DNA of 59,499 nt. It comes from a virus. The notes below the pieces were generated by a model. It was not told the origin of the DNA. It saw only the letters and a program-made list of their open reading frames with translations, and searched no databases. The position numbers were made by a program, and so were the translations under genes. Within the stretch, counting starts at the first letter, position 1. Every line of letters starts with the position of its first letter. Below are positions 1 through 59,499 of this stretch, in pieces. The stretch spans positions 1 through 59,499 of the IMG/VR virus record IMGVR_UViG_3300050821_005203, one strand, 5' to 3'.

Positions 1-102
1 CGCCTTGTAGAGCCGGCCGTCCCGTTGTAGCGGAAACTCACGCTCGATGAGGGACCGTAGAGGATACGATTTGGCGGCGTCGATCTGGTCTTGCGGGATC
101 AT
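1..102 (-). CDS. DNA primase, N-terminal fragment (cut by window edge)
   Basis: Only the first 34 codons are inside the window; the gene runs off the left edge. The translation begins MIPQDQIDAAKSYPLRSLIE and continues with an R-D-G-x-LYKA stretch. This is the segment that precedes the CHC2 zinc finger of DnaG-type phage primases, which make RNA primers for replication. The ATG overlaps the stop of the upstream gcrA-like gene (ATGA), so translation is probably coupled. The zinc finger and catalytic TOPRIM domain are not visible, so the call rests on the N-terminal pattern alone. Confidence 0.6.
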   Translation of the reverse strand, partial: MIPQDQIDAAKSYPLRSLIEREFPLQRDGRLYKA

Positions 103-554
103 TCCGCCTCTCTCGGACGATAAGCAAGCGCCGCGTGCGCCGCACAGTACGGCCTATCCGATAGAACGCGGTCGCCGCAGAAGTGGAAGTCCTTATCGCC
201 CGGATGCCCGTGCGGCCATAGACAGCCGCGCTGAGGGAAGCGGTTCGGTGTCAGGTTGCCGATGGAGTCCAACTCTTGTCGACGTAGCTTGCGTCGCCAT
301 GCTGCGGCGGTTCTTCTTGCACGCGCTGCCGGGCTGTAGTCCGTTATCCGAGACTTGGGAGGGATAGATATGCCGGAACGGCCGCACTTGCTTATCACCA
401 TGTTCTTGGTGATGCCGAGAACGCGCGCAACCTGCGTTGTTGTAAGGCCCTCTGCTACGAGTCGCCGAAGCTCATCAACCAAGGCTTGCGTCCACACGAA
501 TGGCGCGTGGGTTGTATCGGCGGAATCGATAGATATATCTTGATGGTTTTGCAC
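99..554 (-). CDS. GcrA-family cell cycle regulator homologue
   Basis: A 151-residue protein. Residues 20-60 form a helix-turn-helix (WTQALVDELRRLVAEGLT followed by TTQVARVLGITKNMVISKCG). The C-terminus has the second GcrA hallmark, CLWPHGHPGDKDFHFCGD with a nearby PYC-x2-H. GcrA binds sigma70 and m6A-methylated promoter DNA in Alphaproteobacteria and activates cell-cycle genes. The length fits the family (about 150-180 residues). The GTG start is chosen because GAGG lies six bases upstream. The gene sits directly before a primase, so a phage copy could redirect host sigma70 towards phage or cell-cycle promoters. Family membership is well supported; the regulatory role is inferred. Confidence 0.85.
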   Translation of the reverse strand: MQNHQDISIDSADTTHAPFVWTQALVDELRRLVAEGLTTTQVARVLGITKNMVISKCGRSGISIPPKSRITDYSPAARARRTAAAWRRKLRRQELDSIGNLTPNRFPQRGCLWPHGHPGDKDFHFCGDRVLSDRPYCAAHAALAYRPREAE

Positions 555-578
555 GGCAAACCTCGCTCCTGCTGTGCT

Positions 579-611
579 GGGCCGCCGGGGGTTGGCATCG
601 CCCGGCGGCCC
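579..611. terminator. Perfect 11-bp hairpin upstream of the gcrA-like gene
   Basis: GGGCCGCCGGG (579-589) and CCCGGCGGCCC (601-611) are perfect inverted repeats around an 11-base loop. On the plus strand the stem is followed by TTCGTTTC, on the minus strand by GC-rich sequence. It lies between two minus-strand genes (668-871 and 99-554). On the minus transcript it would be an attenuator or RNA-stability hairpin; a plus-strand terminator is the other option. Confidence 0.45.
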
Positions 612-667
612 TTCGTTTCAGTATCGTGACGCCGATTTTAGGCGGGCGTCAAGCCGTAATTGGGCGT

Positions 668-871
668 TTAGTGTGAGGCGGCGACGGTCAGGTCGCGGAT
701 CTGCTCGTCGGTGTAGGTCGGCTCTCCGACGTGCAGTCCGTGACTGACGGAGCAATATTCCTCGCCCCGCGAGTTGCGCGGCCAAGCATGTGCACGCTCT
801 AGGGTTCGCTTCTGGCTGCGGGTCAAATTGATCGTGCTGCCGCTCGGCGCTTGATACGTGAAGACCTTCAT
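668..871 (-). CDS. Hypothetical small protein (67 aa)
   Basis: The product starts MKVFTYQAPSGSTINLTRSQ and ends in a T-Y-T-D-E-Q-I-R-D-L helix. No family is recognised. The start is set by a strong ribosome-binding site, GGAGG six bases upstream of the ATG. An in-frame ATG further upstream at 988 lacks one and would overlap the next gene. It is part of the left minus-strand early cluster ending in the primase. The basic, glycine-poor composition looks coding, but nothing indicates a function. Confidence 0.6.
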   Translation of the reverse strand: MKVFTYQAPSGSTINLTRSQKRTLERAHAWPRNSRGEEYCSVSHGLHVGEPTYTDEQIRDLTVAASH

Positions 872-896
872 CGGGTTCCTCCAAAGACCGGGGTTG

Positions 897-1064
897 TCAA
901 CAATTTGGTCCGGCGATGTCTTCGCCGGGATATTCGTCGTCGTCCTCGTCGAAATCATGCTCGTCGAGACCGTCTTCCTCGCACGCAAAGCAAAATCCGC
1001 CGCGCAATTCGATCTTGGTCAACATTCCGTGTATCGTGCAGCGGCCAGCTAGGATGTCTATCAT
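897..1064 (-). CDS. Hypothetical acidic small protein (55 aa)
   Basis: The N-terminal half carries CTIHG and FCFACEED, giving three or four cysteines that could bind a metal. The C-terminal half is extremely acidic, with runs such as HDFDEDDDEYPGEDIAG. Acidic proteins of this size in phages are often DNA mimics or sigma/anti-restriction factors, but no such family is recognised here. The start lies 11 bases after the stop of the upstream gene, with a GAG nearby. An alternative frame of the same DNA encodes a hydrophobic plus-strand peptide, judged a shadow. Confidence 0.6.
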   Translation of the reverse strand: MIDILAGRCTIHGMLTKIELRGGFCFACEEDGLDEHDFDEDDDEYPGEDIAGPNC

Positions 1065-1075
1065 CGGGCGTTTGC

Positions 1076-1450
1076 TCAGATTTCCGGGACGATCTGAATT
1101 TCGATCAGTCGTCCCTTTTCGAAGGTAGCATTATATTCGTGCGGCTGATATCGGAGCAGCTCTCCGTTAGGGCCGAGGCATTTGCCACCTTGGTGGAGGA
1201 CGCCGCCGCGGCCACGATAGGGCTGTCCGTCTTCAGTGGAATATTCGCCTCCGTAGAAATTCACGACACCTTCGAAGTCGGGCGCTTCGGCGATACCCTC
1301 TTGATGAAGGAAGCCATTGGCGATTAACAGTCTTCCGTCTTCGGTGATGATGTGTTCAACCATTGAACAACCGAGATCCTTGGTCTGAAGTTGGCCCTTG
1401 AAGCCATCAGGCAGCGGCCGTTCGCAGCGGATTGTGTCGTACAGGCCCAT
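1076..1450 (-). CDS. Hypothetical phage protein, MGLYDT type (124 aa)
   Basis: The protein begins MGLYDTIRCERPLPDGFKG. This resembles a loose family of small phage proteins starting M-G-[LM]-[YF]-D whose function is unknown. The rest is a mix of short beta-like segments rich in glycine and tyrosine (GVVNFYGGEYSTEDGQPY), without membrane segments or cysteine clusters. Its neighbours are other small minus-strand early genes, and spacing to the next gene is 11 bases. It is clearly coding, but no role can be assigned. Confidence 0.65.
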   Translation of the reverse strand: MGLYDTIRCERPLPDGFKGQLQTKDLGCSMVEHIITEDGRLLIANGFLHQEGIAEAPDFEGVVNFYGGEYSTEDGQPYRGRGGVLHQGGKCLGPNGELLRYQPHEYNATFEKGRLIEIQIVPEI

Positions 1451-1472
1451 GGATCCTCCGATACGGGCGTTT

Positions 1473-1625
1473 CTACGATTGCGGCTTGATGGTGAGATCT
1501 TCCGGCTTCACCCAAGCCAGCTTGACGACATCGTAGACGAGGCCCGCTTTCAAGTTCGCCATGTAGGTTACGTGCGCGGCCTTACAGATCGCGATCTCGC
1601 GCGGCTTCATGTCGGTGGTCTTCAT
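1473..1625 (-). CDS. Hypothetical small protein (50 aa)
   Basis: A 50-residue protein starting MKTTDMKPREIAICKAAHVT. The start is supported by AGAGG nine bases upstream. A longer in-frame reading extends beyond the divergent promoter region and is rejected. It is the first gene of the leftward early operon, directly downstream of the minus-oriented promoter at 1696-1669. No domain is recognised. Confidence 0.55.
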   Translation of the reverse strand: MKTTDMKPREIAICKAAHVTYMANLKAGLVYDVVKLAWVKPEDLTIKPQS

Positions 1626-1647
1626 CGGGCTGACCTCTCTTTTGCTC

Positions 1648-1696
1648 TTGCGTTCTGCTCCTCGGTCGAATATATACATCCCAGGCAAGAGTGCAA
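1648..1696. promoter_or_regulatory. Divergent promoter region sharing one AT-rich core
   Basis: Leftward: TTGCAC (1696-1691), 16 bases, then TATATT (1674-1669). Rightward: TTGCGT (1648-1653), 17 bases, then TATATA (1671-1676). Both fit a sigma70-like promoter only moderately at the -35, but the overlapping -10 boxes lie in the only AT-rich stretch between two divergent gene clusters. Overlapping -10 elements would make the two directions mutually exclusive. Confidence 0.5.
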
Positions 1697-1707
1697 GAGG
1701 ATATTTG

Positions 1708-2334
1708 TTGCACACAGATAAAAAATTGGGGTTCCCCCGGCCGTACCTAAGGGATGGGGTGCCGAGCCTCTCGATCGAGAGGCAAATGGATATGCTTCGC
1801 GAGGCAGGTGTTGATGTGTCGAACCCCCGGATGCTGTACGTCGATCGACTGTCCAAGGCTGCGGTCAAGAAACGCGACCCGGCCGCTTTGAAGCAGCGCG
1901 CGTCCCTGCTCGACCCGGAACATGACGGAGAGACGATCTACATCGCGGGCCTGCGAGTGCTTGGTTGGACGATGAACGACATTGCCCGAGCTCTGCTAGC
2001 CGCCGCGAATAGCAACACGAACGTGCATTGCGTTGACACCGGAACGACTTACTCAGCCGACATGCCCGGCCCCGCGCTCCTCGAGGCTCTGGCGAGCGCC
2101 GAGGAAGCACATCGGCGCGGTGTGGCGCAGGACAGGCAGACGCGCGCCACCACCGCATCCCAACGAAAGCGAGCAAAGGCCAAACAGGCGGCGCTCAACA
2201 AGATCCGGGAGCGCTGGCGGGATCGCGCACACGACACCGATGCTCTCATAGCCGAGAGCGGACTCAGCCGGCGCACGGTCTATACCGCGCTTGGCCCCAG
2301 GTTCGAGGGCGACGCAGGAGTCGAACATGCCTGA
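1708..2334 (+). CDS. Resolvase-like protein with C-terminal HTH, apparently catalytically dead
   Basis: The N-terminal part (PYLRDGVPSLSIERQMDMLR then YVDRLSKAAVKKRDPAALKQ) has the layout of a serine-recombinase catalytic domain: YxR-x-S...Q near the start and a regularly spaced D-R. However, the catalytic serine after YLR is replaced (YLRDGV). The middle is an alanine-rich, basic helical linker. The last 40 residues form a helix-turn-helix (DALIAESGLSRRTVYTALGP). A TTG start with AGAGG seven bases upstream fits best, because the first ATG in frame lies inside the opposite gene. It overlaps the methyltransferase gene by eight bases. A DNA-binding regulator derived from a resolvase is the likeliest reading; the serine loss argues against recombination. 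Confidence 0.55.
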   Translation: MHTDKKLGFPRPYLRDGVPSLSIERQMDMLREAGVDVSNPRMLYVDRLSKAAVKKRDPAALKQRASLLDPEHDGETIYIAGLRVLGWTMNDIARALLAAANSNTNVHCVDTGTTYSADMPGPALLEALASAEEAHRRGVAQDRQTRATTASQRKRAKAKQAALNKIRERWRDRAHDTDALIAESGLSRRTVYTALGPRFEGDAGVEHA

Positions 2335-3071
2335 CGACGGCCCCCTTGTCTTATCCCTCTTCCCCGGCATCGGGCTGCTTGATATGGCTTTTGAGGAGGC
2401 GGGCTTCTGTATTGTTCGCGGGCCTGATTTGCTGTGGGGCGGAGATATTCGCCGCTTCAATCCGCCAGCAGGAAAATTTGATGGCGTGATCGGTGGTCCC
2501 CCTTGCCAGGCTTGGTCTCAGCTTCGGTTCATCGTGGCGGCGAACGGTTTCTCGACCGCGCCCGATCTGATTCCCGAATTCGAGCGCTGCGTCGGTGCAG
2601 CGCAGCCCCGCTGGTTCCTGATGGAAAATGTGCCGGCGGCACCCGAACCGAAGGTCGCCGGGTATTTGGTGCGGTCGGAAATGCTGCGCGACTTATGGGT
2701 GGGCGGCGCGACAGAGAGGCTGCGCCGATTTAGCTTCGGCACTGAACAGGGATCGCGGTTGCCGATCGCGACCAGGGCACTACACGAGATAGAAGGCGAG
2801 CCGGCAGTCACCTGTGATCTACGCCGCCGGCCAGTCCGGTTGGGTGGCTCGCGGAAGCCGAAGGAGAGCGGCGGGAGAACGTCGTCTCTAAACCGCGGCG
2901 GTGGGGCTGAAACGCTGGAACGAATGCTGGAGTTGTCTGGTCTGCCGCCCGATTTCTGCAGAGTGCCCGCTGACGCAGACCGGTCGGAAGCGCGTCATCG
3001 GCAATGGCGTGCCGCTTCCGATGGGCCGAGCGGTCGCAGAAGCTGTGAGGACGGTCCATGTGCAAATCTAA
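2327..3071 (+). pseudogene. C5 cytosine DNA methyltransferase, frameshifted
   Basis: Makes 5-methylcytosine in DNA using SAM. Visible motifs: motif I LSLFPGIGLLDMAFEEAGF (residues 9-27), the catalytic PC motif GGPPCQAWS with Cys60, motif VI FLMENVP near residue 100, and RLRRFSFGT (motif VIII) near 131. After SGLPPDF (residue 210, about base 2956) the reading frame loses similarity. One base over, it resumes as PLTQTGRKRVIGNGVPLPMG (motif X) and ends at 3071. The restored stop overlaps the next start (3058) normally, whereas the uninterrupted frame runs on to 3217 through that gene. It is therefore a broken gene, a sequencing error or, less likely, a recoding site. Phage methyltransferases of this type usually protect against host restriction. 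Confidence 0.8.
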
Positions 3072-3255
3072 CAACGCGTGCTCGAATACGACCGTCATTA
3101 ACATCAGAACGACCAGGGAAATCCGGGATCGCCTCGATGCTGCGGCTAAGGTTGACGGTCTCAGGCGCACCGATTTCATTCTCAGGGCGGCACGCATCCG
3201 AGCTATCGAAATTTTGACGCGCGGAGCGCAAAACGAGAGGAATTTGCCAGAATGA
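3058..3255 (+). CDS. Ribbon-helix-helix protein, DUF1778/TacA-antitoxin-like
   Basis: A 65-residue protein whose core, VINIRTTREIRDRLDAAAKV followed by RRTDFILRAARIRAIEIL, matches the beta-helix-helix pattern of MetJ/Arc proteins. It most resembles the DUF1778 antitoxin subgroup (I-N-x-R-x-T...R..ID.AA...G..R.DFIL.A). Such proteins bind operator DNA as dimers. No GNAT toxin gene follows, so it is an orphan antitoxin-like regulator rather than a complete toxin-antitoxin pair. It starts 14 bases inside the restored methyltransferase 3' end. Confidence 0.6.
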   Translation: MCKSNNACSNTTVINIRTTREIRDRLDAAAKVDGLRRTDFILRAARIRAIEILTRGAQNERNLPE

Positions 3256-3461
3256 ATGGCATGAAAACCACTATTGCGACTCGTTTGTGCGGCCCGAAAT
3301 ATCTCCGGGGCATCGTCGAGCGCTGCGATGGCTCGTGCTGTGGACTGCGCCCGGACGGCACTGTGGATGTAGAACAGACGGAGCGGCTGAACGCAGCCTC
3401 TCCGGATGGTGGAGATTGCCGAGTTTATGGAGATATGGTTGTGCGAGGGCCTATATCGTGA
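3252..3461 (+). CDS. Hypothetical small protein (69 aa)
   Basis: It begins MNGMKTTIATRLCGPKYLRG. Four cysteines (RLCG, VERCDGSCCG, GDCR) suggest a possible metal site, but spacing does not match a known finger. The start overlaps the upstream stop as ATGA and the end overlaps the next start as GTGA, placing it firmly in the coupled small-gene cluster. Function unknown. Confidence 0.55.
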   Translation: MNGMKTTIATRLCGPKYLRGIVERCDGSCCGLRPDGTVDVEQTERLNAASPDGGDCRVYGDMVVRGPIS

Positions 3462-3625
3462 GCAAGGAAACGACCATTGAGGAGCATATAGAGCGAGCTC
3501 GCGAGCTGATCGAGCACGTGTTAACTCAAATCGACCACTGCGATCGAGCCGATATCAAATTCGCGCTGTGGCAGGCCCGTGACGAACTCGCTATGGTACT
3601 GGCTGTCGATGTGCAAAATGCCTGA
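3458..3625 (+). CDS. Hypothetical helical small protein (55 aa)
   Basis: It starts at GTG overlapping the preceding stop (GTGA). The sequence VSKETTIEEHIERARELIEH and the following D-R-A-D-I-K-F-A-L-W-Q-A-R-D-E-L-A segment predict two amphipathic helices. Its first codons (S-K-E-T-T-I) follow the shared S-x-[DE]-x-T-T start pattern of this cluster. No family is recognised. Confidence 0.55.
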   Translation: MSKETTIEEHIERARELIEHVLTQIDHCDRADIKFALWQARDELAMVLAVDVQNA

Positions 3626-3875
3626 CGACCAACCACAATCGACCGTTAGGCTGGACACAAGCGGGGACGAATTAAAGATGCTGCGCGACGTCGTCCTGCG
3701 AGCGCACCAGATGACGGGTGGCGCTTATATTCAGTCGGACGCGGAGATGATGCGGCGCGCGCACAGACTGCTCGAGGCCGCCGTCGAGGCGTCTCCGGTG
3801 TTGCGCGGCTTCCTCGGTCGTGGTGGGCCATTCGCCGACCGCGACATCCTAACCGGCTCCGGAGATCTATCGTGA
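3618..3875 (+). CDS. Hypothetical small protein (85 aa)
   Basis: The start codon in GTGCAAAATGCCTGA overlaps the previous stop by eight bases and carries the cluster's GCAAA(A)TG cassette. The protein begins MPDDQPQSTVRLDTSGDELK; the body is helical (MLRDVVLRAHQMTGG and MMRRAHRLLEAAVEA). No motif identifies a function. The longer in-frame reading from 3579 would overlap the upstream gene by more than 40 bases and is not preferred. Confidence 0.55.
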   Translation: MPDDQPQSTVRLDTSGDELKMLRDVVLRAHQMTGGAYIQSDAEMMRRAHRLLEAAVEASPVLRGFLGRGGPFADRDILTGSGDLS

Positions 3876-4186
3876 ATGATCAACTGAATACGACCGATCC
3901 TGGTATCGCTTCCAAAGAGCGGATTTGCCAACGTTGCGGCAGAGATCATTGGCGCGACGATATCGTGTGCAACGACTGCGCTAGTAGAGAGGGCTCGCAA
4001 AGGACCCAACGCGACGTCTTCTGGCGAGGGTCGCCGTCGGACGTGATCGCGTGGTGCGCCTTGGATCGCGACGGCCAACTGATGGCGAATTCGGTTCGCG
4101 CCCGTCCCGAGGATGTTCGGCTGGCTTGCGGCGAGTGCGTTCCTCTTCGTGTTCGAGTCAGCTATGAACCGGAGACAGAAACGTGA
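3872..4186 (+). CDS. Zinc-ribbon hypothetical protein (104 aa)
   Basis: The GTG start overlaps the upstream stop. Residues 14-35 contain ICQRCGRDHWRDDIVCNDCA, a C-x2-C...C-x2-C knuckle that probably binds one zinc ion. A further Cys pair (LACGECVPLR) lies near the end. The middle has tryptophan-rich short strands. Zinc knuckles in tiny phage proteins usually mediate nucleic-acid or protein contacts; nothing more specific can be said. Confidence 0.6.
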   Translation: MNDQLNTTDPGIASKERICQRCGRDHWRDDIVCNDCASREGSQRTQRDVFWRGSPSDVIAWCALDRDGQLMANSVRARPEDVRLACGECVPLRVRVSYEPETET

Positions 4187-4407
4187 GCGAGCAAAGGACC
4201 ACTTATGCCGCGCTGCGGGAGGCTATGAATACCGCGGTCGACGCGATGATCCGTGCTGATAATATGTGGTCAATCAATTCCATCCCGCGCCTAAAGCGCG
4301 CGTGGCTGGCGGCAGTCGACGTGCTTGAGACAGAGGCCCGGCAAGTTGCCGCCGCAGAGGTGGCGCGCGCTAGTCTCGAATTGTCAGGGCGTGCAAATGA
4401 AAAGTGA
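4183..4407 (+). CDS. Hypothetical helical protein (74 aa)
   Basis: The protein begins MSEQRTTYAALREAMNTAVD, again with the S-[DE]-Q-x-T-T opening typical of this cluster. The rest is alpha-helical and alanine-rich (AWLAAVDVLETEARQVAAAE). A GTGA overlap links it to the upstream stop. No known domain. Confidence 0.55.
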   Translation: MSEQRTTYAALREAMNTAVDAMIRADNMWSINSIPRLKRAWLAAVDVLETEARQVAAAEVARASLELSGRANEK

Positions 4408-4537
4408 CGAGAGCAAAACGACCCTAACGAGGAAATGCTGTTGCGTATGTGGCTGGGTCTATTATCTCGACCGCTGGCAGTGCGTCTGGTGCAAATCATG
4501 GCTGACATATCGCGACGTTCTCAGGCTGTACAAATGA
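4397..4537 (+). CDS. Small zinc-knuckle protein (46 aa)
   Basis: Starts in the GCGTGCAAATG cassette, 11 bases inside the preceding gene. The protein MKSDESKTTLTRKCCCVCGW ... QCVWC has a compact C-x2-C...C-x2-C arrangement with aromatic residues, a likely single-zinc rubredoxin-type knuckle. It ends with an ATGA overlap into the next gene. Function unknown. Confidence 0.55.
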   Translation: MKSDESKTTLTRKCCCVCGWVYYLDRWQCVWCKSWLTYRDVLRLYK

Positions 4538-4683
4538 AAACTCCCGCTTCTGATATGACCGTGTACCGCTGCGGTCAGGCGGCAGCGATGGCCGATAATC
4601 TGCATCTGGACGGAGACAAATATTGGTCAAACGTCGCGGCGGTCGTGCTAAAGCGAATTCCTGCGGGCATGCGCAGAAGATGA
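4534..4683 (+). CDS. Hypothetical small protein, possibly truncated by frameshift (49 aa)
   Basis: It begins MKTPASDMTVYRCGQAAAMA and includes LHLDGDKYWSNVAAVVLKRI. The start follows GTACAAATG and overlaps the upstream stop. The protein ends abruptly (AGMRRR), while coding-like sequence continues in another frame up to 4807, so the true product may be longer. No family recognised. Confidence 0.45.
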   Translation: MKTPASDMTVYRCGQAAAMADNLHLDGDKYWSNVAAVVLKRIPAGMRRR

Positions 4684-4807
4684 TGCCGTCGAGCGAATAG
4701 CTGGCCGGATTAACTCATTTAACCTCACGCACCGGGAATTGAAGACGGCCACTCGCCGCGTCCTCTTGTCGCTCTGCAGCGAGCTAGGAGCGCAAAATGT
4801 CGAATGA
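4652..4807 (+). pseudogene. Orphan coding segment without a normal start
   Basis: Frame 2 stays open from 4652 to a TGA at 4805 and reads DDAVERIAGRINSFNLTHRE followed by LKTATRRVLLSLCSELGAQN. This is a plausible helical sequence and ends in a GGAGCGCAAAATG junction like neighbouring real genes. It has no ATG, GTG or TTG start. It is probably the 3' part of the gene at 4534 displaced by a one-base frameshift; a CTG at 4661 is the only near-cognate start. Confidence 0.4.
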
Positions 4808-4973
4808 CCAAACCACCGATCCGACAGATCGAGACCGAAAGCTAGCTGCCTATTGGACTGAGCGGGGCGACTTGCGAGCGTGGATCGCTGGTATCATCGC
4901 GGCTACGCGGCGTGCCGAGCGTGAGGAATGCCTCCAACGTGCTTACGATGCTATGGAGCCACGGAACCTTTAA
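4797..4973 (+). CDS. Hypothetical small protein (58 aa)
   Basis: The ATG follows GGAG with the CGCAAA spacer, the best example of the cluster's start cassette. The product begins MSNDQTTDPTDRDRKLAAYW and continues with a helical stretch (IAGIIAATRRAEREECLQRA). One cysteine, no membrane segment. Function unknown. Confidence 0.55.
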   Translation: MSNDQTTDPTDRDRKLAAYWTERGDLRAWIAGIIAATRRAEREECLQRAYDAMEPRNL

Positions 4974-4987
4974 TCAGAAGGTGCTTG

Positions 4988-5236
4988 ATGCAATCCGAAA
5001 CGCGAACTGAGCAGACGATCGATCTGATTGAGCGCGTAGCGCGAGCGCTCAAGCCGCAAGCATTCAAGATTTATGACGCCGGCTACCCTTCTGGACTTCG
5101 GGCGAATTGGCTCGCCGAAACCGCATTTCGCAACGCCGAAAAGAACGTCAAGCGGGCTCGAAAGGATGCGGAGATAGCCGTGAAGATCGTGCAGGAGACG
5201 CAAAATGCCGACCACCACATCCCAAGCTATACATGA
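4988..5236 (+). CDS. Hypothetical small protein (82 aa)
   Basis: It starts MQSETRTEQTIDLIERVARA, with AAGG six bases upstream of the ATG. The segment ERVARALKPQAF and the helix AETAFRNAEKNVKRARKDAE suggest an all-helical fold. It resembles small phage proteins that open with an I-E-R-V-A-R-A helix. The last codons read through another cassette-like GACGCAAAATG, where an internal ten-codon ORF begins; this is not annotated separately. Confidence 0.5.
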   Translation: MQSETRTEQTIDLIERVARALKPQAFKIYDAGYPSGLRANWLAETAFRNAEKNVKRARKDAEIAVKIVQETQNADHHIPSYT

Positions 5237-5499
5237 GTGATTGCTTCGGGTATCTGCGGTGGTCCCCAACATCGTGCCAGCGCTGTGGTTACGAGCGCGC
5301 TGATTGTAATTGCGTCGGCGGGTTCGCTGAATCTACCATCGAAGAGATCGCGCTGGCTATTTGGCGCGAGCGGGAGATTGGGTTTCCGCCCCGCGTCCGC
5401 CGATTCAGCCCGGATGCTATTGATCGCGAAAGCGGCGCGTGGCAGGCAGTAGTGCGAGAGGCACACCGCCGGGCTATTCGGCGCACTGTACGTCGATGA
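5233..5499 (+). CDS. Cys-rich hypothetical protein (88 aa)
   Basis: An ATGA overlap with the upstream stop sets the start. Residues 14-30 contain CQRCGYERADCNC, a possible zinc site. The remaining residues (STIEEIALAIWREREIGFPP and IDRESGAWQAVVREAHRRAI) form helices ending in a basic tail (RRTVRR), suggesting nucleic-acid contact. Function unknown. Confidence 0.55.
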   Translation: MSDCFGYLRWSPTSCQRCGYERADCNCVGGFAESTIEEIALAIWREREIGFPPRVRRFSPDAIDRESGAWQAVVREAHRRAIRRTVRR

Positions 5500-5672
5500 C
5501 GGTCGAACGGCTATCCCGGCGATGCCCTGCGTGTCTCGAAAGGTTTGCGCCGCGTTCTCTAAGGCAGAGATTTTGCTCCCGGTCATGTTCGGCCAAAGCG
5601 CTGCGATTGCGCTGGGCACCGAGAGTGACCCCACTTGATGATTTCGAGGAGTTCATGAATGTCGAGCGATAA
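5496..5672 (+). CDS. Small zinc-finger protein (58 aa)
   Basis: The protein begins MTVERLSRRCPACLERFAPR and continues RQRFCSRSCSAKALRLRW. The C-x2-C...C-x3-C pattern with 'RFCSRSC' is the treble-clef/FCS-like knuckle often seen in HNH-associated and phage zinc proteins. The start overlaps the previous stop (ATGA). A nucleic-acid binding role is plausible but inferred. Confidence 0.55.
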   Translation: MTVERLSRRCPACLERFAPRSLRQRFCSRSCSAKALRLRWAPRVTPLDDFEEFMNVER

Positions 5673-5889
5673 CCAACCGACCCCATTCGCCTATACCGTC
5701 TACTATCGGCGACGTGACGGAGTTGGCACGCGCATTTGGGATCGCGGGCTCACCCAGTCAGAAGCCATCGCGCAACAGCGGTGGTGTTTCCAGAACGTTG
5801 CAACAGCAGCATCGATGGTCTGGATCTTACGTGATGACGGATCGCTGCTCGGCGAAGCCATGCTGCGGGAGCGTGCAAATGGCGGCTGA
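5659..5889 (+). CDS. Hypothetical small protein (76 aa)
   Basis: It opens MSSDNQPTPFAYTVYYRRRD, with the cluster's S-D-N-Q-P-T start pattern. Beta-strand-like aromatic segments alternate with a helix (LTQSEAIAQQRWCFQ). It overlaps both neighbours by about ten bases. No family is recognised. Confidence 0.5.
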   Translation: MSSDNQPTPFAYTVYYRRRDGVGTRIWDRGLTQSEAIAQQRWCFQNVATAASMVWILRDDGSLLGEAMLRERANGG

Positions 5890-6064
5890 GCAAACGACCA
5901 TTCCTACCGCCGCAGATCTGAATTATGGGGAGGGGCACTTTGATGGAGTGCGAGAGGAACGCGAGCGCTGCGCAAAGCTGGTCGAGGAAGAGTGCGTTTA
6001 TATGGTGGGCAGGATTCAGGCTGCTGCGATAGCTCGTAAAATCAGGAGTGCAAATGGAAAGTAG
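5879..6064 (+). CDS. Hypothetical small protein (61 aa)
   Basis: The start lies in GGGAGCGTGCAAATG and overlaps the upstream stop by 11 bases. The protein begins MAAEQTTIPTAADLNYGEGH and is followed by a charged helix (REERERCAKLVEEECV) and an R-I-Q-A-A-A-I-A-R-K-I-R tail. Such E-R-x-R-C-A-x-L-V-E sequences are common in small phage proteins of unknown role. Confidence 0.5.
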   Translation: MAAEQTTIPTAADLNYGEGHFDGVREERERCAKLVEEECVYMVGRIQAAAIARKIRSANGK

Positions 6065-6395
6065 CAAATCGGATTCGACCGTTCGAATCACAGTCAATTT
6101 GTATGCCGTCCACGATAGAAGCGACCACCCCGAGGGTACTTTGGTGCTCGTCGCGGCTCGTGGCTCGGAGCACGCCTTGGCGTTGATAAATGCAGTTCCG
6201 GGTTTCGATTGGACGCTTGGCAACACACGAACTAATCGCCTCTGGCGCAACATCAACCGCCAGCCGGGCATCATAGATTTTTCCCCCATGCACCACGAGA
6301 AAAGCTTTCGTCAGACAAGCGGCTTCCGATCTCCAAGCGCCGCACGTAGGCGAAAGTCGAGGAAAGACGCGCGCATGTCTGAGATGGGGGCTTGA
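6054..6395 (+). CDS. Hypothetical protein with basic C-terminus (113 aa)
   Basis: The start follows AGGAGTGCAAATG, a complete Shine-Dalgarno plus the shared spacer. The N-terminal 60 residues (VRITVNLYAVHDRSDHPEGT, VLVAARGSEHALALIN) look like a small alpha-beta domain. The C-terminal 35 are strongly basic (SAARRRKSRKDAR), suggesting DNA or RNA binding. It is the last gene of the rightward left-arm cluster. Confidence 0.5.
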   Translation: MESSKSDSTVRITVNLYAVHDRSDHPEGTLVLVAARGSEHALALINAVPGFDWTLGNTRTNRLWRNINRQPGIIDFSPMHHEKSFRQTSGFRSPSAARRRKSRKDARMSEMGA

Positions 6396-6416
6396 CGAGC
6401 AGTCGAACCGTCCGAT

Positions 6417-6455
6417 AAAAACAAGGCCCGGTGAGCCGTAGCTCCAACCGGGCCT
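6417..6455 (-). terminator. Rho-independent terminator for the leftward ruvC operon
   Basis: AGGCCCGGT (6424-6432) pairs perfectly with ACCGGGCCT (6447-6455). On the minus strand the stem is followed directly by TTGTTTTTATC, a U tract. The plus strand lacks one. It lies where the leftward operon (8190 to 6974) meets the end of the rightward cluster (6395), the expected place for a terminator. Confidence 0.7.
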
Positions 6456-6973
6456 GTGGGATCGATGTCGTGGTGGCGACGAAGATCCTGATCAACGACG
6501 TAGGACAAGTACGCATTGACCACGCACTCAAATAAGCCATCCGACCTAAATCGTCAACGGACGCGTTTCTGCGCGCCCGATCTTTTTCGTTTACCCATTT
6601 GACTGGACTGTAAAAGCAGGCTTCGAGGACGTACCGCCCGTAAACGCCGGCCTCTGCTAGACGAGCCCTGCCCCCGAAACCGCTCGGCAATATGTGCTGC
6701 CGAGTACGTCGGACCGAGTAGCGATCAACGCTGCCGAAACCCCAAGCCGCCCTTTTTGCTAGGGAGGGGTAAGGGGAGGGTGGAGTTTTTTCTCTGCGTA
6801 ACCTCTCTTGGCCGCCCGAGCGCAGCGGTTAGCGGAGCGAGTGTTCCGACATCGCTTGACCGTCCGAGAGTGGCGGTCGAGTGGGTGCGCGTCTCCCCTT
6901 GTGTTTAGGTAAAGGTTGTCATGACGCCCGCTCCGACGGCCCGTAAGGGACTCGGACGGCGGGGCGGCATCAT
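6456..6973. other. 518-bp stretch with no confident gene
   Basis: Both strands contain open frames, but none has a good start, ribosome-binding site and family pattern together. On the minus strand a 14-codon basic ORF (MGKRKRSGAQKRVR, 6597-6553) ends at a TGA. The same frame then continues open through the terminator hairpin (DGLFECVVNAYLSYVVDQDL), so an eroded gene is possible. The purine-rich block near 6765-6785 and the CTCTCTTGG stretch show no promoter I can defend. Confidence 0.35.
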
Positions 6974-7501
6974 TCAACAACTAACCCGCTTGGGTGAGAA
7001 CAGCGGCCCCACGCTCCGGCGCGAGCGTGGGTCCAACTGGGCCTCGGCGAACAGCCATAGCGCCAGCGCATCGGCCTCATCCGACGTAACCGGGGACCAC
7101 CCGTAGCGCTGCTCTATCGATTCGCGGGTGATGCGCTTCTTCTCCGACGACTTCAGCCCGGCCGTGCCGTGGAACTGCGCGACCGACTTGATCGAGTAGT
7201 CACGGATCTTGGCGTGGCGTTCTTGCGCGAGGCCGAGCGCCACGCCTTCTAGGCCCATGAGCCGCCGATTCGCTGCGATAAGGTGAGGGTTAAGCCACAT
7301 GGGTTCGTAGACGAAATATGCCGGGTCGAACTCGCTAAATAGATCCGCAAGCCACAGGCGGACTCGGCAGAACACCTCGGCGGGGGTAATCAGCTCCTCG
7401 TCGAAGCTACAGTGACCCCACACCGGGCGGTCACCCGGATAGCCGTAGGCGAAGGCGCTGGTGGTGCCGATATCGACGGCGAGGATGCCCTGCGGCTTAA
7501 T
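6974..7501 (-). CDS. ruvC: RuvC-like Holliday junction resolvase
   Basis: A Mg-dependent RNase-H-fold nuclease that cleaves four-way DNA junctions during phage recombination and packaging. Motifs in order: ILAVDIGTTSAFAYG (first catalytic Asp, residue 9), FVYEPMW (catalytic Glu), and SDEADALALWLFAE near the end (the C-terminal acidic pair). About 175 residues, the normal length. No ATG, GTG or TTG precedes the essential first motif. The reading extends to an ATT at 7501 that overlaps the upstream TAA (ATTAA), with GGAG nine bases upstream; a CTG at 7519 is the alternative. The first conventional start (GTG at 7423) would delete the catalytic Asp. Confidence 0.8.
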   Translation of the reverse strand: MKPQGILAVDIGTTSAFAYGYPGDRPVWGHCSFDEELITPAEVFCRVRLWLADLFSEFDPAYFVYEPMWLNPHLIAANRRLMGLEGVALGLAQERHAKIRDYSIKSVAQFHGTAGLKSSEKKRITRESIEQRYGWSPVTSDEADALALWLFAEAQLDPRSRRSVGPLFSPKRVSC

Positions 7502-8024
7502 GTGCGGTCGCTCCGTCAGTCTTCCGACCGCGCAGCTTCGGCGAATCGCTCGGCGTCAGTGTCGCAGCAAGGATCTCCTGGCCCCGCATCCACCCACGAT
7601 CGTACTGCTCCCACAGGAAGGTTCCTGGCGTCCAAGGGTTACGGGCGCGATCCACGCCGTTCTTGCCTGCGATCTCGCCGGCTTCCTCAGCCTGCGTGGC
7701 TTGGTACTCCGCCATCGCTCGCTCATCGGATGCGGTGCGCTCGGGGAACATATCGGGCTGGAAGCCCACCGGCTTACCGCACCACGCCATATACCTGCGG
7801 TATTCCCGATCCTCTTCCTCGCGCACCTCGCCGGATTTCTCCGCGTCCTTGCGTTGTCGATCAAAGGCTTTCAGGTTTATCCCCGCGCCCTTGATGGTCT
7901 TGCGTAGGGCTTTGCGCTCGCCGACGGCCTCTGCTACGGCTTCGTCGGCGTCTTTGTACTGCTGGAGAAAATCGAGGTACGTCGCTTGCGTGACGTTCAG
8001 GCTGCTTTCGTAAGTCTCAGGCAT
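7497..8024 (-). CDS. Rmf/CrpP-like domain protein (175 aa)
   Basis: Residues 1-95 are charged helices (GERKALRKTIKGAGINLKAF, RYMAWCGKPVGFQPDMF). The C-terminal half carries A-G-x2-A-G-K-N-G-V-D-R-A-R-N-P-W...W-E-Q-Y-D-R-G-W-M-R-G. This matches the small ribosome-modulation-factor-like motif (G-x5-NP-x5-W..GW..G) common in alphaproteobacterial phages. Rmf dimerises ribosomes in E. coli; whether this domain touches ribosomes is unknown. The gene starts inside the end of the RHH gene (8-base overlap) and its stop overlaps the ruvC start. Confidence 0.55.
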   Translation of the reverse strand: MPETYESSLNVTQATYLDFLQQYKDADEAVAEAVGERKALRKTIKGAGINLKAFDRQRKDAEKSGEVREEEDREYRRYMAWCGKPVGFQPDMFPERTASDERAMAEYQATQAEEAGEIAGKNGVDRARNPWTPGTFLWEQYDRGWMRGQEILAATLTPSDSPKLRGRKTDGATAH

Positions 8025-8190
8025 TCTCGGTTCCTTTCAGGGACTTCCATTCGGCATACCATTTTATGAGAATTTCCCTCACCATAAAGGAGAGTGTGCG
8101 GCGGTCGGCCTTCGCCTCCATCTCAATCGCTCGATGAATTTCCATCGGCAACCGAACGCCGATGGTCGCCTCTTTCGGGTAGCGTTTCAT
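8017..8190 (-). CDS. Ribbon-helix-helix DNA-binding protein (57 aa)
   Basis: The product begins MKRYPKEATIGVRLPMEIHR and continues IEMEAKADRRTLSFMVREIL. This is a textbook Arc/CopG pattern: one short strand (ATIGVRLP) and two helices. It probably binds an operator as a dimer. It is the first gene of the leftward ruvC operon and lies back-to-back with a plus-strand promoter at 8212-8240, an obvious candidate target for autoregulation. Confidence 0.7.
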   Translation of the reverse strand: MKRYPKEATIGVRLPMEIHRAIEMEAKADRRTLSFMVREILIKWYAEWKSLKGTENA

Positions 8191-8211
8191 AAAATAATTC
8201 CGTTATCGTGG

Positions 8212-8240
8212 TTGACGACGCACAACATGAGGACTATGTT
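8212..8240 (+). promoter_or_regulatory. Sigma70-like promoter for the rightward cluster
   Basis: TTGACG (8212-8217), 17-base spacer, TATGTT (8235-8240). The -35 matches five of six consensus bases with ideal spacing. It sits in the 75-base gap between divergent genes, 26 bases before the ATG at 8266. It should drive the genes from 8266 towards the ERF/exonuclease block. Confidence 0.65.
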
Positions 8241-8265
8241 GGCGGCTGTCAACGAGGGGGCGCAG

Positions 8266-8511
8266 ATGGAAGATCTCGACGATATCGAACGGAAGATTGA
8301 CGAGCTAAAGGCAGACGAGACCCGTCTGCACCATCTCTGGACTCTGACACCCGACGAGAACGTGGCGGGGCTCCGCGCCCTAGAGTTGGAGATGAACGTC
8401 CTCTGCACTGACCTTACCGATCTCTTCCGCCAGCGACAGGAGGCGTGGGCCGAGCATGCATCGCGGGCGCGGCGAGACACCGCGAATCGGCTGAACCTGA
8501 GCGAACGATGA
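8266..8511 (+). CDS. Coiled-coil hypothetical protein (81 aa)
   Basis: GAGGGGG five bases before the ATG fixes the start. The product MEDLDDIERKIDELKADETR followed by LRALELEMNVLCTDLTDLFR is almost entirely helical with heptad-like leucines, so a short coiled coil is likely. The 3' end carries the first GAACC[CT]GAGCG[AG]ACGATGATG junction repeat. Function unknown. Confidence 0.55.
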   Translation: MEDLDDIERKIDELKADETRLHHLWTLTPDENVAGLRALELEMNVLCTDLTDLFRQRQEAWAEHASRARRDTANRLNLSER

Positions 8512-8921
8512 TGGACGAGGAAGACAAAACACGGCTTATGGAGGTCGTTGAGCGCCTTGATTATTTTCAGGGCAGCGAAGTAGTTAAGTTAGCGAGGGCC
8601 GTTGAGAGAGGGCAAATCAGGCCACATTATCTAGCGCCACCCGAGAAGGGTGTCTACCTAGTCCTGCCTATTGACCCGAGGCTTCTGTTCTTTACCAGGA
8701 GCGGTTACGAGAGAGATTGGGTCCAATTTGTAAGGGTGAGCCTCGGTATAATACTGTCTTTAGCTATACTCGGGACGGTCATCGGAGTGCCGTTGTACTA
8801 TTCGGCCAGTCGGTCGGCGCAGATCTACAACAGTATGAACGGAACCCACTACACGGCTGGTGATTTTATGTGGGCGGGGGATCAAATCAACGCCTCAACC
8901 CACACCGTTCATCTAAAATGA
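8508..8921 (+). CDS. Single-pass membrane protein (137 aa)
   Basis: The start (ATGATG) overlaps the previous stop. Residues 1-70 are soluble and charged (RLMEVVERLDYFQGSEVVKL). A membrane segment follows (VSLGIILSLAILGTVIGVPL), then about 40 polar residues. The topology suggests a cytoplasmic N-domain anchored in the inner membrane. Possible superinfection-exclusion or immunity function is only a guess; no family recognised. Confidence 0.55.
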   Translation: MMDEEDKTRLMEVVERLDYFQGSEVVKLARAVERGQIRPHYLAPPEKGVYLVLPIDPRLLFFTRSGYERDWVQFVRVSLGIILSLAILGTVIGVPLYYSASRSAQIYNSMNGTHYTAGDFMWAGDQINASTHTVHLK

Positions 8922-9193
8922 TGACGAAGCGCGAGCAGAGAACGATGAGCTACGGAACCATCCCCCATGCCGGCCCTGATGCCGCAGCTATCTACGCAGG
9001 CGAAGAGTGGCAGCGGAGCGTTGAGCGAATGGCGAGGTTCTTGTGTCTCAGAAAACGCTCCGATCCTGACGAGCCGGTTTACTACGGGCCTGTATCTGAC
9101 AACACCTCGCGTCCGTTGTGGACGCACTATGCGGACGAAGCGTCCGTCTTACTTCAAGAGGCCAAGGATATCCTGAACCCGAGCGAACGATGA
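8918..9193 (+). CDS. Hypothetical protein (91 aa)
   Basis: The start overlaps the upstream stop (ATGA). The segment YGTIPHAGPDAAAIYAGEEW and the C-terminal helix YADEASVLLQEAKDIL look like a folded small protein without a known domain. An internal ATG (MSYG..., 8945) preceded by GAGAACG is an alternative start. It ends in the second copy of the junction repeat. Confidence 0.5.
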   Translation: MMTKREQRTMSYGTIPHAGPDAAAIYAGEEWQRSVERMARFLCLRKRSDPDEPVYYGPVSDNTSRPLWTHYADEASVLLQEAKDILNPSER

Positions 9194-9381
9194 TGGAAAA
9201 AGTGACGGTATTTATCACCACGCGCATGATCGAGGCCGGCGCGCGCATCCTCTCCGCCAGCGATGTGTCCGACCATCAGACCGCGTTCGAGGTGTTCTGG
9301 GCGATGGTGGAGGCGTCGGATGAACTGCAGAACGTGGCGGAACCCGAGCGGACGATGATAGAGGATGGCCGACATGGCTAA
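9190..9381 (+). CDS. Hypothetical protein (63 aa)
   Basis: It begins MMEKVTVFITTRMIEAGARI and has an amphipathic helix (QTAFEVFWAMVEASDELQ). The third junction-repeat copy lies inside its 3' end in a different reading frame (EPERTMIEDG), as though a stop had been lost and a neighbour fused. Function unknown. Confidence 0.5.
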   Translation: MMEKVTVFITTRMIEAGARILSASDVSDHQTAFEVFWAMVEASDELQNVAEPERTMIEDGRHG

Positions 9382-9568
9382 GTCTGTCGCCCGGATCACG
9401 ATCACGTGCAGCGCAGCCGACATGGAGACGCTGATCGACGACCATAAGGGCGAGCTTGGCCGACGCGTGTTCTGGTTCCTTGAAGAAAAGCTGTTCGGAC
9501 CAATCCAGGTTCACCTTGAGATGACCGACCACGAGCGGCGCTCAGAACGTATCTGGTCGCGTGAATAG
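9374..9568 (+). CDS. Hypothetical protein (64 aa)
   Basis: The preferred start is ATG 9374, with GAGG nine bases upstream; ATG 9365 is in frame but too close to it. The protein MAKSVARITITCSAADMETL...VFWFLEEKLFGPIQVHLEMT looks like a small alpha-beta fold. No family recognised. It overlaps both neighbours by eight bases. Confidence 0.5.
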   Translation: MAKSVARITITCSAADMETLIDDHKGELGRRVFWFLEEKLFGPIQVHLEMTDHERRSERIWSRE

Positions 9569-9746
9569 TATGATAAGCACAAGCTCGGCGATTTACCTAA
9601 GCATCACCCTGTGCGTTGGTGGTGGCACGCACCAGTGCCGTGTCGTGTCGTACCCCGCACTAACCTTCGCGTCCCCCACCGTCTGCGCCAACACGGCGGA
9701 GATCATCGCGGCGCTAGAGGCGCGGGATGGGGAGATGCTCACATAG
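9561..9746 (+). CDS. Hypothetical protein with hydrophobic N-terminus (61 aa)
   Basis: A GTG start overlaps the previous gene. Residues 5-25 (ISTSSAIYLSITLCVGGG) are mildly hydrophobic but lack a clear positively charged region or cleavage site. The C-terminus ends in a helix (NTAEIIAALEARDGEML). It could be a small secreted or soluble protein; confidence is low. Confidence 0.4.
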   Translation: MNSMISTSSAIYLSITLCVGGGTHQCRVVSYPALTFASPTVCANTAEIIAALEARDGEMLT

Positions 9747-9801
9747 GTCGATTGCACACCGGAACCGGCTGCAGACTCTATCGACGATTAGGAGAAGCTA
9801 A

Positions 9802-10065
9802 GTGACTCTCAGTAGAGCCGGCGAAATAGCGGCGGACGAGTTAATCAGGATTTTCGTCGCTTTTCAGGATGCGCTCCCGCCCGCAGTGGACGCCTGCGAC
9901 AGCTTCATTGACGCTATGGTAAAGGTGAAATCCGGCGAACTTGACGATGCAGATGTCGCAAGAATGAAGAAATCCTTGGTTCACCTCAGCACTCTTACCC
10001 TCGCTGCGGAAAGGATGGCGCTGATTGAGCCACTGATAGAAGTAGTTAAGCAAGACCTCAGCTAA
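9802..10065 (+). CDS. Helical hypothetical protein (87 aa)
   Basis: The GTG start has GGAG seven bases upstream. The sequence is helical with alternating hydrophobic and acidic residues (ELIRIFVAFQDALPPAVDAC, LVHLSTLTLAAERMALIEPL) and lacks cysteine clusters or membrane segments. Upstream 9747-9801 holds no gene. Function unknown. Confidence 0.5.
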   Translation: MTLSRAGEIAADELIRIFVAFQDALPPAVDACDSFIDAMVKVKSGELDDADVARMKKSLVHLSTLTLAAERMALIEPLIEVVKQDLS

Positions 10066-10095
10066 AAGATCCCACCTCAACAAAGGAGCGAGAAC

Positions 10096-10575
10096 ATGCG
10101 TAAAACGCTTTTGGCGACAGCCGCTGCTGTGGCGGGAATGATGCTCGCCTCGACTGCTTATGCTTGGAACAGCCCCATACTAAACGAACCGCCCGGTTAT
10201 ATCCCGCCAGTGTGCACCTCTCCGCCGGCCGCAACCGGTCCCGACTGCAACCTTATCGGAACCGTAATCATGCACGCTAGCTTGGGGGCGGATTACACGC
10301 CATGCGCCAGCGTGACGATTCAGCCGCTTGGCATGACGATCGAACCATACGACCCCAGGTACACGTTCTATCTGGTCTACTACACCGACACCGTCCAAGG
10401 CCCGATGTTCAACAACTTGGCGTTCCTCAGTGCCGAGCACGCCGTCACCGAGGCGCTCGTCACGGGAGCCCATATTCAGTCGGTCATCGGCCCGACCGAT
10501 CACAGTTGCGATTCCGTGAACCCGTACCGCAACACGATCGGCTGGCGCACCCTCAAGCGGCTCGAAGTGGACTGA
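10096..10575 (+). CDS. Secreted protein with signal peptide (159 aa)
   Basis: A clear Sec signal peptide, MRKTLLATAAAVAGMMLAST ending A-Y-A, is followed by a mature domain of about 135 residues with six cysteines, likely disulphide-bonded in the periplasm. GGAG eight bases before the ATG supports the start. It sits between early small genes and the recombination block, so it may modify the host envelope early in infection. No domain recognised. Confidence 0.6.
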   Translation: MRKTLLATAAAVAGMMLASTAYAWNSPILNEPPGYIPPVCTSPPAATGPDCNLIGTVIMHASLGADYTPCASVTIQPLGMTIEPYDPRYTFYLVYYTDTVQGPMFNNLAFLSAEHAVTEALVTGAHIQSVIGPTDHSCDSVNPYRNTIGWRTLKRLEVD

Positions 10576-11493
10576 ATGTCAACCGACACAGACCCGGCCC
10601 CCGAACAGGGGCCGGGCACTATGCTCATAACGCGCTGTATTTGCGGATGGGTAGGAGAGAGTTCAGCGTGGGAAATGCATCTAAAAACAGGTCGCAGCGG
10701 CCCCCATTGCGAGATAGACCCGCCTTCTGTCCGGCTTCCCGAACAGCCGGGGATGCTTGCGCTGATCGATCGATACGTCCGAGACCCGTCGATCGATGTC
10801 GATAAGCTCGAACGCATCCTCGCAATGAAAGAGCGCATGGACGCCAAAGAGGCCGAGATCGAGTTCAACGAGGCCAAGGCTAGCCTGTCGCAGAAGCTCG
10901 CCGGCTATCGCATCGTGCGGTCGCGGATGGTGCTTTACGACATCGACAAGAACGATAAGAAGAAGGGTAAGGAGGAGGCTTTCAAATACGCCCCTCTGGA
11001 AGACATTGACAAGATCGTGAGACCGCTGCTGGTCGAGACCGGTATGGACGTTTCCTACACAACAGCGACACGCGAACGAGAGGGCGGCGGAGCCGTGATC
11101 ACGGCACGGCTGACCCATCGCGGAGGCCATTTCCAGGAAGCCTCCATCCCAATCCCTCTGGACACCACCGGGGGCAAATCGAACACCCAGGCGATGGGCT
11201 CAACCTTCTCATATGGTCGCCGCTACACGCTGTGTATGCTGCTGAACATCGTTACGGTCGGCGAGGATGACGACGGCAGCGGCGGATACATAGACGGCGC
11301 CCAGATCGACCATCTCCGCGAGCTTATCGGCAAGGTCAAAGCGCTCGATCCCAAGCGGGACGAATCGACGTTCTGTAAATATATGCGGGTCACCACCTTA
11401 CCGGAGCTACCGCAGCAGCAGTACCGCAAGGCTACCTCGGCTCTGGAAGAGGCTATTTCCAAACTCTCACAGAAGGCGTCAGCAGATGCCTGA
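10576..11493 (+). CDS. erf: ERF-family single-strand annealing protein
   Basis: Anneals complementary single strands in phage recombination, working with the exonuclease at 12430. The ERF core is at about residues 60-225: KLERILAMKERMDAKEAEIE, SLSQKLAGYRIVRSRM, KYAPLEDIDKIVRPLL and the diagnostic AMGSTFSYGRRYTLCMLLNI. N-terminal extension: possible zinc motif (RCICGWVGESSAWEMHLKTG plus GPHC). Start overlaps the upstream stop (TGAATG); ATG at 10621 is an alternative, and a hairpin at 10593 lies between the two. The last 17 codons are partly duplicated at 11672. Confidence 0.85.
   Translation: MSTDTDPAPEQGPGTMLITRCICGWVGESSAWEMHLKTGRSGPHCEIDPPSVRLPEQPGMLALIDRYVRDPSIDVDKLERILAMKERMDAKEAEIEFNEAKASLSQKLAGYRIVRSRMVLYDIDKNDKKKGKEEAFKYAPLEDIDKIVRPLLVETGMDVSYTTATREREGGGAVITARLTHRGGHFQEASIPIPLDTTGGKSNTQAMGSTFSYGRRYTLCMLLNIVTVGEDDDGSGGYIDGAQIDHLRELIGKVKALDPKRDESTFCKYMRVTTLPELPQQQYRKATSALEEAISKLSQKASADA
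10593..10616. other. 9-bp hairpin inside the erf 5' end
   Basis: CCCGGCCCC (10593-10601) and GGGGCCGGG (10608-10616) form a perfect stem with a six-base loop. It lacks a U tract. It lies between two candidate erf start codons (10576 and 10621), so it could hide or expose the ribosome-binding region of the second, or be a weak terminator after the secreted-protein gene. Confidence 0.4.
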
Positions 11494-11718
11494 TGACGAG
11501 CCGAGGTATATCATTCCGAAAAGCTGCTGGCGGCCTGTTCTCGGGACCGGGATTCCGGCCGATGCGCAGATGTATCCGCCAGGATGTCCAGACGCCGATT
11601 GGTGCCGGGGGAATCGCATGTGCTTTTGGCGGTGCAGAGACGACGGAGAGGGGCCGGAAGAATAGATGGCACTGGAAGAGGCTATCGCGAAGCTACAGAA
11701 GGCGCCAACGGCATGATG
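11443..11718 (+). repeat. Duplicated erf 3' end flanking a small gene
   Basis: Segments 11443-11495 and 11672-11718 share CTGGAAGAGGCTAT, then CAGAAGGCG and TGATG, with a few mismatches and two short gaps. Copy one encodes ALEEAISKLSQKASADA (end of the ERF protein). Copy two sits in a 16-codon ORF reading MALEEAIAKLQKAPTA (11666-11716). Each copy ends at a stop/start overlap leading into a different gene. Confidence 0.7.
11486..11665 (+). CDS. Cys-rich hypothetical protein (59 aa), cassette insert
   Basis: The product MPDDEPRYIIPKSCWRPVLG continues with PPGCPDADWCRGNRMCFWRC. Five cysteines with tryptophans suggest a small metal-bound or disulphide fold. It starts eight bases inside the erf end. 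A degraded copy of the erf 3' end follows at 11666-11716, so this gene is bracketed by two copies of the same sequence and looks inserted. Confidence 0.55.
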   Translation: MPDDEPRYIIPKSCWRPVLGTGIPADAQMYPPGCPDADWCRGNRMCFWRCRDDGEGPEE

Positions 11719-11898
11719 TATGAATTTCGCGGCAAAGCCACGCTGACGGGCATGTACTTTCTAATCGAGGCTGACAGCATGGCGGAGGCTATAGCAAAAG
11801 CTAAGCGTGGCGAGATTACGGACACAGAGGATAGCGGCGCGGAGATGTCCGATTGGGAGATCTTTCCCGGCACCGTGCGGGAAATCAAGGACTGCTGA
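11713..11898 (+). CDS. Small phage protein (61 aa)
   Basis: The ATGATG start overlaps the remnant erf copy. The protein MMYEFRGKATLTGMYFLIEA followed by AEAIAKAKRGE and a D-W-E-I-F-P-G-T-V segment is a plausible small alpha-beta fold. This layout is seen in short phage proteins next to recombination genes. It ends with a TGATG overlap into the HNH gene. Function unknown. Confidence 0.5.
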   Translation: MMYEFRGKATLTGMYFLIEADSMAEAIAKAKRGEITDTEDSGAEMSDWEIFPGTVREIKDC

Positions 11899-12428
11899 TG
11901 CCTGAGTTTTATCACAGCGAGAACACCTTGTCGGCGGGAGAGGTGCGCCGAAGATTCTCCTATGATCAGGAGACGGGTGTTATTAGGTGGATAGTTCCGC
12001 CTACCAACCATGTGCGCCTCTTGGGCACAGTGGCTGGAACCGTTCACGACGGATATCGATACATAGGGATCAATCGGGGAATAACGACAGCGCATCAACT
12101 CGCGTGGTTGCATTATTACGGAGTGTGGCCAAAAACGGGGATGGTCGTGGATCACGTTGATGGTGATCACCTAAACAATAGCATTAATAATTTACGCGAA
12201 GCCACTCTGTGCCAGAACGCTCAGAATCACCTAGCTATCAAATTAAAGGAAAATGGTCTGCCGAAAGGGGTGACGACTCACAATTCCGGGAAATATCAAG
12301 CCCAAATATCAGTAAACAGAAAACATATCTACCTCGGCTTGTATGATACCGTAGAGGAATGCTTAGCGGTGTACGTCAAGGCAAGGCTGAAACTACACGA
12401 TTGCCCGGCCTTAAAGGCGAGCATATAG
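11898..12428 (+). CDS. HNH homing-type endonuclease with AP2-like domain
   Basis: Residues 70-120 hold the HNH motif: AHQLAWLHYYGVWPKTGMVV followed by DHVDGDHLNNSINNLREAT and the Q-N-x-x-N-H tail. The C-terminal 60 residues (GVTTHNSGKYQAQISVNRK, IYLGLYDTVEECLAVY) are AP2/ERF-like, a DNA-binding fold common in phage HNH proteins. Base composition is visibly richer in A/T than its neighbours, a sign of recent arrival. It sits between erf and the exonuclease without breaking either. Probably a selfish intergenic homing endonuclease. Confidence 0.85.
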   Translation: MPEFYHSENTLSAGEVRRRFSYDQETGVIRWIVPPTNHVRLLGTVAGTVHDGYRYIGINRGITTAHQLAWLHYYGVWPKTGMVVDHVDGDHLNNSINNLREATLCQNAQNHLAIKLKENGLPKGVTTHNSGKYQAQISVNRKHIYLGLYDTVEECLAVYVKARLKLHDCPALKASI

Positions 12429-12429
12429 G

Positions 12430-13149
12430 ATGCCTAAACTACATTTTTGCGCTCAATATTCCAGTGAGTACGAGGCGCTAAAGCTCGGCCTCCCGACCAG
12501 CTCTAACTTCCATGCCCTATTCACCAAGCCGTCCAAAAAGTTCCCCAAGGGACAGCCGTCTACCCAGTGGAAGCACTTGGCCCATCACTTGATCGCCGAG
12601 CGTCTGCTAAAACGGCCCGTGGAGACCTTCACCAGCTATCACATGGAGCGCGGGTTGGAAATGGAGCCCGAGGCGGTGGCGTGGTATGAGTGGGAAACCG
12701 GGGTCGAGACGCAATTGATCGGCTTCATCACGACCGACGACGGGAAGGCTGGTTGCTCGCCCGATCGGCTGATCGGAGAGGATGGATTGCTGGAGATAAA
12801 GTGTCCGACGCCCACGGGACAGGTTGATTATCTGCTCGATCCGGACGCCGCCCACAAACACTGGCCGCAGCTCCAGGGGCAGTTGCTTGTGTCGGGTCGG
12901 AGGTGGGTTGACCTCCTAGCATGGCACCGGCATTTGCAGCGCCGCGTCGTCCGGGTGGAGAGAGACGAGGAATACATCGGGCAGCTAGATTGGCAGTTGA
13001 GGCTGCTCAATCAGTACATCGATGGAGTCATGAGCAGATTGTGGTGGATAAGCGAACAAGGTCCGCCTCCCCAGGCGGATCGCCCCGAAGGCGCGCCCGT
13101 TGATAGCCCCCCCGCGGTCGACGACGCCTTCGGGGTGTCCCATGCCTAG
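12430..13149 (+). CDS. YqaJ/lambda-exonuclease-type recombination nuclease
   Basis: A 5'-3' double-strand exonuclease that produces the single strands annealed by the ERF protein. The N-terminal TSSNFHALFTKPS matches the [TS]-[AS]-S entry of the family. HMERGLEMEPEAVAWYEWET corresponds to the G-x2-x-E-P-x-A-x2-Y-E motif. Catalysis: GCSPDRLIGEDGLLEIKCP (Asp, then Glu-x-Lys). WPQLQGQLLVSG completes the fold. At 239 residues the length is typical; the last 30 (proline-rich) may be a flexible tail. Separated from erf by an inserted HNH gene and a small cassette. Confidence 0.85.
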   Translation: MPKLHFCAQYSSEYEALKLGLPTSSNFHALFTKPSKKFPKGQPSTQWKHLAHHLIAERLLKRPVETFTSYHMERGLEMEPEAVAWYEWETGVETQLIGFITTDDGKAGCSPDRLIGEDGLLEIKCPTPTGQVDYLLDPDAAHKHWPQLQGQLLVSGRRWVDLLAWHRHLQRRVVRVERDEEYIGQLDWQLRLLNQYIDGVMSRLWWISEQGPPPQADRPEGAPVDSPPAVDDAFGVSHA

Positions 13150-13444
13150 GCGCGCACCCGCGCACCTCGCCTTCATTCGGATGTTGCCGTGCATCATCTG
13201 CGCCCGCCAGCCATCTCAGGCGGCGCACATCCGCATCGGAACCGACGGTGGGACTAGTTTGAAGCCTTCGGACATGTGGGCGGTGCCGCTGTGCGCCGAC
13301 CACCACGCCATACAACACATGTTCGGAGAACGAACTTTCTGGGAGAGTTACGATCCTCGGATCGTCGCGGCAGAATTATGGACGATTACCGGGGATGTCG
13401 AGGCGGGAGAGCGCATCGTGCTTCGAGAACGCGCCAGGCTATAG
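13142..13444 (+). CDS. HNH-like nuclease, Ref/DUF968-type (100 aa)
   Basis: The protein has C-I-I-C (residues 18-21), QAAHIRIGTDGGTSLKPSD and VPLCADHHAIQHMFGERTFW. This C-x2-C...H...C-x2-H-H pattern is the treble-clef HNH fold of phage recombination-associated proteins such as P1 Ref and DUF968. It starts eight bases inside the exonuclease end, so it belongs to the recombination operon. Nuclease activity is likely but not certain. Confidence 0.65.
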   Translation: MPRRAPAHLAFIRMLPCIICARQPSQAAHIRIGTDGGTSLKPSDMWAVPLCADHHAIQHMFGERTFWESYDPRIVAAELWTITGDVEAGERIVLRERARL

Positions 13445-13624
13445 GATAGCCATCTCACCCGGTCGCGGGTTTGCGCCAGACCGGGCTATGAATTCACGCC
13501 GCTCTGCATCCGACTCGAAAATTACACGAATGTCCGAGATGAGTTTGGTTCCGTCCTGCTCAAACCCCTGCCCGTCAGGCAAGGCGCGGTCAGCGGGAGT
13601 GGTTCTAAAAAAGACGACTTCCAT
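13439..13624 (-). CDS. Hypothetical small protein (61 aa)
   Basis: AGGA six bases upstream supports the ATG. The product MEVVFFRTTPADRALPDGQG ends SDAERREFIARSGANPRPGE and looks like a compact alpha-beta protein. It converges with the plus-strand block, overlapping it by six bases. An inverted repeat CCCGGTC/GACCGGG (13458-13464, 13479-13485) in its 3' end may slow converging polymerases. Confidence 0.5.
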   Translation of the reverse strand: MEVVFFRTTPADRALPDGQGFEQDGTKLISDIRVIFESDAERREFIARSGANPRPGEMAIL

Positions 13625-13695
13625 CTGAGTTCCTTATCATCTGAGTAGCGGTCGGCCCAGACCGTCAAAAAGAGCTAGCCCAGTCAGGGCGAACA

Positions 13696-13785
13696 TCAGC
13701 ATGTACCGGGCTGAGCCCAAGGACCGCCGGGCCAGAAAAACACGAGCCCCAGCACCCAGAAGACGATCCAGAGTATCTCGATCAT
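13696..13785 (-). CDS. Tiny membrane peptide (29 aa)
   Basis: The ORF reads MIEILWIVFWVLGLVFFWPG and nine more residues: one membrane segment and little else. GGAG five bases before the ATG and a two-base gap from the upstream stop support translation. A second 21-codon hydrophobic ORF (MLMFALTGLALFDG..., 13637-13702) overlaps its end. It lies next to the endolysin, so a holin, pinholin or antiholin role is possible but unproven. Confidence 0.45.
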   Translation of the reverse strand: MIEILWIVFWVLGLVFFWPGGPWAQPGTC

Positions 13786-13787
13786 GC

Positions 13788-14018
13788 TCACTCCATCATT
13801 GCGGCGGCGGGGACAGGGTCTTCTGCACGCCCCGCGCCGCTGCCATTAGACCCGTAGCGCACCTTTCGGATAAAGATCGCCAACTCCCCGATCGATGCTT
13901 GCCTTGACCAGCCGCCGGGATTGTTGGCCCTAAACCCGTCAGCGTAGAGAGCGGCCTCCTCCGGCGTGCCCATTCCCGCAACAGCCCATTCGTAATCGCC
14001 GCGACGGTAACGAAACAT
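13788..14018 (-). CDS. Hypothetical protein (76 aa)
   Basis: It begins MFRYRRGDYEWAVAGMGTPE and continues ALYADGFRANNPGGWSRQAS, a small mixed fold with tryptophans. The start overlaps the endolysin stop (TAATG), placing it in the lysis operon. No membrane segment and no known domain. Confidence 0.5.
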   Translation of the reverse strand: MFRYRRGDYEWAVAGMGTPEEAALYADGFRANNPGGWSRQASIGELAIFIRKVRYGSNGSGAGRAEDPVPAAAMME

Positions 14019-14827
14019 TACCGCCCCTTTTCGATCGGCACCGGCCTCAGATTCTGATCAAACGTAAAGGTCGATCCCGAGAAGTCGAAGCCGTGGCGGA
14101 TGGTGATCTCCATCCCACGTTCGAGCGGAGGGCGCGCTATGGGCGCAACATCAGGCTTGGGCGATAAGGCGAGACCGCCGGCAAGCATGACTATCCCAGC
14201 CGCCACCGAACTCCATACCAACTTCACTTTGTTCCCCGATTGGTCGGTTCCTTCGGTGGGCAGGGCAACGGAGATCGTCGCCTCGGTCGGGGGAGGCATC
14301 GGGGGAGGAGCCGGGGCACTATCCGGCGTCAGGTACAAGGCGCGCTCTGCCGCCCGTCTCACGTCGAGCCCCGGCAGAACCACCAGTTGTCCGTCCACGT
14401 GAGCCTTATCCCACATCAGAAAGGCGTCGGCCGCACCCGCGAAGTTCCCGGCGTTGTGGTCGCGCAGCACCGTCGATCCGTTGAAGCCTCCCATGCCGAT
14501 GTTGTAGGCAAGGCTTACCATCGCCGAAAATTGATTGCTGGTCGGATTGACGGCGACGGCACCAACGCCGCTCTCGAACACCGCGAGGTCTTGCGCCAGC
14601 AGGGCGTTGGCTTGGTCTACGGTGATCTGCTGGCCCTGAACTACCCCAATCGTATGACCATACCCGATCGTCCACACTCCGGTAGGATCTTGGGTAGCCG
14701 TCAGGACGAGCCCCTCGGAGGTCTCGATGATAGCCAGCCCAGCCGCGTTTATGGTGAGGGTAGACGCGGCTGGAGTAGCGTCCGTCCTGGGACCTAGATA
14801 CCAGGACGGTTTCGGTGCTTCGGTCAA
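14018..14827 (-). CDS. GH24 endolysin (lysozyme/muramidase) with C-terminal membrane segment
   Basis: Cleaves peptidoglycan at lysis. Catalytic triad region: the Glu of IIETSEGLVLTATQDPTGVW, the Asp of QDPTG and the Thr of TIGYGHT. Also typical are TSNQFSAMVSLAYNIGMGGF and VLRDHNAGNFAGAADAFLMW. Residues 1-25 are a linker. Unusually, a proline-rich linker (about 185-200), a membrane segment (LVWSSVAAGIVMLAGGLAL) and a 45-residue tail follow the enzyme. No ATG precedes the lysozyme domain in frame without overlapping the neighbour heavily; a TTG overlapping the upstream stop (TTGA) is preferred. Domain call is secure, start less so. Confidence 0.8.
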   Translation of the reverse strand: MTEAPKPSWYLGPRTDATPAASTLTINAAGLAIIETSEGLVLTATQDPTGVWTIGYGHTIGVVQGQQITVDQANALLAQDLAVFESGVGAVAVNPTSNQFSAMVSLAYNIGMGGFNGSTVLRDHNAGNFAGAADAFLMWDKAHVDGQLVVLPGLDVRRAAERALYLTPDSAPAPPPMPPPTEATISVALPTEGTDQSGNKVKLVWSSVAAGIVMLAGGLALSPKPDVAPIARPPLERGMEITIRHGFDFSGSTFTFDQNLRPVPIEKGR

Positions 14828-15378
14828 GGGCCGGTGATCGTTGCGCCGGTAGGGTTGAAATCGCCAGTCTCGGCCGCCGGAACCGCCACAACCGTAACCA
14901 CCATCGGGGCAACCTGAACGGGGCCGACATCGGGGGGTGCGCTGGTGCCGGTCCAGGTCATCGTGGCCGTTCCTACGCTCACGCCCACACAGGTCCAAGT
15001 CTCCATGTCGGAGCCGAGGGAAATCGTGGCGACCGCCGGGGTGTCCGAAGTAACCGCGCCGTCTGCGGGGGGCGTTGGTTCGCTGAAGGTCGCCACGCCT
15101 ACGGCAGTTTGACCAACTTCCAATTGTAGTACGCTCATAAAGGGCTCCTCTTCGGGTGGAATGAAAAAGCCGGTTTCTGGCCCGCTCGTCTGTCCGATGA
15201 GCAGGTCCAGCTTCTGATCGATTGCGGCGAGTCTGGCCTCCGCGTCGGCAGGATTGAAACTCCTGACGAGACTAAGAGTCTCCTGAACCGTCCAGGAGAC
15301 GTTTCTAACAATCCCGAGGATGGCAAGCACATTCGACGCAAGCGACATGCGACACCATATATCAGTTTCCCGTGACAC
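14824..15378 (-). CDS. Ig-like (BIG2-type) domain protein (184 aa)
   Basis: Residues 1-75 are helical with an M-S-L-A-S-N-V-L-A-I-L-G-I-V segment and a charged helix (ADAEARLAAIDQKLDLLIGQ). Residues 80-180 form a beta domain (VGQTAVGVATFSEPTPPADG, VATISLGSDMETWTCVGVSV, GTATMTWTGTSAPPD) resembling bacterial Ig-like domains on phage virions. It directly precedes the endolysin with a four-base overlap. It may be a virion decoration or a lysis-associated protein. GGGGGA eight bases before the GTG at 15378 supports that start. Confidence 0.55.
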   Translation of the reverse strand: MSRETDIWCRMSLASNVLAILGIVRNVSWTVQETLSLVRSFNPADAEARLAAIDQKLDLLIGQTSGPETGFFIPPEEEPFMSVLQLEVGQTAVGVATFSEPTPPADGAVTSDTPAVATISLGSDMETWTCVGVSVGTATMTWTGTSAPPDVGPVQVAPMVVTVVAVPAAETGDFNPTGATITGP

Positions 15379-15393
15379 TTACGAGTCCCCCAT

Positions 15394-15591
15394 ATGAAGC
15401 TCGAATCCTGGCAAAGCGCCGACGACAAGCGCATCTGGAAAATCGTGCGCACGGACAGCTACACCGATGTGGCGGGGGAGATCATTACGGCGGACGAGGC
15501 CACAGGTGAGTGCTGCATTGCAGTTGGCGGCGAAACCAAGACGCTGAGCTTCGGACCCGGAGGTATCAGGCTCGTCAGCCGACGGCGCTAA
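15394..15591 (+). CDS. Hypothetical protein, isolated plus-strand gene (65 aa)
   Basis: The product MKLESWQSADDKRIWKIVRT then VAGEIITADEATGECCIAVG looks coding, with alternating strands and a basic end. It lies alone on the plus strand within the minus-strand lysis region, divergent from 15378. No ribosome-binding site is obvious upstream of the ATG, so a leaderless start or a spurious ORF are both possible. Confidence 0.45.
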   Translation: MKLESWQSADDKRIWKIVRTDSYTDVAGEIITADEATGECCIAVGGETKTLSFGPGGIRLVSRRR

Positions 15592-15621
15592 CCGTCGTGG
15601 TGTGGTGACCCGGCCGCGTGC

Positions 15622-15837
15622 TCATTCGAAATGGCTGGTCCCTACCCAATCTTTAGCAGCGAACCGGCTGCACCAGCCATTCGGATTTATCCGCCCCTTG
15701 ACCACCCGGCAGCGGTGGATCTTGAATTCCATACAGAGCAGACAATCATCCTTGCCGCTCGACTGGTCCGTGTACTTCGCGTCGGCCTTGGACATTTTCG
15801 CGAAACCAAGTATCGCGAGGAGTTTCTTGAACGTCAT
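15622..15837 (-). CDS. HiPIP-like small Cys protein (71 aa)
   Basis: After a short hydrophobic start (MTFKKLLAILGFAKMSKADA), the core is CLLCMEFKIHRCRVVKGRIN followed by PNGWCSRF. The order C-x2-C-x7-C...G-W-C-x2-F matches high-potential iron-sulphur proteins, in which four cysteines hold a [4Fe-4S] cluster for electron transfer. Here the protein is at the minimal end of that family's size range. The start overlaps a 17-codon hydrophobic ORF (ATGA). Similar short sequences occur in rhizobial genomes, so it may come from the host. Cluster binding is inferred. Confidence 0.55.
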   Translation of the reverse strand: MTFKKLLAILGFAKMSKADAKYTDQSSGKDDCLLCMEFKIHRCRVVKGRINPNGWCSRFAAKDWVGTSHFE

Positions 15838-15887
15838 AGACCGCCCCGCAACAGGATGATGATGAGGATGATGACGATTAGGTTCAT
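15834..15887 (-). CDS. 17-residue hydrophobic peptide
   Basis: The ORF MNLIVIILIIILLRGGL is almost pure isoleucine/leucine/valine. It is joined to the upstream gene by TGATG and to the downstream gene by ATGA, so both ends are coupled. It resembles type I toxin or holin-type peptides in composition. Expression cannot be shown from sequence. Confidence 0.4.
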   Translation of the reverse strand: MNLIVIILIIILLRGGL

Positions 15888-16120
15888 CACGTTTTCCAGT
15901 TCTCGTTACGGTCCTTCCGGTCCTTCGCTTCCGCTTCCGCTTCCGCTCGTCCGGCCTGATGGCTCTCTTTTCGCACGGAGTCGACGAGTTCGGTTAAACG
16001 GCTGTTTAGTGAGACGTGGGTCTCTTCCTGCTTTTTGAGCACATGGATGAAGCCGACAGCCAGCGTACCCAAGGTTACGGCCTGGATGAGCAACCCAAGC
16101 CAGTCGCTTACCACGTGCAT
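15887..16120 (-). CDS. Holin or inner-spanin-like membrane protein (77 aa)
   Basis: An N-terminal membrane segment (WLGLLIQAVTLGTLAVGFIH) precedes a charged coiled-coil helix (SRLTELVDSVRKESHQAGRA, EAEAEAKDRKDRNE). One membrane helix plus a periplasmic or cytoplasmic coiled coil fits a small class III holin or a short i-spanin. The neighbouring lipoprotein at 16352 could be the outer partner. The start overlaps the end of 16108-16350 within the duplicated TACCACGTGCATAGAGC junction. Confidence 0.5.
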   Translation of the reverse strand: MHVVSDWLGLLIQAVTLGTLAVGFIHVLKKQEETHVSLNSRLTELVDSVRKESHQAGRAEAEAEAKDRKDRNENWKT

Positions 16121-16350
16121 AGAGCTACAACGCTGCCACCGATGGCACCCAGCAACATTAACAAGACGAACTGGGCCAATTCTATTTTGACATCGGTGCG
16201 CTCGCCTGGGACGGGAGCGTCCATATTGGAGAGGTTCACTCGCCGATAGAGCGGTTGCGTCGGATAAATGGGGCAGCCGTTCCGGCCCATCCTCACCCCG
16301 GACATCGCCCTGTGCTGCGCTAATATGGCGTCATGTGCGGTTTTGGACAT
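16108..16350 (-). CDS. Membrane-anchored small protein in a repeat-flanked cassette (80 aa)
   Basis: The N-terminal 50 residues are polar (MSKTAHDAILAQHRAMSGVR). The C-terminus is a membrane segment (ELAQFVLLMLLGAIGGSVVA) ending A-L-C-T-W. The upstream lipoprotein also ends A-L-C-T-W because both stop codons lie in copies of the same 18-bp repeat. A holin-like role fits the location, but the topology (C-terminal anchor) is not diagnostic. Confidence 0.5.
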   Translation of the reverse strand: MSKTAHDAILAQHRAMSGVRMGRNGCPIYPTQPLYRRVNLSNMDAPVPGERTDVKIELAQFVLLMLLGAIGGSVVALCTW

Positions 16351-16369
16351 ATTACCACGTGCATAGAGC
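16108..16369. repeat. 18-bp direct repeat flanking a lysis-region gene
   Basis: TTACCACGTGCATAGAGC is present exactly at 16108-16125 and 16352-16369, and the match continues for three more bases with one mismatch. On the minus strand each copy encodes the last residues of one protein (A-L-C-T-W, stop) and contains ATGCACGTGGTA, the start used by the gene at 16120. The gene 16108-16350 lies exactly between copies. Confidence 0.8.
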
Positions 16370-16579
16370 CACGCGAGTCCCGCCTGGGGCGCTGAAGGTC
16401 ATCTGGCCTACCGGTGCCGCAGGGGCGGTAGCGAGCGGGTTGTTGGCCGACAGTTGACCGCAGAAGGCTTTCCCGGCGTCGGCGCCTCCGAGTTGGGCGA
16501 GACCCGAGCATCCGCTTAGTGCTAAAGCGAGCCAGAGCAGAGCTAACACACCCAAGACCCAACGGACACTCATCATCAC
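16352..16579 (-). CDS. Small lipoprotein, possible outer spanin (75 aa)
   Basis: MSVRWVLGVLALLWLALALS followed by G-C-S-G is a lipoprotein signal peptide with lipobox L-S-G-C. The mature part is about 50 residues, proline- and alanine-rich (NPLATAPAAPVGQ), with two further cysteines. Size and composition fit o-spanins (Rz1-like), which link to an i-spanin across the periplasm at lysis. The start (ATGATGATG) overlaps the upstream stop. Confidence 0.55.
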   Translation of the reverse strand: MMMSVRWVLGVLALLWLALALSGCSGLAQLGGADAGKAFCGQLSANNPLATAPAAPVGQMTFSAPGGTRVALCTW

Positions 16580-19500
16580 GTCCCATTAACCGCTGGCGGT
16601 AGTCCCGGCACGACGATCGTCGGGTCCCACCACAAGCTAGGCAGCGACGGATTGTAGCATCCACCTGAATCAGAAGGCAAATTGCACCGGCTCTGGAACT
16701 TGCTCGACACACTGCTGGTGTCGAACCCCATGATGGTTAGTCCGTTGACCAACGCCCCCATATAATCGGAATAGTTCGGATCGGCGTATCCCTGACCGGC
16801 CCCCGGATCGTACTGATAGCGGAACACCGGATAGACCTGTAGGGGTGGGGTGACGGGGGTGGTGCTTTGCGTAAACCCGGTAAAGGCCGCTCCGGCGGTC
16901 GGACACTGCGTCGGGAAATTGGTGTGGTCAGACGAGTTGCACTGCACATAGAACGTGTGCTGATATCCGCTGCACGAGCCGTTGCAGACTGGGCCGATGA
17001 CCGTGTACCACCGCGTCCCCGATAGCTGATCGATCGGCGTGCTCGCGCCTAAATGTCCGCCGTCCCACCCGTTATAGATCAAGTGGATGGTGTCACCCAC
17101 CTCAACGGGATACGCACCGAATCCAAGATATCCCACCTGTCCCCCGGCCAAGAGATTGCCGTAAACGCTCCACGAGCCCCAATCCGAGGCGTCGGTCCCG
17201 TTCATGTACTGACCGACGTTGCCGCCAAACCCGGTCGGCGTCGCGCCGCCATCGTGGATTTGGGCCATGAGGTCCTCTTGGGCGCACCAGAAGTCCGGCT
17301 GGCCCGTCGACCCCGCCAAGACCCCTCCGCACACCCCCTCGTAGAAATACTGGAGCTTGGTGTTCCAGGTGCTAAACATCGGTACGCGCAGCCACACCTC
17401 GCCGTTGTACGACACTCCTCCAATGTATCCTGGGGCGACAAATCCACTGGTCAGCGCACCCCCGCCCACCGTATCAGGTTCTCCCGGAGGGTAGATCGAG
17501 GCGCTGTAGCCGGTGCTCGCGGGACCATCGCGGTATTTGAGGAACAAAGGCCAATAGTTACCCGTCTCCGTCAGTAGGTCGTTGAAATACTGCTTCTCCG
17601 GAGCGGAATCCGCACCAAAGGCTGCAGCGTATTCCACATCCCGGATCAGCCATGCCGAACCGCGTCCCTGACAGCACACTGTCAGCAACCCCCAGTAGTG
17701 GTAAGTGTTGCCGTTGGTGAATTTGGCGTTGTTGTCGCGGTAAAAACCCTGTCCCAACTCTGGCCCCGGCCCGACCCGCTGCTGGGCGAACATCGCATTC
17801 GCTTGCCACTGGATCAGATCGAGCCAGTGCCGGTCACCGAAGATCAGGTACGTGAACCCGTCGAACGATGGCATGTGGTCGAGTGAAGTGCCGAAGCCGG
17901 TCGACGACCCGTTCGAGGGCTGGCCTCCCCCCGCATAGTGGCAGCAGGCGTTAGGGACAAAATCGAGAGGCTGGGCCAACCCTTGCACTGGAACATTCTG
18001 CGGCAGGGTCCAGGCGATCTGGTTCCGCAAAGGCCCGAGTCCGGCATAGGTGCCGCCAGTCCCGTTTCCACCCGCACCCACCGGAGGGCCGTCGTTTAGA
18101 GGAGAGATGCGCCCGCTCTCCTCGTCAAGCATCGTGGCGAAGCCCTGGATGGTCGTACCGAGGGTGAAGAGCCGCGCGAGGTCCCAGTCACCCTGCGCCT
18201 GAGTCACCCACGCTTTGGCGGCATACTCTCCGCTCACCCCCAGATCCGGCCGGGTTCCCCCGCCGGTTCCTCCTGTTATATTCATGGCCCCTTCGGGCTC
18301 GTAATTGACCCCGCCGCCCAAGTTCCACCTCGGCCCGAGGGTGCCTACGGTCTGAGCGCGGTTGATCGGGAGGATCACCCCCGACTCTTCCCAGTATTGC
18401 GCTTCAGCGGCGGTGAAAGCCGGGTACACCTTCCGCGTCACCCGCGTGGTCGTGCCGATCGGGGACCAGTTGTCCTGGCCTGTCGAATCGAGGGTCTGAA
18501 ACGCGTTGAAGTGGTAGAGGACCTGCCGTGCGGAGAACGTCGTCGAGCCGCTGCCCTGAGAGCTGGTGAGGGGGAACGTCTCGCCAAAATAGGGCGTGAT
18601 CATCGGGTTGATAAACTGGGAACCCGTGCTCGAATTGGTGGTCGCCGTTCCCGAGGGCCAGATCCACGTGAGGCCCCCGTTTGTCAGCCCCCCGATCGGC
18701 GTTCCCGTCGAGGTGACCCTAGAGGCTTGTCCCAGATACCAAGCATTCGCGCCCGTCGAGGAGGGAATGTTGATGCAAACCGTCTCGCCGTTGGCGTTGC
18801 ACGAATTGACGGCGGCGTTGACGACGGGGTTGCTCGCCGATGATACCGTCGCGTCGAGTCCGCTCCAATCCAGCACGTCCGTAGAACCGTCGTCCACCTC
18901 TGTACGAAAGGAGATGAACTGCGGGTCGTTCGGGAACCCTACAGGCCCCGGCCCGGTCCCGGCGCTACCTGAAGAGACGTTCTCCCATGAGTTATGGACG
19001 TGGCACACCCATCTGACATCACCCGGAGAGGTGCCATCTGTCTTGGTGAAGATGTCGACGATGCACTGAGCGTAAAGAAGCGGGTCCTGTTGCCCCGTCG
19101 TGGCGTACATGAACAGGCCGCTGACTTCATACTCGTCATAGACATTCCCGGCGCGGAGGTGTCGCGGTGCGTCCCGACCTGTGTTGGCGATGTTGCTGCA
19201 GATGTCGAAGGTCGCATCGCCCGAATTGCGTAATGAATCGTCCTGGTTGCGCACGTCGGTTAGGTGGATCTTGAGGTCGTGCGCCGCAGGACCGCTGCAC
19301 AGCACCGAAAGCGCTTGGTGAGAGGTTTCAGAGTAAGTTCCGCTCCGAGCAATGAACTCGACCTGATAGGTGGCTCCGTTCGCTAAGCTGTTGGGGAGCC
19401 ACACCGCCCACACCGCATGAAGCCACGAGCCGTCCCCGCCGTTCACTGACCGGGTGGCGATCTCGTCCCACTGTTGGCCGGCTAGGACAGCGTGAGTTGC

Positions 19501-19722
19501 GGCGTCCCGGATGACCGGGTACGTCCCGGCCGGGATATCGCCGTCACGGAAGCCCCGACCGAACGAAATCGGCGTCCCGGCCGGTAGGGTCGAGCCGCTG
19601 TCGTTGATGTAGGTAGCAGTGGTTATGACCGCAGGCCCCATCGAGCCCTGGCGCCAGAACAGCACAGCCTCGCCGTTGACCGTCAGCAGACACAAGATGA
19701 GTAGGGGGAGGAAAACGCGCAT
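16576..19722 (-). CDS. Large secreted/virion-associated protein (1048 aa)
   Basis: Begins with a Sec signal peptide (MRVFLPLLILCLLTVNGEA). Residues 35-130 (INDSGSTLPAGTPISFGRGF, YPVIRDAATHAVLAGQQWDE) resemble the beta domain at the front of some bacterial glycan-active proteins. The long remainder is rich in aromatic, glycine and serine residues, including W-x-L-x-R-D-V-E-Y-A-A-A-F-G helices as in alpha/alpha-toroid hydrolases. Membrane helices are not evident after the signal. A cell-surface glycan hydrolase or giant adhesin is the best guess. First of several signal-peptide genes in the adhesin locus. Confidence 0.55.
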   Translation of the reverse strand: MRVFLPLLILCLLTVNGEAVLFWRQGSMGPAVITTATYINDSGSTLPAGTPISFGRGFRDGDIPAGTYPVIRDAATHAVLAGQQWDEIATRSVNGGDGSWLHAVWAVWLPNSLANGATYQVEFIARSGTYSETSHQALSVLCSGPAAHDLKIHLTDVRNQDDSLRNSGDATFDICSNIANTGRDAPRHLRAGNVYDEYEVSGLFMYATTGQQDPLLYAQCIVDIFTKTDGTSPGDVRWVCHVHNSWENVSSGSAGTGPGPVGFPNDPQFISFRTEVDDGSTDVLDWSGLDATVSSASNPVVNAAVNSCNANGETVCINIPSSTGANAWYLGQASRVTSTGTPIGGLTNGGLTWIWPSGTATTNSSTGSQFINPMITPYFGETFPLTSSQGSGSTTFSARQVLYHFNAFQTLDSTGQDNWSPIGTTTRVTRKVYPAFTAAEAQYWEESGVILPINRAQTVGTLGPRWNLGGGVNYEPEGAMNITGGTGGGTRPDLGVSGEYAAKAWVTQAQGDWDLARLFTLGTTIQGFATMLDEESGRISPLNDGPPVGAGGNGTGGTYAGLGPLRNQIAWTLPQNVPVQGLAQPLDFVPNACCHYAGGGQPSNGSSTGFGTSLDHMPSFDGFTYLIFGDRHWLDLIQWQANAMFAQQRVGPGPELGQGFYRDNNAKFTNGNTYHYWGLLTVCCQGRGSAWLIRDVEYAAAFGADSAPEKQYFNDLLTETGNYWPLFLKYRDGPASTGYSASIYPPGEPDTVGGGALTSGFVAPGYIGGVSYNGEVWLRVPMFSTWNTKLQYFYEGVCGGVLAGSTGQPDFWCAQEDLMAQIHDGGATPTGFGGNVGQYMNGTDASDWGSWSVYGNLLAGGQVGYLGFGAYPVEVGDTIHLIYNGWDGGHLGASTPIDQLSGTRWYTVIGPVCNGSCSGYQHTFYVQCNSSDHTNFPTQCPTAGAAFTGFTQSTTPVTPPLQVYPVFRYQYDPGAGQGYADPNYSDYMGALVNGLTIMGFDTSSVSSKFQSRCNLPSDSGGCYNPSLPSLWWDPTIVVPGLPPAVNGT

Positions 19723-20457
19723 TTAGGCGCTCAGGAGATCCCGCCCGATCGCCGCGCGCACCTGTGGATCGCTGAGCTTCCAAACCCGCGCGCTGTAGAC
19801 GAAGTGGACCATGCCTATGCCCGCGCGGAAAGCGAGAATCTGCGGCACGGACTGCACCGATAGGGGGCCGTTGCGCAGCACTAGCCACGCAAGACCGAGA
19901 ACGAGAACGAGCGGGATAAATCCCCAACGCCAGCCCGACGCTTGGCTGGACAGACCGATGTCGGTGAGCCAGTGATTGAACGAGAAGATTCCGAAAGAGA
20001 TCGCGTGGAGCTTCGGTCCTTCACCCAGGAATGGGAAAATTCCTATGCTAAAGGCCGTGAAGGCGAGGCACCCAAGCGCCCGCAACATCCGCTCGTTCTG
20101 GCTGCTTCTGGGACGGTAGAGGCACGTGACACCGAATATCTGCATCCCGAAGTGCCAGATATTCCAAACGAAATAGACCCCAACGACGACCGTCCAGGGC
20201 AGCAAAAGGCACCCGCCAATAAGAATGCCAGGCAGGACAATGTGCCTGCCCCACTCACGCCGCACGATCGCGCGCAACCCCGGCTTGCTCCATGCCAGGA
20301 TCATCGGCGAGATGACGTGCCCCGTTTCAAGGATCATTATCGTCGAGGCCATGAACCAGACCTGCGGATCTGGCACAAACAACAGCAGTATAACGCCGAT
20401 CGGGAGCCCACTCAGCAGCCAGAAGCCGTCCCACCACGGATTACGTACCCAGGTCAT
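19723..20457 (-). CDS. Polytopic membrane protein with conserved-looking histidines (244 aa)
   Basis: About seven membrane segments (for example LSGLPIGVILLLFVPDPQVW, LPGILIGGCLLLPWTVVVGV, FIPLVLVLGLAWLVL). Histidines recur at helix ends: E-T-G-H-V, W-N-I-W-H-F-G-M-Q, F-N-H-W-L-T-D-I-G-L and M-V-H-F-V-Y followed by W-K-L-S-D-P-Q-V-R. This H/H-D/H distribution and closing motif suggest a membrane metalloenzyme family found in bacterial genomes, with distant similarity to Brp/Blh-type oxygenases. It adjoins signal-peptide and adhesin genes, so lipid or surface modification is conceivable. Function inferred only. Confidence 0.5.
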   Translation of the reverse strand: MTWVRNPWWDGFWLLSGLPIGVILLLFVPDPQVWFMASTIMILETGHVISPMILAWSKPGLRAIVRREWGRHIVLPGILIGGCLLLPWTVVVGVYFVWNIWHFGMQIFGVTCLYRPRSSQNERMLRALGCLAFTAFSIGIFPFLGEGPKLHAISFGIFSFNHWLTDIGLSSQASGWRWGFIPLVLVLGLAWLVLRNGPLSVQSVPQILAFRAGIGMVHFVYSARVWKLSDPQVRAAIGRDLLSA

Positions 20458-20756
20458 CGGTCATGACAAATGGCGGCTTTGCGAGACCACTCTTTCCACT
20501 GTTCGTCTGTTTGCTCCAGGCCGCAATACTCGTTGCCGCACAACGCAAGCTCGACCGCACACGAGGAGCCGGGTGGCGGGAAGTAAATATCTGCGGTTTG
20601 CTTTTCTACGTCAGCCGGCGCGCTGCATCCCTTGGTTGGCCAGCTCGTGCAGCTCCAACTGTGTAGATGTTCAACCACGTCAACCGGCGTAATCACGTCA
20701 ACCGGAGCTGGAACGACTATCGTAGAAACATAAAACGCTAGGGGCAGGATGTTCAT
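20454..20756 (-). CDS. Secreted Cys-rich small protein (100 aa)
   Basis: The N-terminus MNILPLAFYVSTIVVPAPVD is a likely signal peptide. The mature part has VEHLHSWSCTSWPTKGCSAP, strikingly like the last 25 residues of the preceding protein (VDHLYIWSCAGWQTTACNTS). It therefore looks like a duplicated C-terminal module that became a separate gene. About ten cysteines suggest disulphides. The start overlaps the previous stop (TGATG). Confidence 0.5.
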   Translation of the reverse strand: MNILPLAFYVSTIVVPAPVDVITPVDVVEHLHSWSCTSWPTKGCSAPADVEKQTADIYFPPPGSSCAVELALCGNEYCGLEQTDEQWKEWSRKAAICHDR

Positions 20757-21862
20757 CAGTACCCTCCGGGGTCGGCGCTGGACGTGTTGCACGCAGTGGT
20801 CTGCCAACCGGCGCAGCTCCAAATATAGAGGTGGTCTACCCACTCCTTTATTTCTGCCGGCGCGCTTCCGTTTGTTGGGAGTTGGTTAAACCCCACCGCG
20901 TCGATATTGAGAGCGTGGCGGCTAGAAGCGTCGCTCACTTGCCACGCAAACATAGTGGAGTTGTCAACGTTCGCGTGAACACAGTTAGCGAACGTGGTAT
21001 TAAGCCAGCCGCATTGGTATCTGGCGGTGCTTCCATCGCTGGTGGTACGTATGCCTGTCGTGATATAATTACTGATAAAGCCGCCGCCGGGGAAGCCGGG
21101 CGGGAAACTTCCTTCCCAGACGCACCCAGGGGTGCCGAAGTTATAGAATGTTCCGCCCGTATACCATGTGTGGAAACAAGCGTCGTATCCCCCTCCAACA
21201 TTTGGATTCCCAAATATCTCTTGGGCATCACCTTCCAGAAAATTCCATTGCCCCTGCGCGCTCGGGGCGCCGTCCGGTCCCCCAAGCCACGGGCCGGCTG
21301 CGTAGCTAATTGGGTTACCTGTGTACGTGGTAGGATATACGGGGATGCGATAATTCGACTCCATGTAAAGATTTGAGTTCGCCAGGGCTCCCATGCGGCC
21401 AAGGTTTGTCGTGCTGAGGACCCCATGTTGCAGGCCGTTGTTCGCGCCGGTGCCCCCGTTCGTGCCGGTCCCGGCGGGGAGGTCTATCTGGAGAACCTGC
21501 TTCCCGTTCGTGTCGGTTACGATAGTTGGACAAGGGCCTTGCACACCCCCGATAGTACCCTGGAAAAGAACGGGATTGCTCGCCCCGGCACAGTCGAGCC
21601 AAGTGCTCGTATCGGAAGCGTTTACGCCAGCAAGAGTTACGCCGTTCACCCATACTCCGCCTGACGCGCGGGTGAAATCTATGCAGAGGACGCAGGTCGT
21701 GAAACCGGCAACCGCGGCTTGGGTCGGGGGTGTGGGTGGCCCCGAAGGGGGAGGCGAGGAACCGACCACGTGCCCGCCCACAAGCAACCCACCGTTGTTC
21801 GCAAGCGCAACGGTGCCGACAATCGAAAGCAGAACCGCAAATGTGGCTAGTACGCGCTTCAC
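20756..21862 (-). CDS. Secreted jelly-roll-like protein (368 aa)
   Basis: The GTG start overlaps the upstream stop (GTGA). [20 protein letters not shown] is a signal peptide, followed by a proline-rich linker and about 300 residues with an even distribution of W, G, N and Y (SNYRIPVYPTTYTGNPISYA, GGYDACFHTWYTGGTFYNFG). The pattern resembles concanavalin-like glucanase or lectin folds, so a carbohydrate-binding or -cleaving adhesin is likely. The C-terminal W-S-C-A-G-W motif is repeated in the next gene. Confidence 0.5.
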   Translation of the reverse strand: MKRVLATFAVLLSIVGTVALANNGGLLVGGHVVGSSPPPSGPPTPPTQAAVAGFTTCVLCIDFTRASGGVWVNGVTLAGVNASDTSTWLDCAGASNPVLFQGTIGGVQGPCPTIVTDTNGKQVLQIDLPAGTGTNGGTGANNGLQHGVLSTTNLGRMGALANSNLYMESNYRIPVYPTTYTGNPISYAAGPWLGGPDGAPSAQGQWNFLEGDAQEIFGNPNVGGGYDACFHTWYTGGTFYNFGTPGCVWEGSFPPGFPGGGFISNYITTGIRTTSDGSTARYQCGWLNTTFANCVHANVDNSTMFAWQVSDASSRHALNIDAVGFNQLPTNGSAPAEIKEWVDHLYIWSCAGWQTTACNTSSADPGGY

Positions 21863-22959
21863 TTGAAGCTCGCCTGCCCCGCCATCGCGGCTTCCAGGGT
21901 TGTCCATGTCCAAGTTGGATTTTCGGCTGTTGGGCCTGGAGTTTGGATCTGATATGCCTCCGCGACGCCTTGGTGGTTGGCGGTGCCGTTAAGAATAGGT
22001 CCTGCGGTAAATGGTGACGATACACCGATCCCGCTCTGGGTGCTGTTTACTGCAAGACACGACACCAACAGCTCGTTCGCCTGAGTCGGGGTTATGGAAC
22101 CCGGTTGAATTGTGGCTATGTTACCCACCCCAGCGTGAGAGGATTGGTCAAGAGGGCTTACCGCCACATTAGCAAAACCCATGACGGTAAGAGCGGGCGC
22201 TGCAGTTGTCCCGCTAGCGCTAGCTGTAAATGTCATAGAAGTAGACACAGTGGGCGCCTGCACGTAAAGCAAAACCCCCGTAACGTTATCCTGAGCTGCT
22301 GAGTAAACCTGCGTGTAGGTGTTTCCCAAACTATCGGAAAACACGCTACTACCGCCGGCACCAATGTAATAACTCAGGCATCCGACGATGTGGTTAACCC
22401 CCATCATGTTTGTGGCGGAGGTCGTGCAGGGGAGCGTGCCGTTTGACGACCCGCAGGAATTAGTCGCGCCGGCTACAGCCACTATCGGAGGGCTCACTGC
22501 GTACTGCGGCGTCCAGCAGTCCCATTCTGTGGACGAAGAACTGGTCCCGACAACGTCGCAACCGAACCAGTCGATTTGACTAGCAATTTCCGCAGCAGGA
22601 CAAGCAACGTTCGGAACGCCGGTTCCGGTGCAAATAGCGTATGGTGACTGGAGAGCCCAATTGTAGCCTGAACCAAAACTAAGTCCGGTATAGGGAGAGC
22701 CGGAGTTGTTCCCGGCGTTAATCCGAAACTTGACCGATAAACCGTTCGCGGCTACCGGACATGCGGGTGGAAATAGAATTTGATGGTTGTTGCCAGTCAG
22801 CGTCAGGTAATAGGTGACCGGGACCAGAGGGCCGGGGCAGGGAACCGTGATTGTCGCCCCGTCGGTGAGTACGATTGGGGGTGGGACGGTCTCGTTGATG
22901 GCGTGAGCAGGCTTGGCAAGCATCAAGCCTACCAGCAGCAGAAAGCATAGAGCCCTCAT
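21859..22959 (-). CDS. Secreted beta-rich protein paired with a collagen-like gene (366 aa)
   Basis: [20 protein letters not shown] is a clear signal peptide. Residues 20-135 are a beta region ([20 protein letters not shown]). The C-terminal 200 residues ([60 protein letters not shown]) follow the galectin/jelly-roll pattern common at the end of phage tail proteins, also seen in 46604-47599. The ATGA overlap couples it to the collagen-like gene upstream. Confidence 0.55.
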
Positions 22960-24710
22960 CGGACAATCCAATTTGAAATACCGTCGGACATCAGGGGGAT
23001 GTTGGTGCCTTGGGTGTTGATGTCGGTGAATGTGTAATTAGAGCCGCTACCTATCGTATCCCCGGCGTGCGGCGTGATCGTGTGCGTATCTCCCGCGCCA
23101 AGAATGGCCGCAACGTCGATCGTACACCCGGTAAAACCAGCGGCGGCGCTCGTGATCGTGGTCGTTTTGGCTCCGGGAGAGGAGTTGGCCCAGATGACCT
23201 GCGTCGGATGTGTTAGAGAGGCCGCGACGCTCTGGGTGCCGGTCGAGGTGACTCTGATGATGGTCGCGGCGTAGTTGCTGCCCGATCCCGTAGGTCCCGT
23301 TACGGTACTCGCCGCCCCTGTGGCACCCGTGTTGCCCGTGGGGCCGATACTGCCCGCCGCGCCGCCCGCGCCCGTAGGTCCCGTAGCCCCCGTATTGCCC
23401 GTTGCTCCCGTGTTCGTGGCGGCACCTGCCGGCCCGGTGTTGCCGGTGACCCCAGTCGGGCCTGCGGGTCCGGTAGCGCCGGTATTGGCCGCCGCCCCCA
23501 TCGGGCCGGTATTCCCGGTCGCCCCGGTCGCCCCGGTATTCGTCGCCGCGCCCGCCGTTCCGGTCGGCCCAGTAGGCCCGGTTACTGTAGAAGCAGCGCC
23601 GGTAGGCCCCGTTCCGAGCGGTCCCGTGTTACCGGTAGGCCCGGTGTTACCAGTGGGGCCTGTGACCGTACTGGCGGCGCCCGCCGCCCCGGTGTTACCG
23701 GTCGGCCCTGTGACGCCTATCGCCCCCTGTGGCCCGGTGTTGCCGGTGACCCCAGCGGGACCTGTAGCTCCTGTATTTGTCGCAGCACCTGCCGCACCAG
23801 TATTGCCCGTAGCCCCGGTCGGCCCTATGGGACCCGTTGCGCCGGTATTGGCCGCGCTCCCCATCCCGGTAGCGCCCGTCGGTCCGGTGTTGCCGGTAGG
23901 CCCTGTGACCGTGGAGGCCGCCCCTTGAGAACCCGTGGGGCCAGTACCGAGCGGCCCAGTAGAACCCGTATTGCCCGTGGCCCCGGTCGGCCCTATGGGT
24001 CCCGTGGCCCCGACGGGACCCGTAACGCCGATTGGGCCAGTCGAGCCAGCCCCCGATGCCCCGGTAGGCCCTGTGAACCCTATTCCAGCCGGACCCGCCG
24101 CGCCCGTATTCCCGGTCGGTCCCGTGCTGCCCAGCGGGCCTACGCCACCAGCAGTGCCAGTCGGGCCTTGTGGTCCGGTCAGGCCCAGCGGGCCGACCGG
24201 CCCTGTTTGACCCGTTGACCCAGTTGGTCCCGTACCTAGCGGTCCGGTTGATCCGATGGCTCCGGTTGGTCCACTCGGACCGGTTGCGCCGAATCCAGTG
24301 GCCCCGGTAGCACCAGTGGCCCCGGTTGCGCCTGTGCTGCCGGTAGGACCTATCGCGCCTGTCGGACCCGTGGCCCCCACGCCGCCCGTAGCGCCGGTAT
24401 TGCCGGTCGGTCCCGTACCTAGCGGGCCGGTATTACCGGTGACCCCTTGCGCACCTGCCGCGCCCTGAGTGCCCGTGGGGCCTGTGTTGCCGGCAGACCC
24501 AATCTGCCCCTGCGGTCCGGTTGGTCCGATAGCGCCCGTGGGACCGCCCATCGGACCCGTAGGCCCCGTAGCGCCCGTAAAGGCACCCGTGGTGCCGGCT
24601 TCGAGCTGACCCTGATCGTTCCAGTATGCGCCTTGCCCCGCCCTAACGACGCCGCCGACTTGCCGGACCGTAGTACCGGAGTATTCGCCGTATATGGGGC
24701 CGGTCGGCAT
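22956..24710 (-). CDS. Large collagen-like protein (584 aa)
   Basis: A head of about 45 residues ([20 protein letters not shown] then [12 protein letters not shown]) is followed by some 430 residues of Gly-X-Y triplets, mostly [11 protein letters not shown]-terminal domain of about 110 residues ([40 protein letters not shown]) probably trimerises or tips the fibre. Bacteriophage collagens form trimeric virion fibres. The head is shared with the proteins at 24710 and 30918. No signal peptide, consistent with a virion protein rather than secretion. Confidence 0.8.
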
Positions 24711-25429
24711 CAGCCGAGGCTGACGTTAACGACGCCGCCGTTGCTCCACAAATGGCCGGCGACGTGAGGATCGAGCGTCGGCAGGCCGGAAAGTATTATC
24801 GTCGCGCCGGTAGCCGTGAGATTAGCGAATGACCCGTTGGTCGGGTTGGCCCCGGTCGGCCCTGTTGCCCCGGTGCTGCTCGCGGTGCCCGCAGGACCCG
24901 TATTACCCGTGTTACCGGTGGGTCCTGTGACCGTGCTGGCCGCTCCGGTCGCCCCGGTCGCGCCCGCTGCTCCGGTTGGCCCGGTAGGCCCTGTAACGGT
25001 CGAAGCCGCGCCCGCAGCCCCCGTGTTCCCTGTAGGGCCGGTAGCTCCGACAGCGCCCGTAGGCCCGGTGGAGCCTGGGCTTGGTCCGGTAGCTCCGGTG
25101 TTCCCCGTAGCTCCGGTGTTGCTTGCTGCTCCGGCAGTTCCCGTGGGACCTGTCGCCCCCGTGGGACCAGCCGGGCCGGTGGCCCCGGTGTTGCTTGCGC
25201 TACCGGCCGGGCCGGTGTTCCCTGTCGCGCCGGTTGCCCCAGCAGCTCCTGTATGTCCTGTGGGTCCTGTAGAGCCTGTCGTTCCGGTAGGGCTGTGACC
25301 CGAGTCCTGAACAAAACCAGGGGCGGCCCACTCCACACCGTGACCGGCTGTAACGGTGCCAGACTGCCTTACGGGAAGGCCGGCGTACTCAGCCTGCGCA
25401 GGATCGTTGGCGATCGGCCCCGTGGTCAG
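24710..25429 (-). CDS. Short collagen-like protein, probable CTG start (239 aa)
   Basis: The head ([35 protein letters not shown]) aligns with those of the other collagen-like proteins, and 130 residues of G-P-T triplets follow. A short tail (GLPTDPHVAG-like, ending V-N-V-S-L-G) closes it. The shared head can only be included if translation begins at CTG 25429, six bases downstream of a GAGCATAG element; the first GTG (25336) would remove it. It overlaps the next collagen gene by one base. Confidence 0.7.
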
Positions 25430-25445
25430 CTAATGCTATGCTCTC
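25427..25445 (-). promoter_or_regulatory. GAGCATAG-N6-CTG start element
   Basis: On the minus strand GAGAGCATAGC is followed by five bases and CTG, the inferred start of the 24710-25429 gene. The TAG inside the element is the stop of the upstream fusion gene. GAGAG may serve as ribosome-binding site. Same geometry at 32701, 51172, 57988 and 58194. Confidence 0.5.
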
Positions 25446-28129
25446 TTTTCCGCCCGCTCGAACAGCAGACACATGAAAGTGAAGTCCAACCCCACCCAAT
25501 TTACGACCCTATCGCGGCAAAGTAAATCGAGGTCGCCTTCACGCAGGTTGAGGCCCACACCTTGAGCATAATCAACCATCTCGGAGACCTCGTATGCGCT
25601 GAATATCTTAACCGGCGCACCGAACGCCATCCGGTCCCCACAATCAATGTGGGTTGCCCAGTAGTCGAAGGACAGACACAGCTTCCCGCCGGGGCGGATA
25701 ATGCGCGCCATCTCATCGAGGAACTTACGCCAGTCTACCCCGTGCTCGATGACACTCAGGCACGCGACGAAGGCGTAGGAACCGTCTCTCACCCACCTCA
25801 GATTCGTAATGTCTCCTGTCACATAGTAAATCGGCGCAACATAGCCGGGTGTTCGCTCTTCAAGATTTACATTAGCAAGATTTTTGAACCCGATCTTTTG
25901 GAGGCCGGGGAGGAATGCTGAGTTGCGGTCGCCCCCCGCATCCATGATCGCAAAGTCTTTCTCGATGTCCATGCACGCGCAGAGCGCAAGCCACGTATCC
26001 CAGTTCTTCACCTTGTCGCGGTGCTGCGGGAGATCTCGCTCGAATAGCAAGTTGGTCGCCTTTTCGACTTGTTCCATCGAAAGAAGCGGCCGATTGTAGC
26101 GCAAGGGCGCTGCGGGCGGGATCGAGCGAGCAAAAGCCTCAGCCGTTGGTAGGGGCAGGGGCTCGATCACATGGTTGACGCCGCCGATGACGGCAGTTTC
26201 CGTGTATCCGATCGACTCCACAAACCCTTCGTAATCCCGGAATGAAACGCCGAACTCCTCGTCGAACAGCGCCTCGTGCTCGTAGATAATCGGCATCCGA
26301 TGCTTCCGGATGGTCTCTCTTGCCCCACGTAACGCGCGCAGGTCGCTGCCTTGGACATCCACCTTCATGAAGCTGATCGGCACCGTGAAAAGAAAGCTGT
26401 CGATCGTCTTGGATGGGACAAAGCGATCTGATTCCGCCACTCCTCGGCGGTCTATGCCATACGAGCCATACGCCTTGAATCTCTTAAAATCTGGGGTGGG
26501 GTATGGAAGTTTTTCAAAATCTTTGTCCCAGACCGCCGCCTCGATGACGATCACGTTAGTCGCGCCATTCTCGTCCACGTTCTTCCTGAGCAAGCCGCAA
26601 ATGAACGGGTCAGCCTCGAACGCATAGACCCGCCCTTCCGGCCCAACCATCCGCGAGAACAGCACGGACATCTGACCGAAGTTGGCGCCGAGGTCGAGCA
26701 CTACGCTACCGCGCTTGATGTGCTTGCGCGCCTCATCGACGACCGCCGCATCGTAAACACGCCCAGCCTTGATCTCGTTGATCGTTGCATCGTCAGGCGC
26801 GTCGGTTGGGAGCCACCAGACGCCCGTGGCTGTTTCGTATCGCTGTACGCGCTGGGCCGGCTGAGGTGTAGGTTTCCCTGGCGCCTCAGCCAGCCCTCGC
26901 TCGGCGGAGCCAGATAGGAGCCATCGCACCTCCTCCGCCCGAACCGTCGCAAGCCACGCCTGCCGATCAAGCACTCCGTAAGAGATAACCAGCCTCTCCC
27001 CGTCGGGGTGCATACACATCCCACAGCAGAACTCGCCCTCTCCGTCCCCGAAGAAGAACCGCCGCGAAGCCTTACGGATATGGAAATCCTTGTCGAACCA
27101 GACGAATCGGCGCTGGTAGTTGCGCTGCCCGCGCATCGGGTCTGGGTAGGCTTGGCGCTCGTGGACGAGACACAGGAGCCCGTCGTCGAACGGGATAAGC
27201 TGTGAACTGCCGCCCCACTCTGCCGCCGCAACCGACGGGGTATGCTCGGCGTGTTTCTCTCCCGTGAAGTTGAGGACGAGCGTCGGATCACAGGAGTAGA
27301 CGAATCGCCCCGACCCGTCGGCGACCGGCATCCAGTTCTTCTCAGCGCGCCTCGGTCCCGGCGGCCGAATCCAACGCAGCTCTGGAGCCGCTTCAGTGGC
27401 TCCCACGTGGATCTCGCACCAGCCTTCCGGGTTCCTCTGGCGCGTCGTGGCTGAGAACCACAACCCATCCCGCCAAGGGAAGAGGCGAACATCTTCAATG
27501 CCCAAGCATCCTCGGAAGGCCACCGGCCCCAACTCCGGCGCGAGTTCGTTATCGAAGACCACCTCAAGATCCTGTCTCACGTGAAACAGGAAGTTCCTGG
27601 TTTTGACTTCCGGCTCGCGCATCACATAGCGCCCGTCATCGCCGATCAGATAGTTGACGGCGCGGACATTGAGGATCATCCGATCGCCTAACCGGCAGAT
27701 CGACGGGTTGCACGGCCGATACCCATCGGGCGGCTCGAACTCGATGCGCTTCGCGGTAAACGACGGCGCAAACTCTGATAGTGGACGGGTGTAGAAGAAC
27801 AGATTATTCCACGCTTGGTTGTGGACGGATTGCGGCACGCCCCGATCCAGCACGAGCGCGTCACAGATCGCGGCCGCTTGCTCGCGGTGACGTTCCGAAT
27901 AGAACCCTGCGATCGAGACCTCTTCGGCGAACCCATAGCGGTAGGGCGCATCCTCGACGAACAGAAGATCGTCTTTCGGATAGGGCATCCGCAGGCCGGG
28001 TTCAGCGAACAGCATGGCGACGTGGTTCATGCCGCGCTCGCGGAAGTGCCGCGCTAGTTCATAAAGTGCCTCAGCTCGATTTGGGCGCGCTTCGTATGCT
28101 TGGAGGGCGAGATCGGTGGCTGATTTCAT
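25436..28129 (-). CDS. Fusion of GH130-like propeller, FkbM methyltransferase and second methyltransferase (897 aa)
   Basis: Residues 1-80 are a TPR-like start (DLALQAYEARPNRAEALYEL). About 90-410 form a five-bladed-propeller region (CNPSICRLGDRMILNVRAVN, CLGIEDVRLFPWRDGLWFSA) resembling GH130 mannoside phosphorylases and their GT-linked relatives. About 440-660 is an FkbM-type SAM methyltransferase (SVVLDLGANFGQMSVLFSRM, VYAFEADPF, SFMKVDVQGSD). About 690-897 is a second class I methyltransferase (DFAIMDAGGDRNS, FVACLSVIEHGVDW, ARIIRPGGKLCLSF). It is coupled (ATGA) to a GT2 gene. Probable role: building or capping a methylated glycan on virion or host surface. Confidence 0.75.
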   Translation of the reverse strand: MKSATDLALQAYEARPNRAEALYELARHFRERGMNHVAMLFAEPGLRMPYPKDDLLFVEDAPYRYGFAEEVSIAGFYSERHREQAAAICDALVLDRGVPQSVHNQAWNNLFFYTRPLSEFAPSFTAKRIEFEPPDGYRPCNPSICRLGDRMILNVRAVNYLIGDDGRYVMREPEVKTRNFLFHVRQDLEVVFDNELAPELGPVAFRGCLGIEDVRLFPWRDGLWFSATTRQRNPEGWCEIHVGATEAAPELRWIRPPGPRRAEKNWMPVADGSGRFVYSCDPTLVLNFTGEKHAEHTPSVAAAEWGGSSQLIPFDDGLLCLVHERQAYPDPMRGQRNYQRRFVWFDKDFHIRKASRRFFFGDGEGEFCCGMCMHPDGERLVISYGVLDRQAWLATVRAEEVRWLLSGSAERGLAEAPGKPTPQPAQRVQRYETATGVWWLPTDAPDDATINEIKAGRVYDAAVVDEARKHIKRGSVVLDLGANFGQMSVLFSRMVGPEGRVYAFEADPFICGLLRKNVDENGATNVIVIEAAVWDKDFEKLPYPTPDFKRFKAYGSYGIDRRGVAESDRFVPSKTIDSFLFTVPISFMKVDVQGSDLRALRGARETIRKHRMPIIYEHEALFDEEFGVSFRDYEGFVESIGYTETAVIGGVNHVIEPLPLPTAEAFARSIPPAAPLRYNRPLLSMEQVEKATNLLFERDLPQHRDKVKNWDTWLALCACMDIEKDFAIMDAGGDRNSAFLPGLQKIGFKNLANVNLEERTPGYVAPIYYVTGDITNLRWVRDGSYAFVACLSVIEHGVDWRKFLDEMARIIRPGGKLCLSFDYWATHIDCGDRMAFGAPVKIFSAYEVSEMVDYAQGVGLNLREGDLDLLCRDRVVNWVGLDFTFMCLLFERAEKRA

Positions 28130-28890
28130 CCGAACTGCCTCACGCAGCGCGACGCCTGCAGCCACGCATACATGACCTCCTCGTCCCACCCGCCCAATTC
28201 CGCCCGCTTCATGTACCCCTCCGCAGCCTCCTCGAACCGCCCCATGTCTTTGAGCGTCTGAGCCCTATAGAAGTGGGTACGCGGATTGTCCGGGTCCCGC
28301 AGAAGGTCTGCGTCGAGCAGTTTCAGGTCTCGGATGAACTTGTCCTTGCGGTTCGAGCCGTCCTGATGATCGACGAACCACGCGCCGTCGAGGCTCGCTG
28401 TCTCGCCGGGGACGCTGAGGTATTCGTGTGTCACGCCCACATACCGTGCTCCGCAGCCTCGCTTGACCAGTCTGGTGTTGCGATAGGAGATGGTGTTGTC
28501 GCGCTGGATCAAGCGGTAGGCGTTAGGGGGATTGGGATCGGCAGCAATGATATCGCCGATACGCCACCCCGTATGATCCACCTTCAATTCCATGTCCGCG
28601 TCGACCAGGAGGATGTAATCGTATTCCAGCGGCAGGCTCTCGGCGTTATCGAGGGCGGCGTTCCGTGCCGAGGAGAAGTCTGTGAACTCCCCCTCGAACA
28701 AGCACCCTACAGGATTAAGACCGTCCGTTTCCCGGCGGTGCTTGAAGTAGGTGAGGATGATGTCCTGCGTGCCGTCGGTCGATCCGGTGTCGCGAATCGC
28801 CCAACACGAGATGTACGGCACAACCGAGGAGAGCATACGCTCGATGCGAGCACTCTCATTCCTCACGATAGAATTGAGACACAGTTTCAT
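28126..28890 (-). CDS. Family 2 glycosyltransferase (254 aa)
   Basis: Transfers a sugar from a nucleotide donor. The GT-A fold is visible as LCLNSIVRNESARIERMLSS, RDTGSTDGTQDII, FTDFSSARNAALDNA and the metal-binding DxD in YILLVDADMEL. The C-terminal 50 residues are TPR-like (FYRAQTLKDMGRFEEAAEGY). In related bacterial proteins the GT2, TPR and GH130-like parts are one polypeptide. Here they are split between two genes joined by ATGA. The acceptor is unknown; a virion fibre or host O-antigen/capsule are candidates. Confidence 0.8.
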   Translation of the reverse strand: MKLCLNSIVRNESARIERMLSSVVPYISCWAIRDTGSTDGTQDIILTYFKHRRETDGLNPVGCLFEGEFTDFSSARNAALDNAESLPLEYDYILLVDADMELKVDHTGWRIGDIIAADPNPPNAYRLIQRDNTISYRNTRLVKRGCGARYVGVTHEYLSVPGETASLDGAWFVDHQDGSNRKDKFIRDLKLLDADLLRDPDNPRTHFYRAQTLKDMGRFEEAAEGYMKRAELGGWDEEVMYAWLQASRCVRQFG

Positions 28891-28899
28891 CGCGTGTGA

Positions 28900-29958
28900 T
28901 TACCATCCAGGGCCACTTTTGAACATCAGCTTATTCCCGAGCGGCGGATAGTACGCGAGCACGGCGCAGCCATTTCCGCCGGTTCCCTGAGTGCCGCCGG
29001 AATACAGCGCCCCCCCGCCGCCGCCGCACAACCCACCGACCGACCCGTTCGTGCCGGCCCCGCCGCCTCCGCCCCCCGCGCCGTGCGCACCATCGGCAGA
29101 GTCTATCCCGGCCCCACCCGCACCACCGACATTCGCTCCGCCCGACCCGCCACCGCCACCGCCGACGGTCCCCGCCGTGCCATTGCCGGAACTGCCGCCC
29201 GCGCCGGAGCCGGAGCCGCTGAAGTTGTTACCGCCTGCGCCGCCCAAAGTGGCGCTCTGGCCAGCTTGACCGGCAGTCCCGCCGCCCGACCCGCCGCCGC
29301 CCCCTCCAGACCCCGAGCTGCCGTCGTTGCCGCCCGTCGCCCCGTCGCCGTTAGGGCCACCCGCGCCGGCGCCACCTCCGCCACCTCGACCACCCGCGAA
29401 AGACCCGGTCCCGCCGTTACCGCCCGAGTGCTTGACCGCCCCGGTGCCCGTCGCGACGCCGCCGGAGGCCGCTCCGCCCGTGCTGCTGGCACCCTTGGCC
29501 CCGGCGACCACCGCCGATTGCGTGATCGCCCCACAGTTGGCATTAGCATTGCAGAACCAACTGTCTGCGCCTCCGCCGCCGAAGTTGTTGCCCGTGCCGA
29601 TAGACATCGCGACCGTCACACCCGGCGTGAGCCCGACGTTGACCGATTTGGAGTACCCCGACCCGCCACCACCATTAGCGCCAGAGGCGGAACCGCCTGC
29701 GCCCCATATCTCGATTGTGTTGTTAGCCGAATTCCAGTCTGACGGCACGACCAGCGTCGTGGTGCCCGCAGGACAGTAGATGAACTTGGGATACGTCCCA
29801 GAGGTGGAACACGCCGCCTCGGCGACGATCGGACAAAGAATCAGAGAGGCAAAGAGCGAGCGCTCAAGGAAACGGAGTAAGGCAATTACTTGGCAATCCG
29901 TAGCATCGGCATTCACTGGCGAGGACACACCGACCGAACGAGTCGTGATAGCCTTCAT
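28900..29958 (-). CDS. Glycine-rich adhesin-like protein
   Basis: A signal-like stretch (FLERSLFASLILCPIVAEAA) precedes a short beta region (KFIYCPAGTTTLVVPSDWNS, ANNTIEIWGAGG). Then come about 250 residues of glycine-rich repeats (GGGGGAGAGGPNGDG). This is the glycine-rich phage tail-fibre/adhesin pattern. The true start is uncertain: ATG 29958 lies inside the upstream zinc gene, and no canonical start occurs between it and the signal-like region near 29886. If the signal is real, the protein would be exported rather than packaged. Confidence 0.6.
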   Translation of the reverse strand: MKAITTRSVGVSSPVNADATDCQVIALLRFLERSLFASLILCPIVAEAACSTSGTYPKFIYCPAGTTTLVVPSDWNSANNTIEIWGAGGSASGANGGGGSGYSKSVNVGLTPGVTVAMSIGTGNNFGGGGADSWFCNANANCGAITQSAVVAGAKGASSTGGAASGGVATGTGAVKHSGGNGGTGSFAGGRGGGGGAGAGGPNGDGATGGNDGSSGSGGGGGGSGGGTAGQAGQSATLGGAGGNNFSGSGSGAGGSSGNGTAGTVGGGGGGSGGANVGGAGGAGIDSADGAHGAGGGGGGAGTNGSVGGLCGGGGGALYSGGTQGTGGNGCAVLAYYPPLGNKLMFKSGPGW

Positions 29959-30067
29959 GATGACCGCAGGGGCACATCTTCGGACCCGGCGGATCATAGC
30001 ACCACGACGGGACGTAAGGAGACCGTTCGGACGGCCCTGGGTTGCTGTCACTAACTGGTCCCGGCAT
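29864..30067 (-). CDS. Cys-rich small protein (67 aa)
   Basis: The ATG lies two bases after the upstream stop. The C-terminal half (KMCPCGHHEGYHDSFGRCV, SECRCYGLPSNC) contains six cysteines and three histidines spaced like a compact zinc-binding knuckle; the first 28 residues are proline-rich. It overlaps the next gene in another frame. Plausibly real; function unknown. Confidence 0.5.
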   Translation of the reverse strand: MPGPVSDSNPGPSERSPYVPSWCYDPPGPKMCPCGHHEGYHDSFGRCVLASECRCYGLPSNCLTPFP

Positions 30068-30069
30068 TT

Positions 30070-30921
30070 CTAGTGGGTCGCATTCAGCGCCGCTGTCGTG
30101 AGGACGATGTGCGTCGAATCCCGGACATAATAGGAGAGCGTGTCGGTGGCGTTCGCTCCGGTAGATAGCGCGATCGAGGCTGTTCCGCCACTATAAAGAT
30201 ACGACGACCCCCAAGTTCCGATCGTGTCCGATCCAGACGAACTCTGCGTGATCTCGATTACCCCCGACGTACCGGCGACCGGCGTTCCCGATGGATTGGC
30301 AAGAGTGCAGGGACACGATGCGTGAACAAGGGTGAATTTTATGTTGTTGCCCGCCGCCGCGGAGGGCGTAAAGGTCGCGGTAGAGATCGTCAGCGTCTGA
30401 GGCGTTGAGGATTGGGTCGCCGTCCATGTGTTGATCTGACCGAGGAGCTGACCCCAGCCGGGGAACCCTGCGCAATCCAACGACACGCCGTTCGAGAGGT
30501 ACGCGGCGAACCCGCCCGGATAGATTGTTGATGGGCACCCGTTGACGGTCGGCGTGGACGACACGGTCACGTTGGTCGCGGCGAAGTTATCCGCCACCAA
30601 CGTTGCCCCGGCGGGGAAGACGGTGGACGAAATCGCCGGGATATTCAGCGTTAAAGACGAGCCGTTGAGGTTTATCTGGCCCGCCATGTCGCCAGCCCCG
30701 ACGGTCGGACTTGTCGTAACGGTGCGGTCGGGGGCTTTTAGATTGGCGGTCGCCGCCTCGTTGCTGCCTCCGACGATAAAGCCGTTCCCAAAGGTAATCA
30801 TGCTGGTGTTGGGGACGGTGTTGGTCCCGTCGGTGATCGTGAGCGGGACGAACGCACCTACGACGGCCGACAGCCCGAAGATGCCGCTGATAAGAAGGAT
30901 CGCAAAAGCCAGCTTCCTCAC
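30070..30921 (-). CDS. Secreted tail-fibre-like protein paired with a collagen-like gene (283 aa)
   Basis: GTG start overlapping the collagen stop (GTGA). [20 protein letters not shown] is a signal peptide. The rest is a low-charge beta-rich sequence typical of fibre tips ([40 protein letters not shown]). It occupies the same place after a collagen-like gene as 21859-22959 does in the other module. Confidence 0.55.
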
Positions 30922-32234
30922 CAGACCACCCACCCAGAGCCGTTGTAAGTGAACCAGTTCTGCTGACCGTTCGCGGCCATGAGATACCCCGTCGCGCCAG
31001 CCGTGCTCGCATACGAGTAAATGATAGAGCCGTCCGTTGTCTTAACCGTGCAATTGTTGGTAGTGAAATTGTTGCCGAAATCCTTAATGCCGACGGTCAA
31101 GTTCGTGGCTGGAGAAGCCGGAAGGTTAGCGGTGAGCGCGGCAGGCGTACCCTGGTTGATGCAGTACAACAGACCGTTGGTCGCGGTCATCGCCAAGGGC
31201 GTGGTGTTGCTCGTATAGATGCTGGTCGTTATGGAGAAGCCGCCGGGACCCGACCCGGTGGGACCGATCGCCCCCGTAGGTCCTGTGGGACCCGTGCCCA
31301 TAGGCCCGGTGTTGCCCGTAGGCCCTGTAACGGTCGATCCTGCCCCAGTTGCTCCCGTAGGCCCCGTAGCTCCTACGGAACCGGTCGGCCCGGCAGACGG
31401 TCCGGTCGGACCCGTAACGGTGCTCGGAGTGCCCGTCGGGCCTGTATTGCCCGTTGGGCCTGCAACGCCCTGTGCTCCGCCCGCGCCGGTAGGACCTGTC
31501 GCCCCTAGATTACCAGCCGCGCCGGTCTGACCTGTGGGTCCCGCCGGCCCCGTGGCCCCCGTGGGACCAGCCGACGGACCCGTGGGACCGGTCATGCCGG
31601 CGTTGCCTTGCAGGCCCTGCAACCCTGTCGGACCCGTAGGACCGCCCGCAGGACCTGTGGGTCCCGCCGGCCCGCCGCCGGTCGGACCCGTCGTCCCGGT
31701 CGGTCCCGTCGCCCCTGATGCGCCGGCCCCGGTAGGACCGCTCGGCCCCGTGTGTCCTGTGTAGCCTGTTGGCCCCGTGCCTCCGAGAGGGCCGGTCAAT
31801 CCCAAAGGACCGGGCGGCCCGCTGGGACCGGTTTGTCCGATCGGCCCAGAGGGACCGATTGCCCCGGTAAGACCTATGTGACCGGTCGGCCCAACCTGTC
31901 CGGTAGGTCCGGTCGGACCCTGGATACCAGTGGCGCCCGTAGGCCCGGTCGGTCCCGTAAATCCTACCCCAGACGGACCCTGCTGGCCGGTCGGTCCGCT
32001 TGATCCGGTAGGACCGCCCGCCCCGGTCATCCCGGTCGCCCCCAGAGGGCCTACCGCTCCCGTAGGTCCGTGCGGTCCCGTTCCTCCCGTGAAGCCGCCC
32101 TTCGGGATCTTCGAGTCCTCGATGAACCCGTTCTCGTTCCAGCTCGCAAAATTACCCGGCGTCGGGGGTGTGTTTACCTGCCGTGTCGGGGTACCGGCAT
32201 ATTCGGTTTGGAACGGATCGTTGGAGATCGCCAC
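30918..32234 (-). CDS. Collagen-like protein (438 aa)
   Basis: Head [20 protein letters not shown] then [20 protein letters not shown], about 270 residues of Gly-X-Y (mostly G-P-T/G-A-T), and a C-terminal domain of about 110 residues ([38 protein letters not shown]). The tryptophan-rich end resembles tail-fibre tips. The GTG start follows the stop of the shorter collagen gene. Probably a trimeric virion fibre. Confidence 0.8.
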
Positions 32235-32235
32235 G

Positions 32236-32703
32236 TCACGAGAAGCCCGTGATCAGCCCGTTGGTAACGGTGATCGTCTTCCCGACGAGCGAAGATGTCG
32301 TGATGGTGCCAGAAAATCCCGCGACCGCTCCAGTCGGACCGGTTGGTCCCGTCGAGCCCAGCGACGGGCCAGTAGGTCCCGTAGCGCCCGTATTCGTTGC
32401 AGTCCCCGCAGGACCCGTTGCCCCAATGTGTCCGGTAGCTCCGGTAGGCCCTACGGAGCCGGTAGCGCCGGTAGCCGTGCCGGTGATCGGGAGTGGGTTG
32501 GCGGCACTCACCGCTACGACAGCGCCCGAAGGACCGACGAAAGATACCGTGACGGGATTGAGGGGCGTGCCGATCGCCGACCCGGTCGGACCGAGAAGGT
32601 TCATCGGCATAGCGTTCGCCGCGCTTACAGGAATCTGCGCGCCGCTAGGACCGATAAACTCTACGGTTACGGGATTGAGGGGCGGAGGTGTTTGGCTCGG
32701 CAG
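32236..32703 (-). CDS. Short collagen-like protein, probable CTG start (155 aa)
   Basis: Two repeats of a 'NPVTVxFxGPSGA' unit ([20 protein letters not shown] and [20 protein letters not shown]) lead into a G-P-T/G-A-T collagen stretch and a short tail ([20 protein letters not shown]). The first ATG (32610) cuts off the first unit, so CTG 32703 downstream of the GAGCATAG element is preferred. It is the first of a collagen gene pair, as at 24710-25429. Confidence 0.6.
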
Positions 32704-32724
32704 CCGATGCTATGCTCTCGATCT
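32701..32724 (-). promoter_or_regulatory. GAGCATAG-N6-CTG start element
   Basis: AGATCGAGAGCATAGC (minus strand, 32724-32709), five bases, then CTG at 32703. Sixteen bases are identical to the copies at 57996 and 58202. The HNH gene upstream ends within its first bases. Confidence 0.55.
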
Positions 32725-33202
32725 ACTCGACATCCGCCCACGCACGACGCGTACAGATAGAATTCATCATGGTCAAAGACACACCGAATTCACGGGCAAG
32801 ATCAACCTGTCGAGCCGAAGATAGTCTTATCTTCCTGATTTGATCGGCGGTCAGTTTGGATGCCACCTCAGATCCGCTAGATTGCGTACCGTGCCTGATA
32901 CGATCACGCGCATTATCAAGCAACGTCTTCCAGACCAAATTATTCGGAGTATTATTAGTTTTGTCGCCATCGTCATGGGCGGCATGATGGCCGATAGTCG
33001 GGGGCAGACCATTAAATGTCTCGCAAACGATCCTATTGACGCGAACTCGCAACCTTCTTTCACAATCGGAAAAATTAACGACCAGATATCCATACATATC
33101 AGGAAATGGGGATAATGCCCTGCCCGTTTTGGCATTCCTGACGCGCCCCAAGTCTGACACTTCATACTTCTGCCAGTTGAGGCACGGCAACCACGTTTCC
33201 AT
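32723..33202 (-). CDS. HNH homing endonuclease with NUMOD4 domain (159 aa)
   Basis: METWLPCLNWQKYEVSDLGR is the NUMOD4 module (W-x-P...Y-E-V-S-D-x-G-R-V-R-N). The HNH core is VNRIVCETFNGLPPTIGHHA and DDGDKTNNTPNNLVWKT. The C-terminus (LTADQIRKIRLSSARQVDLA, REFGVSLTMMNSI) is a DNA-binding helix-turn-helix. AT-richer than the flanking genes. Inserted between two tail genes with its stop on a GAGCATAG element. Confidence 0.85.
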   Translation of the reverse strand: METWLPCLNWQKYEVSDLGRVRNAKTGRALSPFPDMYGYLVVNFSDCERRLRVRVNRIVCETFNGLPPTIGHHAAHDDGDKTNNTPNNLVWKTLLDNARDRIRHGTQSSGSEVASKLTADQIRKIRLSSARQVDLAREFGVSLTMMNSICTRRAWADVE

Positions 33203-33556
33203 CTAGGGCTTACACCACCAAGTTCCGCCCGCCGCAGTCGCCATGCACAACGCTCCAGTATTCTGAGCGCGTGACGTAACGCCACTCACACCGGATAGCG
33301 TGAGCCCGCCTGCCCCGCTTGCGAACAGCCACACGGCAAACGGGAACGGCAGCGGCGACTTGAACGTGACCGTCTCGGCGCCAGAATTGAGGAATACGAG
33401 CATCCGGCACTGGTCGATCGCCGGGTTTATCGTGTAGGCGGTCTCGGCTGCCGGGTGAGTTCTCGCGTGCATCGAGTACGCCGGACAGGTCGCGCTCTGC
33501 GAATACGCTAGGGACGGCAGGGCGCACAGCGCGAGCGCCGCAAGGATCGATCTCAT
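33203..33556 (-). CDS. Secreted small protein (117 aa)
   Basis: Signal peptide MRSILAALALCALPSLAYSQ. The mature part is beta-rich (MLVFLNSGAETVTFKSPLPF, GTWWCKP at the end) with four cysteines. The composition resembles the C-terminal domains of the collagen-like proteins (a sequence ending W-x-x-x). Possibly a fibre-tip domain now encoded separately. Confidence 0.5.
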   Translation of the reverse strand: MRSILAALALCALPSLAYSQSATCPAYSMHARTHPAAETAYTINPAIDQCRMLVFLNSGAETVTFKSPLPFPFAVWLFASGAGGLTLSGVSGVTSRAQNTGALCMATAAGGTWWCKP

Positions 33557-33732
33557 CGTTTTGCCTTCTTCGATTTGGACTTGCCGGATTCGGACATCGC
33601 GATAGCTATCGCCCGTTTGCGGCCCTTCACCTTCGGGCCGGACTTCGATCCGCTATGCAGTTCGCCGTGTTTAAACTCGTGCATCACCTTGTGAACTTTC
33701 TTCTGCGATGCGGTCTCTTTCTTGCGCGCCAT
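33553..33732 (-). CDS. DUF6496-like basic protein (59 aa)
   Basis: MARKKETASQKKVHKVMHEF, then HGELHSGSKSGPKVKGRKRA and IAIAMSESGKSKSKKAKR. This layout, with V-M-x-E-F-K-x-G-x-L-x-S-G and a basic Q/R-A-I-A-I-A block, matches DUF6496, a family of unknown function frequent in rhizobial and phage genomes. Start overlaps the upstream stop (TGATG). Confidence 0.65.
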   Translation of the reverse strand: MARKKETASQKKVHKVMHEFKHGELHSGSKSGPKVKGRKRAIAIAMSESGKSKSKKAKR

Positions 33733-34331
33733 CAACCCCTCCGTATCGACAGCCAAACCGCAGGCACGACCGCCACCGCCCCGTAGAGCGCCAGCAACCC
33801 GAGTTGCGTGGGCGTCGGTGCCGCTAGGATATCCCGCGCCAAGAGATACGCCCCGAGCAAGGTTAACAGCGACGGCGCCCGGTCGGCTATGAACGCGAGG
33901 ATCGTCCCGGCGAAGCCTGCCGCCCGCTGCAGTGCCTGTGCGGCGGCGGCGGTCTTCTCCGCCACCTGATGCTGACGCTGTGCCTCGGCGATTGCTTGCG
34001 CGGCTTTCGTGCGCGCATCGACGATCTGCTTGGCGGCGGCGTCTTGAATCTTGGCCTTCTCGGTTTCCGCCGTCTCGGCGGTGGTTTGTACGCGAGCCTC
34101 GGCCGCATTCGCCCGAGCGGCCTCGGTCTGCATCTGCGTGATTGCGCTGTCCGCCACACGCCCGGTCTCGATCAGTTGGCGACGGAGTTCCGCGATGATG
34201 TCCTCCGGCGGAGCGATCTGATGCTGCTCCTCGCGCTCGGCGTGATCGAGGTCTATCGCGGCTCGCAGTTGTAGCTCCTGATCCGTGGCGGCGCGTTCGG
34301 AGACGATCGCCAAGCCGGTCTTACGAGGCAT
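33732..34331 (-). CDS. Coiled-coil membrane protein (199 aa)
   Basis: Residues 40-140 are an alanine-rich coiled coil (AAEARVQTTAETAETEKAKI, AQAIAEAQRQHQVAEKTAAA). Two membrane segments follow (SLLTLLGAYLLARDILA and LGLLALYGAVAVVPAVWLSI). The start overlaps the previous gene by 11 bases. Possible membrane anchor or DNA-ejection channel component; not recognised. Confidence 0.55.
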   Translation of the reverse strand: MPRKTGLAIVSERAATDQELQLRAAIDLDHAEREEQHQIAPPEDIIAELRRQLIETGRVADSAITQMQTEAARANAAEARVQTTAETAETEKAKIQDAAAKQIVDARTKAAQAIAEAQRQHQVAEKTAAAAQALQRAAGFAGTILAFIADRAPSLLTLLGAYLLARDILAAPTPTQLGLLALYGAVAVVPAVWLSIRRG

Positions 34332-34557
34332 CTTTGTATCCGCCGTGCTTGCCGTAGAGCTGGTGTCTCATCAGCCCCATTTCGGTTGCGATCTCGTATT
34401 CAGCCTGTGCGCCGAATAACACTGCCCACCGCGGCACGATAGCTGTACGGCCTTCCATGCCCTGATCGCTGTAACCAACCATCTCATCAGGCTCTATCCC
34501 CGCGGCACGGCAAAGAGACACCGCGCGTTCTTTCACGCGGTCGCGGATCGCCGTCAC
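34321..34557 (-). CDS. Hypothetical protein (78 aa)
   Basis: GTG start overlapping the upstream stop. A helical N-terminus (DRVKERAVSLCRAAGIEPDE) is followed by GYSDQGMEGRTAIVPRWAVL, a short mixed segment. It lies between internal-virion genes and a small gene, with overlaps at both ends. No family recognised. Confidence 0.5.
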   Translation of the reverse strand: MTAIRDRVKERAVSLCRAAGIEPDEMVGYSDQGMEGRTAIVPRWAVLFGAQAEYEIATEMGLMRHQLYGKHGGYKDAS

Positions 34558-34829
34558 TCCTCCCCTCCCGAGATCGTCCTACGGTAGTCGTCAAATGCGC
34601 TCTGCGGCTTGGGTGCGGTTTGGCCGGACTGCCGTTTGTCTGACTTCCAAAACTCGGTCAACACCTTGAGTCCCGAGAGCTTCTCAACGATCGGTATGTC
34701 GTCGTCGGTGCGCAGCTTCTCCGCGAGATCGAGCGCAAGCGCATCGATCTTTTTGCGCAGCACGTCCTCGGGAGCATCGGTGGGCGGGACCAACGATAGG
34801 GGCGGAGATGTCCGTTTTGCGCGAGCCAT
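34554..34829 (-). CDS. Hypothetical helical protein (91 aa)
   Basis: AAGGAG four bases before the ATG sets the start. A basic, proline-rich N-terminus (MARAKRTSPPLSLVPPTDAP) precedes a helical middle (RKKIDALALDLAEKLRTDDD, EKLSGLKVLTEFWKSDKRQS). No known domain; a small structural or regulatory protein within the virion operon. Confidence 0.5.
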   Translation of the reverse strand: MARAKRTSPPLSLVPPTDAPEDVLRKKIDALALDLAEKLRTDDDIPIVEKLSGLKVLTEFWKSDKRQSGQTAPKPQSAFDDYRRTISGGEE

Positions 34830-34846
34830 GCCGCTCCTTACCACAT

Positions 34847-36559
34847 TTACGGGGAAGCCGCACGCCGCATCGTGTCGGCGTCCGTGGGGACCGCAGACAA
34901 TGCGCCGGGATTCATGATGAGCGGCAGCGGTCCCGGCGGCGGCGCGGTAGACGACATCGCTCTCTGGTAAGGCTGGGAAAGAACCGTGGCGCGGGCGGCG
35001 GGGCGAGCCAACAGCAATTCGGCCACTCCGGGATGACCCGCCGCTACTCCCGCGCCCGCTCCGATGACATCGAAGACACTCAACGGCTCCACATGCCCGA
35101 ACGAAGCTGGCGGCTGTGTCGCTTTAGGGAATGCCAAAGATGTGTTCGCGATCTGCTCCAGCTCACCGGTCAGCGGTTTGTCGGCGACCTTGAGACGACC
35201 AAGCACCCGCGCATTTACATCGCCCGTAGCGGGGTTTGTTGCGAGTTCGACATCGTGTGAGCGAGCAATTAACTGACGCGCCGCCCGGTACTTATCGACC
35301 AGATCCGTTCGCCCCGTCTGGGCCGAGATGTTGCGTTCGAGCAGATCGTCCACCGCATTAGCGGCTTGCCTCATCGCTATGCCGAGAGCCTGTTTGCTCG
35401 GGTCGTCCCCCGCCCTCATGTAGCGGCTCGCGCCGAACCGTAACTCCCGCACCAACTCCAAGGCCATGTCAGGCGTCATCTGCCGCACGCCCTGCAGTTC
35501 GGTCTTGAGGTCGTCGATAGCTTGGTTTTTGGTGATCTTAGGGAATGCCTGTTGCAGTTGGGCGCTGACCCCGCCTAGTTGAGAGATCGTCTGATCATAA
35601 ACGGGGTCGGCAATCATGCTCGGAATTGAGGTCGCGACGTTTCGGTATTCGCGCGATGCGTCCTGCCGAACTTGCTTGAACACCTGATCGCTCATCACCG
35701 TATCCGGCGGCAGGCCGAGCGCCTTCGCTGCGAGTTGATTCGTCACCTCCGCATTTTTTGCCGACGCCTGTTGCTGGGTCTTGATTTTGCCGCCCCACCC
35801 CGACAGGGCGGTGGACACGACGCCGGGGCGCTCGCTGAAGGCGTTGGGCGGAAGGACATAACCAGCCTGCCGCGCCTCCATCGCCATGCGCCGAGGATCT
35901 GCCGCCAGACTTGCCTTGCCGTATGGCAGGGCACCTCCAACCAACCCCGCGCCGATCTGCCCAGCAGTACCAAGGCCAGCTTCCGTCGCGCCCTGCGCTG
36001 CCGCACCGCCCAGCGCTCCCGACGCCGTCTGCAGGCCCGGTCGCTCCGCAAGGCTTCCGGCCACCCCCTTGATGGTAGGTGACGTTGCCAAGCCAGCGAC
36101 GGTTTCCGCAGCACGGGCGGGACCCAAAGCGCCGGCAGCGCCGCCCGCTACAGCTTCGGCCGTCCGCTCAACCCCAGTGCTGGGGCGTTTAACGCCGACC
36201 AGATCCAACACCTTGTCGGTCATCTCTTGCGGCGTTGCCGTTTCCGGCCAACCGAAATGATGGGCGACTTTGTTATAAATCCCAGTCGTGAGTTCCGTCA
36301 GCCCAACCGCTCCCGCCCCAGCTGCAGCCCCTGGTATTGCCCCGACCCCGCCAAACGGTGCCCCGAGAACTGCGCCCAACCCGGCACCAACCGCCATCGG
36401 GGCGATACCGCGCGTGAGCGATCCCTCTAGTCCTCCGAGCGAGGTAGATTGAGGCGTTTGTTTGCTCGCGTATTCTTTCATCACGCGATCCATCACCCCA
36501 GGATCAGTGCCCTCCGGGAAGTCGTGGATCACGCCATCCGCAGACTGCGCGTGCGGCAT
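34847..36559 (-). CDS. Internal virion / DNA-ejection protein (570 aa)
   Basis: Residues 45-125 are a glycine/alanine-rich membrane-active segment (GIAPMAVGAGLGAVLGAPFG, AIPGAAAGAGAVGLTE) and residues 145-220 another. The rest is long helices (VFKQVRQDASREYRNVATSI, QAIDDLKTELQGVRQMTPDM). This mix of amphipathic glycine stretches and helices is typical of podovirus ejection proteins that form a channel across the envelope. Position just after two similar large genes supports it. Identity by analogy, not by a specific motif. Confidence 0.6.
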   Translation of the reverse strand: MPHAQSADGVIHDFPEGTDPGVMDRVMKEYASKQTPQSTSLGGLEGSLTRGIAPMAVGAGLGAVLGAPFGGVGAIPGAAAGAGAVGLTELTTGIYNKVAHHFGWPETATPQEMTDKVLDLVGVKRPSTGVERTAEAVAGGAAGALGPARAAETVAGLATSPTIKGVAGSLAERPGLQTASGALGGAAAQGATEAGLGTAGQIGAGLVGGALPYGKASLAADPRRMAMEARQAGYVLPPNAFSERPGVVSTALSGWGGKIKTQQQASAKNAEVTNQLAAKALGLPPDTVMSDQVFKQVRQDASREYRNVATSIPSMIADPVYDQTISQLGGVSAQLQQAFPKITKNQAIDDLKTELQGVRQMTPDMALELVRELRFGASRYMRAGDDPSKQALGIAMRQAANAVDDLLERNISAQTGRTDLVDKYRAARQLIARSHDVELATNPATGDVNARVLGRLKVADKPLTGELEQIANTSLAFPKATQPPASFGHVEPLSVFDVIGAGAGVAAGHPGVAELLLARPAARATVLSQPYQRAMSSTAPPPGPLPLIMNPGALSAVPTDADTMRRAASP

Positions 36560-38566
36560 TTACTGAACTCTGTTCCCTTGGGCGTCGTATTTGATGATCG
36601 TATCACTCGTGCCTTGAGTCGCTCCCATTTGATCCGGCTTGATCTTCAGGGGATCTTCGCCGCTGAATAAGGAACTCATTTCGTGCGCGCTGAGTTGAAC
36701 GGCGGCCTTCTCCGCGCCAATCTCTCTCTTCATCTGGGCTATCACGGAGTCAAGCTGGCCTTGGCTCCATGCTGTTTGCAGCATGTGCTCCCCGCGCTCC
36801 AAATCAGCCACCCGCGGGATGCCGCTCGGGTTGAGCGCACGCATATACACGTACAGCAACGAATTTAGCGCCTGGCCGAAAGCCACCACGTCGGGATCGC
36901 CGGTTTTCTCTCTCCCCACCAGCAGGATACGGTTGATCGTTGGATAATCGGTTCGGCTAACCTTGTGCGACAGGTCCTCGACGATCGGGATCATTTGATC
37001 CGCCGCGTTCGAGGCTATCGTGAGGGTTGAGGCACGGCGTCCGGTGGCGCTCGCCGCCGCTTGCTGGCCGGAATATTGCGTCGCCTGATACTGAGGGTTG
37101 AGTTTGAATACCTCCGTCATGACGGCTTGCCCATAGGGCGAACGCATCGCATAGCCGCTCATCGGGGCCATTTGATAGTTAGCGATGGCTTGAGCGGTTG
37201 TCTTTACCTGCTCAGGGGTCCCGGCTGATTGTGTAGCGGTTCCGACTTTCTGAGCGCCGCCCGGCGAATATGGCTGCCTATCTAGGGTCGTCGCCTCGCC
37301 TGAGTTGGGATTGTACCGGTACTGAACGGGGTTACCCGCCTCGTCCTTCTTGGTCGGGTCAGTGAGAATTTGCCAACCCTTGTTCTCCATCTCGTCAAGC
37401 CGCCGCATCTGCAACGTGAATTGCCGATCGGCTTGCGCCATCTGGTCCCGGTGCTGCTCCAGCGCCCGCTGATCCCCGAGTTGGGCAGATACCGCGAGCC
37501 GCTCGTTCCCGAGCGCCGACAGCATTGCCTGCAGCCGCGACATCTTCTCGCCCGAGTCCAACTTCTCGTCGGCGAGGGTGTCGCGGATCAGATCGTGCTG
37601 GATCTGACCCATCCTCTGCAGGGTCTCGATATGGAACTTCCACTGATCGACGTTGGCCCGGTAGGCGGTCTCGTCCTGCTTGTTGTATGCCTCCATCGCT
37701 GCGCCGCCGGCATTCAGAGACGCCATCAGGGGTTGTTTGGTTAGAAGCCCGCCGAGGATGCCGATAACCGTCGCCACGCCGCCCATGCGCTGCATCAGGT
37801 CGCGCGGATCGTTCTTCGGCCCCTCCTCCTGCAATTTTAGGGCACGCTCTTCGTACTCGGCCATTTTTTGCCGAGCCTCTTGGAGCATGTTGAACATCTT
37901 GGGGTCTCGACCGGTCTTGCCGATCTCCTCCATGATCTTGTGCGTCTCGGCGGCGATACCCTGAAGCTCAGAGGAGCCGGTGGCATAACGCTCTTCCCGA
38001 GCGGCGGCATATTGCGGACGGATGGAGGTCCACGTAGCGTGCAGCGCTCCTTCGTCGATCTTTCCGGCCTGCGCATCGGCATCGAGATCGCGCCCAGTCT
38101 TCGCTTTGTAGTCACGGCGCGCAACCCACAGCCCGGCCCGGTCCCGGTCGGACGGATCGTCTTTGTTGAGAACCCACCCGACTTGGCGGAACGCTTTTGC
38201 CGCGTCGTTCCATGTCCCTGGCTCGAACTGCCACTCGCTAAAGGCGTGGGTGGGCTTGCCGGTGGGGCCGATCGCTCCGGGGATGACGTTGCCGGGCGGC
38301 ACCGGATCATTGCCGTATAAAACATTGCGATTGCCTGATTCGCCGCCCTTAATTTTGGATACCAGGGGCTGCAGAGCCGTAGGAATAACTTGCGAGGACG
38401 TTGCCAGGGGAGGCGCAGCGTTAGCCGTTGCCGGAGGCGCCGCCGTCGGCATCGACGGGAATTGATAGATCGTCGCGCCTTGCCCTGCCGCTTGCTGTAC
38501 GGCAGGAGCCGGGATAGGCGGTAACGGCGCTCGTGCCTGCGGGAGATCTTCGCGGGCTTCGCTCAT
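36560..38566 (-). CDS. Internal virion protein with transglycosylase-like domain (668 aa)
   Basis: Residues 70-190 look like a lysozyme-like domain: VSKIKGGESGNRNVLYGND with a candidate catalytic Glu, FSEWQFEPGTWNDAAKAFRQ, then DRDRAGLWVARRDYKAKTGR. Residues 195-400 are helices/coiled coil (MFNMLQEARQKMAEYEERAL) with a possible membrane helix (GGVATVIGILGGLLTKQPLM). The rest is a helical ejection-type body. T7 gp16 has a comparable plan, with an N-terminal transglycosylase that opens the cell wall for DNA entry. Confidence 0.65.
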   Translation of the reverse strand: MSEAREDLPQARAPLPPIPAPAVQQAAGQGATIYQFPSMPTAAPPATANAAPPLATSSQVIPTALQPLVSKIKGGESGNRNVLYGNDPVPPGNVIPGAIGPTGKPTHAFSEWQFEPGTWNDAAKAFRQVGWVLNKDDPSDRDRAGLWVARRDYKAKTGRDLDADAQAGKIDEGALHATWTSIRPQYAAAREERYATGSSELQGIAAETHKIMEEIGKTGRDPKMFNMLQEARQKMAEYEERALKLQEEGPKNDPRDLMQRMGGVATVIGILGGLLTKQPLMASLNAGGAAMEAYNKQDETAYRANVDQWKFHIETLQRMGQIQHDLIRDTLADEKLDSGEKMSRLQAMLSALGNERLAVSAQLGDQRALEQHRDQMAQADRQFTLQMRRLDEMENKGWQILTDPTKKDEAGNPVQYRYNPNSGEATTLDRQPYSPGGAQKVGTATQSAGTPEQVKTTAQAIANYQMAPMSGYAMRSPYGQAVMTEVFKLNPQYQATQYSGQQAAASATGRRASTLTIASNAADQMIPIVEDLSHKVSRTDYPTINRILLVGREKTGDPDVVAFGQALNSLLYVYMRALNPSGIPRVADLERGEHMLQTAWSQGQLDSVIAQMKREIGAEKAAVQLSAHEMSSLFSGEDPLKIKPDQMGATQGTSDTIIKYDAQGNRVQ

Positions 38567-39768
38567 GCCGCGAGTTGCGTTGTGTCAGTCGTCGTATCAG
38601 TCGCTGGGTTGGGGCGCAGGGCAGTTGCCGTCGCCGGACCCGCCGCCGCCCCCGCGAACCGCGCGAGAGCATTTTGCAGGTTCGCGTCTTGCTGGATCTG
38701 CGCTCGCATCAGAGCCTGCAGGTCGTTGCTCGCCAGACTTGATTCGCCGAGCCCGGCGCTGGCCTCGCTGACGCCAAGTGTCGCGAGTTTATTCGCCGCC
38801 TCCACCTTTTGCGACGCGACCTGCTGATCGACCTGTCCGAGAGCTTGCGTCTCCATCGACGATCCGGCCGGTATCCCCATCGAGGCGAAGCTAGAGCGGA
38901 TCTGGGCTTTAGCAGAATTCGCCGCGTTGTTGATCGCATCCAGTGTACCGGGCGGCAGCGCTCCGGTGTTCGGAGCCTGAATGTTCTGGTTGGCCTGCGC
39001 CATCAGGTTCCCCGCAGAGCCGGCGGCTGCCGCAGCATTAGCGTTTACCGGACCAGAGCCCGGAACCGGGGACTGACCCCGTAGCGCCTCCAGACCCAAG
39101 CCTCCAGCCGAGGCGATGAGGCCGGGGTTCTTTTTGATGAAGTTCCAAATGTCGGATAGCGATCCCCCGCTGCCGTCCAAGGGTGTGGCCGACTCGGAGA
39201 CGCCGGTTGTGCCGCCCGCGATTGGATCGGAAGCATTAAGCGTCGTTGCCAGTGATGCATTGTTGGCAACACCCTGCGCGCCCCCCGCACCTGCGGCAGC
39301 GGCAGGATCAGAGACGATCGTATTCAGCGAACTCACGCCCCCGAAGTCATTGAGCACGTTCTGCGTCCCCGTTAGCCCTGCGGACGTATCCGTAGCTGAC
39401 GGAAGCGTTCCCCCGCCGACCGTATTCGCCGCAGGAAGGGCTCCCGCCGTAAGATCGGCGGCTACGCTAGGAATGCCGCTCACCCCACCGGCTCCAGCCG
39501 CCGCCGTAGCGGCATCAACCGCGCCCGCCGATAATGGCGTCGCGGCCTCGGTGGCTCCGGCAAGGCCAGCGGTGAGAGGCGCATCAGCCACCGCAGACGC
39601 CAAGCCAGCGTCTCCGGCGGCGGCACCAGCTCCTGCCGCCACTCCGGCATCTGCCGCACCGATACCACCCAAGAGTTCAGGAGCGAGTAACCCGCCGGTC
39701 AGAAGCGCTGCTGGCGCGGCCAGAAACGGGAGGATGCTGCCGATTCCGTGTTTTGCCACCTCATGCAC
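38563..39768 (-). CDS. Alanine/glycine-rich internal virion protein (401 aa)
   Basis: The first 250 residues are extremely rich in Ala, Gly, Thr and Ser (LPFLAAPAALLTGGLLAPEL, ATEAATPLSAGAVDAATAAA). Residues 255-385 are helical (GTLDAINNAANSAKAQIRSS, QVASQKVEAANKLATLGVSE). It is the first of three overlapping large genes and resembles the smaller ejection protein of podoviruses. It ends in repeated T-D-T-T. Function by context. Confidence 0.55.
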   Translation of the reverse strand: MHEVAKHGIGSILPFLAAPAALLTGGLLAPELLGGIGAADAGVAAGAGAAAGDAGLASAVADAPLTAGLAGATEAATPLSAGAVDAATAAAGAGGVSGIPSVAADLTAGALPAANTVGGGTLPSATDTSAGLTGTQNVLNDFGGVSSLNTIVSDPAAAAGAGGAQGVANNASLATTLNASDPIAGGTTGVSESATPLDGSGGSLSDIWNFIKKNPGLIASAGGLGLEALRGQSPVPGSGPVNANAAAAAGSAGNLMAQANQNIQAPNTGALPPGTLDAINNAANSAKAQIRSSFASMGIPAGSSMETQALGQVDQQVASQKVEAANKLATLGVSEASAGLGESSLASNDLQALMRAQIQQDANLQNALARFAGAAAGPATATALRPNPATDTTTDTTQLAA

Positions 39769-40383
39769 TCACAGCAGTATCGAATAGCGCATCGACACAA
39801 CGTCGAGCTTCAACCGCTTAGCAATCGGAGATAGATCGTGACCGTTATCCTCGCCGAGCGAGAATTTGGCTGCGCCAAGGGAGATCGCCCATTCCAACCC
39901 CGCCCGACAGAGCTTTATCATCTCCCAACCAACTTTCTTTGGATCTGCATTTTCTCTGCCGACAATAAAATAATCCAGAACCTCACCAAGCGGCTCCTCC
40001 GGCATCCGCGCGAACACAAACAGCGCGAAGGCGTTGTCGGTGCGCAGGAACCGGTAGATCCCGCCCTGCGTCGCCAGCTTCAGGAGCGGCAGCATTCCCT
40101 CTGGAGTGGCCCTCGGGTGCCGCGCCAGATAGCGCGGCAGGTATCGCGGGATTTCCGAAAGGTCGCTCTCCGTGACGCTGCGCACATCCGGGTCAGAGGC
40201 GAGGGCCGTCAGGCTATAGGGGCCGTGGTATGGCTCGATTTTGTATGGGCCGACTGGAGGGGCTTCGGTGTGGCGAGGGTTGGGCAGGGTCGCCTCTACA
40301 CGCTGCGGTCTCGCGACAGAATGAGGCTCCGGCTGGGGGAACCCGCCTTCGATTGTTGCCGCGCGCTGTTGACTTACCGCCAT
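39769..40383 (-). CDS. GNAT-like acetyltransferase-fold protein (204 aa)
   Basis: After a 70-residue proline-rich start, residues 75-204 follow the GNAT order: an entry helix (LSEIPRYLPRYLARHP), strand-strand (GIYRFLRTDNAFALFVFARM), DYFIVGRENADPKKVGWEMI and a helix with SLGAAKFSLGEDNGHD. Such GNAT-fold proteins are common beside podovirus internal-virion genes. The acetyl-CoA loop (Q/R-x2-G-x-G/A) is not clear, so catalytic activity is doubtful. Start two bases after the upstream stop. Confidence 0.5.
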   Translation of the reverse strand: MAVSQQRAATIEGGFPQPEPHSVARPQRVEATLPNPRHTEAPPVGPYKIEPYHGPYSLTALASDPDVRSVTESDLSEIPRYLPRYLARHPRATPEGMLPLLKLATQGGIYRFLRTDNAFALFVFARMPEEPLGEVLDYFIVGRENADPKKVGWEMIKLCRAGLEWAISLGAAKFSLGEDNGHDLSPIAKRLKLDVVSMRYSILL

Positions 40384-40385
40384 AC

Positions 40386-40568
40386 TCACACTCTCTTGGT
40401 CAGATCCAACACCCCAGAGGGTGGTAGGCGCTCGAATTTGAGGATTAGCTCTCGGTTGGGCCACGGGGGAAATTCGTAGAGGCTCCCGTCAGGGCGCTTC
40501 CATACTCTGTCGTGAAGCCTAACCCACCCCTCGTGCTCCGGCGTCACCTCATAGATAACGGCGCTCAT
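40386..40568 (-). CDS. Hypothetical protein (60 aa)
   Basis: MSAVIYEVTPEHEGWVRLHD followed by VWKRPDGSLYEFPPWPNREL looks like a small beta protein with several tryptophans. It fits tightly between its neighbours (one and two bases). No family recognised. Confidence 0.5.
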   Translation of the reverse strand: MSAVIYEVTPEHEGWVRLHDRVWKRPDGSLYEFPPWPNRELILKFERLPPSGVLDLTKRV

Positions 40569-40569
40569 G

Positions 40570-40908
40570 TCAAATCCCTAAAACCGACCGCATATTACGA
40601 TGTTCCGTTGCGTGATCAAAGAACCACTCCGCCATCTCCGCCGGGTTGTTGAGGGCGAGCGTCGAGAAGTCCTGCCCGGCGATGTTAAGCGCGCCGGTTT
40701 GCTGGACGTGCATCGCTTGATGGTTGAGGAGCCACACCTCAAGGGCGTTAGGATCGAGCGGGTCGAGCGCTAGGTTAACGATCGTGACCTTCTTCTGCAG
40801 GAGGATCGCGTTCGAGATCTCCAGATGATCGGCCATGTTCGAGAACGTGAACTCGCTCAGGGCCTGCGGAGTCCGTGGGGGAGGATTGAATAGGGTCGCT
40901 AAGCTCAT
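40570..40908 (-). CDS. Hypothetical virion-operon protein (112 aa)
   Basis: The ATG overlaps the previous stop (ATGA). The protein is helical (LSEFTFSNMADHLEISNAIL, ALEVWLLNHQAMHVQQTGAL, MAEWFFDHATEHRNMRSVLG) with several histidines. Similar short proteins occur next to GNAT-like genes in podoviruses; role unknown. Confidence 0.5.
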   Translation of the reverse strand: MSLATLFNPPPRTPQALSEFTFSNMADHLEISNAILLQKKVTIVNLALDPLDPNALEVWLLNHQAMHVQQTGALNIAGQDFSTLALNNPAEMAEWFFDHATEHRNMRSVLGI

Positions 40909-41375
40909 CCGCCCGCTTGGCCCACGCACAGGTACTGGACCTTGTTCGAGCTAGTACCCGTCTGTGTCAGCGTGATCGTGGAAGCCGTGGTCACGTAGCT
41001 CTGTGACGCAAGCGGAGTCGCGATCCACGTCACCAGACAATACGGCGTGGCTGTATAAGCCTGGTTGAATGTGATGACACACCCGGTCGGGGAGGCCGTG
41101 CCCATCGTGACGATCCCGGCCGTGTCGGTGCCCACGATAGATGGAGAGGTTCCGCAGGACGTTAGGACGGGAGCGGTGGTCTGTGCGGTTGCGAGGTGGC
41201 CCGGTGCCGTCGTAGTCGTGCCGAACTGCAGCAGGGTGCCGTTAAAATACCCTATGCCCGAAGTTGTGACATCGATCGACCAGAACGGCCATACCGAATA
41301 GAATGTGTCTGCCGCTCGCGCCACACCATACAGCGCCGCTATTCCAAAAATCAGACCAAGCAGGAATTTCTTCAT
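40905..41375 (-). CDS. Secreted beta-rich protein (156 aa)
   Basis: Signal peptide MKKFLLGLIFGIAALYGVAR ending A-A. The mature domain (GIGYFNGTLLQFGTTTTAPG, GCVITFNQAYTATPYCLVTW, TITLTQTGTSSNKVQYLCVG) is a beta-sandwich-like tail-tip pattern ('GCVITFxxAYTATPYC' is common at phage fibre ends). Signal peptide plus fibre-tip domain is unusual. Start two bases after the upstream stop. Confidence 0.6.
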   Translation of the reverse strand: MKKFLLGLIFGIAALYGVARAADTFYSVWPFWSIDVTTSGIGYFNGTLLQFGTTTTAPGHLATAQTTAPVLTSCGTSPSIVGTDTAGIVTMGTASPTGCVITFNQAYTATPYCLVTWIATPLASQSYVTTASTITLTQTGTSSNKVQYLCVGQAGG

Positions 41376-41376
41376 G

Positions 41377-41769
41377 TCAACACGCTGTTGAAGTGTTTGA
41401 TGGGTAAGTAGGACTCTGGCCCGCATTCAGCCGGTTTTGGTAGTTCGCAACCGCGATCCACATCCCCGCGATGACTTTGTAGAACGCCTCCAGGGCGGCG
41501 ATGGAGGCAAACAGGTGAACTGCACCGCTCGTGTCGGCGATAGCCGGGACCTGCGTCGCATTCGGAAACACGCTCCCATTCGCGATGTAATACAGAAGCT
41601 CGCTGTTGAGCAGCGTCATCATATATTCGTCAACATTATAAGTACCGCTCAGAGTCGTGTTCACTGAACATGTGAGGGTGATCGTGGTTGGGAGTTGCGG
41701 TCCGCTTGGGGTGGCCCAAGTGGCCCCCATCATCAACAGCGCCGCGCACACGACACCGAGGCGTCTCAT
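41377..41769 (-). CDS. Secreted protein (130 aa)
   Basis: Signal peptide MRRLGVVCAALLMMGATWAT. The mature part (ITLTCSVNTTLSGTYNVDEY, YIANGSVFPNATQVPAIADT, AALEAFYKVIAGMWIAVANY) mixes strand and helix with two cysteines. Start overlaps the upstream stop (ATGA). One of four consecutive signal-peptide genes after a collagen-like gene. Confidence 0.55.
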   Translation of the reverse strand: MRRLGVVCAALLMMGATWATPSGPQLPTTITLTCSVNTTLSGTYNVDEYMMTLLNSELLYYIANGSVFPNATQVPAIADTSGAVHLFASIAALEAFYKVIAGMWIAVANYQNRLNAGQSPTYPSNTSTAC

Positions 41770-42581
41770 TGGTTCAGCCCATAGAGAGAGCACTTACCGG
41801 TTACATTTTGACCCGCGGCGATAACACGAACGCCGGTTACGGGATTAGTATCGGAGGTCCAAGTCCCGGCTCCGTTGCTGACGTAATAGTTCGTTCCCTT
41901 GGTTGCCCCTGTCCATGTGAAAAAATGGACTGCACCGGATAACGTAACGTCGTTCAAATAACCCCAAAAATCTATAGAATTAACCAAAGACGGACTAATA
42001 GCTCCACCGGCTGGCGATATACCATTGTCTGTGGTGCTAACGGCGTTTGCCGCCGTGGTTGAGTTGGAACCTAGCGCCATGTTAGACCAAGCGTAATTCC
42101 CACTAGTGTTCCATGTAACAGGCGAGCCTTCACCAAATTGTACCTGGATCTCCGCCGTAAGCGCAGGGAAGACCTGACTACACGCAAGAAAATACGTTAA
42201 ATAAGCAGTCAAGCCGGTGAACGTCATGGACGCCCCTGCCGCCACGGTCTGGGTACTTATCTTCGTTGCGAAGCGGTTCTGCAGCGCAAACAGCGTGCTC
42301 AACCCCCGCGCGTTCTCTATCTGACCCGCCCCGGAAGAGGAGAGGTTCGGCAGCTTACCGAACACCGTTTGTTGCTGCGCGAGGCCGAGCGCGATGAAGT
42401 TGGCTAATGAAGTGTTGTCCGAATTTGATAAGCACGTCGTAGCAACGGTGCCGCTTGCGAGCGACGAAGCGAACTGCCCAGGAGGGCAGGAATATGTCAG
42501 GATCGGGCCGACTAAAGTCCCGGCGGCGTGCGATGGTAACGCCCACATCAGAAGGAAAACAAATGCCAGCGCCCGTGTCAT
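41766..42581 (-). CDS. Secreted protein (271 aa)
   Basis: Signal peptide [20 protein letters not shown]. Residues 25-110 are helical/low complexity (SNSDNTSLANFIALGLAQQQ). Residues 125-265 are a beta domain with even glycine/threonine spacing (AAGASMTFTGLTAYLTYFLA, VHFFTWTGATKGTNYYVSNG), reminiscent of tail-fibre knobs. Start by ATGA overlap. Confidence 0.55.
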   Translation of the reverse strand: MTRALAFVFLLMWALPSHAAGTLVGPILTYSCPPGQFASSLASGTVATTCLSNSDNTSLANFIALGLAQQQTVFGKLPNLSSSGAGQIENARGLSTLFALQNRFATKISTQTVAAGASMTFTGLTAYLTYFLACSQVFPALTAEIQVQFGEGSPVTWNTSGNYAWSNMALGSNSTTAANAVSTTDNGISPAGGAISPSLVNSIDFWGYLNDVTLSGAVHFFTWTGATKGTNYYVSNGAGTWTSDTNPVTGVRVIAAGQNVTGKCSLYGLNQ

Positions 42582-42819
42582 TTGCTCTTCTCTCGCAAAC
42601 GAGCTTCGGCTTCGGCTTTGTCTAACTCCGCCGCTGTAGCGCGATCGATCGCTTCCGCACGCTCTTGAACAAGGATCTGGACGGTGCAGTGTAGGCGCCA
42701 AACAAGCGCTGTGTCGGCATCGGCTTCTGCGGATAGCGGGCTGGCGCACCAATCCACCGTTTGGGCGAAGGCGCTGCCGTACAGCAAGACCGTCAGAGCC
42801 GCGCTATACAGAAGCCCCA

Positions 42820-42823
<4 letters not shown>
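42578..42823 (-). CDS. Small exported coiled-coil protein (81 aa)
   Basis: [20 protein letters not shown] is a signal peptide; the mature part is a charged helix ([32 protein letters not shown]). A two-domain plan of signal or anchor plus coiled coil also fits a small spanin. The start overlaps the collagen-like gene's stop (ATGATG). Confidence 0.5.
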
Positions 42824-46603
<3,780 letters not shown>

Positions 46604-46604
<1 letters not shown>

Positions 46605-47599
46605 CAGGCCCTGCGTATGGCATCGGCGATGATGATCCAGTGCGAATAGGCGGGGAACGACGTGTCGGTGGTCGTCAGCGTAACCGCCGACAGAGGCGAG
46701 GTGACGAACTCACCAAAGACATAATCCACGCACTGTACCGGCGAGAATCCGTTCCCCGCGCCACTGAATTCTATCGTCGTGAAAGTTCCTGGAGTCGGCG
46801 GATTGCTCGCGCGGAACGCGTCGAATTGGTCATATGAAAACAGGACGAGGGTGTTCGGATCGGTGGTCGATACCCCGGAGACTTGTGTGATCGTTGGCGC
46901 TGCGGTCGAGCGGAACGCGATGGCGGGGAGTGATAAATTGGTGTCCCACGGCGTGACGAGGTCAGCGCCCTGCACCCCAAAAGCGATCAGAATCTGGAAA
47001 GAAACTCCGATGTCGGCGTTTGGGGTCACAATGATGTTCACGCCCGCCAAAGGACTCGGAGCAATCGCCCACCACACTTCGGCGCCATAGAGGTGCCCCT
47101 GGTCAGACGTAAAATTGACCCGCGCACGCGGCGCCCACTCCAGCCCCCCTCCCGAGACCGATGCGACGGTCGGCAGTGGACCGGAGATACAGGCGAAAGT
47201 CACATGAACCACGACAACGTCGTCCGGCATCGTCGTGGTTAGCGGGACGACCGCTTCTGACGCCTGCCCCGGCCCAACGACGGTCACCGAGTCGGCGATG
47301 CCGTCTATGACGAACGGTCCTGTGGGTCCGGTAGGCCCCGTCGGACCCGTCGTTCCAGTTGGTCCCGTCGATGAAAGCACAAAGAACGGAGCGGCATTGT
47401 CGGGGATCGAATGGATGTAATAGTCGTGGATCGGCATCATGTTGTGACACCACGACATCTCCTGCTCGCCGATCGACGTGCGCGGAGCCCGGACGTTGAG
47501 CGTGCGGAACTCGTGCAGCTCGTAGAAAGCGGCGTTCGACGGGAAGCCGGGAATGCGCGGCGGGCTAGCCGGAAGACCGCCGCCTCGGTTGCCGCTCAC
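46604..47599 (-). CDS. Stabilisation-protein N-terminus with inserted mini-collagen and galectin-like domain (331 aa)
   Basis: Residues 30-75 (LNVRAPRTSIGEQEMSWCHN, MMPIHDYYIHSIPDN) are the conserved start of DNA-stabilisation proteins. A six-triplet mini-collagen ([18 protein letters not shown]) follows, then about 230 residues of a galectin/jelly-roll-like domain (VVHVTFACISGPLPTVASVS, FPAYSHWIIIADAIRRA). The rest of the stabilisation protein is encoded by the next gene. Most simply, a collagen-adhesin module was inserted and the host gene is now expressed as two polypeptides. Confidence 0.65.
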
Positions 47600-48537
47600 G
47601 ATATGTTACGCCCGTAGAATGAACTGACCAGAGAGGGCTGCGAGAAGGCCCGCGCCCGCTTCATCATGACGCCGTAAATGCCGCCGTTTGTCGGATTGTA
47701 GTAGCGGTCCGCTAATGTTGACCGCGCGGGGTCTCCGTTCGCCAACAGAGCAAGCCAAGCCGCCCAGAAAGGGACGGCGTCGGTCCACGGGTACGGGATG
47801 AGTTCGATCGAGGTGTCGTCCACCAGATCGGCCGGGATCAGGAGTGAGTCCCATTCCATCGGGTAAACCTGATCCGGCAGCGGGTAGAGATAGAACGACC
47901 CGTTAACGCCCTGCCCGTATTGCGAGAACCAGTAGGGCGTGTATAAAAAGTTTCCTGACGTATAACTTCTTATTAATGCTTGGTATTTAGAGAAGGATAG
48001 TCTGTTCCCAACATACCTCACGTTCTGCCAGATCACCGCGACTGAGAGCACGGCAAGGATCGCCTGCGCCCCCGGAAACAGCGTCGGGATAGGCACGTCC
48101 TTGAAGTTGTAAACCTCCTGTTCTGTATTCGCCGTGAGGGTGTAGTTCTTGACCGCCGTCGCCGTCGCGCCCGTCCCGTTCCCCGTAACCGTGACGAGCG
48201 GCGGGAACATGTACCCGGAGCCGGGGTTGGTGAGGTTGTACGACAGGATTTCCCCGCCGACGATGTTAGCCGTCGCGGTTGCCGTTACCCCGGCGATGTC
48301 CGGTAACCCGATGGCGACTTGGGCGGTCGTGTATCCTGAACCTAGCGCCCCCGGCGTGATGCTCGCGATGCTCGCGGCGGACGGCACGAGGAACCGCACG
48401 CACTGCCCTTCGGCGGCGACCTGCGCACGGGCGAGGTTGATGTATATGGTTAGATCGGCGAGGTTCCACTTGGACTGATCGACATCGCCGATCAGCCTTT
48501 GGGTTTGCTGCTGGTAGTCTGAGAGGGTGAGGAGCAC
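47596..48537 (-). CDS. Head-tail adaptor-like protein with inserted GSGY domain (313 aa)
   Basis: N-terminus LLTLSDYQQQTQRLIGDVDQ, NLADLTIYINLARAQVAAEG and C-terminus SIELIPYPWTDAVPFWAAWL are shared with the next gene upstream, so the two are tandem paralogues. Residues 55-130 (LGSGYTTAQVAIGLPDIAGV, LTNPGSGYMFPPLVTVTGNG) are an insertion absent from the paralogue and related to repeats in 44523-46604. Helical adaptors of this sort (P22 gp4, T7 gp11 type) connect portal and tail. Role inferred by position and helical ends. Confidence 0.6.
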   Translation of the reverse strand: MLLTLSDYQQQTQRLIGDVDQSKWNLADLTIYINLARAQVAAEGQCVRFLVPSAASIASITPGALGSGYTTAQVAIGLPDIAGVTATATANIVGGEILSYNLTNPGSGYMFPPLVTVTGNGTGATATAVKNYTLTANTEQEVYNFKDVPIPTLFPGAQAILAVLSVAVIWQNVRYVGNRLSFSKYQALIRSYTSGNFLYTPYWFSQYGQGVNGSFYLYPLPDQVYPMEWDSLLIPADLVDDTSIELIPYPWTDAVPFWAAWLALLANGDPARSTLADRYYNPTNGGIYGVMMKRARAFSQPSLVSSFYGRNIS

Positions 48538-48540
48538 ACG

Positions 48541-49287
48541 TTAGCCCTGCGGCCCGCGTTGCTGGCCCGGCATCTGCGGCATCCCCGTACCGACATTGGT
48601 GATCTTCGATGCGGCTTCCGTAGCGCCTCTTCCACCGGGCTCGTAGTTCGGCAGCACCGTGGGCGTGGTCTGTTTGTTGCCCCACGAGAAGAACTGCATC
48701 GACCGCATGAGCATCTGCTGCGCGTCCGCCTCGCGCTGCGTGTTGAGGTAGGCGAAGTAGGCCGCGAAATACGGGACGGCGTCGGTCCACGGGTAGGGGA
48801 TCGCCTCGAACGTCGTGTCGTCGATCAGGGGAACGGGATAGCCGACCACATCCCCATCGAACGCATACACGGTGTCGGGGGTCGGGAAGAACGATACCGC
48901 TCCTAATGGTCCAGGCTCCTCCTGTGACCACGTCGTCGGGGGTCCGTTTGCAGGCAAAGGGTTGGCGCACAGGCAGTAGGAGAAGAACCACTCCCAATTG
49001 CGCTTGGTCATCAAGCCCCTTTGGTTGCCGGTCGTGCGACGCGACAGCAACCGGATATTCAGAACACCCTGGATGCCGTTAGCAAGCGAGAAACTCGTGA
49101 GCGGATAGGTCTGGGTAGCCCCGACGGTGGTCAGGGTCGCCGTGTAGCGCAGGCACTGCGTCGATGCCGCGATCTGCCCCCGCGCGAGGTTAATGTATAT
49201 CGAGATGTCGGCGAGGTTGTACTCAGCCTGCGTCGTGTCGTTCAGCAGCCTTTGGGTTTGTTGCTGGTAGTCCGAGAGGACCGGCAT
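48541..49287 (-). CDS. Head-tail adaptor-like protein, paralogue (248 aa)
   Basis: MPVLSDYQQQTQRLLNDTTQ, NLADISIYINLARGQIAAST and FEAIPYPWTDAVPYFAAYFA match the downstream paralogue closely at both ends. The middle (SRRTTGNQRGLMTKRNWEWF) lacks the GSGY insertion. Ends in a glycine/proline-rich tail. Tandem duplication of an adaptor suggests either different tail positions or functional divergence. Confidence 0.6.
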   Translation of the reverse strand: MPVLSDYQQQTQRLLNDTTQAEYNLADISIYINLARGQIAASTQCLRYTATLTTVGATQTYPLTSFSLANGIQGVLNIRLLSRRTTGNQRGLMTKRNWEWFFSYCLCANPLPANGPPTTWSQEEPGPLGAVSFFPTPDTVYAFDGDVVGYPVPLIDDTTFEAIPYPWTDAVPYFAAYFAYLNTQREADAQQMLMRSMQFFSWGNKQTTPTVLPNYEPGGRGATEAASKITNVGTGMPQMPGQQRGPQG

Positions 49288-49294
49288 TTACGCA

Positions 49295-50146
49295 TTACAC
49301 GCCGCTCGGGAGCCACTGCACGAACACGGTATCGTCAGCCGCCGAGGCCACTAGGGCGACGGTAGCTGTCGCGGTCCCGCTCGCGCCCGACCCGCCGCCG
49401 CCGATGGTCAGCGTGGTCGAGGCAACCGACGTGCCCTGATAGGTTTGCAGGATGCCGGTGATCGCGCCGGTCCCTGCCGTACCCAAGACTGCCGTCAAGG
49501 CCGGGATCGTGATCGAGCCGATATTCGGATCTGCCGGGTTGGGGATGACCAAGAGCCCCGGCGCCGAGGTATAGCCCGCCCCGGCATCTTCCACGGTGAC
49601 CGAAGCGATGGCCCCAGCCGACAATACCGCTAGCGCGGTCGCCTGGATGCCGCCCGGAGGCGGGGCCTGCACGATGACCAGCGGAACCAGAGTGAAGTTC
49701 GTGCCGCCTGCAACGCCGTTCTTGTCGTTCCCGACCGTAACCGAAGCCACGTTGCCGTCAACGAGCGTCGTCCAGGTCGAGCCTCCCGACCCGGCGGTGA
49801 CGGTCGTCAATGCCGCCACATACCCCGTACCTGCGGCGGTGATCGTCGCGCGGGACAGCGGCGTCCCGGAGAGGTTCGCCAGCCGGTAGTTCGTACCGTC
49901 AGAGTTGACCTCGATGTACGACTGGGACGCAACGACCGGCGTCCAGGTGTTGGTTACCGGATCGAGGATCTGAACATAAGAGTGCGACCCCGTGAAGATC
50001 CCCCACCGCCCCGGCGGGATGATCCACACCGTTGCGCGAGGCAGGAAGAACTTGTTTGACCAGACCGACGAGGAGACGCCGGGGATGGTCGGCGGGTACG
50101 GAGAGTAGGGGTAGGGAAGTCCGATGCCCGGACCTGCGATTGCCAT
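49295..50146 (-). CDS. Structural protein with GSGY repeats (283 aa)
   Basis: The first 100 residues (SSVWSNKFFLPRATVWIIPP, GRWGIFTGSHSYVQILDPVT) form a beta domain seen beside capsid genes in related phages. Residues 95-270 contain beta repeats (ITAAGTGYVAALTTVTAGSG, VTVEDAGAGYTSAPGLLVIP, GGGGSGASGTATATVALVAS). A capsid decoration or head-completion protein is likely. Adjacent to the major capsid gene. Confidence 0.5.
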   Translation of the reverse strand: MAIAGPGIGLPYPYSPYPPTIPGVSSSVWSNKFFLPRATVWIIPPGRWGIFTGSHSYVQILDPVTNTWTPVVASQSYIEVNSDGTNYRLANLSGTPLSRATITAAGTGYVAALTTVTAGSGGSTWTTLVDGNVASVTVGNDKNGVAGGTNFTLVPLVIVQAPPPGGIQATALAVLSAGAIASVTVEDAGAGYTSAPGLLVIPNPADPNIGSITIPALTAVLGTAGTGAITGILQTYQGTSVASTTLTIGGGGSGASGTATATVALVASAADDTVFVQWLPSGV

Positions 50147-51174
50147 TAGAAGGCCCCCCCTGTCAGACCAAGGAAGGTTGCCCCGGTGCTAGGCTTCGAG
50201 GTGATGATGTTTTCGCCCAAGATCATGACCCCGACTTGGGCCAACTGCCCCAGAGGGATCAGCGAGTAGAACCCGGAGAAGTCGAACTGGGCGTCTTCCG
50301 AGATGTACATGCTCGTGTACTTGGAGTTGACCATGATCACGGTCCCCTTGGGGCACCAGTGATCCAAATAGAACGGGACGCCGTTGATATTGAGGTTGGG
50401 GAAGCCGCTTCGGGCTCCGGTGTCCATCGAATAGCCGTTCGATCCCGGCCGGACGAACATCGTCTCGACACCGATGAACTGCGCGTTCAGCGTCGCGTAA
50501 TCCGACGGCGACATGATGACGTAGTCTGGAGACTCGCCGCCCGCCAGATCGGTAACCTGGATCAGATAGGACGACCACGCGGCGCGCGAATTGGTCAGCG
50601 TGACGGTCGCGTTGTTGAAGACGTTGCCCTGCCAGAACTGGTTCCCGGCGGTCAACCGGTTGATGCCGCCGTAAGTCGGCACCACGGTTCCGTTGTCGAA
50701 CGCCTCGATAAAACCTGACGGCATCAGGTTGTTGGCGGAGTTGTTCGTGAATACCGCTGACGCGAGTTGCTGGACCGTCTGTGCGTAGACATCGTTCATC
50801 CGCACGTCGAGGATCGGGACGATGGCTTCGGTCGATTGCAACAGCGCCTCGCCCAGCACCAGCGGGACGGGGACGGTGAAGTACGCGGTGTTGAACTGCG
50901 CCGGCTGGACGCCAGGAATGACCTGTGGCTTGTTGAAGTTCCCGGCGTAGGAGGTCCACGCGCCCTGCACCATCGGCTGGCCCTGGACCGGGATCGTGAT
51001 CTGGTTCAGACCGCCGGCAGACCGCTGCGCCGACCCCATCAGCATGAATAGAGTCGGTGACGCGAAGTAGATTTGGCGAACTACAACTGGAATATACGCG
51101 CGTCTGGTGAGTCCCACAAGTTCATTGAAGACTCCGCCCGCGCTTGGTACTACGCCTGTACCTGGAATTGGCAT
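50146..51174 (-). CDS. Major capsid protein (342 aa)
   Basis: The sequence ELVGLTRRAYIPVVVRQIYF, LFMLMGSAQRSAGGLNQITI, then the long helix RMNDVYAQTVQQLASAVFTN, 'PDYVIMSPSDYATLNAQFIG' and 'YISEDAQFDFSGFYSLIPLG' follow the HK97-fold order (N-arm, E-loop, spine helix, P and A domains). Length is typical. Position between scaffold and adaptor genes supports the call. The ATG is six bases after GAGCATAG, which is also the end of an inserted HNH gene. Confidence 0.75.
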   Translation of the reverse strand: MPIPGTGVVPSAGGVFNELVGLTRRAYIPVVVRQIYFASPTLFMLMGSAQRSAGGLNQITIPVQGQPMVQGAWTSYAGNFNKPQVIPGVQPAQFNTAYFTVPVPLVLGEALLQSTEAIVPILDVRMNDVYAQTVQQLASAVFTNNSANNLMPSGFIEAFDNGTVVPTYGGINRLTAGNQFWQGNVFNNATVTLTNSRAAWSSYLIQVTDLAGGESPDYVIMSPSDYATLNAQFIGVETMFVRPGSNGYSMDTGARSGFPNLNINGVPFYLDHWCPKGTVIMVNSKYTSMYISEDAQFDFSGFYSLIPLGQLAQVGVMILGENIITSKPSTGATFLGLTGGAF

Positions 51175-51188
51175 ACTTTACTATGCTC
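51172..51188 (-). promoter_or_regulatory. GAGCATAG-N6-ATG start element before the capsid gene
   Basis: Minus strand GGAGCATAG, then TAAAG and T before ATG at 51174. TAG is the stop of the HNH gene and GGAG is the ribosome-binding site, 11 bases from the ATG. Spacing equals that of the other four copies. Confidence 0.55.
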
Positions 51189-51897
51189 CAGTCGATAAAG
51201 CGGCCGAAGCATAGTCTCCTATGCTTACATAGCCTGGGAATTGTCCGTACTGTATTAAGAACGACCGGCAGAACGCGAGTTTGTCTTCAACTCGCTGGCC
51301 GGCAGCGTGCTTTGAAGACCAGAGTTCAAGATTTTCCGGACGATTGTCGGTTCTGATGCCGTTCCTGTGATGGACCGTCTCTTCGGAAGAGAGTGGACGA
51401 CCAAGCTGGCATTCCATCACATGCCGATGCTCGGCGACTTTCCTATCTCCTACCCAAATCCAGCGATATCCACCGGTGCCAATAAAGCCGGCCCGTCGCG
51501 GCGCCTTCCTGGCGGCGACCTCCCCGGCCTCGCCACTGCTTTTTTCGCGCTGATAGTGCATGCCGCACAGCCCGCGAAATTTGGCAGTTCGGGCGCACCC
51601 GTCCACTGAGCAGTTCTGGCCGTTATAAAATTGGCGGAAGCCCGCCTCGCCCGCATTCCCAGTGGTCCACAGCCTAGCGTAATGCGAATGGCACAGCCCT
51701 TTTGTTAGTCGGCCGCTACGCTCGCAACCACTAACCGAGCATGTGGCTGTTCGATCAACCCTCTTCGCATCTGCGCTGCAGCGGTGACTACAATACTTGG
51801 GCGGAGAACCCAGACGCTTCGCAACGGCATTGTACTGCCCAAGGGAAACTTGGAATTTAGTTCCGCACATTTGGCAAATGCAGTTTCGGATTGTCAT
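51181..51897 (-). CDS. HNH endonuclease with zinc fingers (238 aa)
   Basis: Repeated Cys/His clusters (CICQMCGTKFQVSLGQYNAV, YCSHRC, CSVSGCERSGRLTKGLCHSH, CSVDGCARTAKFRGLCGMHY) lead to the HNH region: VAEHRHVMECQLGRPLSSEE and VHHRNGIRTDNRPENLELWS. Located between scaffold and capsid genes without disrupting them. A free-standing homing endonuclease is likely. Start with GAGAA seven bases upstream; an in-frame ATG at 51927 would overlap the scaffold gene. Confidence 0.8.
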   Translation of the reverse strand: MTIRNCICQMCGTKFQVSLGQYNAVAKRLGSPPKYCSHRCSADAKRVDRTATCSVSGCERSGRLTKGLCHSHYARLWTTGNAGEAGFRQFYNGQNCSVDGCARTAKFRGLCGMHYQREKSSGEAGEVAARKAPRRAGFIGTGGYRWIWVGDRKVAEHRHVMECQLGRPLSSEETVHHRNGIRTDNRPENLELWSSKHAAGQRVEDKLAFCRSFLIQYGQFPGYVSIGDYASAALSTGA

Positions 51898-51917
51898 GGT
51901 GTTCTCGGCTGGTTTGT

Positions 51918-52541
51918 TTATGCCCAAGCCGACATGTTACCATTAGCTCGATCTGTAAAAAATTTTTTTACAGCCTCGCTTTTGAACTTGTTGGGATTCT
52001 CCATCAACAATTTATGGTCTAGCGCCCCTTCGTCCGGATTGAACCAGTTGAGGTCGCGGCCCTCGTAAGCCGACGTGAGGGGCGCGGGCTTGGGGAGGGT
52101 CGAGCGCACGTACTCGGCGGCAATGTCGTAATTGCCGATGTTGTGCTCTTGCATGACGGCCTCGATCTTATCGATGCCCTCATCATCCCAGCCGGCGGCC
52201 TTGAGCTTCCGGCGCGCCTCGGAGATCGTCGATTTCGCCGACCGTTCGCGGTCGCGCTCCTCGCGCTCGGCCTCGCGCTTAGCGTCAGCCTCGGCCTTCT
52301 CCTCTAAACGCTTCTCCATCGCCTCGATCTTTTCGAGCAATGGCTTGGTCGCGGCGTCGGCGGTGTCGATCTCGGGGATCGAGACGTGCGGGAACTTAGC
52401 TTTGACGAGCCGCTGCGCCTGCGGTCGGAGGGCGGGGTCACCGAGGACCTCGGTCCACACCTTCTCGAAATTCTTCGCCTGCGGGAACTCAGCCTTCAGT
52501 CGCTGGTATTCGGCGTACTCGCCGTCCTCGATTAGCGGCAT
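51918..52541 (-). CDS. Capsid scaffolding protein (207 aa)
   Basis: Acidic and strongly helical: residues 70-140 are a charged coiled coil (EKIEAMEKRLEEKAEADAKR, EAEREERDRERSAKSTISEA) followed by QEHNIGNYDIAAEYVRSTLP and a helical C-terminus (FKSEAVKKFFTDRANGN) that may bind the capsid. This composition and its place just upstream of the major capsid gene are typical of scaffolds. Start overlaps the upstream stop (TAATG). Confidence 0.7.
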   Translation of the reverse strand: MPLIEDGEYAEYQRLKAEFPQAKNFEKVWTEVLGDPALRPQAQRLVKAKFPHVSIPEIDTADAATKPLLEKIEAMEKRLEEKAEADAKREAEREERDRERSAKSTISEARRKLKAAGWDDEGIDKIEAVMQEHNIGNYDIAAEYVRSTLPKPAPLTSAYEGRDLNWFNPDEGALDHKLLMENPNKFKSEAVKKFFTDRANGNMSAWA

Positions 52542-53158
52542 TACGCTGTCTTTCGGTTGGTTGGCACGCACACACCTGTTCGACGCCGATGACTCATGAT
52601 TTCGGCCTGCCGCTGCCGCCGCTCAGGCGTCCATGCGGCGCTCAACTTTGCCTTAACTTCCGGCGTCCTGACCTTACCGAGATTTCCTAAATTCGGCTTC
52701 CGGTAACCGCCTCGCGCCCTGCGAGTGGCTATCGCCTTAGCGGTTGCGTCGGTAGACCTTGGTCTACCTATGTGAGCGGCTGACATTTTTGCGCGCGTTT
52801 CTGCGCTGCATGGCCGCCCAATCTTCTTAGCGCGCTGTTCTTCAGTGTATCGGTAACCTATCGTTCCTTCGCCGCCAGCGGTCATGTTGTAACCACGCGG
52901 ACAAACCGTCCTCTCTTGGGCAATCAACTCCTGTTCAAGATCGAACAGATCATCAATCGTTCGGCCAGGAATCAATGATAGAACCGGCTCTACAACGAAG
53001 CCCTCTCTTCCGTGCTTCCGAATGGCCGCGTACAGAGCAGTCTTTACGCCACGATCGCATCGCCACAAATGATGATACCAGCGCTGCTCCAACGACATCG
53101 TCGTCATACCGATGTATCGCTTGCTAGTCTTGGTGTTTATGGCGACGTAGAGGATCAT
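52541..53158 (-). CDS. GIY-YIG endonuclease with NUMOD3 repeats (205 aa)
   Basis: The catalytic module is at the start: ILYVAINTKTSKRYIGMTTM (GIY written V-A-I...Y-I-G), LEQRWYHHLWRC and FVVEPVLS, with the Glu near EQELIAQERT. NUMOD3 DNA-binding repeats follow (EEQRAKKIGRPCSAETRAKM, SAAHIGRPRS, PEVKAKLSAAWTPERRQRQA). A mobile homing endonuclease inserted between virion genes, overlapping both neighbours by one to four bases. Confidence 0.85.
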   Translation of the reverse strand: MILYVAINTKTSKRYIGMTTMSLEQRWYHHLWRCDRGVKTALYAAIRKHGREGFVVEPVLSLIPGRTIDDLFDLEQELIAQERTVCPRGYNMTAGGEGTIGYRYTEEQRAKKIGRPCSAETRAKMSAAHIGRPRSTDATAKAIATRRARGGYRKPNLGNLGKVRTPEVKAKLSAAWTPERRQRQAEIMSHRRRTGVCVPTNRKTA

Positions 53159-53316
53159 TTGCTCTTGATGTGCTGGATAACTAGGTCATTTTTTCCGAGG
53201 CGCGGCAGATGCGACTTCCGAGCGCCTATGTCCTGCTTGTCGAACTCCTGCGTGATGATGCGCGGGTCCGACTTAGGAATTGACTTGCTGGGATCGTGGA
53301 AGACGTCAACTGACAT
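53155..53316 (-). CDS. Small virion-operon protein (53 aa)
   Basis: MSVDVFHDPSKSIPKSDPRI, ITQEFDKQDIGARKSHLPRL. Short, charged and without cysteine or membrane segments. Short proteins with a 'DPRI' stretch occur near scaffolds in some podoviruses. Start follows the upstream stop by four bases with AGGA nearby. Confidence 0.5.
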   Translation of the reverse strand: MSVDVFHDPSKSIPKSDPRIITQEFDKQDIGARKSHLPRLGKNDLVIQHIKSK

Positions 53317-53320
53317 CAGA

Positions 53321-53773
53321 TCATCCTGCGCCTGGGAGCGGGGGGCTTGCGGGGGGCGTGCCGGATGCGCCGCTTTGCGCACCGCCACCCTTGAGGGCTT
53401 GCAGCGCCTGCAGAAGCGGCGGCGGCTGCTGTCGCTTCTCCATCATGAATTTTTCCATTTCGGTGTTTTGCGCACCGGGCGAGGTCTGCCCCGGCGCAAC
53501 GTGCTTCCCCAACGATTGCATCGACTTCAGCACGGCCTGGCCCAGCTCCGTCCCGGCACCGCCAGGACCGAGCTGCACCAAGACGTGAGAGAGCATGTCC
53601 ACCACATTCCGCACGGCAGCCATAGCTGTAGCCTGCGAGCCACGGTTCGGAGTCGGCATGGTCAACGGGGAGGCACCGAAAGGCGGCTGACCCGGTGACG
53701 TAGTGCCGGCTCCGGCAGCTTGCGGGGCCGCTCCTGGGGGAGCGCCTGGAGCCGTATCGGGAGGTGGCGGCAT
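53321..53773 (-). CDS. Proline/alanine-rich virion-operon protein (150 aa)
   Basis: Low-complexity ends (MPPPPDTAPGAPPGAAPQAA and ASPPLPGAG) surround a helical core (AVRNVVDMLSHVLVQLGPGG, AVLKSMQSLGKHVAPGQ, MEKFMMEKRQQPPPLLQALQ). Similar proteins lie upstream of scaffolds in podoviruses. Function unknown. Start seven bases after the stop of an 11-codon Arg-rich ORF. Confidence 0.55.
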   Translation of the reverse strand: MPPPPDTAPGAPPGAAPQAAGAGTTSPGQPPFGASPLTMPTPNRGSQATAMAAVRNVVDMLSHVLVQLGPGGAGTELGQAVLKSMQSLGKHVAPGQTSPGAQNTEMEKFMMEKRQQPPPLLQALQALKGGGAQSGASGTPPASPPLPGAG

Positions 53774-53780
53774 TCACTCT

Positions 53781-53816
53781 TTACCGGCGACCCCGGCGAT
53801 GCCGACGCTTGCGCAT
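53781..53816 (-). CDS. 11-residue arginine-rich peptide
   Basis: The ORF MRKRRHRRGRR is preceded by a perfect GGAGG five bases before its ATG, a better ribosome-binding site than any neighbour has. It ends seven bases before the next gene. Nine of eleven residues are basic. It could be a leader peptide controlling translation or read-through into the structural operon, or a real nucleic-acid-binding micropeptide. Confidence 0.4.
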   Translation of the reverse strand: MRKRRHRRGRR

Positions 53817-53930
53817 CACAGCCTCCGTTAAGGTTGCACACCGATCCGTCCTGCCGAGGGTGCCTCGTTCCCGCCACCCGGTAAGAACCGGTGGAAGACC
53901 ACGGAGGAAAGATCAGCTTGCGGTGTGGGC

Positions 53931-53960
53931 TTGCTGTGATTGCGCGGATACGGTTTTAAT
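53931..53960 (+). promoter_or_regulatory. Putative promoter for the antisense small-gene cluster
   Basis: TTGCTG (53931-53936), 18 bases, TTTAAT (53955-53960; five of six -10 matches). Forty bases before the first plus-strand gene at 54000. Between the promoter and 53816 there is no supported gene; a weak hairpin lies near 53873-53893. Confidence 0.45.
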
Positions 53961-53999
53961 GTTACATGCGGTTATGCAGGTAATTACCGGGTTGCGGGC

Positions 54000-54260
54000 A
54001 TGAGCGAGATGGTGGAGCGGATTGCGCGAGCGATGCACGCCGCCGACCGTGTCAAGTCTTACGCTAATTTCGACGACGAAAGTGACGGCAACCAATGGGC
54101 TTACCGAAACATGGCGAAAGCCGCGCTAACGACGCTGCGCGAGCCGACCGAAGCGATGCTGAATGCTCTTACGGCTCCGACAGGAATTGACAATCGGGAA
54201 TGGCGTGAGCACGCAAGAAACGACTGGCATATCATGCACGACGCGGCCCTAAAGGAATGA
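54000..54260 (+). CDS. Hypothetical small protein (86 aa)
   Basis: MSEMVERIARAMHAADRVKS opens with an I-A-R-A helix common in small phage proteins. The rest includes WAYRNMAKAALTTLREPTEA, MLNALTAPTG and REWREHARNDWHIMHDAALK. The 'REPTEAML.A' pattern is widespread in phage proteins of unknown function. First gene of the antisense cluster. Confidence 0.55.
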   Translation: MSEMVERIARAMHAADRVKSYANFDDESDGNQWAYRNMAKAALTTLREPTEAMLNALTAPTGIDNREWREHARNDWHIMHDAALKE

Positions 54261-54436
54261 GCGAGCGGCAGTGGCTCAACGAGATCGAGGTTGCACACGT
54301 GCTCGGGGTGACCCGCGAGACCTTGTGGCGCTGGCGGCGTCGTAAGATGCCGCCACCCTATTACCGATTGCACGGGCGGATCTGGTATCGTCCGGCAGAT
54401 GTCGCGGCGTTTATCGAGGCGGGGAGGAATGCGTGA
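54257..54436 (+). CDS. Excisionase/MerR-like helix-turn-helix protein (59 aa)
   Basis: MSERQWLNEIEVAHVLGVTR, ETLWRWRRRKMPPPYYRLHG and RIWYRPADVAAFIEAGRNA make a complete winged-helix of the AlpA/Xis/HTH_17 type: 'L...E.A..LGV...TL.RWR..G..P.....G..+Y....V..'. Such proteins control excision or transcription. No integrase is seen in the window, so transcriptional control of this cluster is more likely. ATGA overlap at the start, GTGA at the end. Confidence 0.7.
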   Translation: MSERQWLNEIEVAHVLGVTRETLWRWRRRKMPPPYYRLHGRIWYRPADVAAFIEAGRNA

Positions 54437-54675
54437 TCCGCTCCGAGAACATCGTCGCGCTGCGCATTGCCTTCCCCCAAGTCGAGCAAGGCGCGTCCGA
54501 TGCTCGTGCCGGGGTGTGGCGGGAGGTTGCGGGTGATTACGAGAGCATGGCTTACGAGATCGGCCGGATGCTGGCCCTGGAACCGCCCGTGCCCACAGGT
54601 GGCCCATACAGCCTCGGGTTGGTTCAGGTGTCGCCCTATATCGAGCGGGCGATCAAGCAACTGGTGATGTGCTGA
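54433..54675 (+). CDS. Hypothetical protein (80 aa)
   Basis: A GTG start overlaps the HTH stop. The product (MIRSENIVALRIAFPQVEQG, VWREVAGDYESMAYEIGRML, VSPYIERAIKQLVMC) is helical with one possible metal-free fold. No family recognised; position suggests co-regulation with the HTH gene. Confidence 0.5.
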   Translation: MIRSENIVALRIAFPQVEQGASDARAGVWREVAGDYESMAYEIGRMLALEPPVPTGGPYSLGLVQVSPYIERAIKQLVMC

Positions 54676-54851
54676 TGCTAACGGAGATGCTTGATACCGT
54701 CTATCGTATGAGTCGCCCTAACGAACGGATAGTCGCGATAGTCGAGGTGAGAGACGGCGCTATCCTGATCACTGATCAGGCTGTTTATGAAATCGATCCG
54801 ATCCCTGGTATGAAGTTTACGGTGCGACAACTTTCCCAGATTTACATCTGA
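54675..54851 (+). CDS. Hypothetical protein (58 aa)
   Basis: MLTEMLDTVYRMSRPNERIV, then IVEVRDGAILITDQAVYEID. A short helix followed by strands. TGATG couples it to its neighbours on both sides; an ATG two codons upstream is the alternative start. Function unknown. Confidence 0.45.
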   Translation: MLTEMLDTVYRMSRPNERIVAIVEVRDGAILITDQAVYEIDPIPGMKFTVRQLSQIYI

Positions 54852-55051
54852 TGCAGATGGCTGACGGCAAAACTCCGGCAATGAACCCGGCGAACGGAAC
54901 GGCGGTGTGGCTGATTGCGTCACGCTACGGTGGAGACATCGGCTCCAGTTTCGCCGTTTCCGGCGACGACACAAGCGGATATTTCCAGCGGATTGATCAC
55001 CCAGATCGTCCCTACGATTGGCTGACGATAATGCCATTGATGGTGTGCTGA
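54851..55051 (+). CDS. Hypothetical protein (66 aa)
   Basis: MQMADGKTPAMNPANGTAVW, LIASRYGGDIGSSFAVSGDD, ending P-L-M-V-C. The ATG overlaps the upstream stop (TGATG). Beta-like segments without recognised domain. Confidence 0.45.
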   Translation: MQMADGKTPAMNPANGTAVWLIASRYGGDIGSSFAVSGDDTSGYFQRIDHPDRPYDWLTIMPLMVC

Positions 55052-55200
55052 TGCCCCTTGACAGAAAAGAAATCCCGCACAGCAAGAATCCCTGGTGGAA
55101 CCCGCCGCAGCGCAACTATAGCGATGAAGAGATCGAGGCCCTGCGCCGCAAGATGGAAGAGGCTATGAGAGAACTGCTTAAACAGGACCCCGAATACTGA
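55051..55200 (+). CDS. Hypothetical protein (49 aa)
   Basis: MPLDRKEIPHSKNPWWNPPQ is followed by a charged helix (DEEIEALRRKMEEAMRELLK). TGATG overlaps at both ends. It could be a small coiled-coil partner protein; no family. Confidence 0.5.
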   Translation: MPLDRKEIPHSKNPWWNPPQRNYSDEEIEALRRKMEEAMRELLKQDPEY

Positions 55201-55436
55201 TGACCGCCTACACACCAGAAGTCTGCTTCGTCATTTGGCTGAACCCGGAACGCGATAAACCTCCCGCTGACACAGAGGTTCTCGTCATCTGGGGCGGCAA
55301 GGTTACGATTGCAGTATGGGTGAGCGAGTTCAAAAACTGGCAGGAGTCTCCCGATGGGGACTTCGCCTGCTCGCCGAACGAAGTCTCCCGATGGTGCCCA
55401 AGGGACAGCATCATGCCGCACTCGCTATGCAGCTGA
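55200..55436 (+). CDS. DUF551-like small protein (78 aa)
   Basis: VCFVIWLNPERDKPPADTEV, LVIWGGKVTIAVWVSEFKNW and EVSRWCP follow the DUF551 layout (W-x-P...PP.DxxVLV.W..G....A......W...........WMP), a family of small phage-associated proteins of unknown function. TGATG start. Confidence 0.55.
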   Translation: MTAYTPEVCFVIWLNPERDKPPADTEVLVIWGGKVTIAVWVSEFKNWQESPDGDFACSPNEVSRWCPRDSIMPHSLCS

Positions 55437-55651
55437 CCCGCGTCCAGTCCTCCCATGTTTGGGAGGTCGGCTACGATCCCGAGACGCAAGTCCTAGCCGT
55501 CCGCTACCACGCCTCCGTCAAGCACCCGGCGGGTCGGGTGGTGGAGTATCACGGGGTTGACGAGAAGACCGCCGCTAGCGTGATCGAGGCACCCTCGGTC
55601 GGCTCGGCGCTCCATAATTTCGTGCGAGGTGTGTTCGAGGAGCGGGGATGA
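55427..55651 (+). CDS. KTSC-domain protein (74 aa)
   Basis: MQLTRVQSSHVWEVGYDPET, VLAVRYHASVKHPAGRVVEY, then 'ASVIEAPSVGSALHNFVRGV' match KTSC: V.S..I..VGYD.....L.V.F......Y.Y..V.......L..A.S.G...N..I. KTSC occurs in many phages, often fused to or near lysyl-tRNA-synthetase-like or single-strand proteins; its function is unknown. Confidence 0.7.
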   Translation: MQLTRVQSSHVWEVGYDPETQVLAVRYHASVKHPAGRVVEYHGVDEKTAASVIEAPSVGSALHNFVRGVFEERG

Positions 55652-55923
55652 CCGCCTACGGACGCCCCTTACGCCGCCGCAACACCGACCTCACTCCGTC
55701 GGAGTGGTGGCGGTATCTGGCGGCACGGCGAGCGACGCCCCGCCTAATTACGCCGCGCCTTATCATCGGAGAGATGGACATAGATCCCCGGATTACACCG
55801 GAGATGTTAGAGCGCCTCAGTGCTTCCCGTGATGGCCCGTCAGCACCTTTATCCGCTCCTCCGGCGGAAGCGACGCCAGTTGCTGCATCTTCGCCTTCTC
55901 CCGCTTCTGAAGAGCCTCTTTGA
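55648..55923 (+). CDS. Hypothetical protein overlapping the portal gene antisense (91 aa)
   Basis: MTAYGRPLRRRNTDLTPSEW, WRYLAARRATPRLITPRLII, then an acidic and proline/alanine-rich tail. The last 107 bases are antisense to the portal gene's 3' end. The N-terminal 60 residues look coding; the low-complexity tail may be fixed by the portal sequence on the other strand. Confidence 0.5.
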   Translation: MTAYGRPLRRRNTDLTPSEWWRYLAARRATPRLITPRLIIGEMDIDPRITPEMLERLSASRDGPSAPLSAPPAEATPVAASSPSPASEEPL

Positions 55924-57502
55924 GCATATCCCTATTAGGCAGGGGCAACAGGTCGATCAATTCCTCCGGCCCGATCGCCCCGGCCTTGAACGCGAACGCG
56001 GCGGTGTTGGCGTGATCCTGCTCGTACACCGGGCTCGCCGAATGCCCGTCGACCAAAACTCTCGTATCCTCGGGGAGCTGGGCTAGATAGAAATCGGTTT
56101 CATGTGAAGGGTCGTCGGATTTGACCCAGTGTGCTCGTCCGTCTTTCTCGGCGGTCAGCCACAACACCTTCTCGGCGGTCTCGGTCAATTGCCGCTCGAT
56201 GCGGATCGCCCGATCCCTCAATCTCGGGGACGCCTGTCTCACCAGACCCTGGAAGTGCGTACCGGCTCTGACACCCGGCTCGCCCTTGCCTGAAAGAGCG
56301 TTGTCGAACCCGGCGATCTGATCGAACATCCCCATGATCTCGTTGAGTTCGTTGAACGCGTTGTCGGGCATCGGCGGCGTCAGATCTTCGACCTTCGCGC
56401 CCGGCATCGCCTCGGCGATCCACCCGTCATTCTTCAATTGATCGTACTTCTCGTCGTTCATCCCCGAGAAGCCGACGAACGCACGGATGCGATCATACTG
56501 CAGCGACATGATCCGCTTGATGTCCTCCAATCGGTCGGAGAGGAGGTTCTGTAGTTTGATCAGGTCCGCGAGTTCGCTTCGGCCCCAGAAGTACCCGGCC
56601 TGGGGATTGGCACACACTTTTATGTAGGGGAGTTCGTGCGGAATGAAGAGGTTTTGACGGAGTCCCCGAGGAGCCAGGATGATGTCGGGCTCGGCCATCT
56701 GAATGGTCGTGTAGTCCGATGTCTCGTCGTTAACCACGTAGAGTTCGTGTACGGTGATGAGCCCCGCCGCGACATCCGGGGCGAGCATCGCGCCCGAGGA
56801 CATCGGCGCAAGCTGCACGAATCCCCCGGCTCCCGTCGTCGGTTCGGTCGGCGTTCCGATAACCGGCGCAGTGCCGGCGAGCATCAGTTGATGGATGTAC
56901 GAATCACCCTCTTCGGTCGCCGACCTTCTCCGGGCGTGCGCGCGGGCTCGCTTGAAGATCTCCTTCGCGTCCGATCGATGAGAGACCCGCCGCCAGAACT
57001 CCTGCTCGGTAACGTAGGCGGTTTCAAGAACCGCCTCTTGCTGGTCTAGCTCGACCTCGTCTTCGCGGTAGACGCCCATCGACCAGGGCATCCGCATCTT
57101 TAGAATTGGTCCAGAATGGGTCCATATTACCTTGAGAAAACAAGACCCATGGGGAAGAGCCTCGAACACCGCGTTGCCGAAGGTGATGTCGAAATCCCGC
57201 CGCATGAACTCGCGGGTGAGGAACCGGCTGACGACAGACGCCCTTTTGCCCCACTCCGGACCGTAATCGTTCTCGTATTCTATGAAGAACCGAAGGTCGG
57301 CGGGAGCGAAGAGAACCGAGGCGAGCTTGTCAACGTGGACGATAAGTTTGTTGAATATAGATTGGTTGCCGATACCACTTCCTGTAAAAAGCCACGTTTT
57401 TTGTGTTCGTGCAAGAGCTTGTCTAGCAGGAGCCGAAACCCTGCACATGTCAATTATATCTTTAGTCCACTGACCAAGCCTATGCGACGGAGGCAATATC
57501 AT
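55817..57502 (-). CDS. Portal protein (561 aa)
   Basis: The dodecameric ring at one capsid vertex through which DNA enters and leaves. Typical portal segments: IFNKLIVHVDKLASVLFAPA, VYREDEVELDQQEAVLETAY, RSELADLIKLQNLLSDRLED (the clip/stem helix), IMGMFDQIAGFDNALSGKGE and SPRLRDRAIRIERQLTETAE. Length is in range for podoviral portals. The ATG overlaps the stop of an HNH gene (ATGA). Its 3' end overlaps a plus-strand gene. Confidence 0.8.
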   Translation of the reverse strand: MILPPSHRLGQWTKDIIDMCRVSAPARQALARTQKTWLFTGSGIGNQSIFNKLIVHVDKLASVLFAPADLRFFIEYENDYGPEWGKRASVVSRFLTREFMRRDFDITFGNAVFEALPHGSCFLKVIWTHSGPILKMRMPWSMGVYREDEVELDQQEAVLETAYVTEQEFWRRVSHRSDAKEIFKRARAHARRRSATEEGDSYIHQLMLAGTAPVIGTPTEPTTGAGGFVQLAPMSSGAMLAPDVAAGLITVHELYVVNDETSDYTTIQMAEPDIILAPRGLRQNLFIPHELPYIKVCANPQAGYFWGRSELADLIKLQNLLSDRLEDIKRIMSLQYDRIRAFVGFSGMNDEKYDQLKNDGWIAEAMPGAKVEDLTPPMPDNAFNELNEIMGMFDQIAGFDNALSGKGEPGVRAGTHFQGLVRQASPRLRDRAIRIERQLTETAEKVLWLTAEKDGRAHWVKSDDPSHETDFYLAQLPEDTRVLVDGHSASPVYEQDHANTAAFAFKAGAIGPEELIDLLPLPNRDMLKEALQKREKAKMQQLASLPPEERIKVLTGHHGKH

Positions 57503-57960
57503 AAACGGCTGGCCTTTTCTCTTTGATGCTGCCTTGCTGCGGCTGCTCTACATTGCTCCTTATGGCAAATAAGGCATCTACGATGACCGCGCCGTAAGAA
57601 CGACGGGTGAAGATTGGGGTGGGCAAGCGGATGACCTTGTGGACAATGCGTCTTGGCGGCGGCAATCGCAACAAGACCGGCCCCACGCAACATGTTTTCG
57701 AGGTGCGTGACTGGCTCCAGGTGATTTGGGTTTACGCACCGCCGCACGCGGCACAGATGGTCTAATTCCAAGCCAGACGGGATCGGGCCAACCGCCGTCT
57801 CATAGACAAGACGATGCGCAAGATACGGGACGCGCTTTATCGTGATCTGCCCATATCCGTTGGGCGCGATTCCCCTTAGCCAAATCCAGCACTCGCCGCA
57901 CTCGGAGGGAATCGTGATGCGGGACCACAAAAAACGAGGAAGGCGCTTCAGCGCCTCCAT
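57499..57960 (-). CDS. HNH endonuclease (153 aa), possible CTG start at 57990
   Basis: CWIWLRGIAPNGYGQITIKR, 'YLAHRLVYETAVGPIPSGLE' and 'LDHLCRVRRCVNPNHLEPVT' make the HNH_3-type catalytic module (W...G.G.......HR..Y......P.....DH.C....C.NP.HL..VT), followed by a Cys/His cluster (HCPQGHPLAH, RRCLICHKEQC). A free-standing homing nuclease lying between the portal and upstream small genes. ATG 57960 has no Shine-Dalgarno; the frame continues to CTG 57990 under a GAGCATAG element. Confidence 0.8.
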   Translation of the reverse strand: MEALKRLPRFLWSRITIPSECGECWIWLRGIAPNGYGQITIKRVPYLAHRLVYETAVGPIPSGLELDHLCRVRRCVNPNHLEPVTHLENMLRGAGLVAIAAAKTHCPQGHPLAHPNLHPSFLRRGHRRCLICHKEQCRAAAARQHQREKASRL

Positions 57961-57986
57961 CGGGTCAATGATTTGTCGGCCCAGGA

Positions 57987-58196
57987 TCAGCGAGTGCTAT
58001 GCTCTCGATCTTCCCGAGGCCACACAACGCGACCATTACGAGTCCAAATCCTTTGTGGCTGCGGCGGGCCGCATCGATGAACAGTTGCCGTCGGCCCGAA
58101 CAACCAGCGCAAAGGGTCGTCGATAAGACGCCCGATGATTCCAATCCACTCGCCGCAGCGTTGGCAGCACCATGAAGGATATGTGCGATCTGTCAT
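57987..58196 (-). CDS. Small zinc-knuckle protein in a repeat-flanked cassette (69 aa)
   Basis: MTDRTYPSWCCQRCGEWIGI has C-x2-C early and T-V-H-R-C-G later, a possible zinc site. The last residues E-D-R-E-H-S-T-R duplicate those of the upstream protein (E-D-R-E-H-S-G-R), because each end lies in a copy of the same 18-bp repeat. Function unknown. Confidence 0.5.
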   Translation of the reverse strand: MTDRTYPSWCCQRCGEWIGIIGRLIDDPLRWLFGPTATVHRCGPPQPQRIWTRNGRVVWPREDREHSTR

Positions 58197-58219
58197 CGCC
58201 CGCTATGCTCTCGATCTTC
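57996..58219 (-). repeat. 18-bp direct repeat at two consecutive gene ends
   Basis: GCTATGCTCTCGATCTTC (plus strand) is exact at 57996-58013 and 58202-58219. On the minus strand each copy encodes E-D-R-E-H-S at a gene's end and places GAGCATAG 6 bases before the next start (ATG 58196; CTG 57990). Sixteen bases also occur at 32709-32724 and eleven at 25435-25445. Confidence 0.8.
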
Positions 58220-58375
58220 GAGCATCTCGGCCAAGCGGACGATCGTTTTCAGCCACAGCACGGCATTCTCTGGGTCGGCCAGCACAAAATATCCAGGAGC
58301 CACGCCGTCTTTGCACTCAGCCAATCTATGCCGGGCCAAAGCGATTACATCTTTCTCTCGTTCAGTAAGGGTCAT
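58193..58375 (-). CDS. Hypothetical helical protein (60 aa)
   Basis: MTLTEREKDVIALARHRLAE, 'APGYFVLADPENAVLWLKTI', then VRLAEMLEDREHSGR. All-helical; overlaps both neighbours by four bases. Its 3' end contains the first copy of the GAAGATCGAGAGCATAGC repeat. No family. Confidence 0.5.
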   Translation of the reverse strand: MTLTEREKDVIALARHRLAECKDGVAPGYFVLADPENAVLWLKTIVRLAEMLEDREHSGR

Positions 58376-58917
58376 CGCCCGCTCACATAAGGCTTGGCGC
58401 TAGGATTTGCCACGATCTGCGCGACCCGCTGTTGATGGTCGCCTTGCGCCCCGGCGAGCGCGATATGACCGGGGCCGGTGAAGGCTTGGCCTGGGACTCC
58501 ACTCGGTATGGGGGGCGCAACGCGCGCACCCGGTGTCGAAAAGCCTCCACCCCATCCGAAGTTCGCCCCGACACCGGCCTTAGCCTCGCGCTGGAATCTG
58601 GTAACGGTGTTGTCCGGGGCCTTGGCGGCGACATCGCCCTCTCGGAGCCGATCGTTCAGATCGGTGATTTTGAGATGCGGCGCGTTCAGCGCTTCGGCAC
58701 GCGCCGCCGACGTAGTCTCTAATTCCCGGTACATCCCGTCGGTTGCCCGAGCGATGTTCGACCCGCCGATCGCGTGCGTACCCGGCACCGGCTCCGCCTC
58801 GCCGAAATCCGTTCCGCAGTACCCGCAAAATCGTGGCGGACCTTCCTCGGCGGTCTGCAACAGCTCGATCCGCCTGGAGCACTCGGGGCATTCATACGTC
58901 CGGACTAGAAAACTCAC
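58372..58917 (-). CDS. Zinc-ribbon virion-operon protein (181 aa)
   Basis: YECPECSRRIELLQTAEEGP and RFCGYCGTDF form a C-x2-C...C-x2-C ribbon of the FmdB/phage type at the N-terminus. The remainder is helical then glycine/proline-rich (GVGANFGWGGGFSTPGARVA). Often found between terminase and portal genes in such phages; function unknown. Confidence 0.55.
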   Translation of the reverse strand: MSFLVRTYECPECSRRIELLQTAEEGPPRFCGYCGTDFGEAEPVPGTHAIGGSNIARATDGMYRELETTSAARAEALNAPHLKITDLNDRLREGDVAAKAPDNTVTRFQREAKAGVGANFGWGGGFSTPGARVAPPIPSGVPGQAFTGPGHIALAGAQGDHQQRVAQIVANPSAKPYVSGR

Positions 58918-59499
58918 CTACCAATTCCAATTCGTCCGCCGCGCCGCGCGCTCCACCCGGCGCTTCTCCATCGCCCGGTCCCGCGCCCTAGCCCCGAGGA
59001 TATAGTTCATATACCCAGGCGTGTCATTATCGCCCATCGCTTGGTCCTGTTGGGTCTCGCGTTCGAATGTACGTCCCTGCGCCAGCATCTCCATCCGCTC
59101 ACCGGTCGGTTCGAGCCAAGCATACACTCCCAAAGCTAGAGCCACCGGCCGGTCATCCTTCCCCGAACCATCGGCTTCTATCGACATTCCCTTTCTTACG
59201 AGCTTGCGCATCTCCCACAGCGCCGGAACGGAGTTGATTATGAGTTGTCCGATCAAAAACTGATCGGCGAACTGGGTCATCACGGATTCCTTGTTCTGAC
59301 CCATCTTGAACTGCAAATTATAAGAGGCGGACAAAGCATCGGGCCGATGGTAAAGGTAGTCCCTCACATTCCGCAGCGCCGACTTTGACCTCTTCTTCGC
59401 AGCGTCCTCCGTCTCGTCGGGATCTTCCGGGGGCGCCGCGAGCAGACCCTGTGACAACAACGTCTGCATGTTGCGGAACTCCCCCATCACCGCCGCACC
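58918..59499 (-). CDS. Terminase large subunit, C-terminal part (cut by window edge)
   Basis: The frame is open to the right edge. The region TQFADQFLIGQLIINSVPAL, 'MRKLVRKGMSIEADGSGKDD' and 'RPVALALGVYAWLEPTGERM' resembles the end of the RNase-H-like nuclease domain of phage terminases, where G-K-D-D-R is followed by an A-L-A-L helix. The ATPase domain lies outside the window. Position upstream of the portal supports this. The basic tail (RDRAMEKRRVERAARR) is plausible for a terminase C-terminus. Confidence 0.55.
   Translation of the reverse strand, partial: GAAVMGEFRNMQTLLSQGLLAAPPEDPDETEDAAKKRSKSALRNVRDYLYHRPDALSASYNLQFKMGQNKESVMTQFADQFLIGQLIINSVPALWEMRKLVRKGMSIEADGSGKDDRPVALALGVYAWLEPTGERMEMLAQGRTFERETQQDQAMGDNDTPGYMNYILGARARDRAMEKRRVERAARRTNWNW

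Follow-up and report, generated by a model that had tools for sequence, protein, structure and literature searches.

A repeated junction sequence at the starts of small, unrelated phage genes extends in frame into their first codons

Background

The start-associated sequences (SAS) of the Cluster K mycobacteriophages are the closest known system to the repeat analysed here. In the cited passages, SAS has the consensus GGGATAGGAGCCC, is located 3–7 bp before the start codon and favours genes with gaps of more than 50 bp (Pope et al. 2011, PMC3203893; survey PMC12699233). Boundary sequences have also been regarded as sites of homologous recombination, with a 50-bp repeat at genes 67/68 of Island3 as an example (PMC3029335, passage cited). 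In addition, the cited part of PMC3945230 reports that, on DNA of 78% identity, the Erf-type protein and exonuclease pair of phage D3 was roughly as efficient in recombination as lambda Red.

The present repeat was found in a viral DNA of 59,499 nt (IMGVR_UViG_3300050821_005203), the whole of which is called the window. As far as SAS is described in the cited passages, both are short, contain AGGAG, stand in one orientation a few bases before the starts of many unrelated non-structural genes, sometimes include the upstream stop and are confined to one phage group. However, an extension of SAS into codons 5–9 is not described there, whereas the phage repeat belongs to overlapping genes and has its strongest block in coding sequence; no start repeat running in frame into codons 5–9 was found in the literature listings and cited passages. 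The SAS consensus, allowing up to two mismatches, was seen in 0/16 upstream sequences when these were compared by eye, their shared form being AGGAGYGCAAATG. With Island3 the phage would have in common that short junction repeats stand behind the gain or loss of small orphan genes, and the operon copies do indeed lie at gene junctions. In the passage cited, the Island3 repeat concerns the C-terminal residues of one gene and its event is visible in a relative, whereas the present repeat spans the junctions of many genes together with their leaders, and our scans gave no relative that carries the cassette.

Results

The junction copies are located in one operon, in which every one of the 16 starts is overlapped by an open frame from upstream.

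3058 to 6395, + strand: small-gene operon holding the junction copies, 16 small overlapping ORFs

Gene 3058, the first of the operon, encodes a TacA-like antitoxin of the ribbon-helix-helix type (Pfam E=5e-8), genes 3872 and 4397 encode CxxC proteins and another body is a helical protein; for most bodies no Pfam or PHROG family was found. In detail, the copies are:

3446 to 3478, + strand: junction copy, GTG-start gene 3458; GTGA overlap; codon block GAAACGACCATT
3609 to 3647, + strand: junction copy, gene 3618; GTGCAAAATG; 8-nt overlap; CAATCGACCGTT
3861 to 3898, + strand: junction copy, GTG-start gene 3872; GGAG, GTGA overlap; AATACGACCGAT
4171 to 4203, + strand: junction copy, GTG-start gene 4183; GGAG, GTGA overlap; CAAAGGACCACT
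4386 to 4426, + strand: junction copy, gene 4397; GTGCAAATG; 11-nt overlap; AAAACGACCCTA
4523 to 4563, + strand: junction copy, gene 4534; GTACAAATGA; 4-nt overlap; GATATGACCGTG
4787 to 4820, + strand: junction copy, gene 4797; GGAGCGCAAAATG; 11-nt overlap with open frame 4652–4807; CAAACCACCGAT
5193 to 5240, + strand: junction copy, 11-codon ORF alone (5205); AGGAGACGCAAAATG; MPTTTSQAIHE
5647 to 5685, + strand: junction copy, gene 5659; AGGAG; 14-nt overlap; CAACCGACCCCA
5867 to 5902, + strand: junction copy, gene 5879; GGGAGCGTGCAAATG; 11-nt overlap; CAAACGACCATT
6044 to 6083, + strand: junction copy, gene 6054; AGGAGTGCAAATG; 11-nt overlap; GATTCGACCGTT

These copies have diverged from one another. 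The codon block is weak at 3252 and 4988, and genes 5233 and 5496 show neither the upstream spacer nor the block. The positions given for the cassette in the preliminary description hold within 1–2 nt and the starts named there were recovered, but 5205 was absent from its list; this short ORF, which stands under GCAA(A)ATG, is read here as a putative near-empty slot.

The upstream half of the repeat is only modest. GCAA(A)ATG is present at starts 3618, 4397, 4797, 5205, 5879 and 6054, with TACAAATG at 4534. GCAA(A) directly precedes 6/16 operon starts compared with 0/197 control starts, and all six occurrences of GCAAA?ATG within 3058–6395 are ORF starts. In a leave-one-out profile of positions -14 to -1, seven of the 16 starts ranked in the top 5% among all ATG/GTG sites and one in the top 1%, so that for this half alone a profile no stronger than a plain Shine-Dalgarno, which had been proposed as a refutation of the cassette, comes close to what is found. 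Ordinary translation signals could produce such a picture if each gene was separately selected for a Shine-Dalgarno, an A-rich spacer and low early mRNA structure, with overlapping stops biasing the first residues. Indeed, starts in an unrelated contig (L071) also carry AGGAGCG and an A-rich spacer, the start regions of the operon are A-rich and fold less than the rest (-13.6 vs -17.4 kcal/mol), and codons 3–4 are partly explained by upstream stops. However, ordinary signals do not predict an in-frame CAAACGACC at varying distance and with a sharp edge, and both parts of the repeat are missing from control starts; we regard this explanation as rather unlikely.

The most strongly shared block is not the ribosome-binding site but is found at codons 5–9, at a variable distance from the start. 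The shared 5' end originally proposed, with conservation of the ribosome site, spacer and codons 2–7, is real, although its upstream half is modest and its strongest part is this codon block. Since the GTG-start genes 3458, 3872 and 4183 carry the block and lack the GCAAA spacer, spacer and codon block are two separable parts. An in-frame NNG-ACC (best form CAAACGACC) begins at codons 5–11 in 10/16 genes, compared with 19/197 control starts. Counted over codons 3–11 the number is likewise 10/16, and 20,000 codon shuffles gave a mean of 1.3 and a maximum of 7 genes with in-frame NNGACC. The motif was noticed before testing and the starts were hand-picked, and the choice of motif is corrected for only in the test that takes the highest count among all 4-mers in any frame, where none of 2,000 shuffles reached the observed 10 genes. 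Similarity falls to background one codon past the ACC of the block, a sharp 3' edge in a profile whose rows were anchored on ACC, because of which 3/9 top-block positions are identical by construction. Given this in-frame block, conservation does extend beyond Shine-Dalgarno, spacer and start codon, and its frequency, its edge and its rarity at control starts mark it as stronger than a plain Shine-Dalgarno. When start regions were compared by gapped similarity over 40–50 nt, 14 of 119 pairs, where 1.2 would be expected, lay above the 99% level set by in-region controls, and similar pairs made up 12.5% in the operon vs 1.3–2.5% in other phages and at structural starts.

The reported convergence of the N-termini was borne out by the threonine content, which is 32/175 at codons 2–12 vs 35/903 later (p=4e-10); ACC accounts for 16/32 of the early Thr codons vs 10/35 of the later ones (p=0.06). 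A peptide tag (…Q-x-T-T-[IV]) that selection maintains in many unrelated proteins for one common use, such as binding a partner or signalling degradation, would fit this Thr-rich stretch and a block that is always in frame. The variable distance would suit a flexible tail, and the first ten residues were modelled less confidently than the helices, in structure models that were built from single sequences and are little informative. However, the first codon of the motif encodes T, S, P, M or R and yet its last base is G (partly by motif definition), and the fold after the leader varies, so that the context of a tag would not be constant. Such a tag seems clearly improbable to us.

An exact 11-nt overlap with the upstream frame was found at 4/16 operon starts compared with 3/200 controls. 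With this overlap, codons 3–4 contain the upstream gene's stop in another reading frame, and the S/N-[DE] residues are therefore partly forced. The S-x-[DE] convergence noted earlier is real, but one part of it is simply due to this stop, which had been overlooked. The C-termini of upstream genes read through the unit (GRANEK, RERANGG, RSANGK). The repeat is a junction that closes the preceding gene, opens the next one and gives similar first residues.

Repeated, singly oriented elements in an early operon headed by the gene for a ribbon-helix-helix-type (TacA-like) protein might also suggest stoperator-like binding sites for a DNA or RNA regulator at each gene start. For binding, however, the frame need not matter, yet off-frame GACC is rare, and neither complementary RNA nor promoters are in excess: a small RNA that pairs with the block could show up as complements of CAAACGACC (up to one mismatch), of which 19 were counted where chance gives 16.2 and eight are simply the cassette area, and searches for Rfam matches, tRNAs and an excess of promoters or terminators gave none. 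We consider regulator sites highly improbable.

The bodies behind the shared 5' end are mutually unrelated, with no convincing pairwise similarity; together with the sharp 3' edge this supports the claim that the 5' end is constant while the bodies behind it are unrelated. A single old gene family that grew through tandem duplication, and whose bodies changed fast while the N-terminus was constrained, would account for one operon on one strand with similar gene sizes, and for the adjacent genes 4397 and 4534, which match at 19/23 nt across the junction. The different kinds of bodies (the antitoxin of 3058, the CxxC proteins and the helical protein), their unconvincing similarity and the abrupt drop in identity nevertheless make such a family very unlikely.

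Protein searches gave no relatives for 3872, 5879, 5233, 5659 and 6054 among annotated phages, for 3872, 6054 and 4988 among viral contigs, or for 5233 among genome contigs. Of five bodies searched singly, only 5233 had relatives, at one locus in the viral contigs (L062), to which a two-row alignment adds another (L064). Its C-terminal half is joined to three different N-termini in three contigs or phages, which shows that bodies are modular. In the window, 5233 is not preceded by the cassette, and its recombination point lies inside the gene and not at the leader edge.

The DNA of 1600–6700 had no match among annotated phages, and relatives found through the portal protein share structural genes and not the early region, with no cassette array. 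Likewise, neither of two pattern scans, which yielded 47 and 23 loci, gave a second contig with such an array, and their loci look like chance matches. In the 47 and the earlier loci, the cassette together with the codon block occurs at most once per locus vs five times in the window, and a start scan of all collected loci gave 53 matches among 21,528 starts, with at most three per locus among the 14 loci listed. L071 and L075 appeared promising at first and carry only common ribosome sites. Because no second contig with a cassette array was found, exchange of bodies at the boundary is deduced and was not seen; the mosaic with bodies swapped under a constant 5' end thus stands as to the constant end and the unrelated bodies, but not as to the swapping.

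Discussion

The explanation we favour, at about even confidence, is a phage-specific start-associated or boundary sequence that has been duplicated among gene slots and reaches into a short N-terminal leader. The unit would consist of the upstream stop, the Shine-Dalgarno, the A-rich spacer, the start codon and a leader of 5–10 hydrophilic codons ending in (C)AAACGACC, followed by an unrelated body. Copies may have arisen by duplication and recombination between slots of a single overlapping operon, which is probably translationally coupled, and a body landing in frame behind the unit would be translated. The repeats with their junction geometry, the in-frame block and its sharp edge, the dissimilar bodies and the recombination genes are observed; from these we infer that the unit spread by recombination, that bodies were captured at its edge and that translation is coupled. 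The absence, among the contigs scanned, of a related phage with the same leader and another body counts against this junction unit, as do the divergence of the copies, the weak upstream half, genes without the unit such as 5233 and 5496, and the recombination of 5233 within the gene. The near-empty slot at 5205 and a second junction repeat, by contrast, count in its favour, and the window also contains recombination genes:

8489 to 9365, + strand: second, different junction repeat of 30 nt, three copies (8489–8518, 9171–9200, 9336–9365)
10576 to 11493, + strand: Erf-like single-strand annealing protein, candidate helper of recombination between repeats
12430 to 13149, + strand: exonuclease, likely partner of the Erf-like protein

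These two proteins, both encoded by the phage itself, perhaps aid this recombination, and their presence resembles the Rad52-like recombinases which, in the cited part of PMC3945230, drive mosaicism. However, the substrates described there are far longer than the 40–50-nt repeat of the phage, and the use of such short repeats is a candidate activity.

A further, tentative possibility is a leader-plus-slot system, in which foreign or random sequence would be captured in frame after the ACGACC of a constant, dual-coded junction, which comprises the upstream stop, the ribosome site, the start and the N-terminal leader, so that new small proteins would continually be made. If this is true, such proteins would be translated at once and may have one N-terminal property in common.

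Phage genomes abound in tiny orphan genes of obscure origin. If the junction unit is what we propose, a repeat under which unrelated bodies receive one start, one stop overlap and the same first residues would offer a definite spot for observing gene gain, and the boundary-sequence model would become testable inside a single operon. In addition, when small phage proteins have N-termini in common, homology does not necessarily follow, as here an overlapping stop forces part of the likeness.

Genomic setting

The structural genes of this 59,499-base virus record resemble those of uncultured tailed phages, and its portal shares 49-58% identity along almost its full length with those of three relatives (G001, G003 and G004) and 36% with that of a fourth (G005). 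The structural genes include several that code for long collagen-like proteins with abundant GPTG/GATG repeats (22956-25336, 30918-32234 and 42820-44526). The first product of the early operon resembles the antitoxin TacA family (Pfam E=5e-8), and family searches including Pfam gave no family match for most other operon products. The operon, whose genes are named by start coordinate, and one of its ORFs are:

3058-6395, plus strand: early block, a packed run of 16 small ORFs, each 11-113 codons long
5205-5240: 11-codon ORF MPTTTSQAIHE with a strong ribosome site, within the end of gene 4988 and overlapping the start of gene 5233

A shared start region with a sharp edge

In 10 of the 16 genes an in-frame ACC follows a codon ending in G that lies between codon positions 5 and 11. 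The form is ACGACC in five of these genes and TCGACC in two; CCGACC, ATGACC and AGGACC each occur in one. Separately from these ten, gene 4797 has CAAACCACC, and weaker forms occur in genes 3252 and 4988. The in-frame block is present in 19 of 197 control starts (p=2e-6), which were pooled from five sets: Shine-Dalgarno-supported ORFs from the window minus strand, from G004 and from each of the two G001 arms, and nine starts at 8.2-12.5 kb. For this motif, which was noticed before testing and on starts placed by hand, codon shuffling within genes gave a mean of 1.3 genes with the block, and the highest count in 20,000 shuffles was 7. When each shuffle was scored by its highest count across every 4-mer and frame, none of 2,000 reached 10 genes; off-frame GACC occurs in the same stretch of 2 genes. 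In gene 3058 the TT may be due to the protein's own fold.

A second shared element is the spacer GCAA(A)ATG at starts 3618, 4397, 4797, 5205, 5879 and 6054. Within 3058-6395 each of its occurrences is a start, and it is absent from all 197 control starts (Fisher p=7e-8).

With the ten genes aligned on their ACC, pairwise identity averaged 0.68 over the 9-nt block, where the anchoring itself makes 3 of the 9 positions identical. It was 0.39 and 0.33 in the preceding two blocks and 0.24 directly after the 9-nt block (background 0.26; 99.9% null level 0.34). In a gapped comparison of start regions, 14 of 119 pairs exceeded the 99% level of in-region controls where 1.2 were expected. The alignments of 4797/5879, 4397/6054 and 4797/5205 run for 40-50 nt, beginning near -22 and ending at +18..+29. 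Pairs reaching that level make up 12.5% here versus 1.3-2.5% at structural-gene starts and in other phages; in the two early sets besides the operon, one from the window (8.2-12.5 kb) and one from G001 (42-47 kb), the share is about 8%.

Pure selection for translation would account for the Shine-Dalgarno, the A-rich spacer and the reduced folding of the start regions, and it agrees with the weakness of the upstream half, which on its own places 7 of 16 starts in the best 5% (leave-one-out); however, it fails to account for the in-frame block and its edge. The question raised in the preliminary description, whether the profile exceeds a plain Shine-Dalgarno, is thus answered differently for the two halves, the upstream one being weak and the codon block with its edge going beyond it.

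Past residue 12 the bodies gave no mutual BLASTP match even with E values of up to 1 allowed; phmmer, over some 200 comparisons, reached 0.028 at best. Paralogy with hidden common bodies, although possible, is unsupported by this comparison, and with the sharp edge after ACC the proposal of a constant 5' end over unrelated bodies is supported. A leader peptide common to unrelated proteins, i.e. a protein tag, would explain the enrichment of Thr in the leader (32 of 175 codons versus 35 of 903) as well as the variable distance of the block from the start; the share of ACC among Thr codons, compared between leader and later positions with regard to tag versus DNA-level sharing, gave p=0.06. A regulator site at gene starts is also possible, but would have no need to be in frame.

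The repeat as a gene junction

The repeat is a gene junction, not merely a start. All 16 operon starts overlap an upstream frame open for at least 40 codons, by 4 nt in seven cases, 11 nt in four, 14 nt in two and 8, 23 and 32 nt in one each (for gene 5233 the overlap is 8 nt if measured against its immediate neighbour 5205). At 4397, 5879 and 6054 the upstream gene stops 11 nt into the next and reads GCA-AAT through the cassette, which gives the upstream proteins the C-termini GRANEK, RERANGG and RSANGK; the open frame 4652-4807 overlaps gene 4797 by an identical 11 nt. The exact 11-nt overlap is found at 4 of 16 starts versus 3 of 200 controls (p=6e-4). GTG-start genes have a different overlap (GTGA) and retain the codon block, so overlap and block are separable parts.

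Codons 3 and 4 are partly dictated by the upstream stop, which lies there out of frame (nnT GAn, or AGT AGC). This explains the S/N/A-[DE] of MSNDQTT, MAAEQTT and MKSDE, but not the later CAAACGACC. The S-x-[DE] part of the N-terminal convergence described earlier is thus to some extent a product of the stop.

Gene 4534 ends at 4683, and the frame 4652-4807, open directly after, reads like its continuation as far as the 4797 junction. There is probably a frameshift here, either genuine or introduced by sequencing.

Possible exchange of gene bodies

We infer from the sequence that gene bodies may have been exchanged at the cassette boundary, given the sharp edge, the unrelated bodies and ORF 5205, which may be a leader minigene or an empty or near-empty slot. 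The same genome also encodes an exonuclease and an Erf-like annealing protein, in keeping with this reading. Erf and exonuclease of phage D3 are reported to recombine diverged DNA efficiently, on longer substrates (PMC3945230).

Relatives were found for one body only: the C-terminal half of gene 5233-5499 (ALAIWREREIGFPPRVRR...), an unnamed 45-residue domain located at:

5338-5496 in the window: no cassette in front of the 5233 body
7998-8150 in viral contig L062: 76% identity, after a different, longer N-terminal part
1873-1998 in viral contig L064: 62% identity, apparent start just before the domain

The same domain thus follows three different N-termini in three phages, which shows that bodies are modular. 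Two pattern scans of viral contigs for the cassette returned 47 and 23 loci, and neither the cassette count nor the scan of the collected loci (53 matches in 21,528 starts) revealed a contig with a cassette array.

Comparison with other start-linked repeats

The nearest described likeness is provided by the Cluster K start-associated sequences (SAS), which in the account consulted are start-linked, in one orientation, at unrelated non-structural genes and of unknown role; they differ, however, in sequence, in lying upstream of the start and in favouring genes with gaps (PMC3203893). The nearest mechanism is that of boundary sequences and the 50-bp repeat to which gain or loss of Island3 gene 68 is tied in the published description (PMC3029335). 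The window repeat works like SAS and boundary sequences, yet is no SAS member.

A second junction repeat of 30 nt (…CTGAACC[CT]GAGCGAACGATGATGGA), unrelated to that of the operon, has copies with 83% identity to the first one. It takes in the last residues of one small gene (LNLSER*, LNPSER*) together with the opening residues of the gene that follows (MMDEE, MMEKV):

8489-8518: first copy
9171-9200: second copy
9336-9365: third copy, in a different frame of its upstream gene

In G001, too, small early genes carry start-linked repeats, which are that phage's own (contig L012, about 42.7-45.1 kb): ATAGGGAAAGGGTTCCT[CG]AGATG twice and GGGAGGG-nn-GAGCGATG three times. Among the phages compared, a shared coding leader was seen only in the window operon; the repeats of G001 and the second window repeat suggest that phage-private start repeats may be usual in this phage group.
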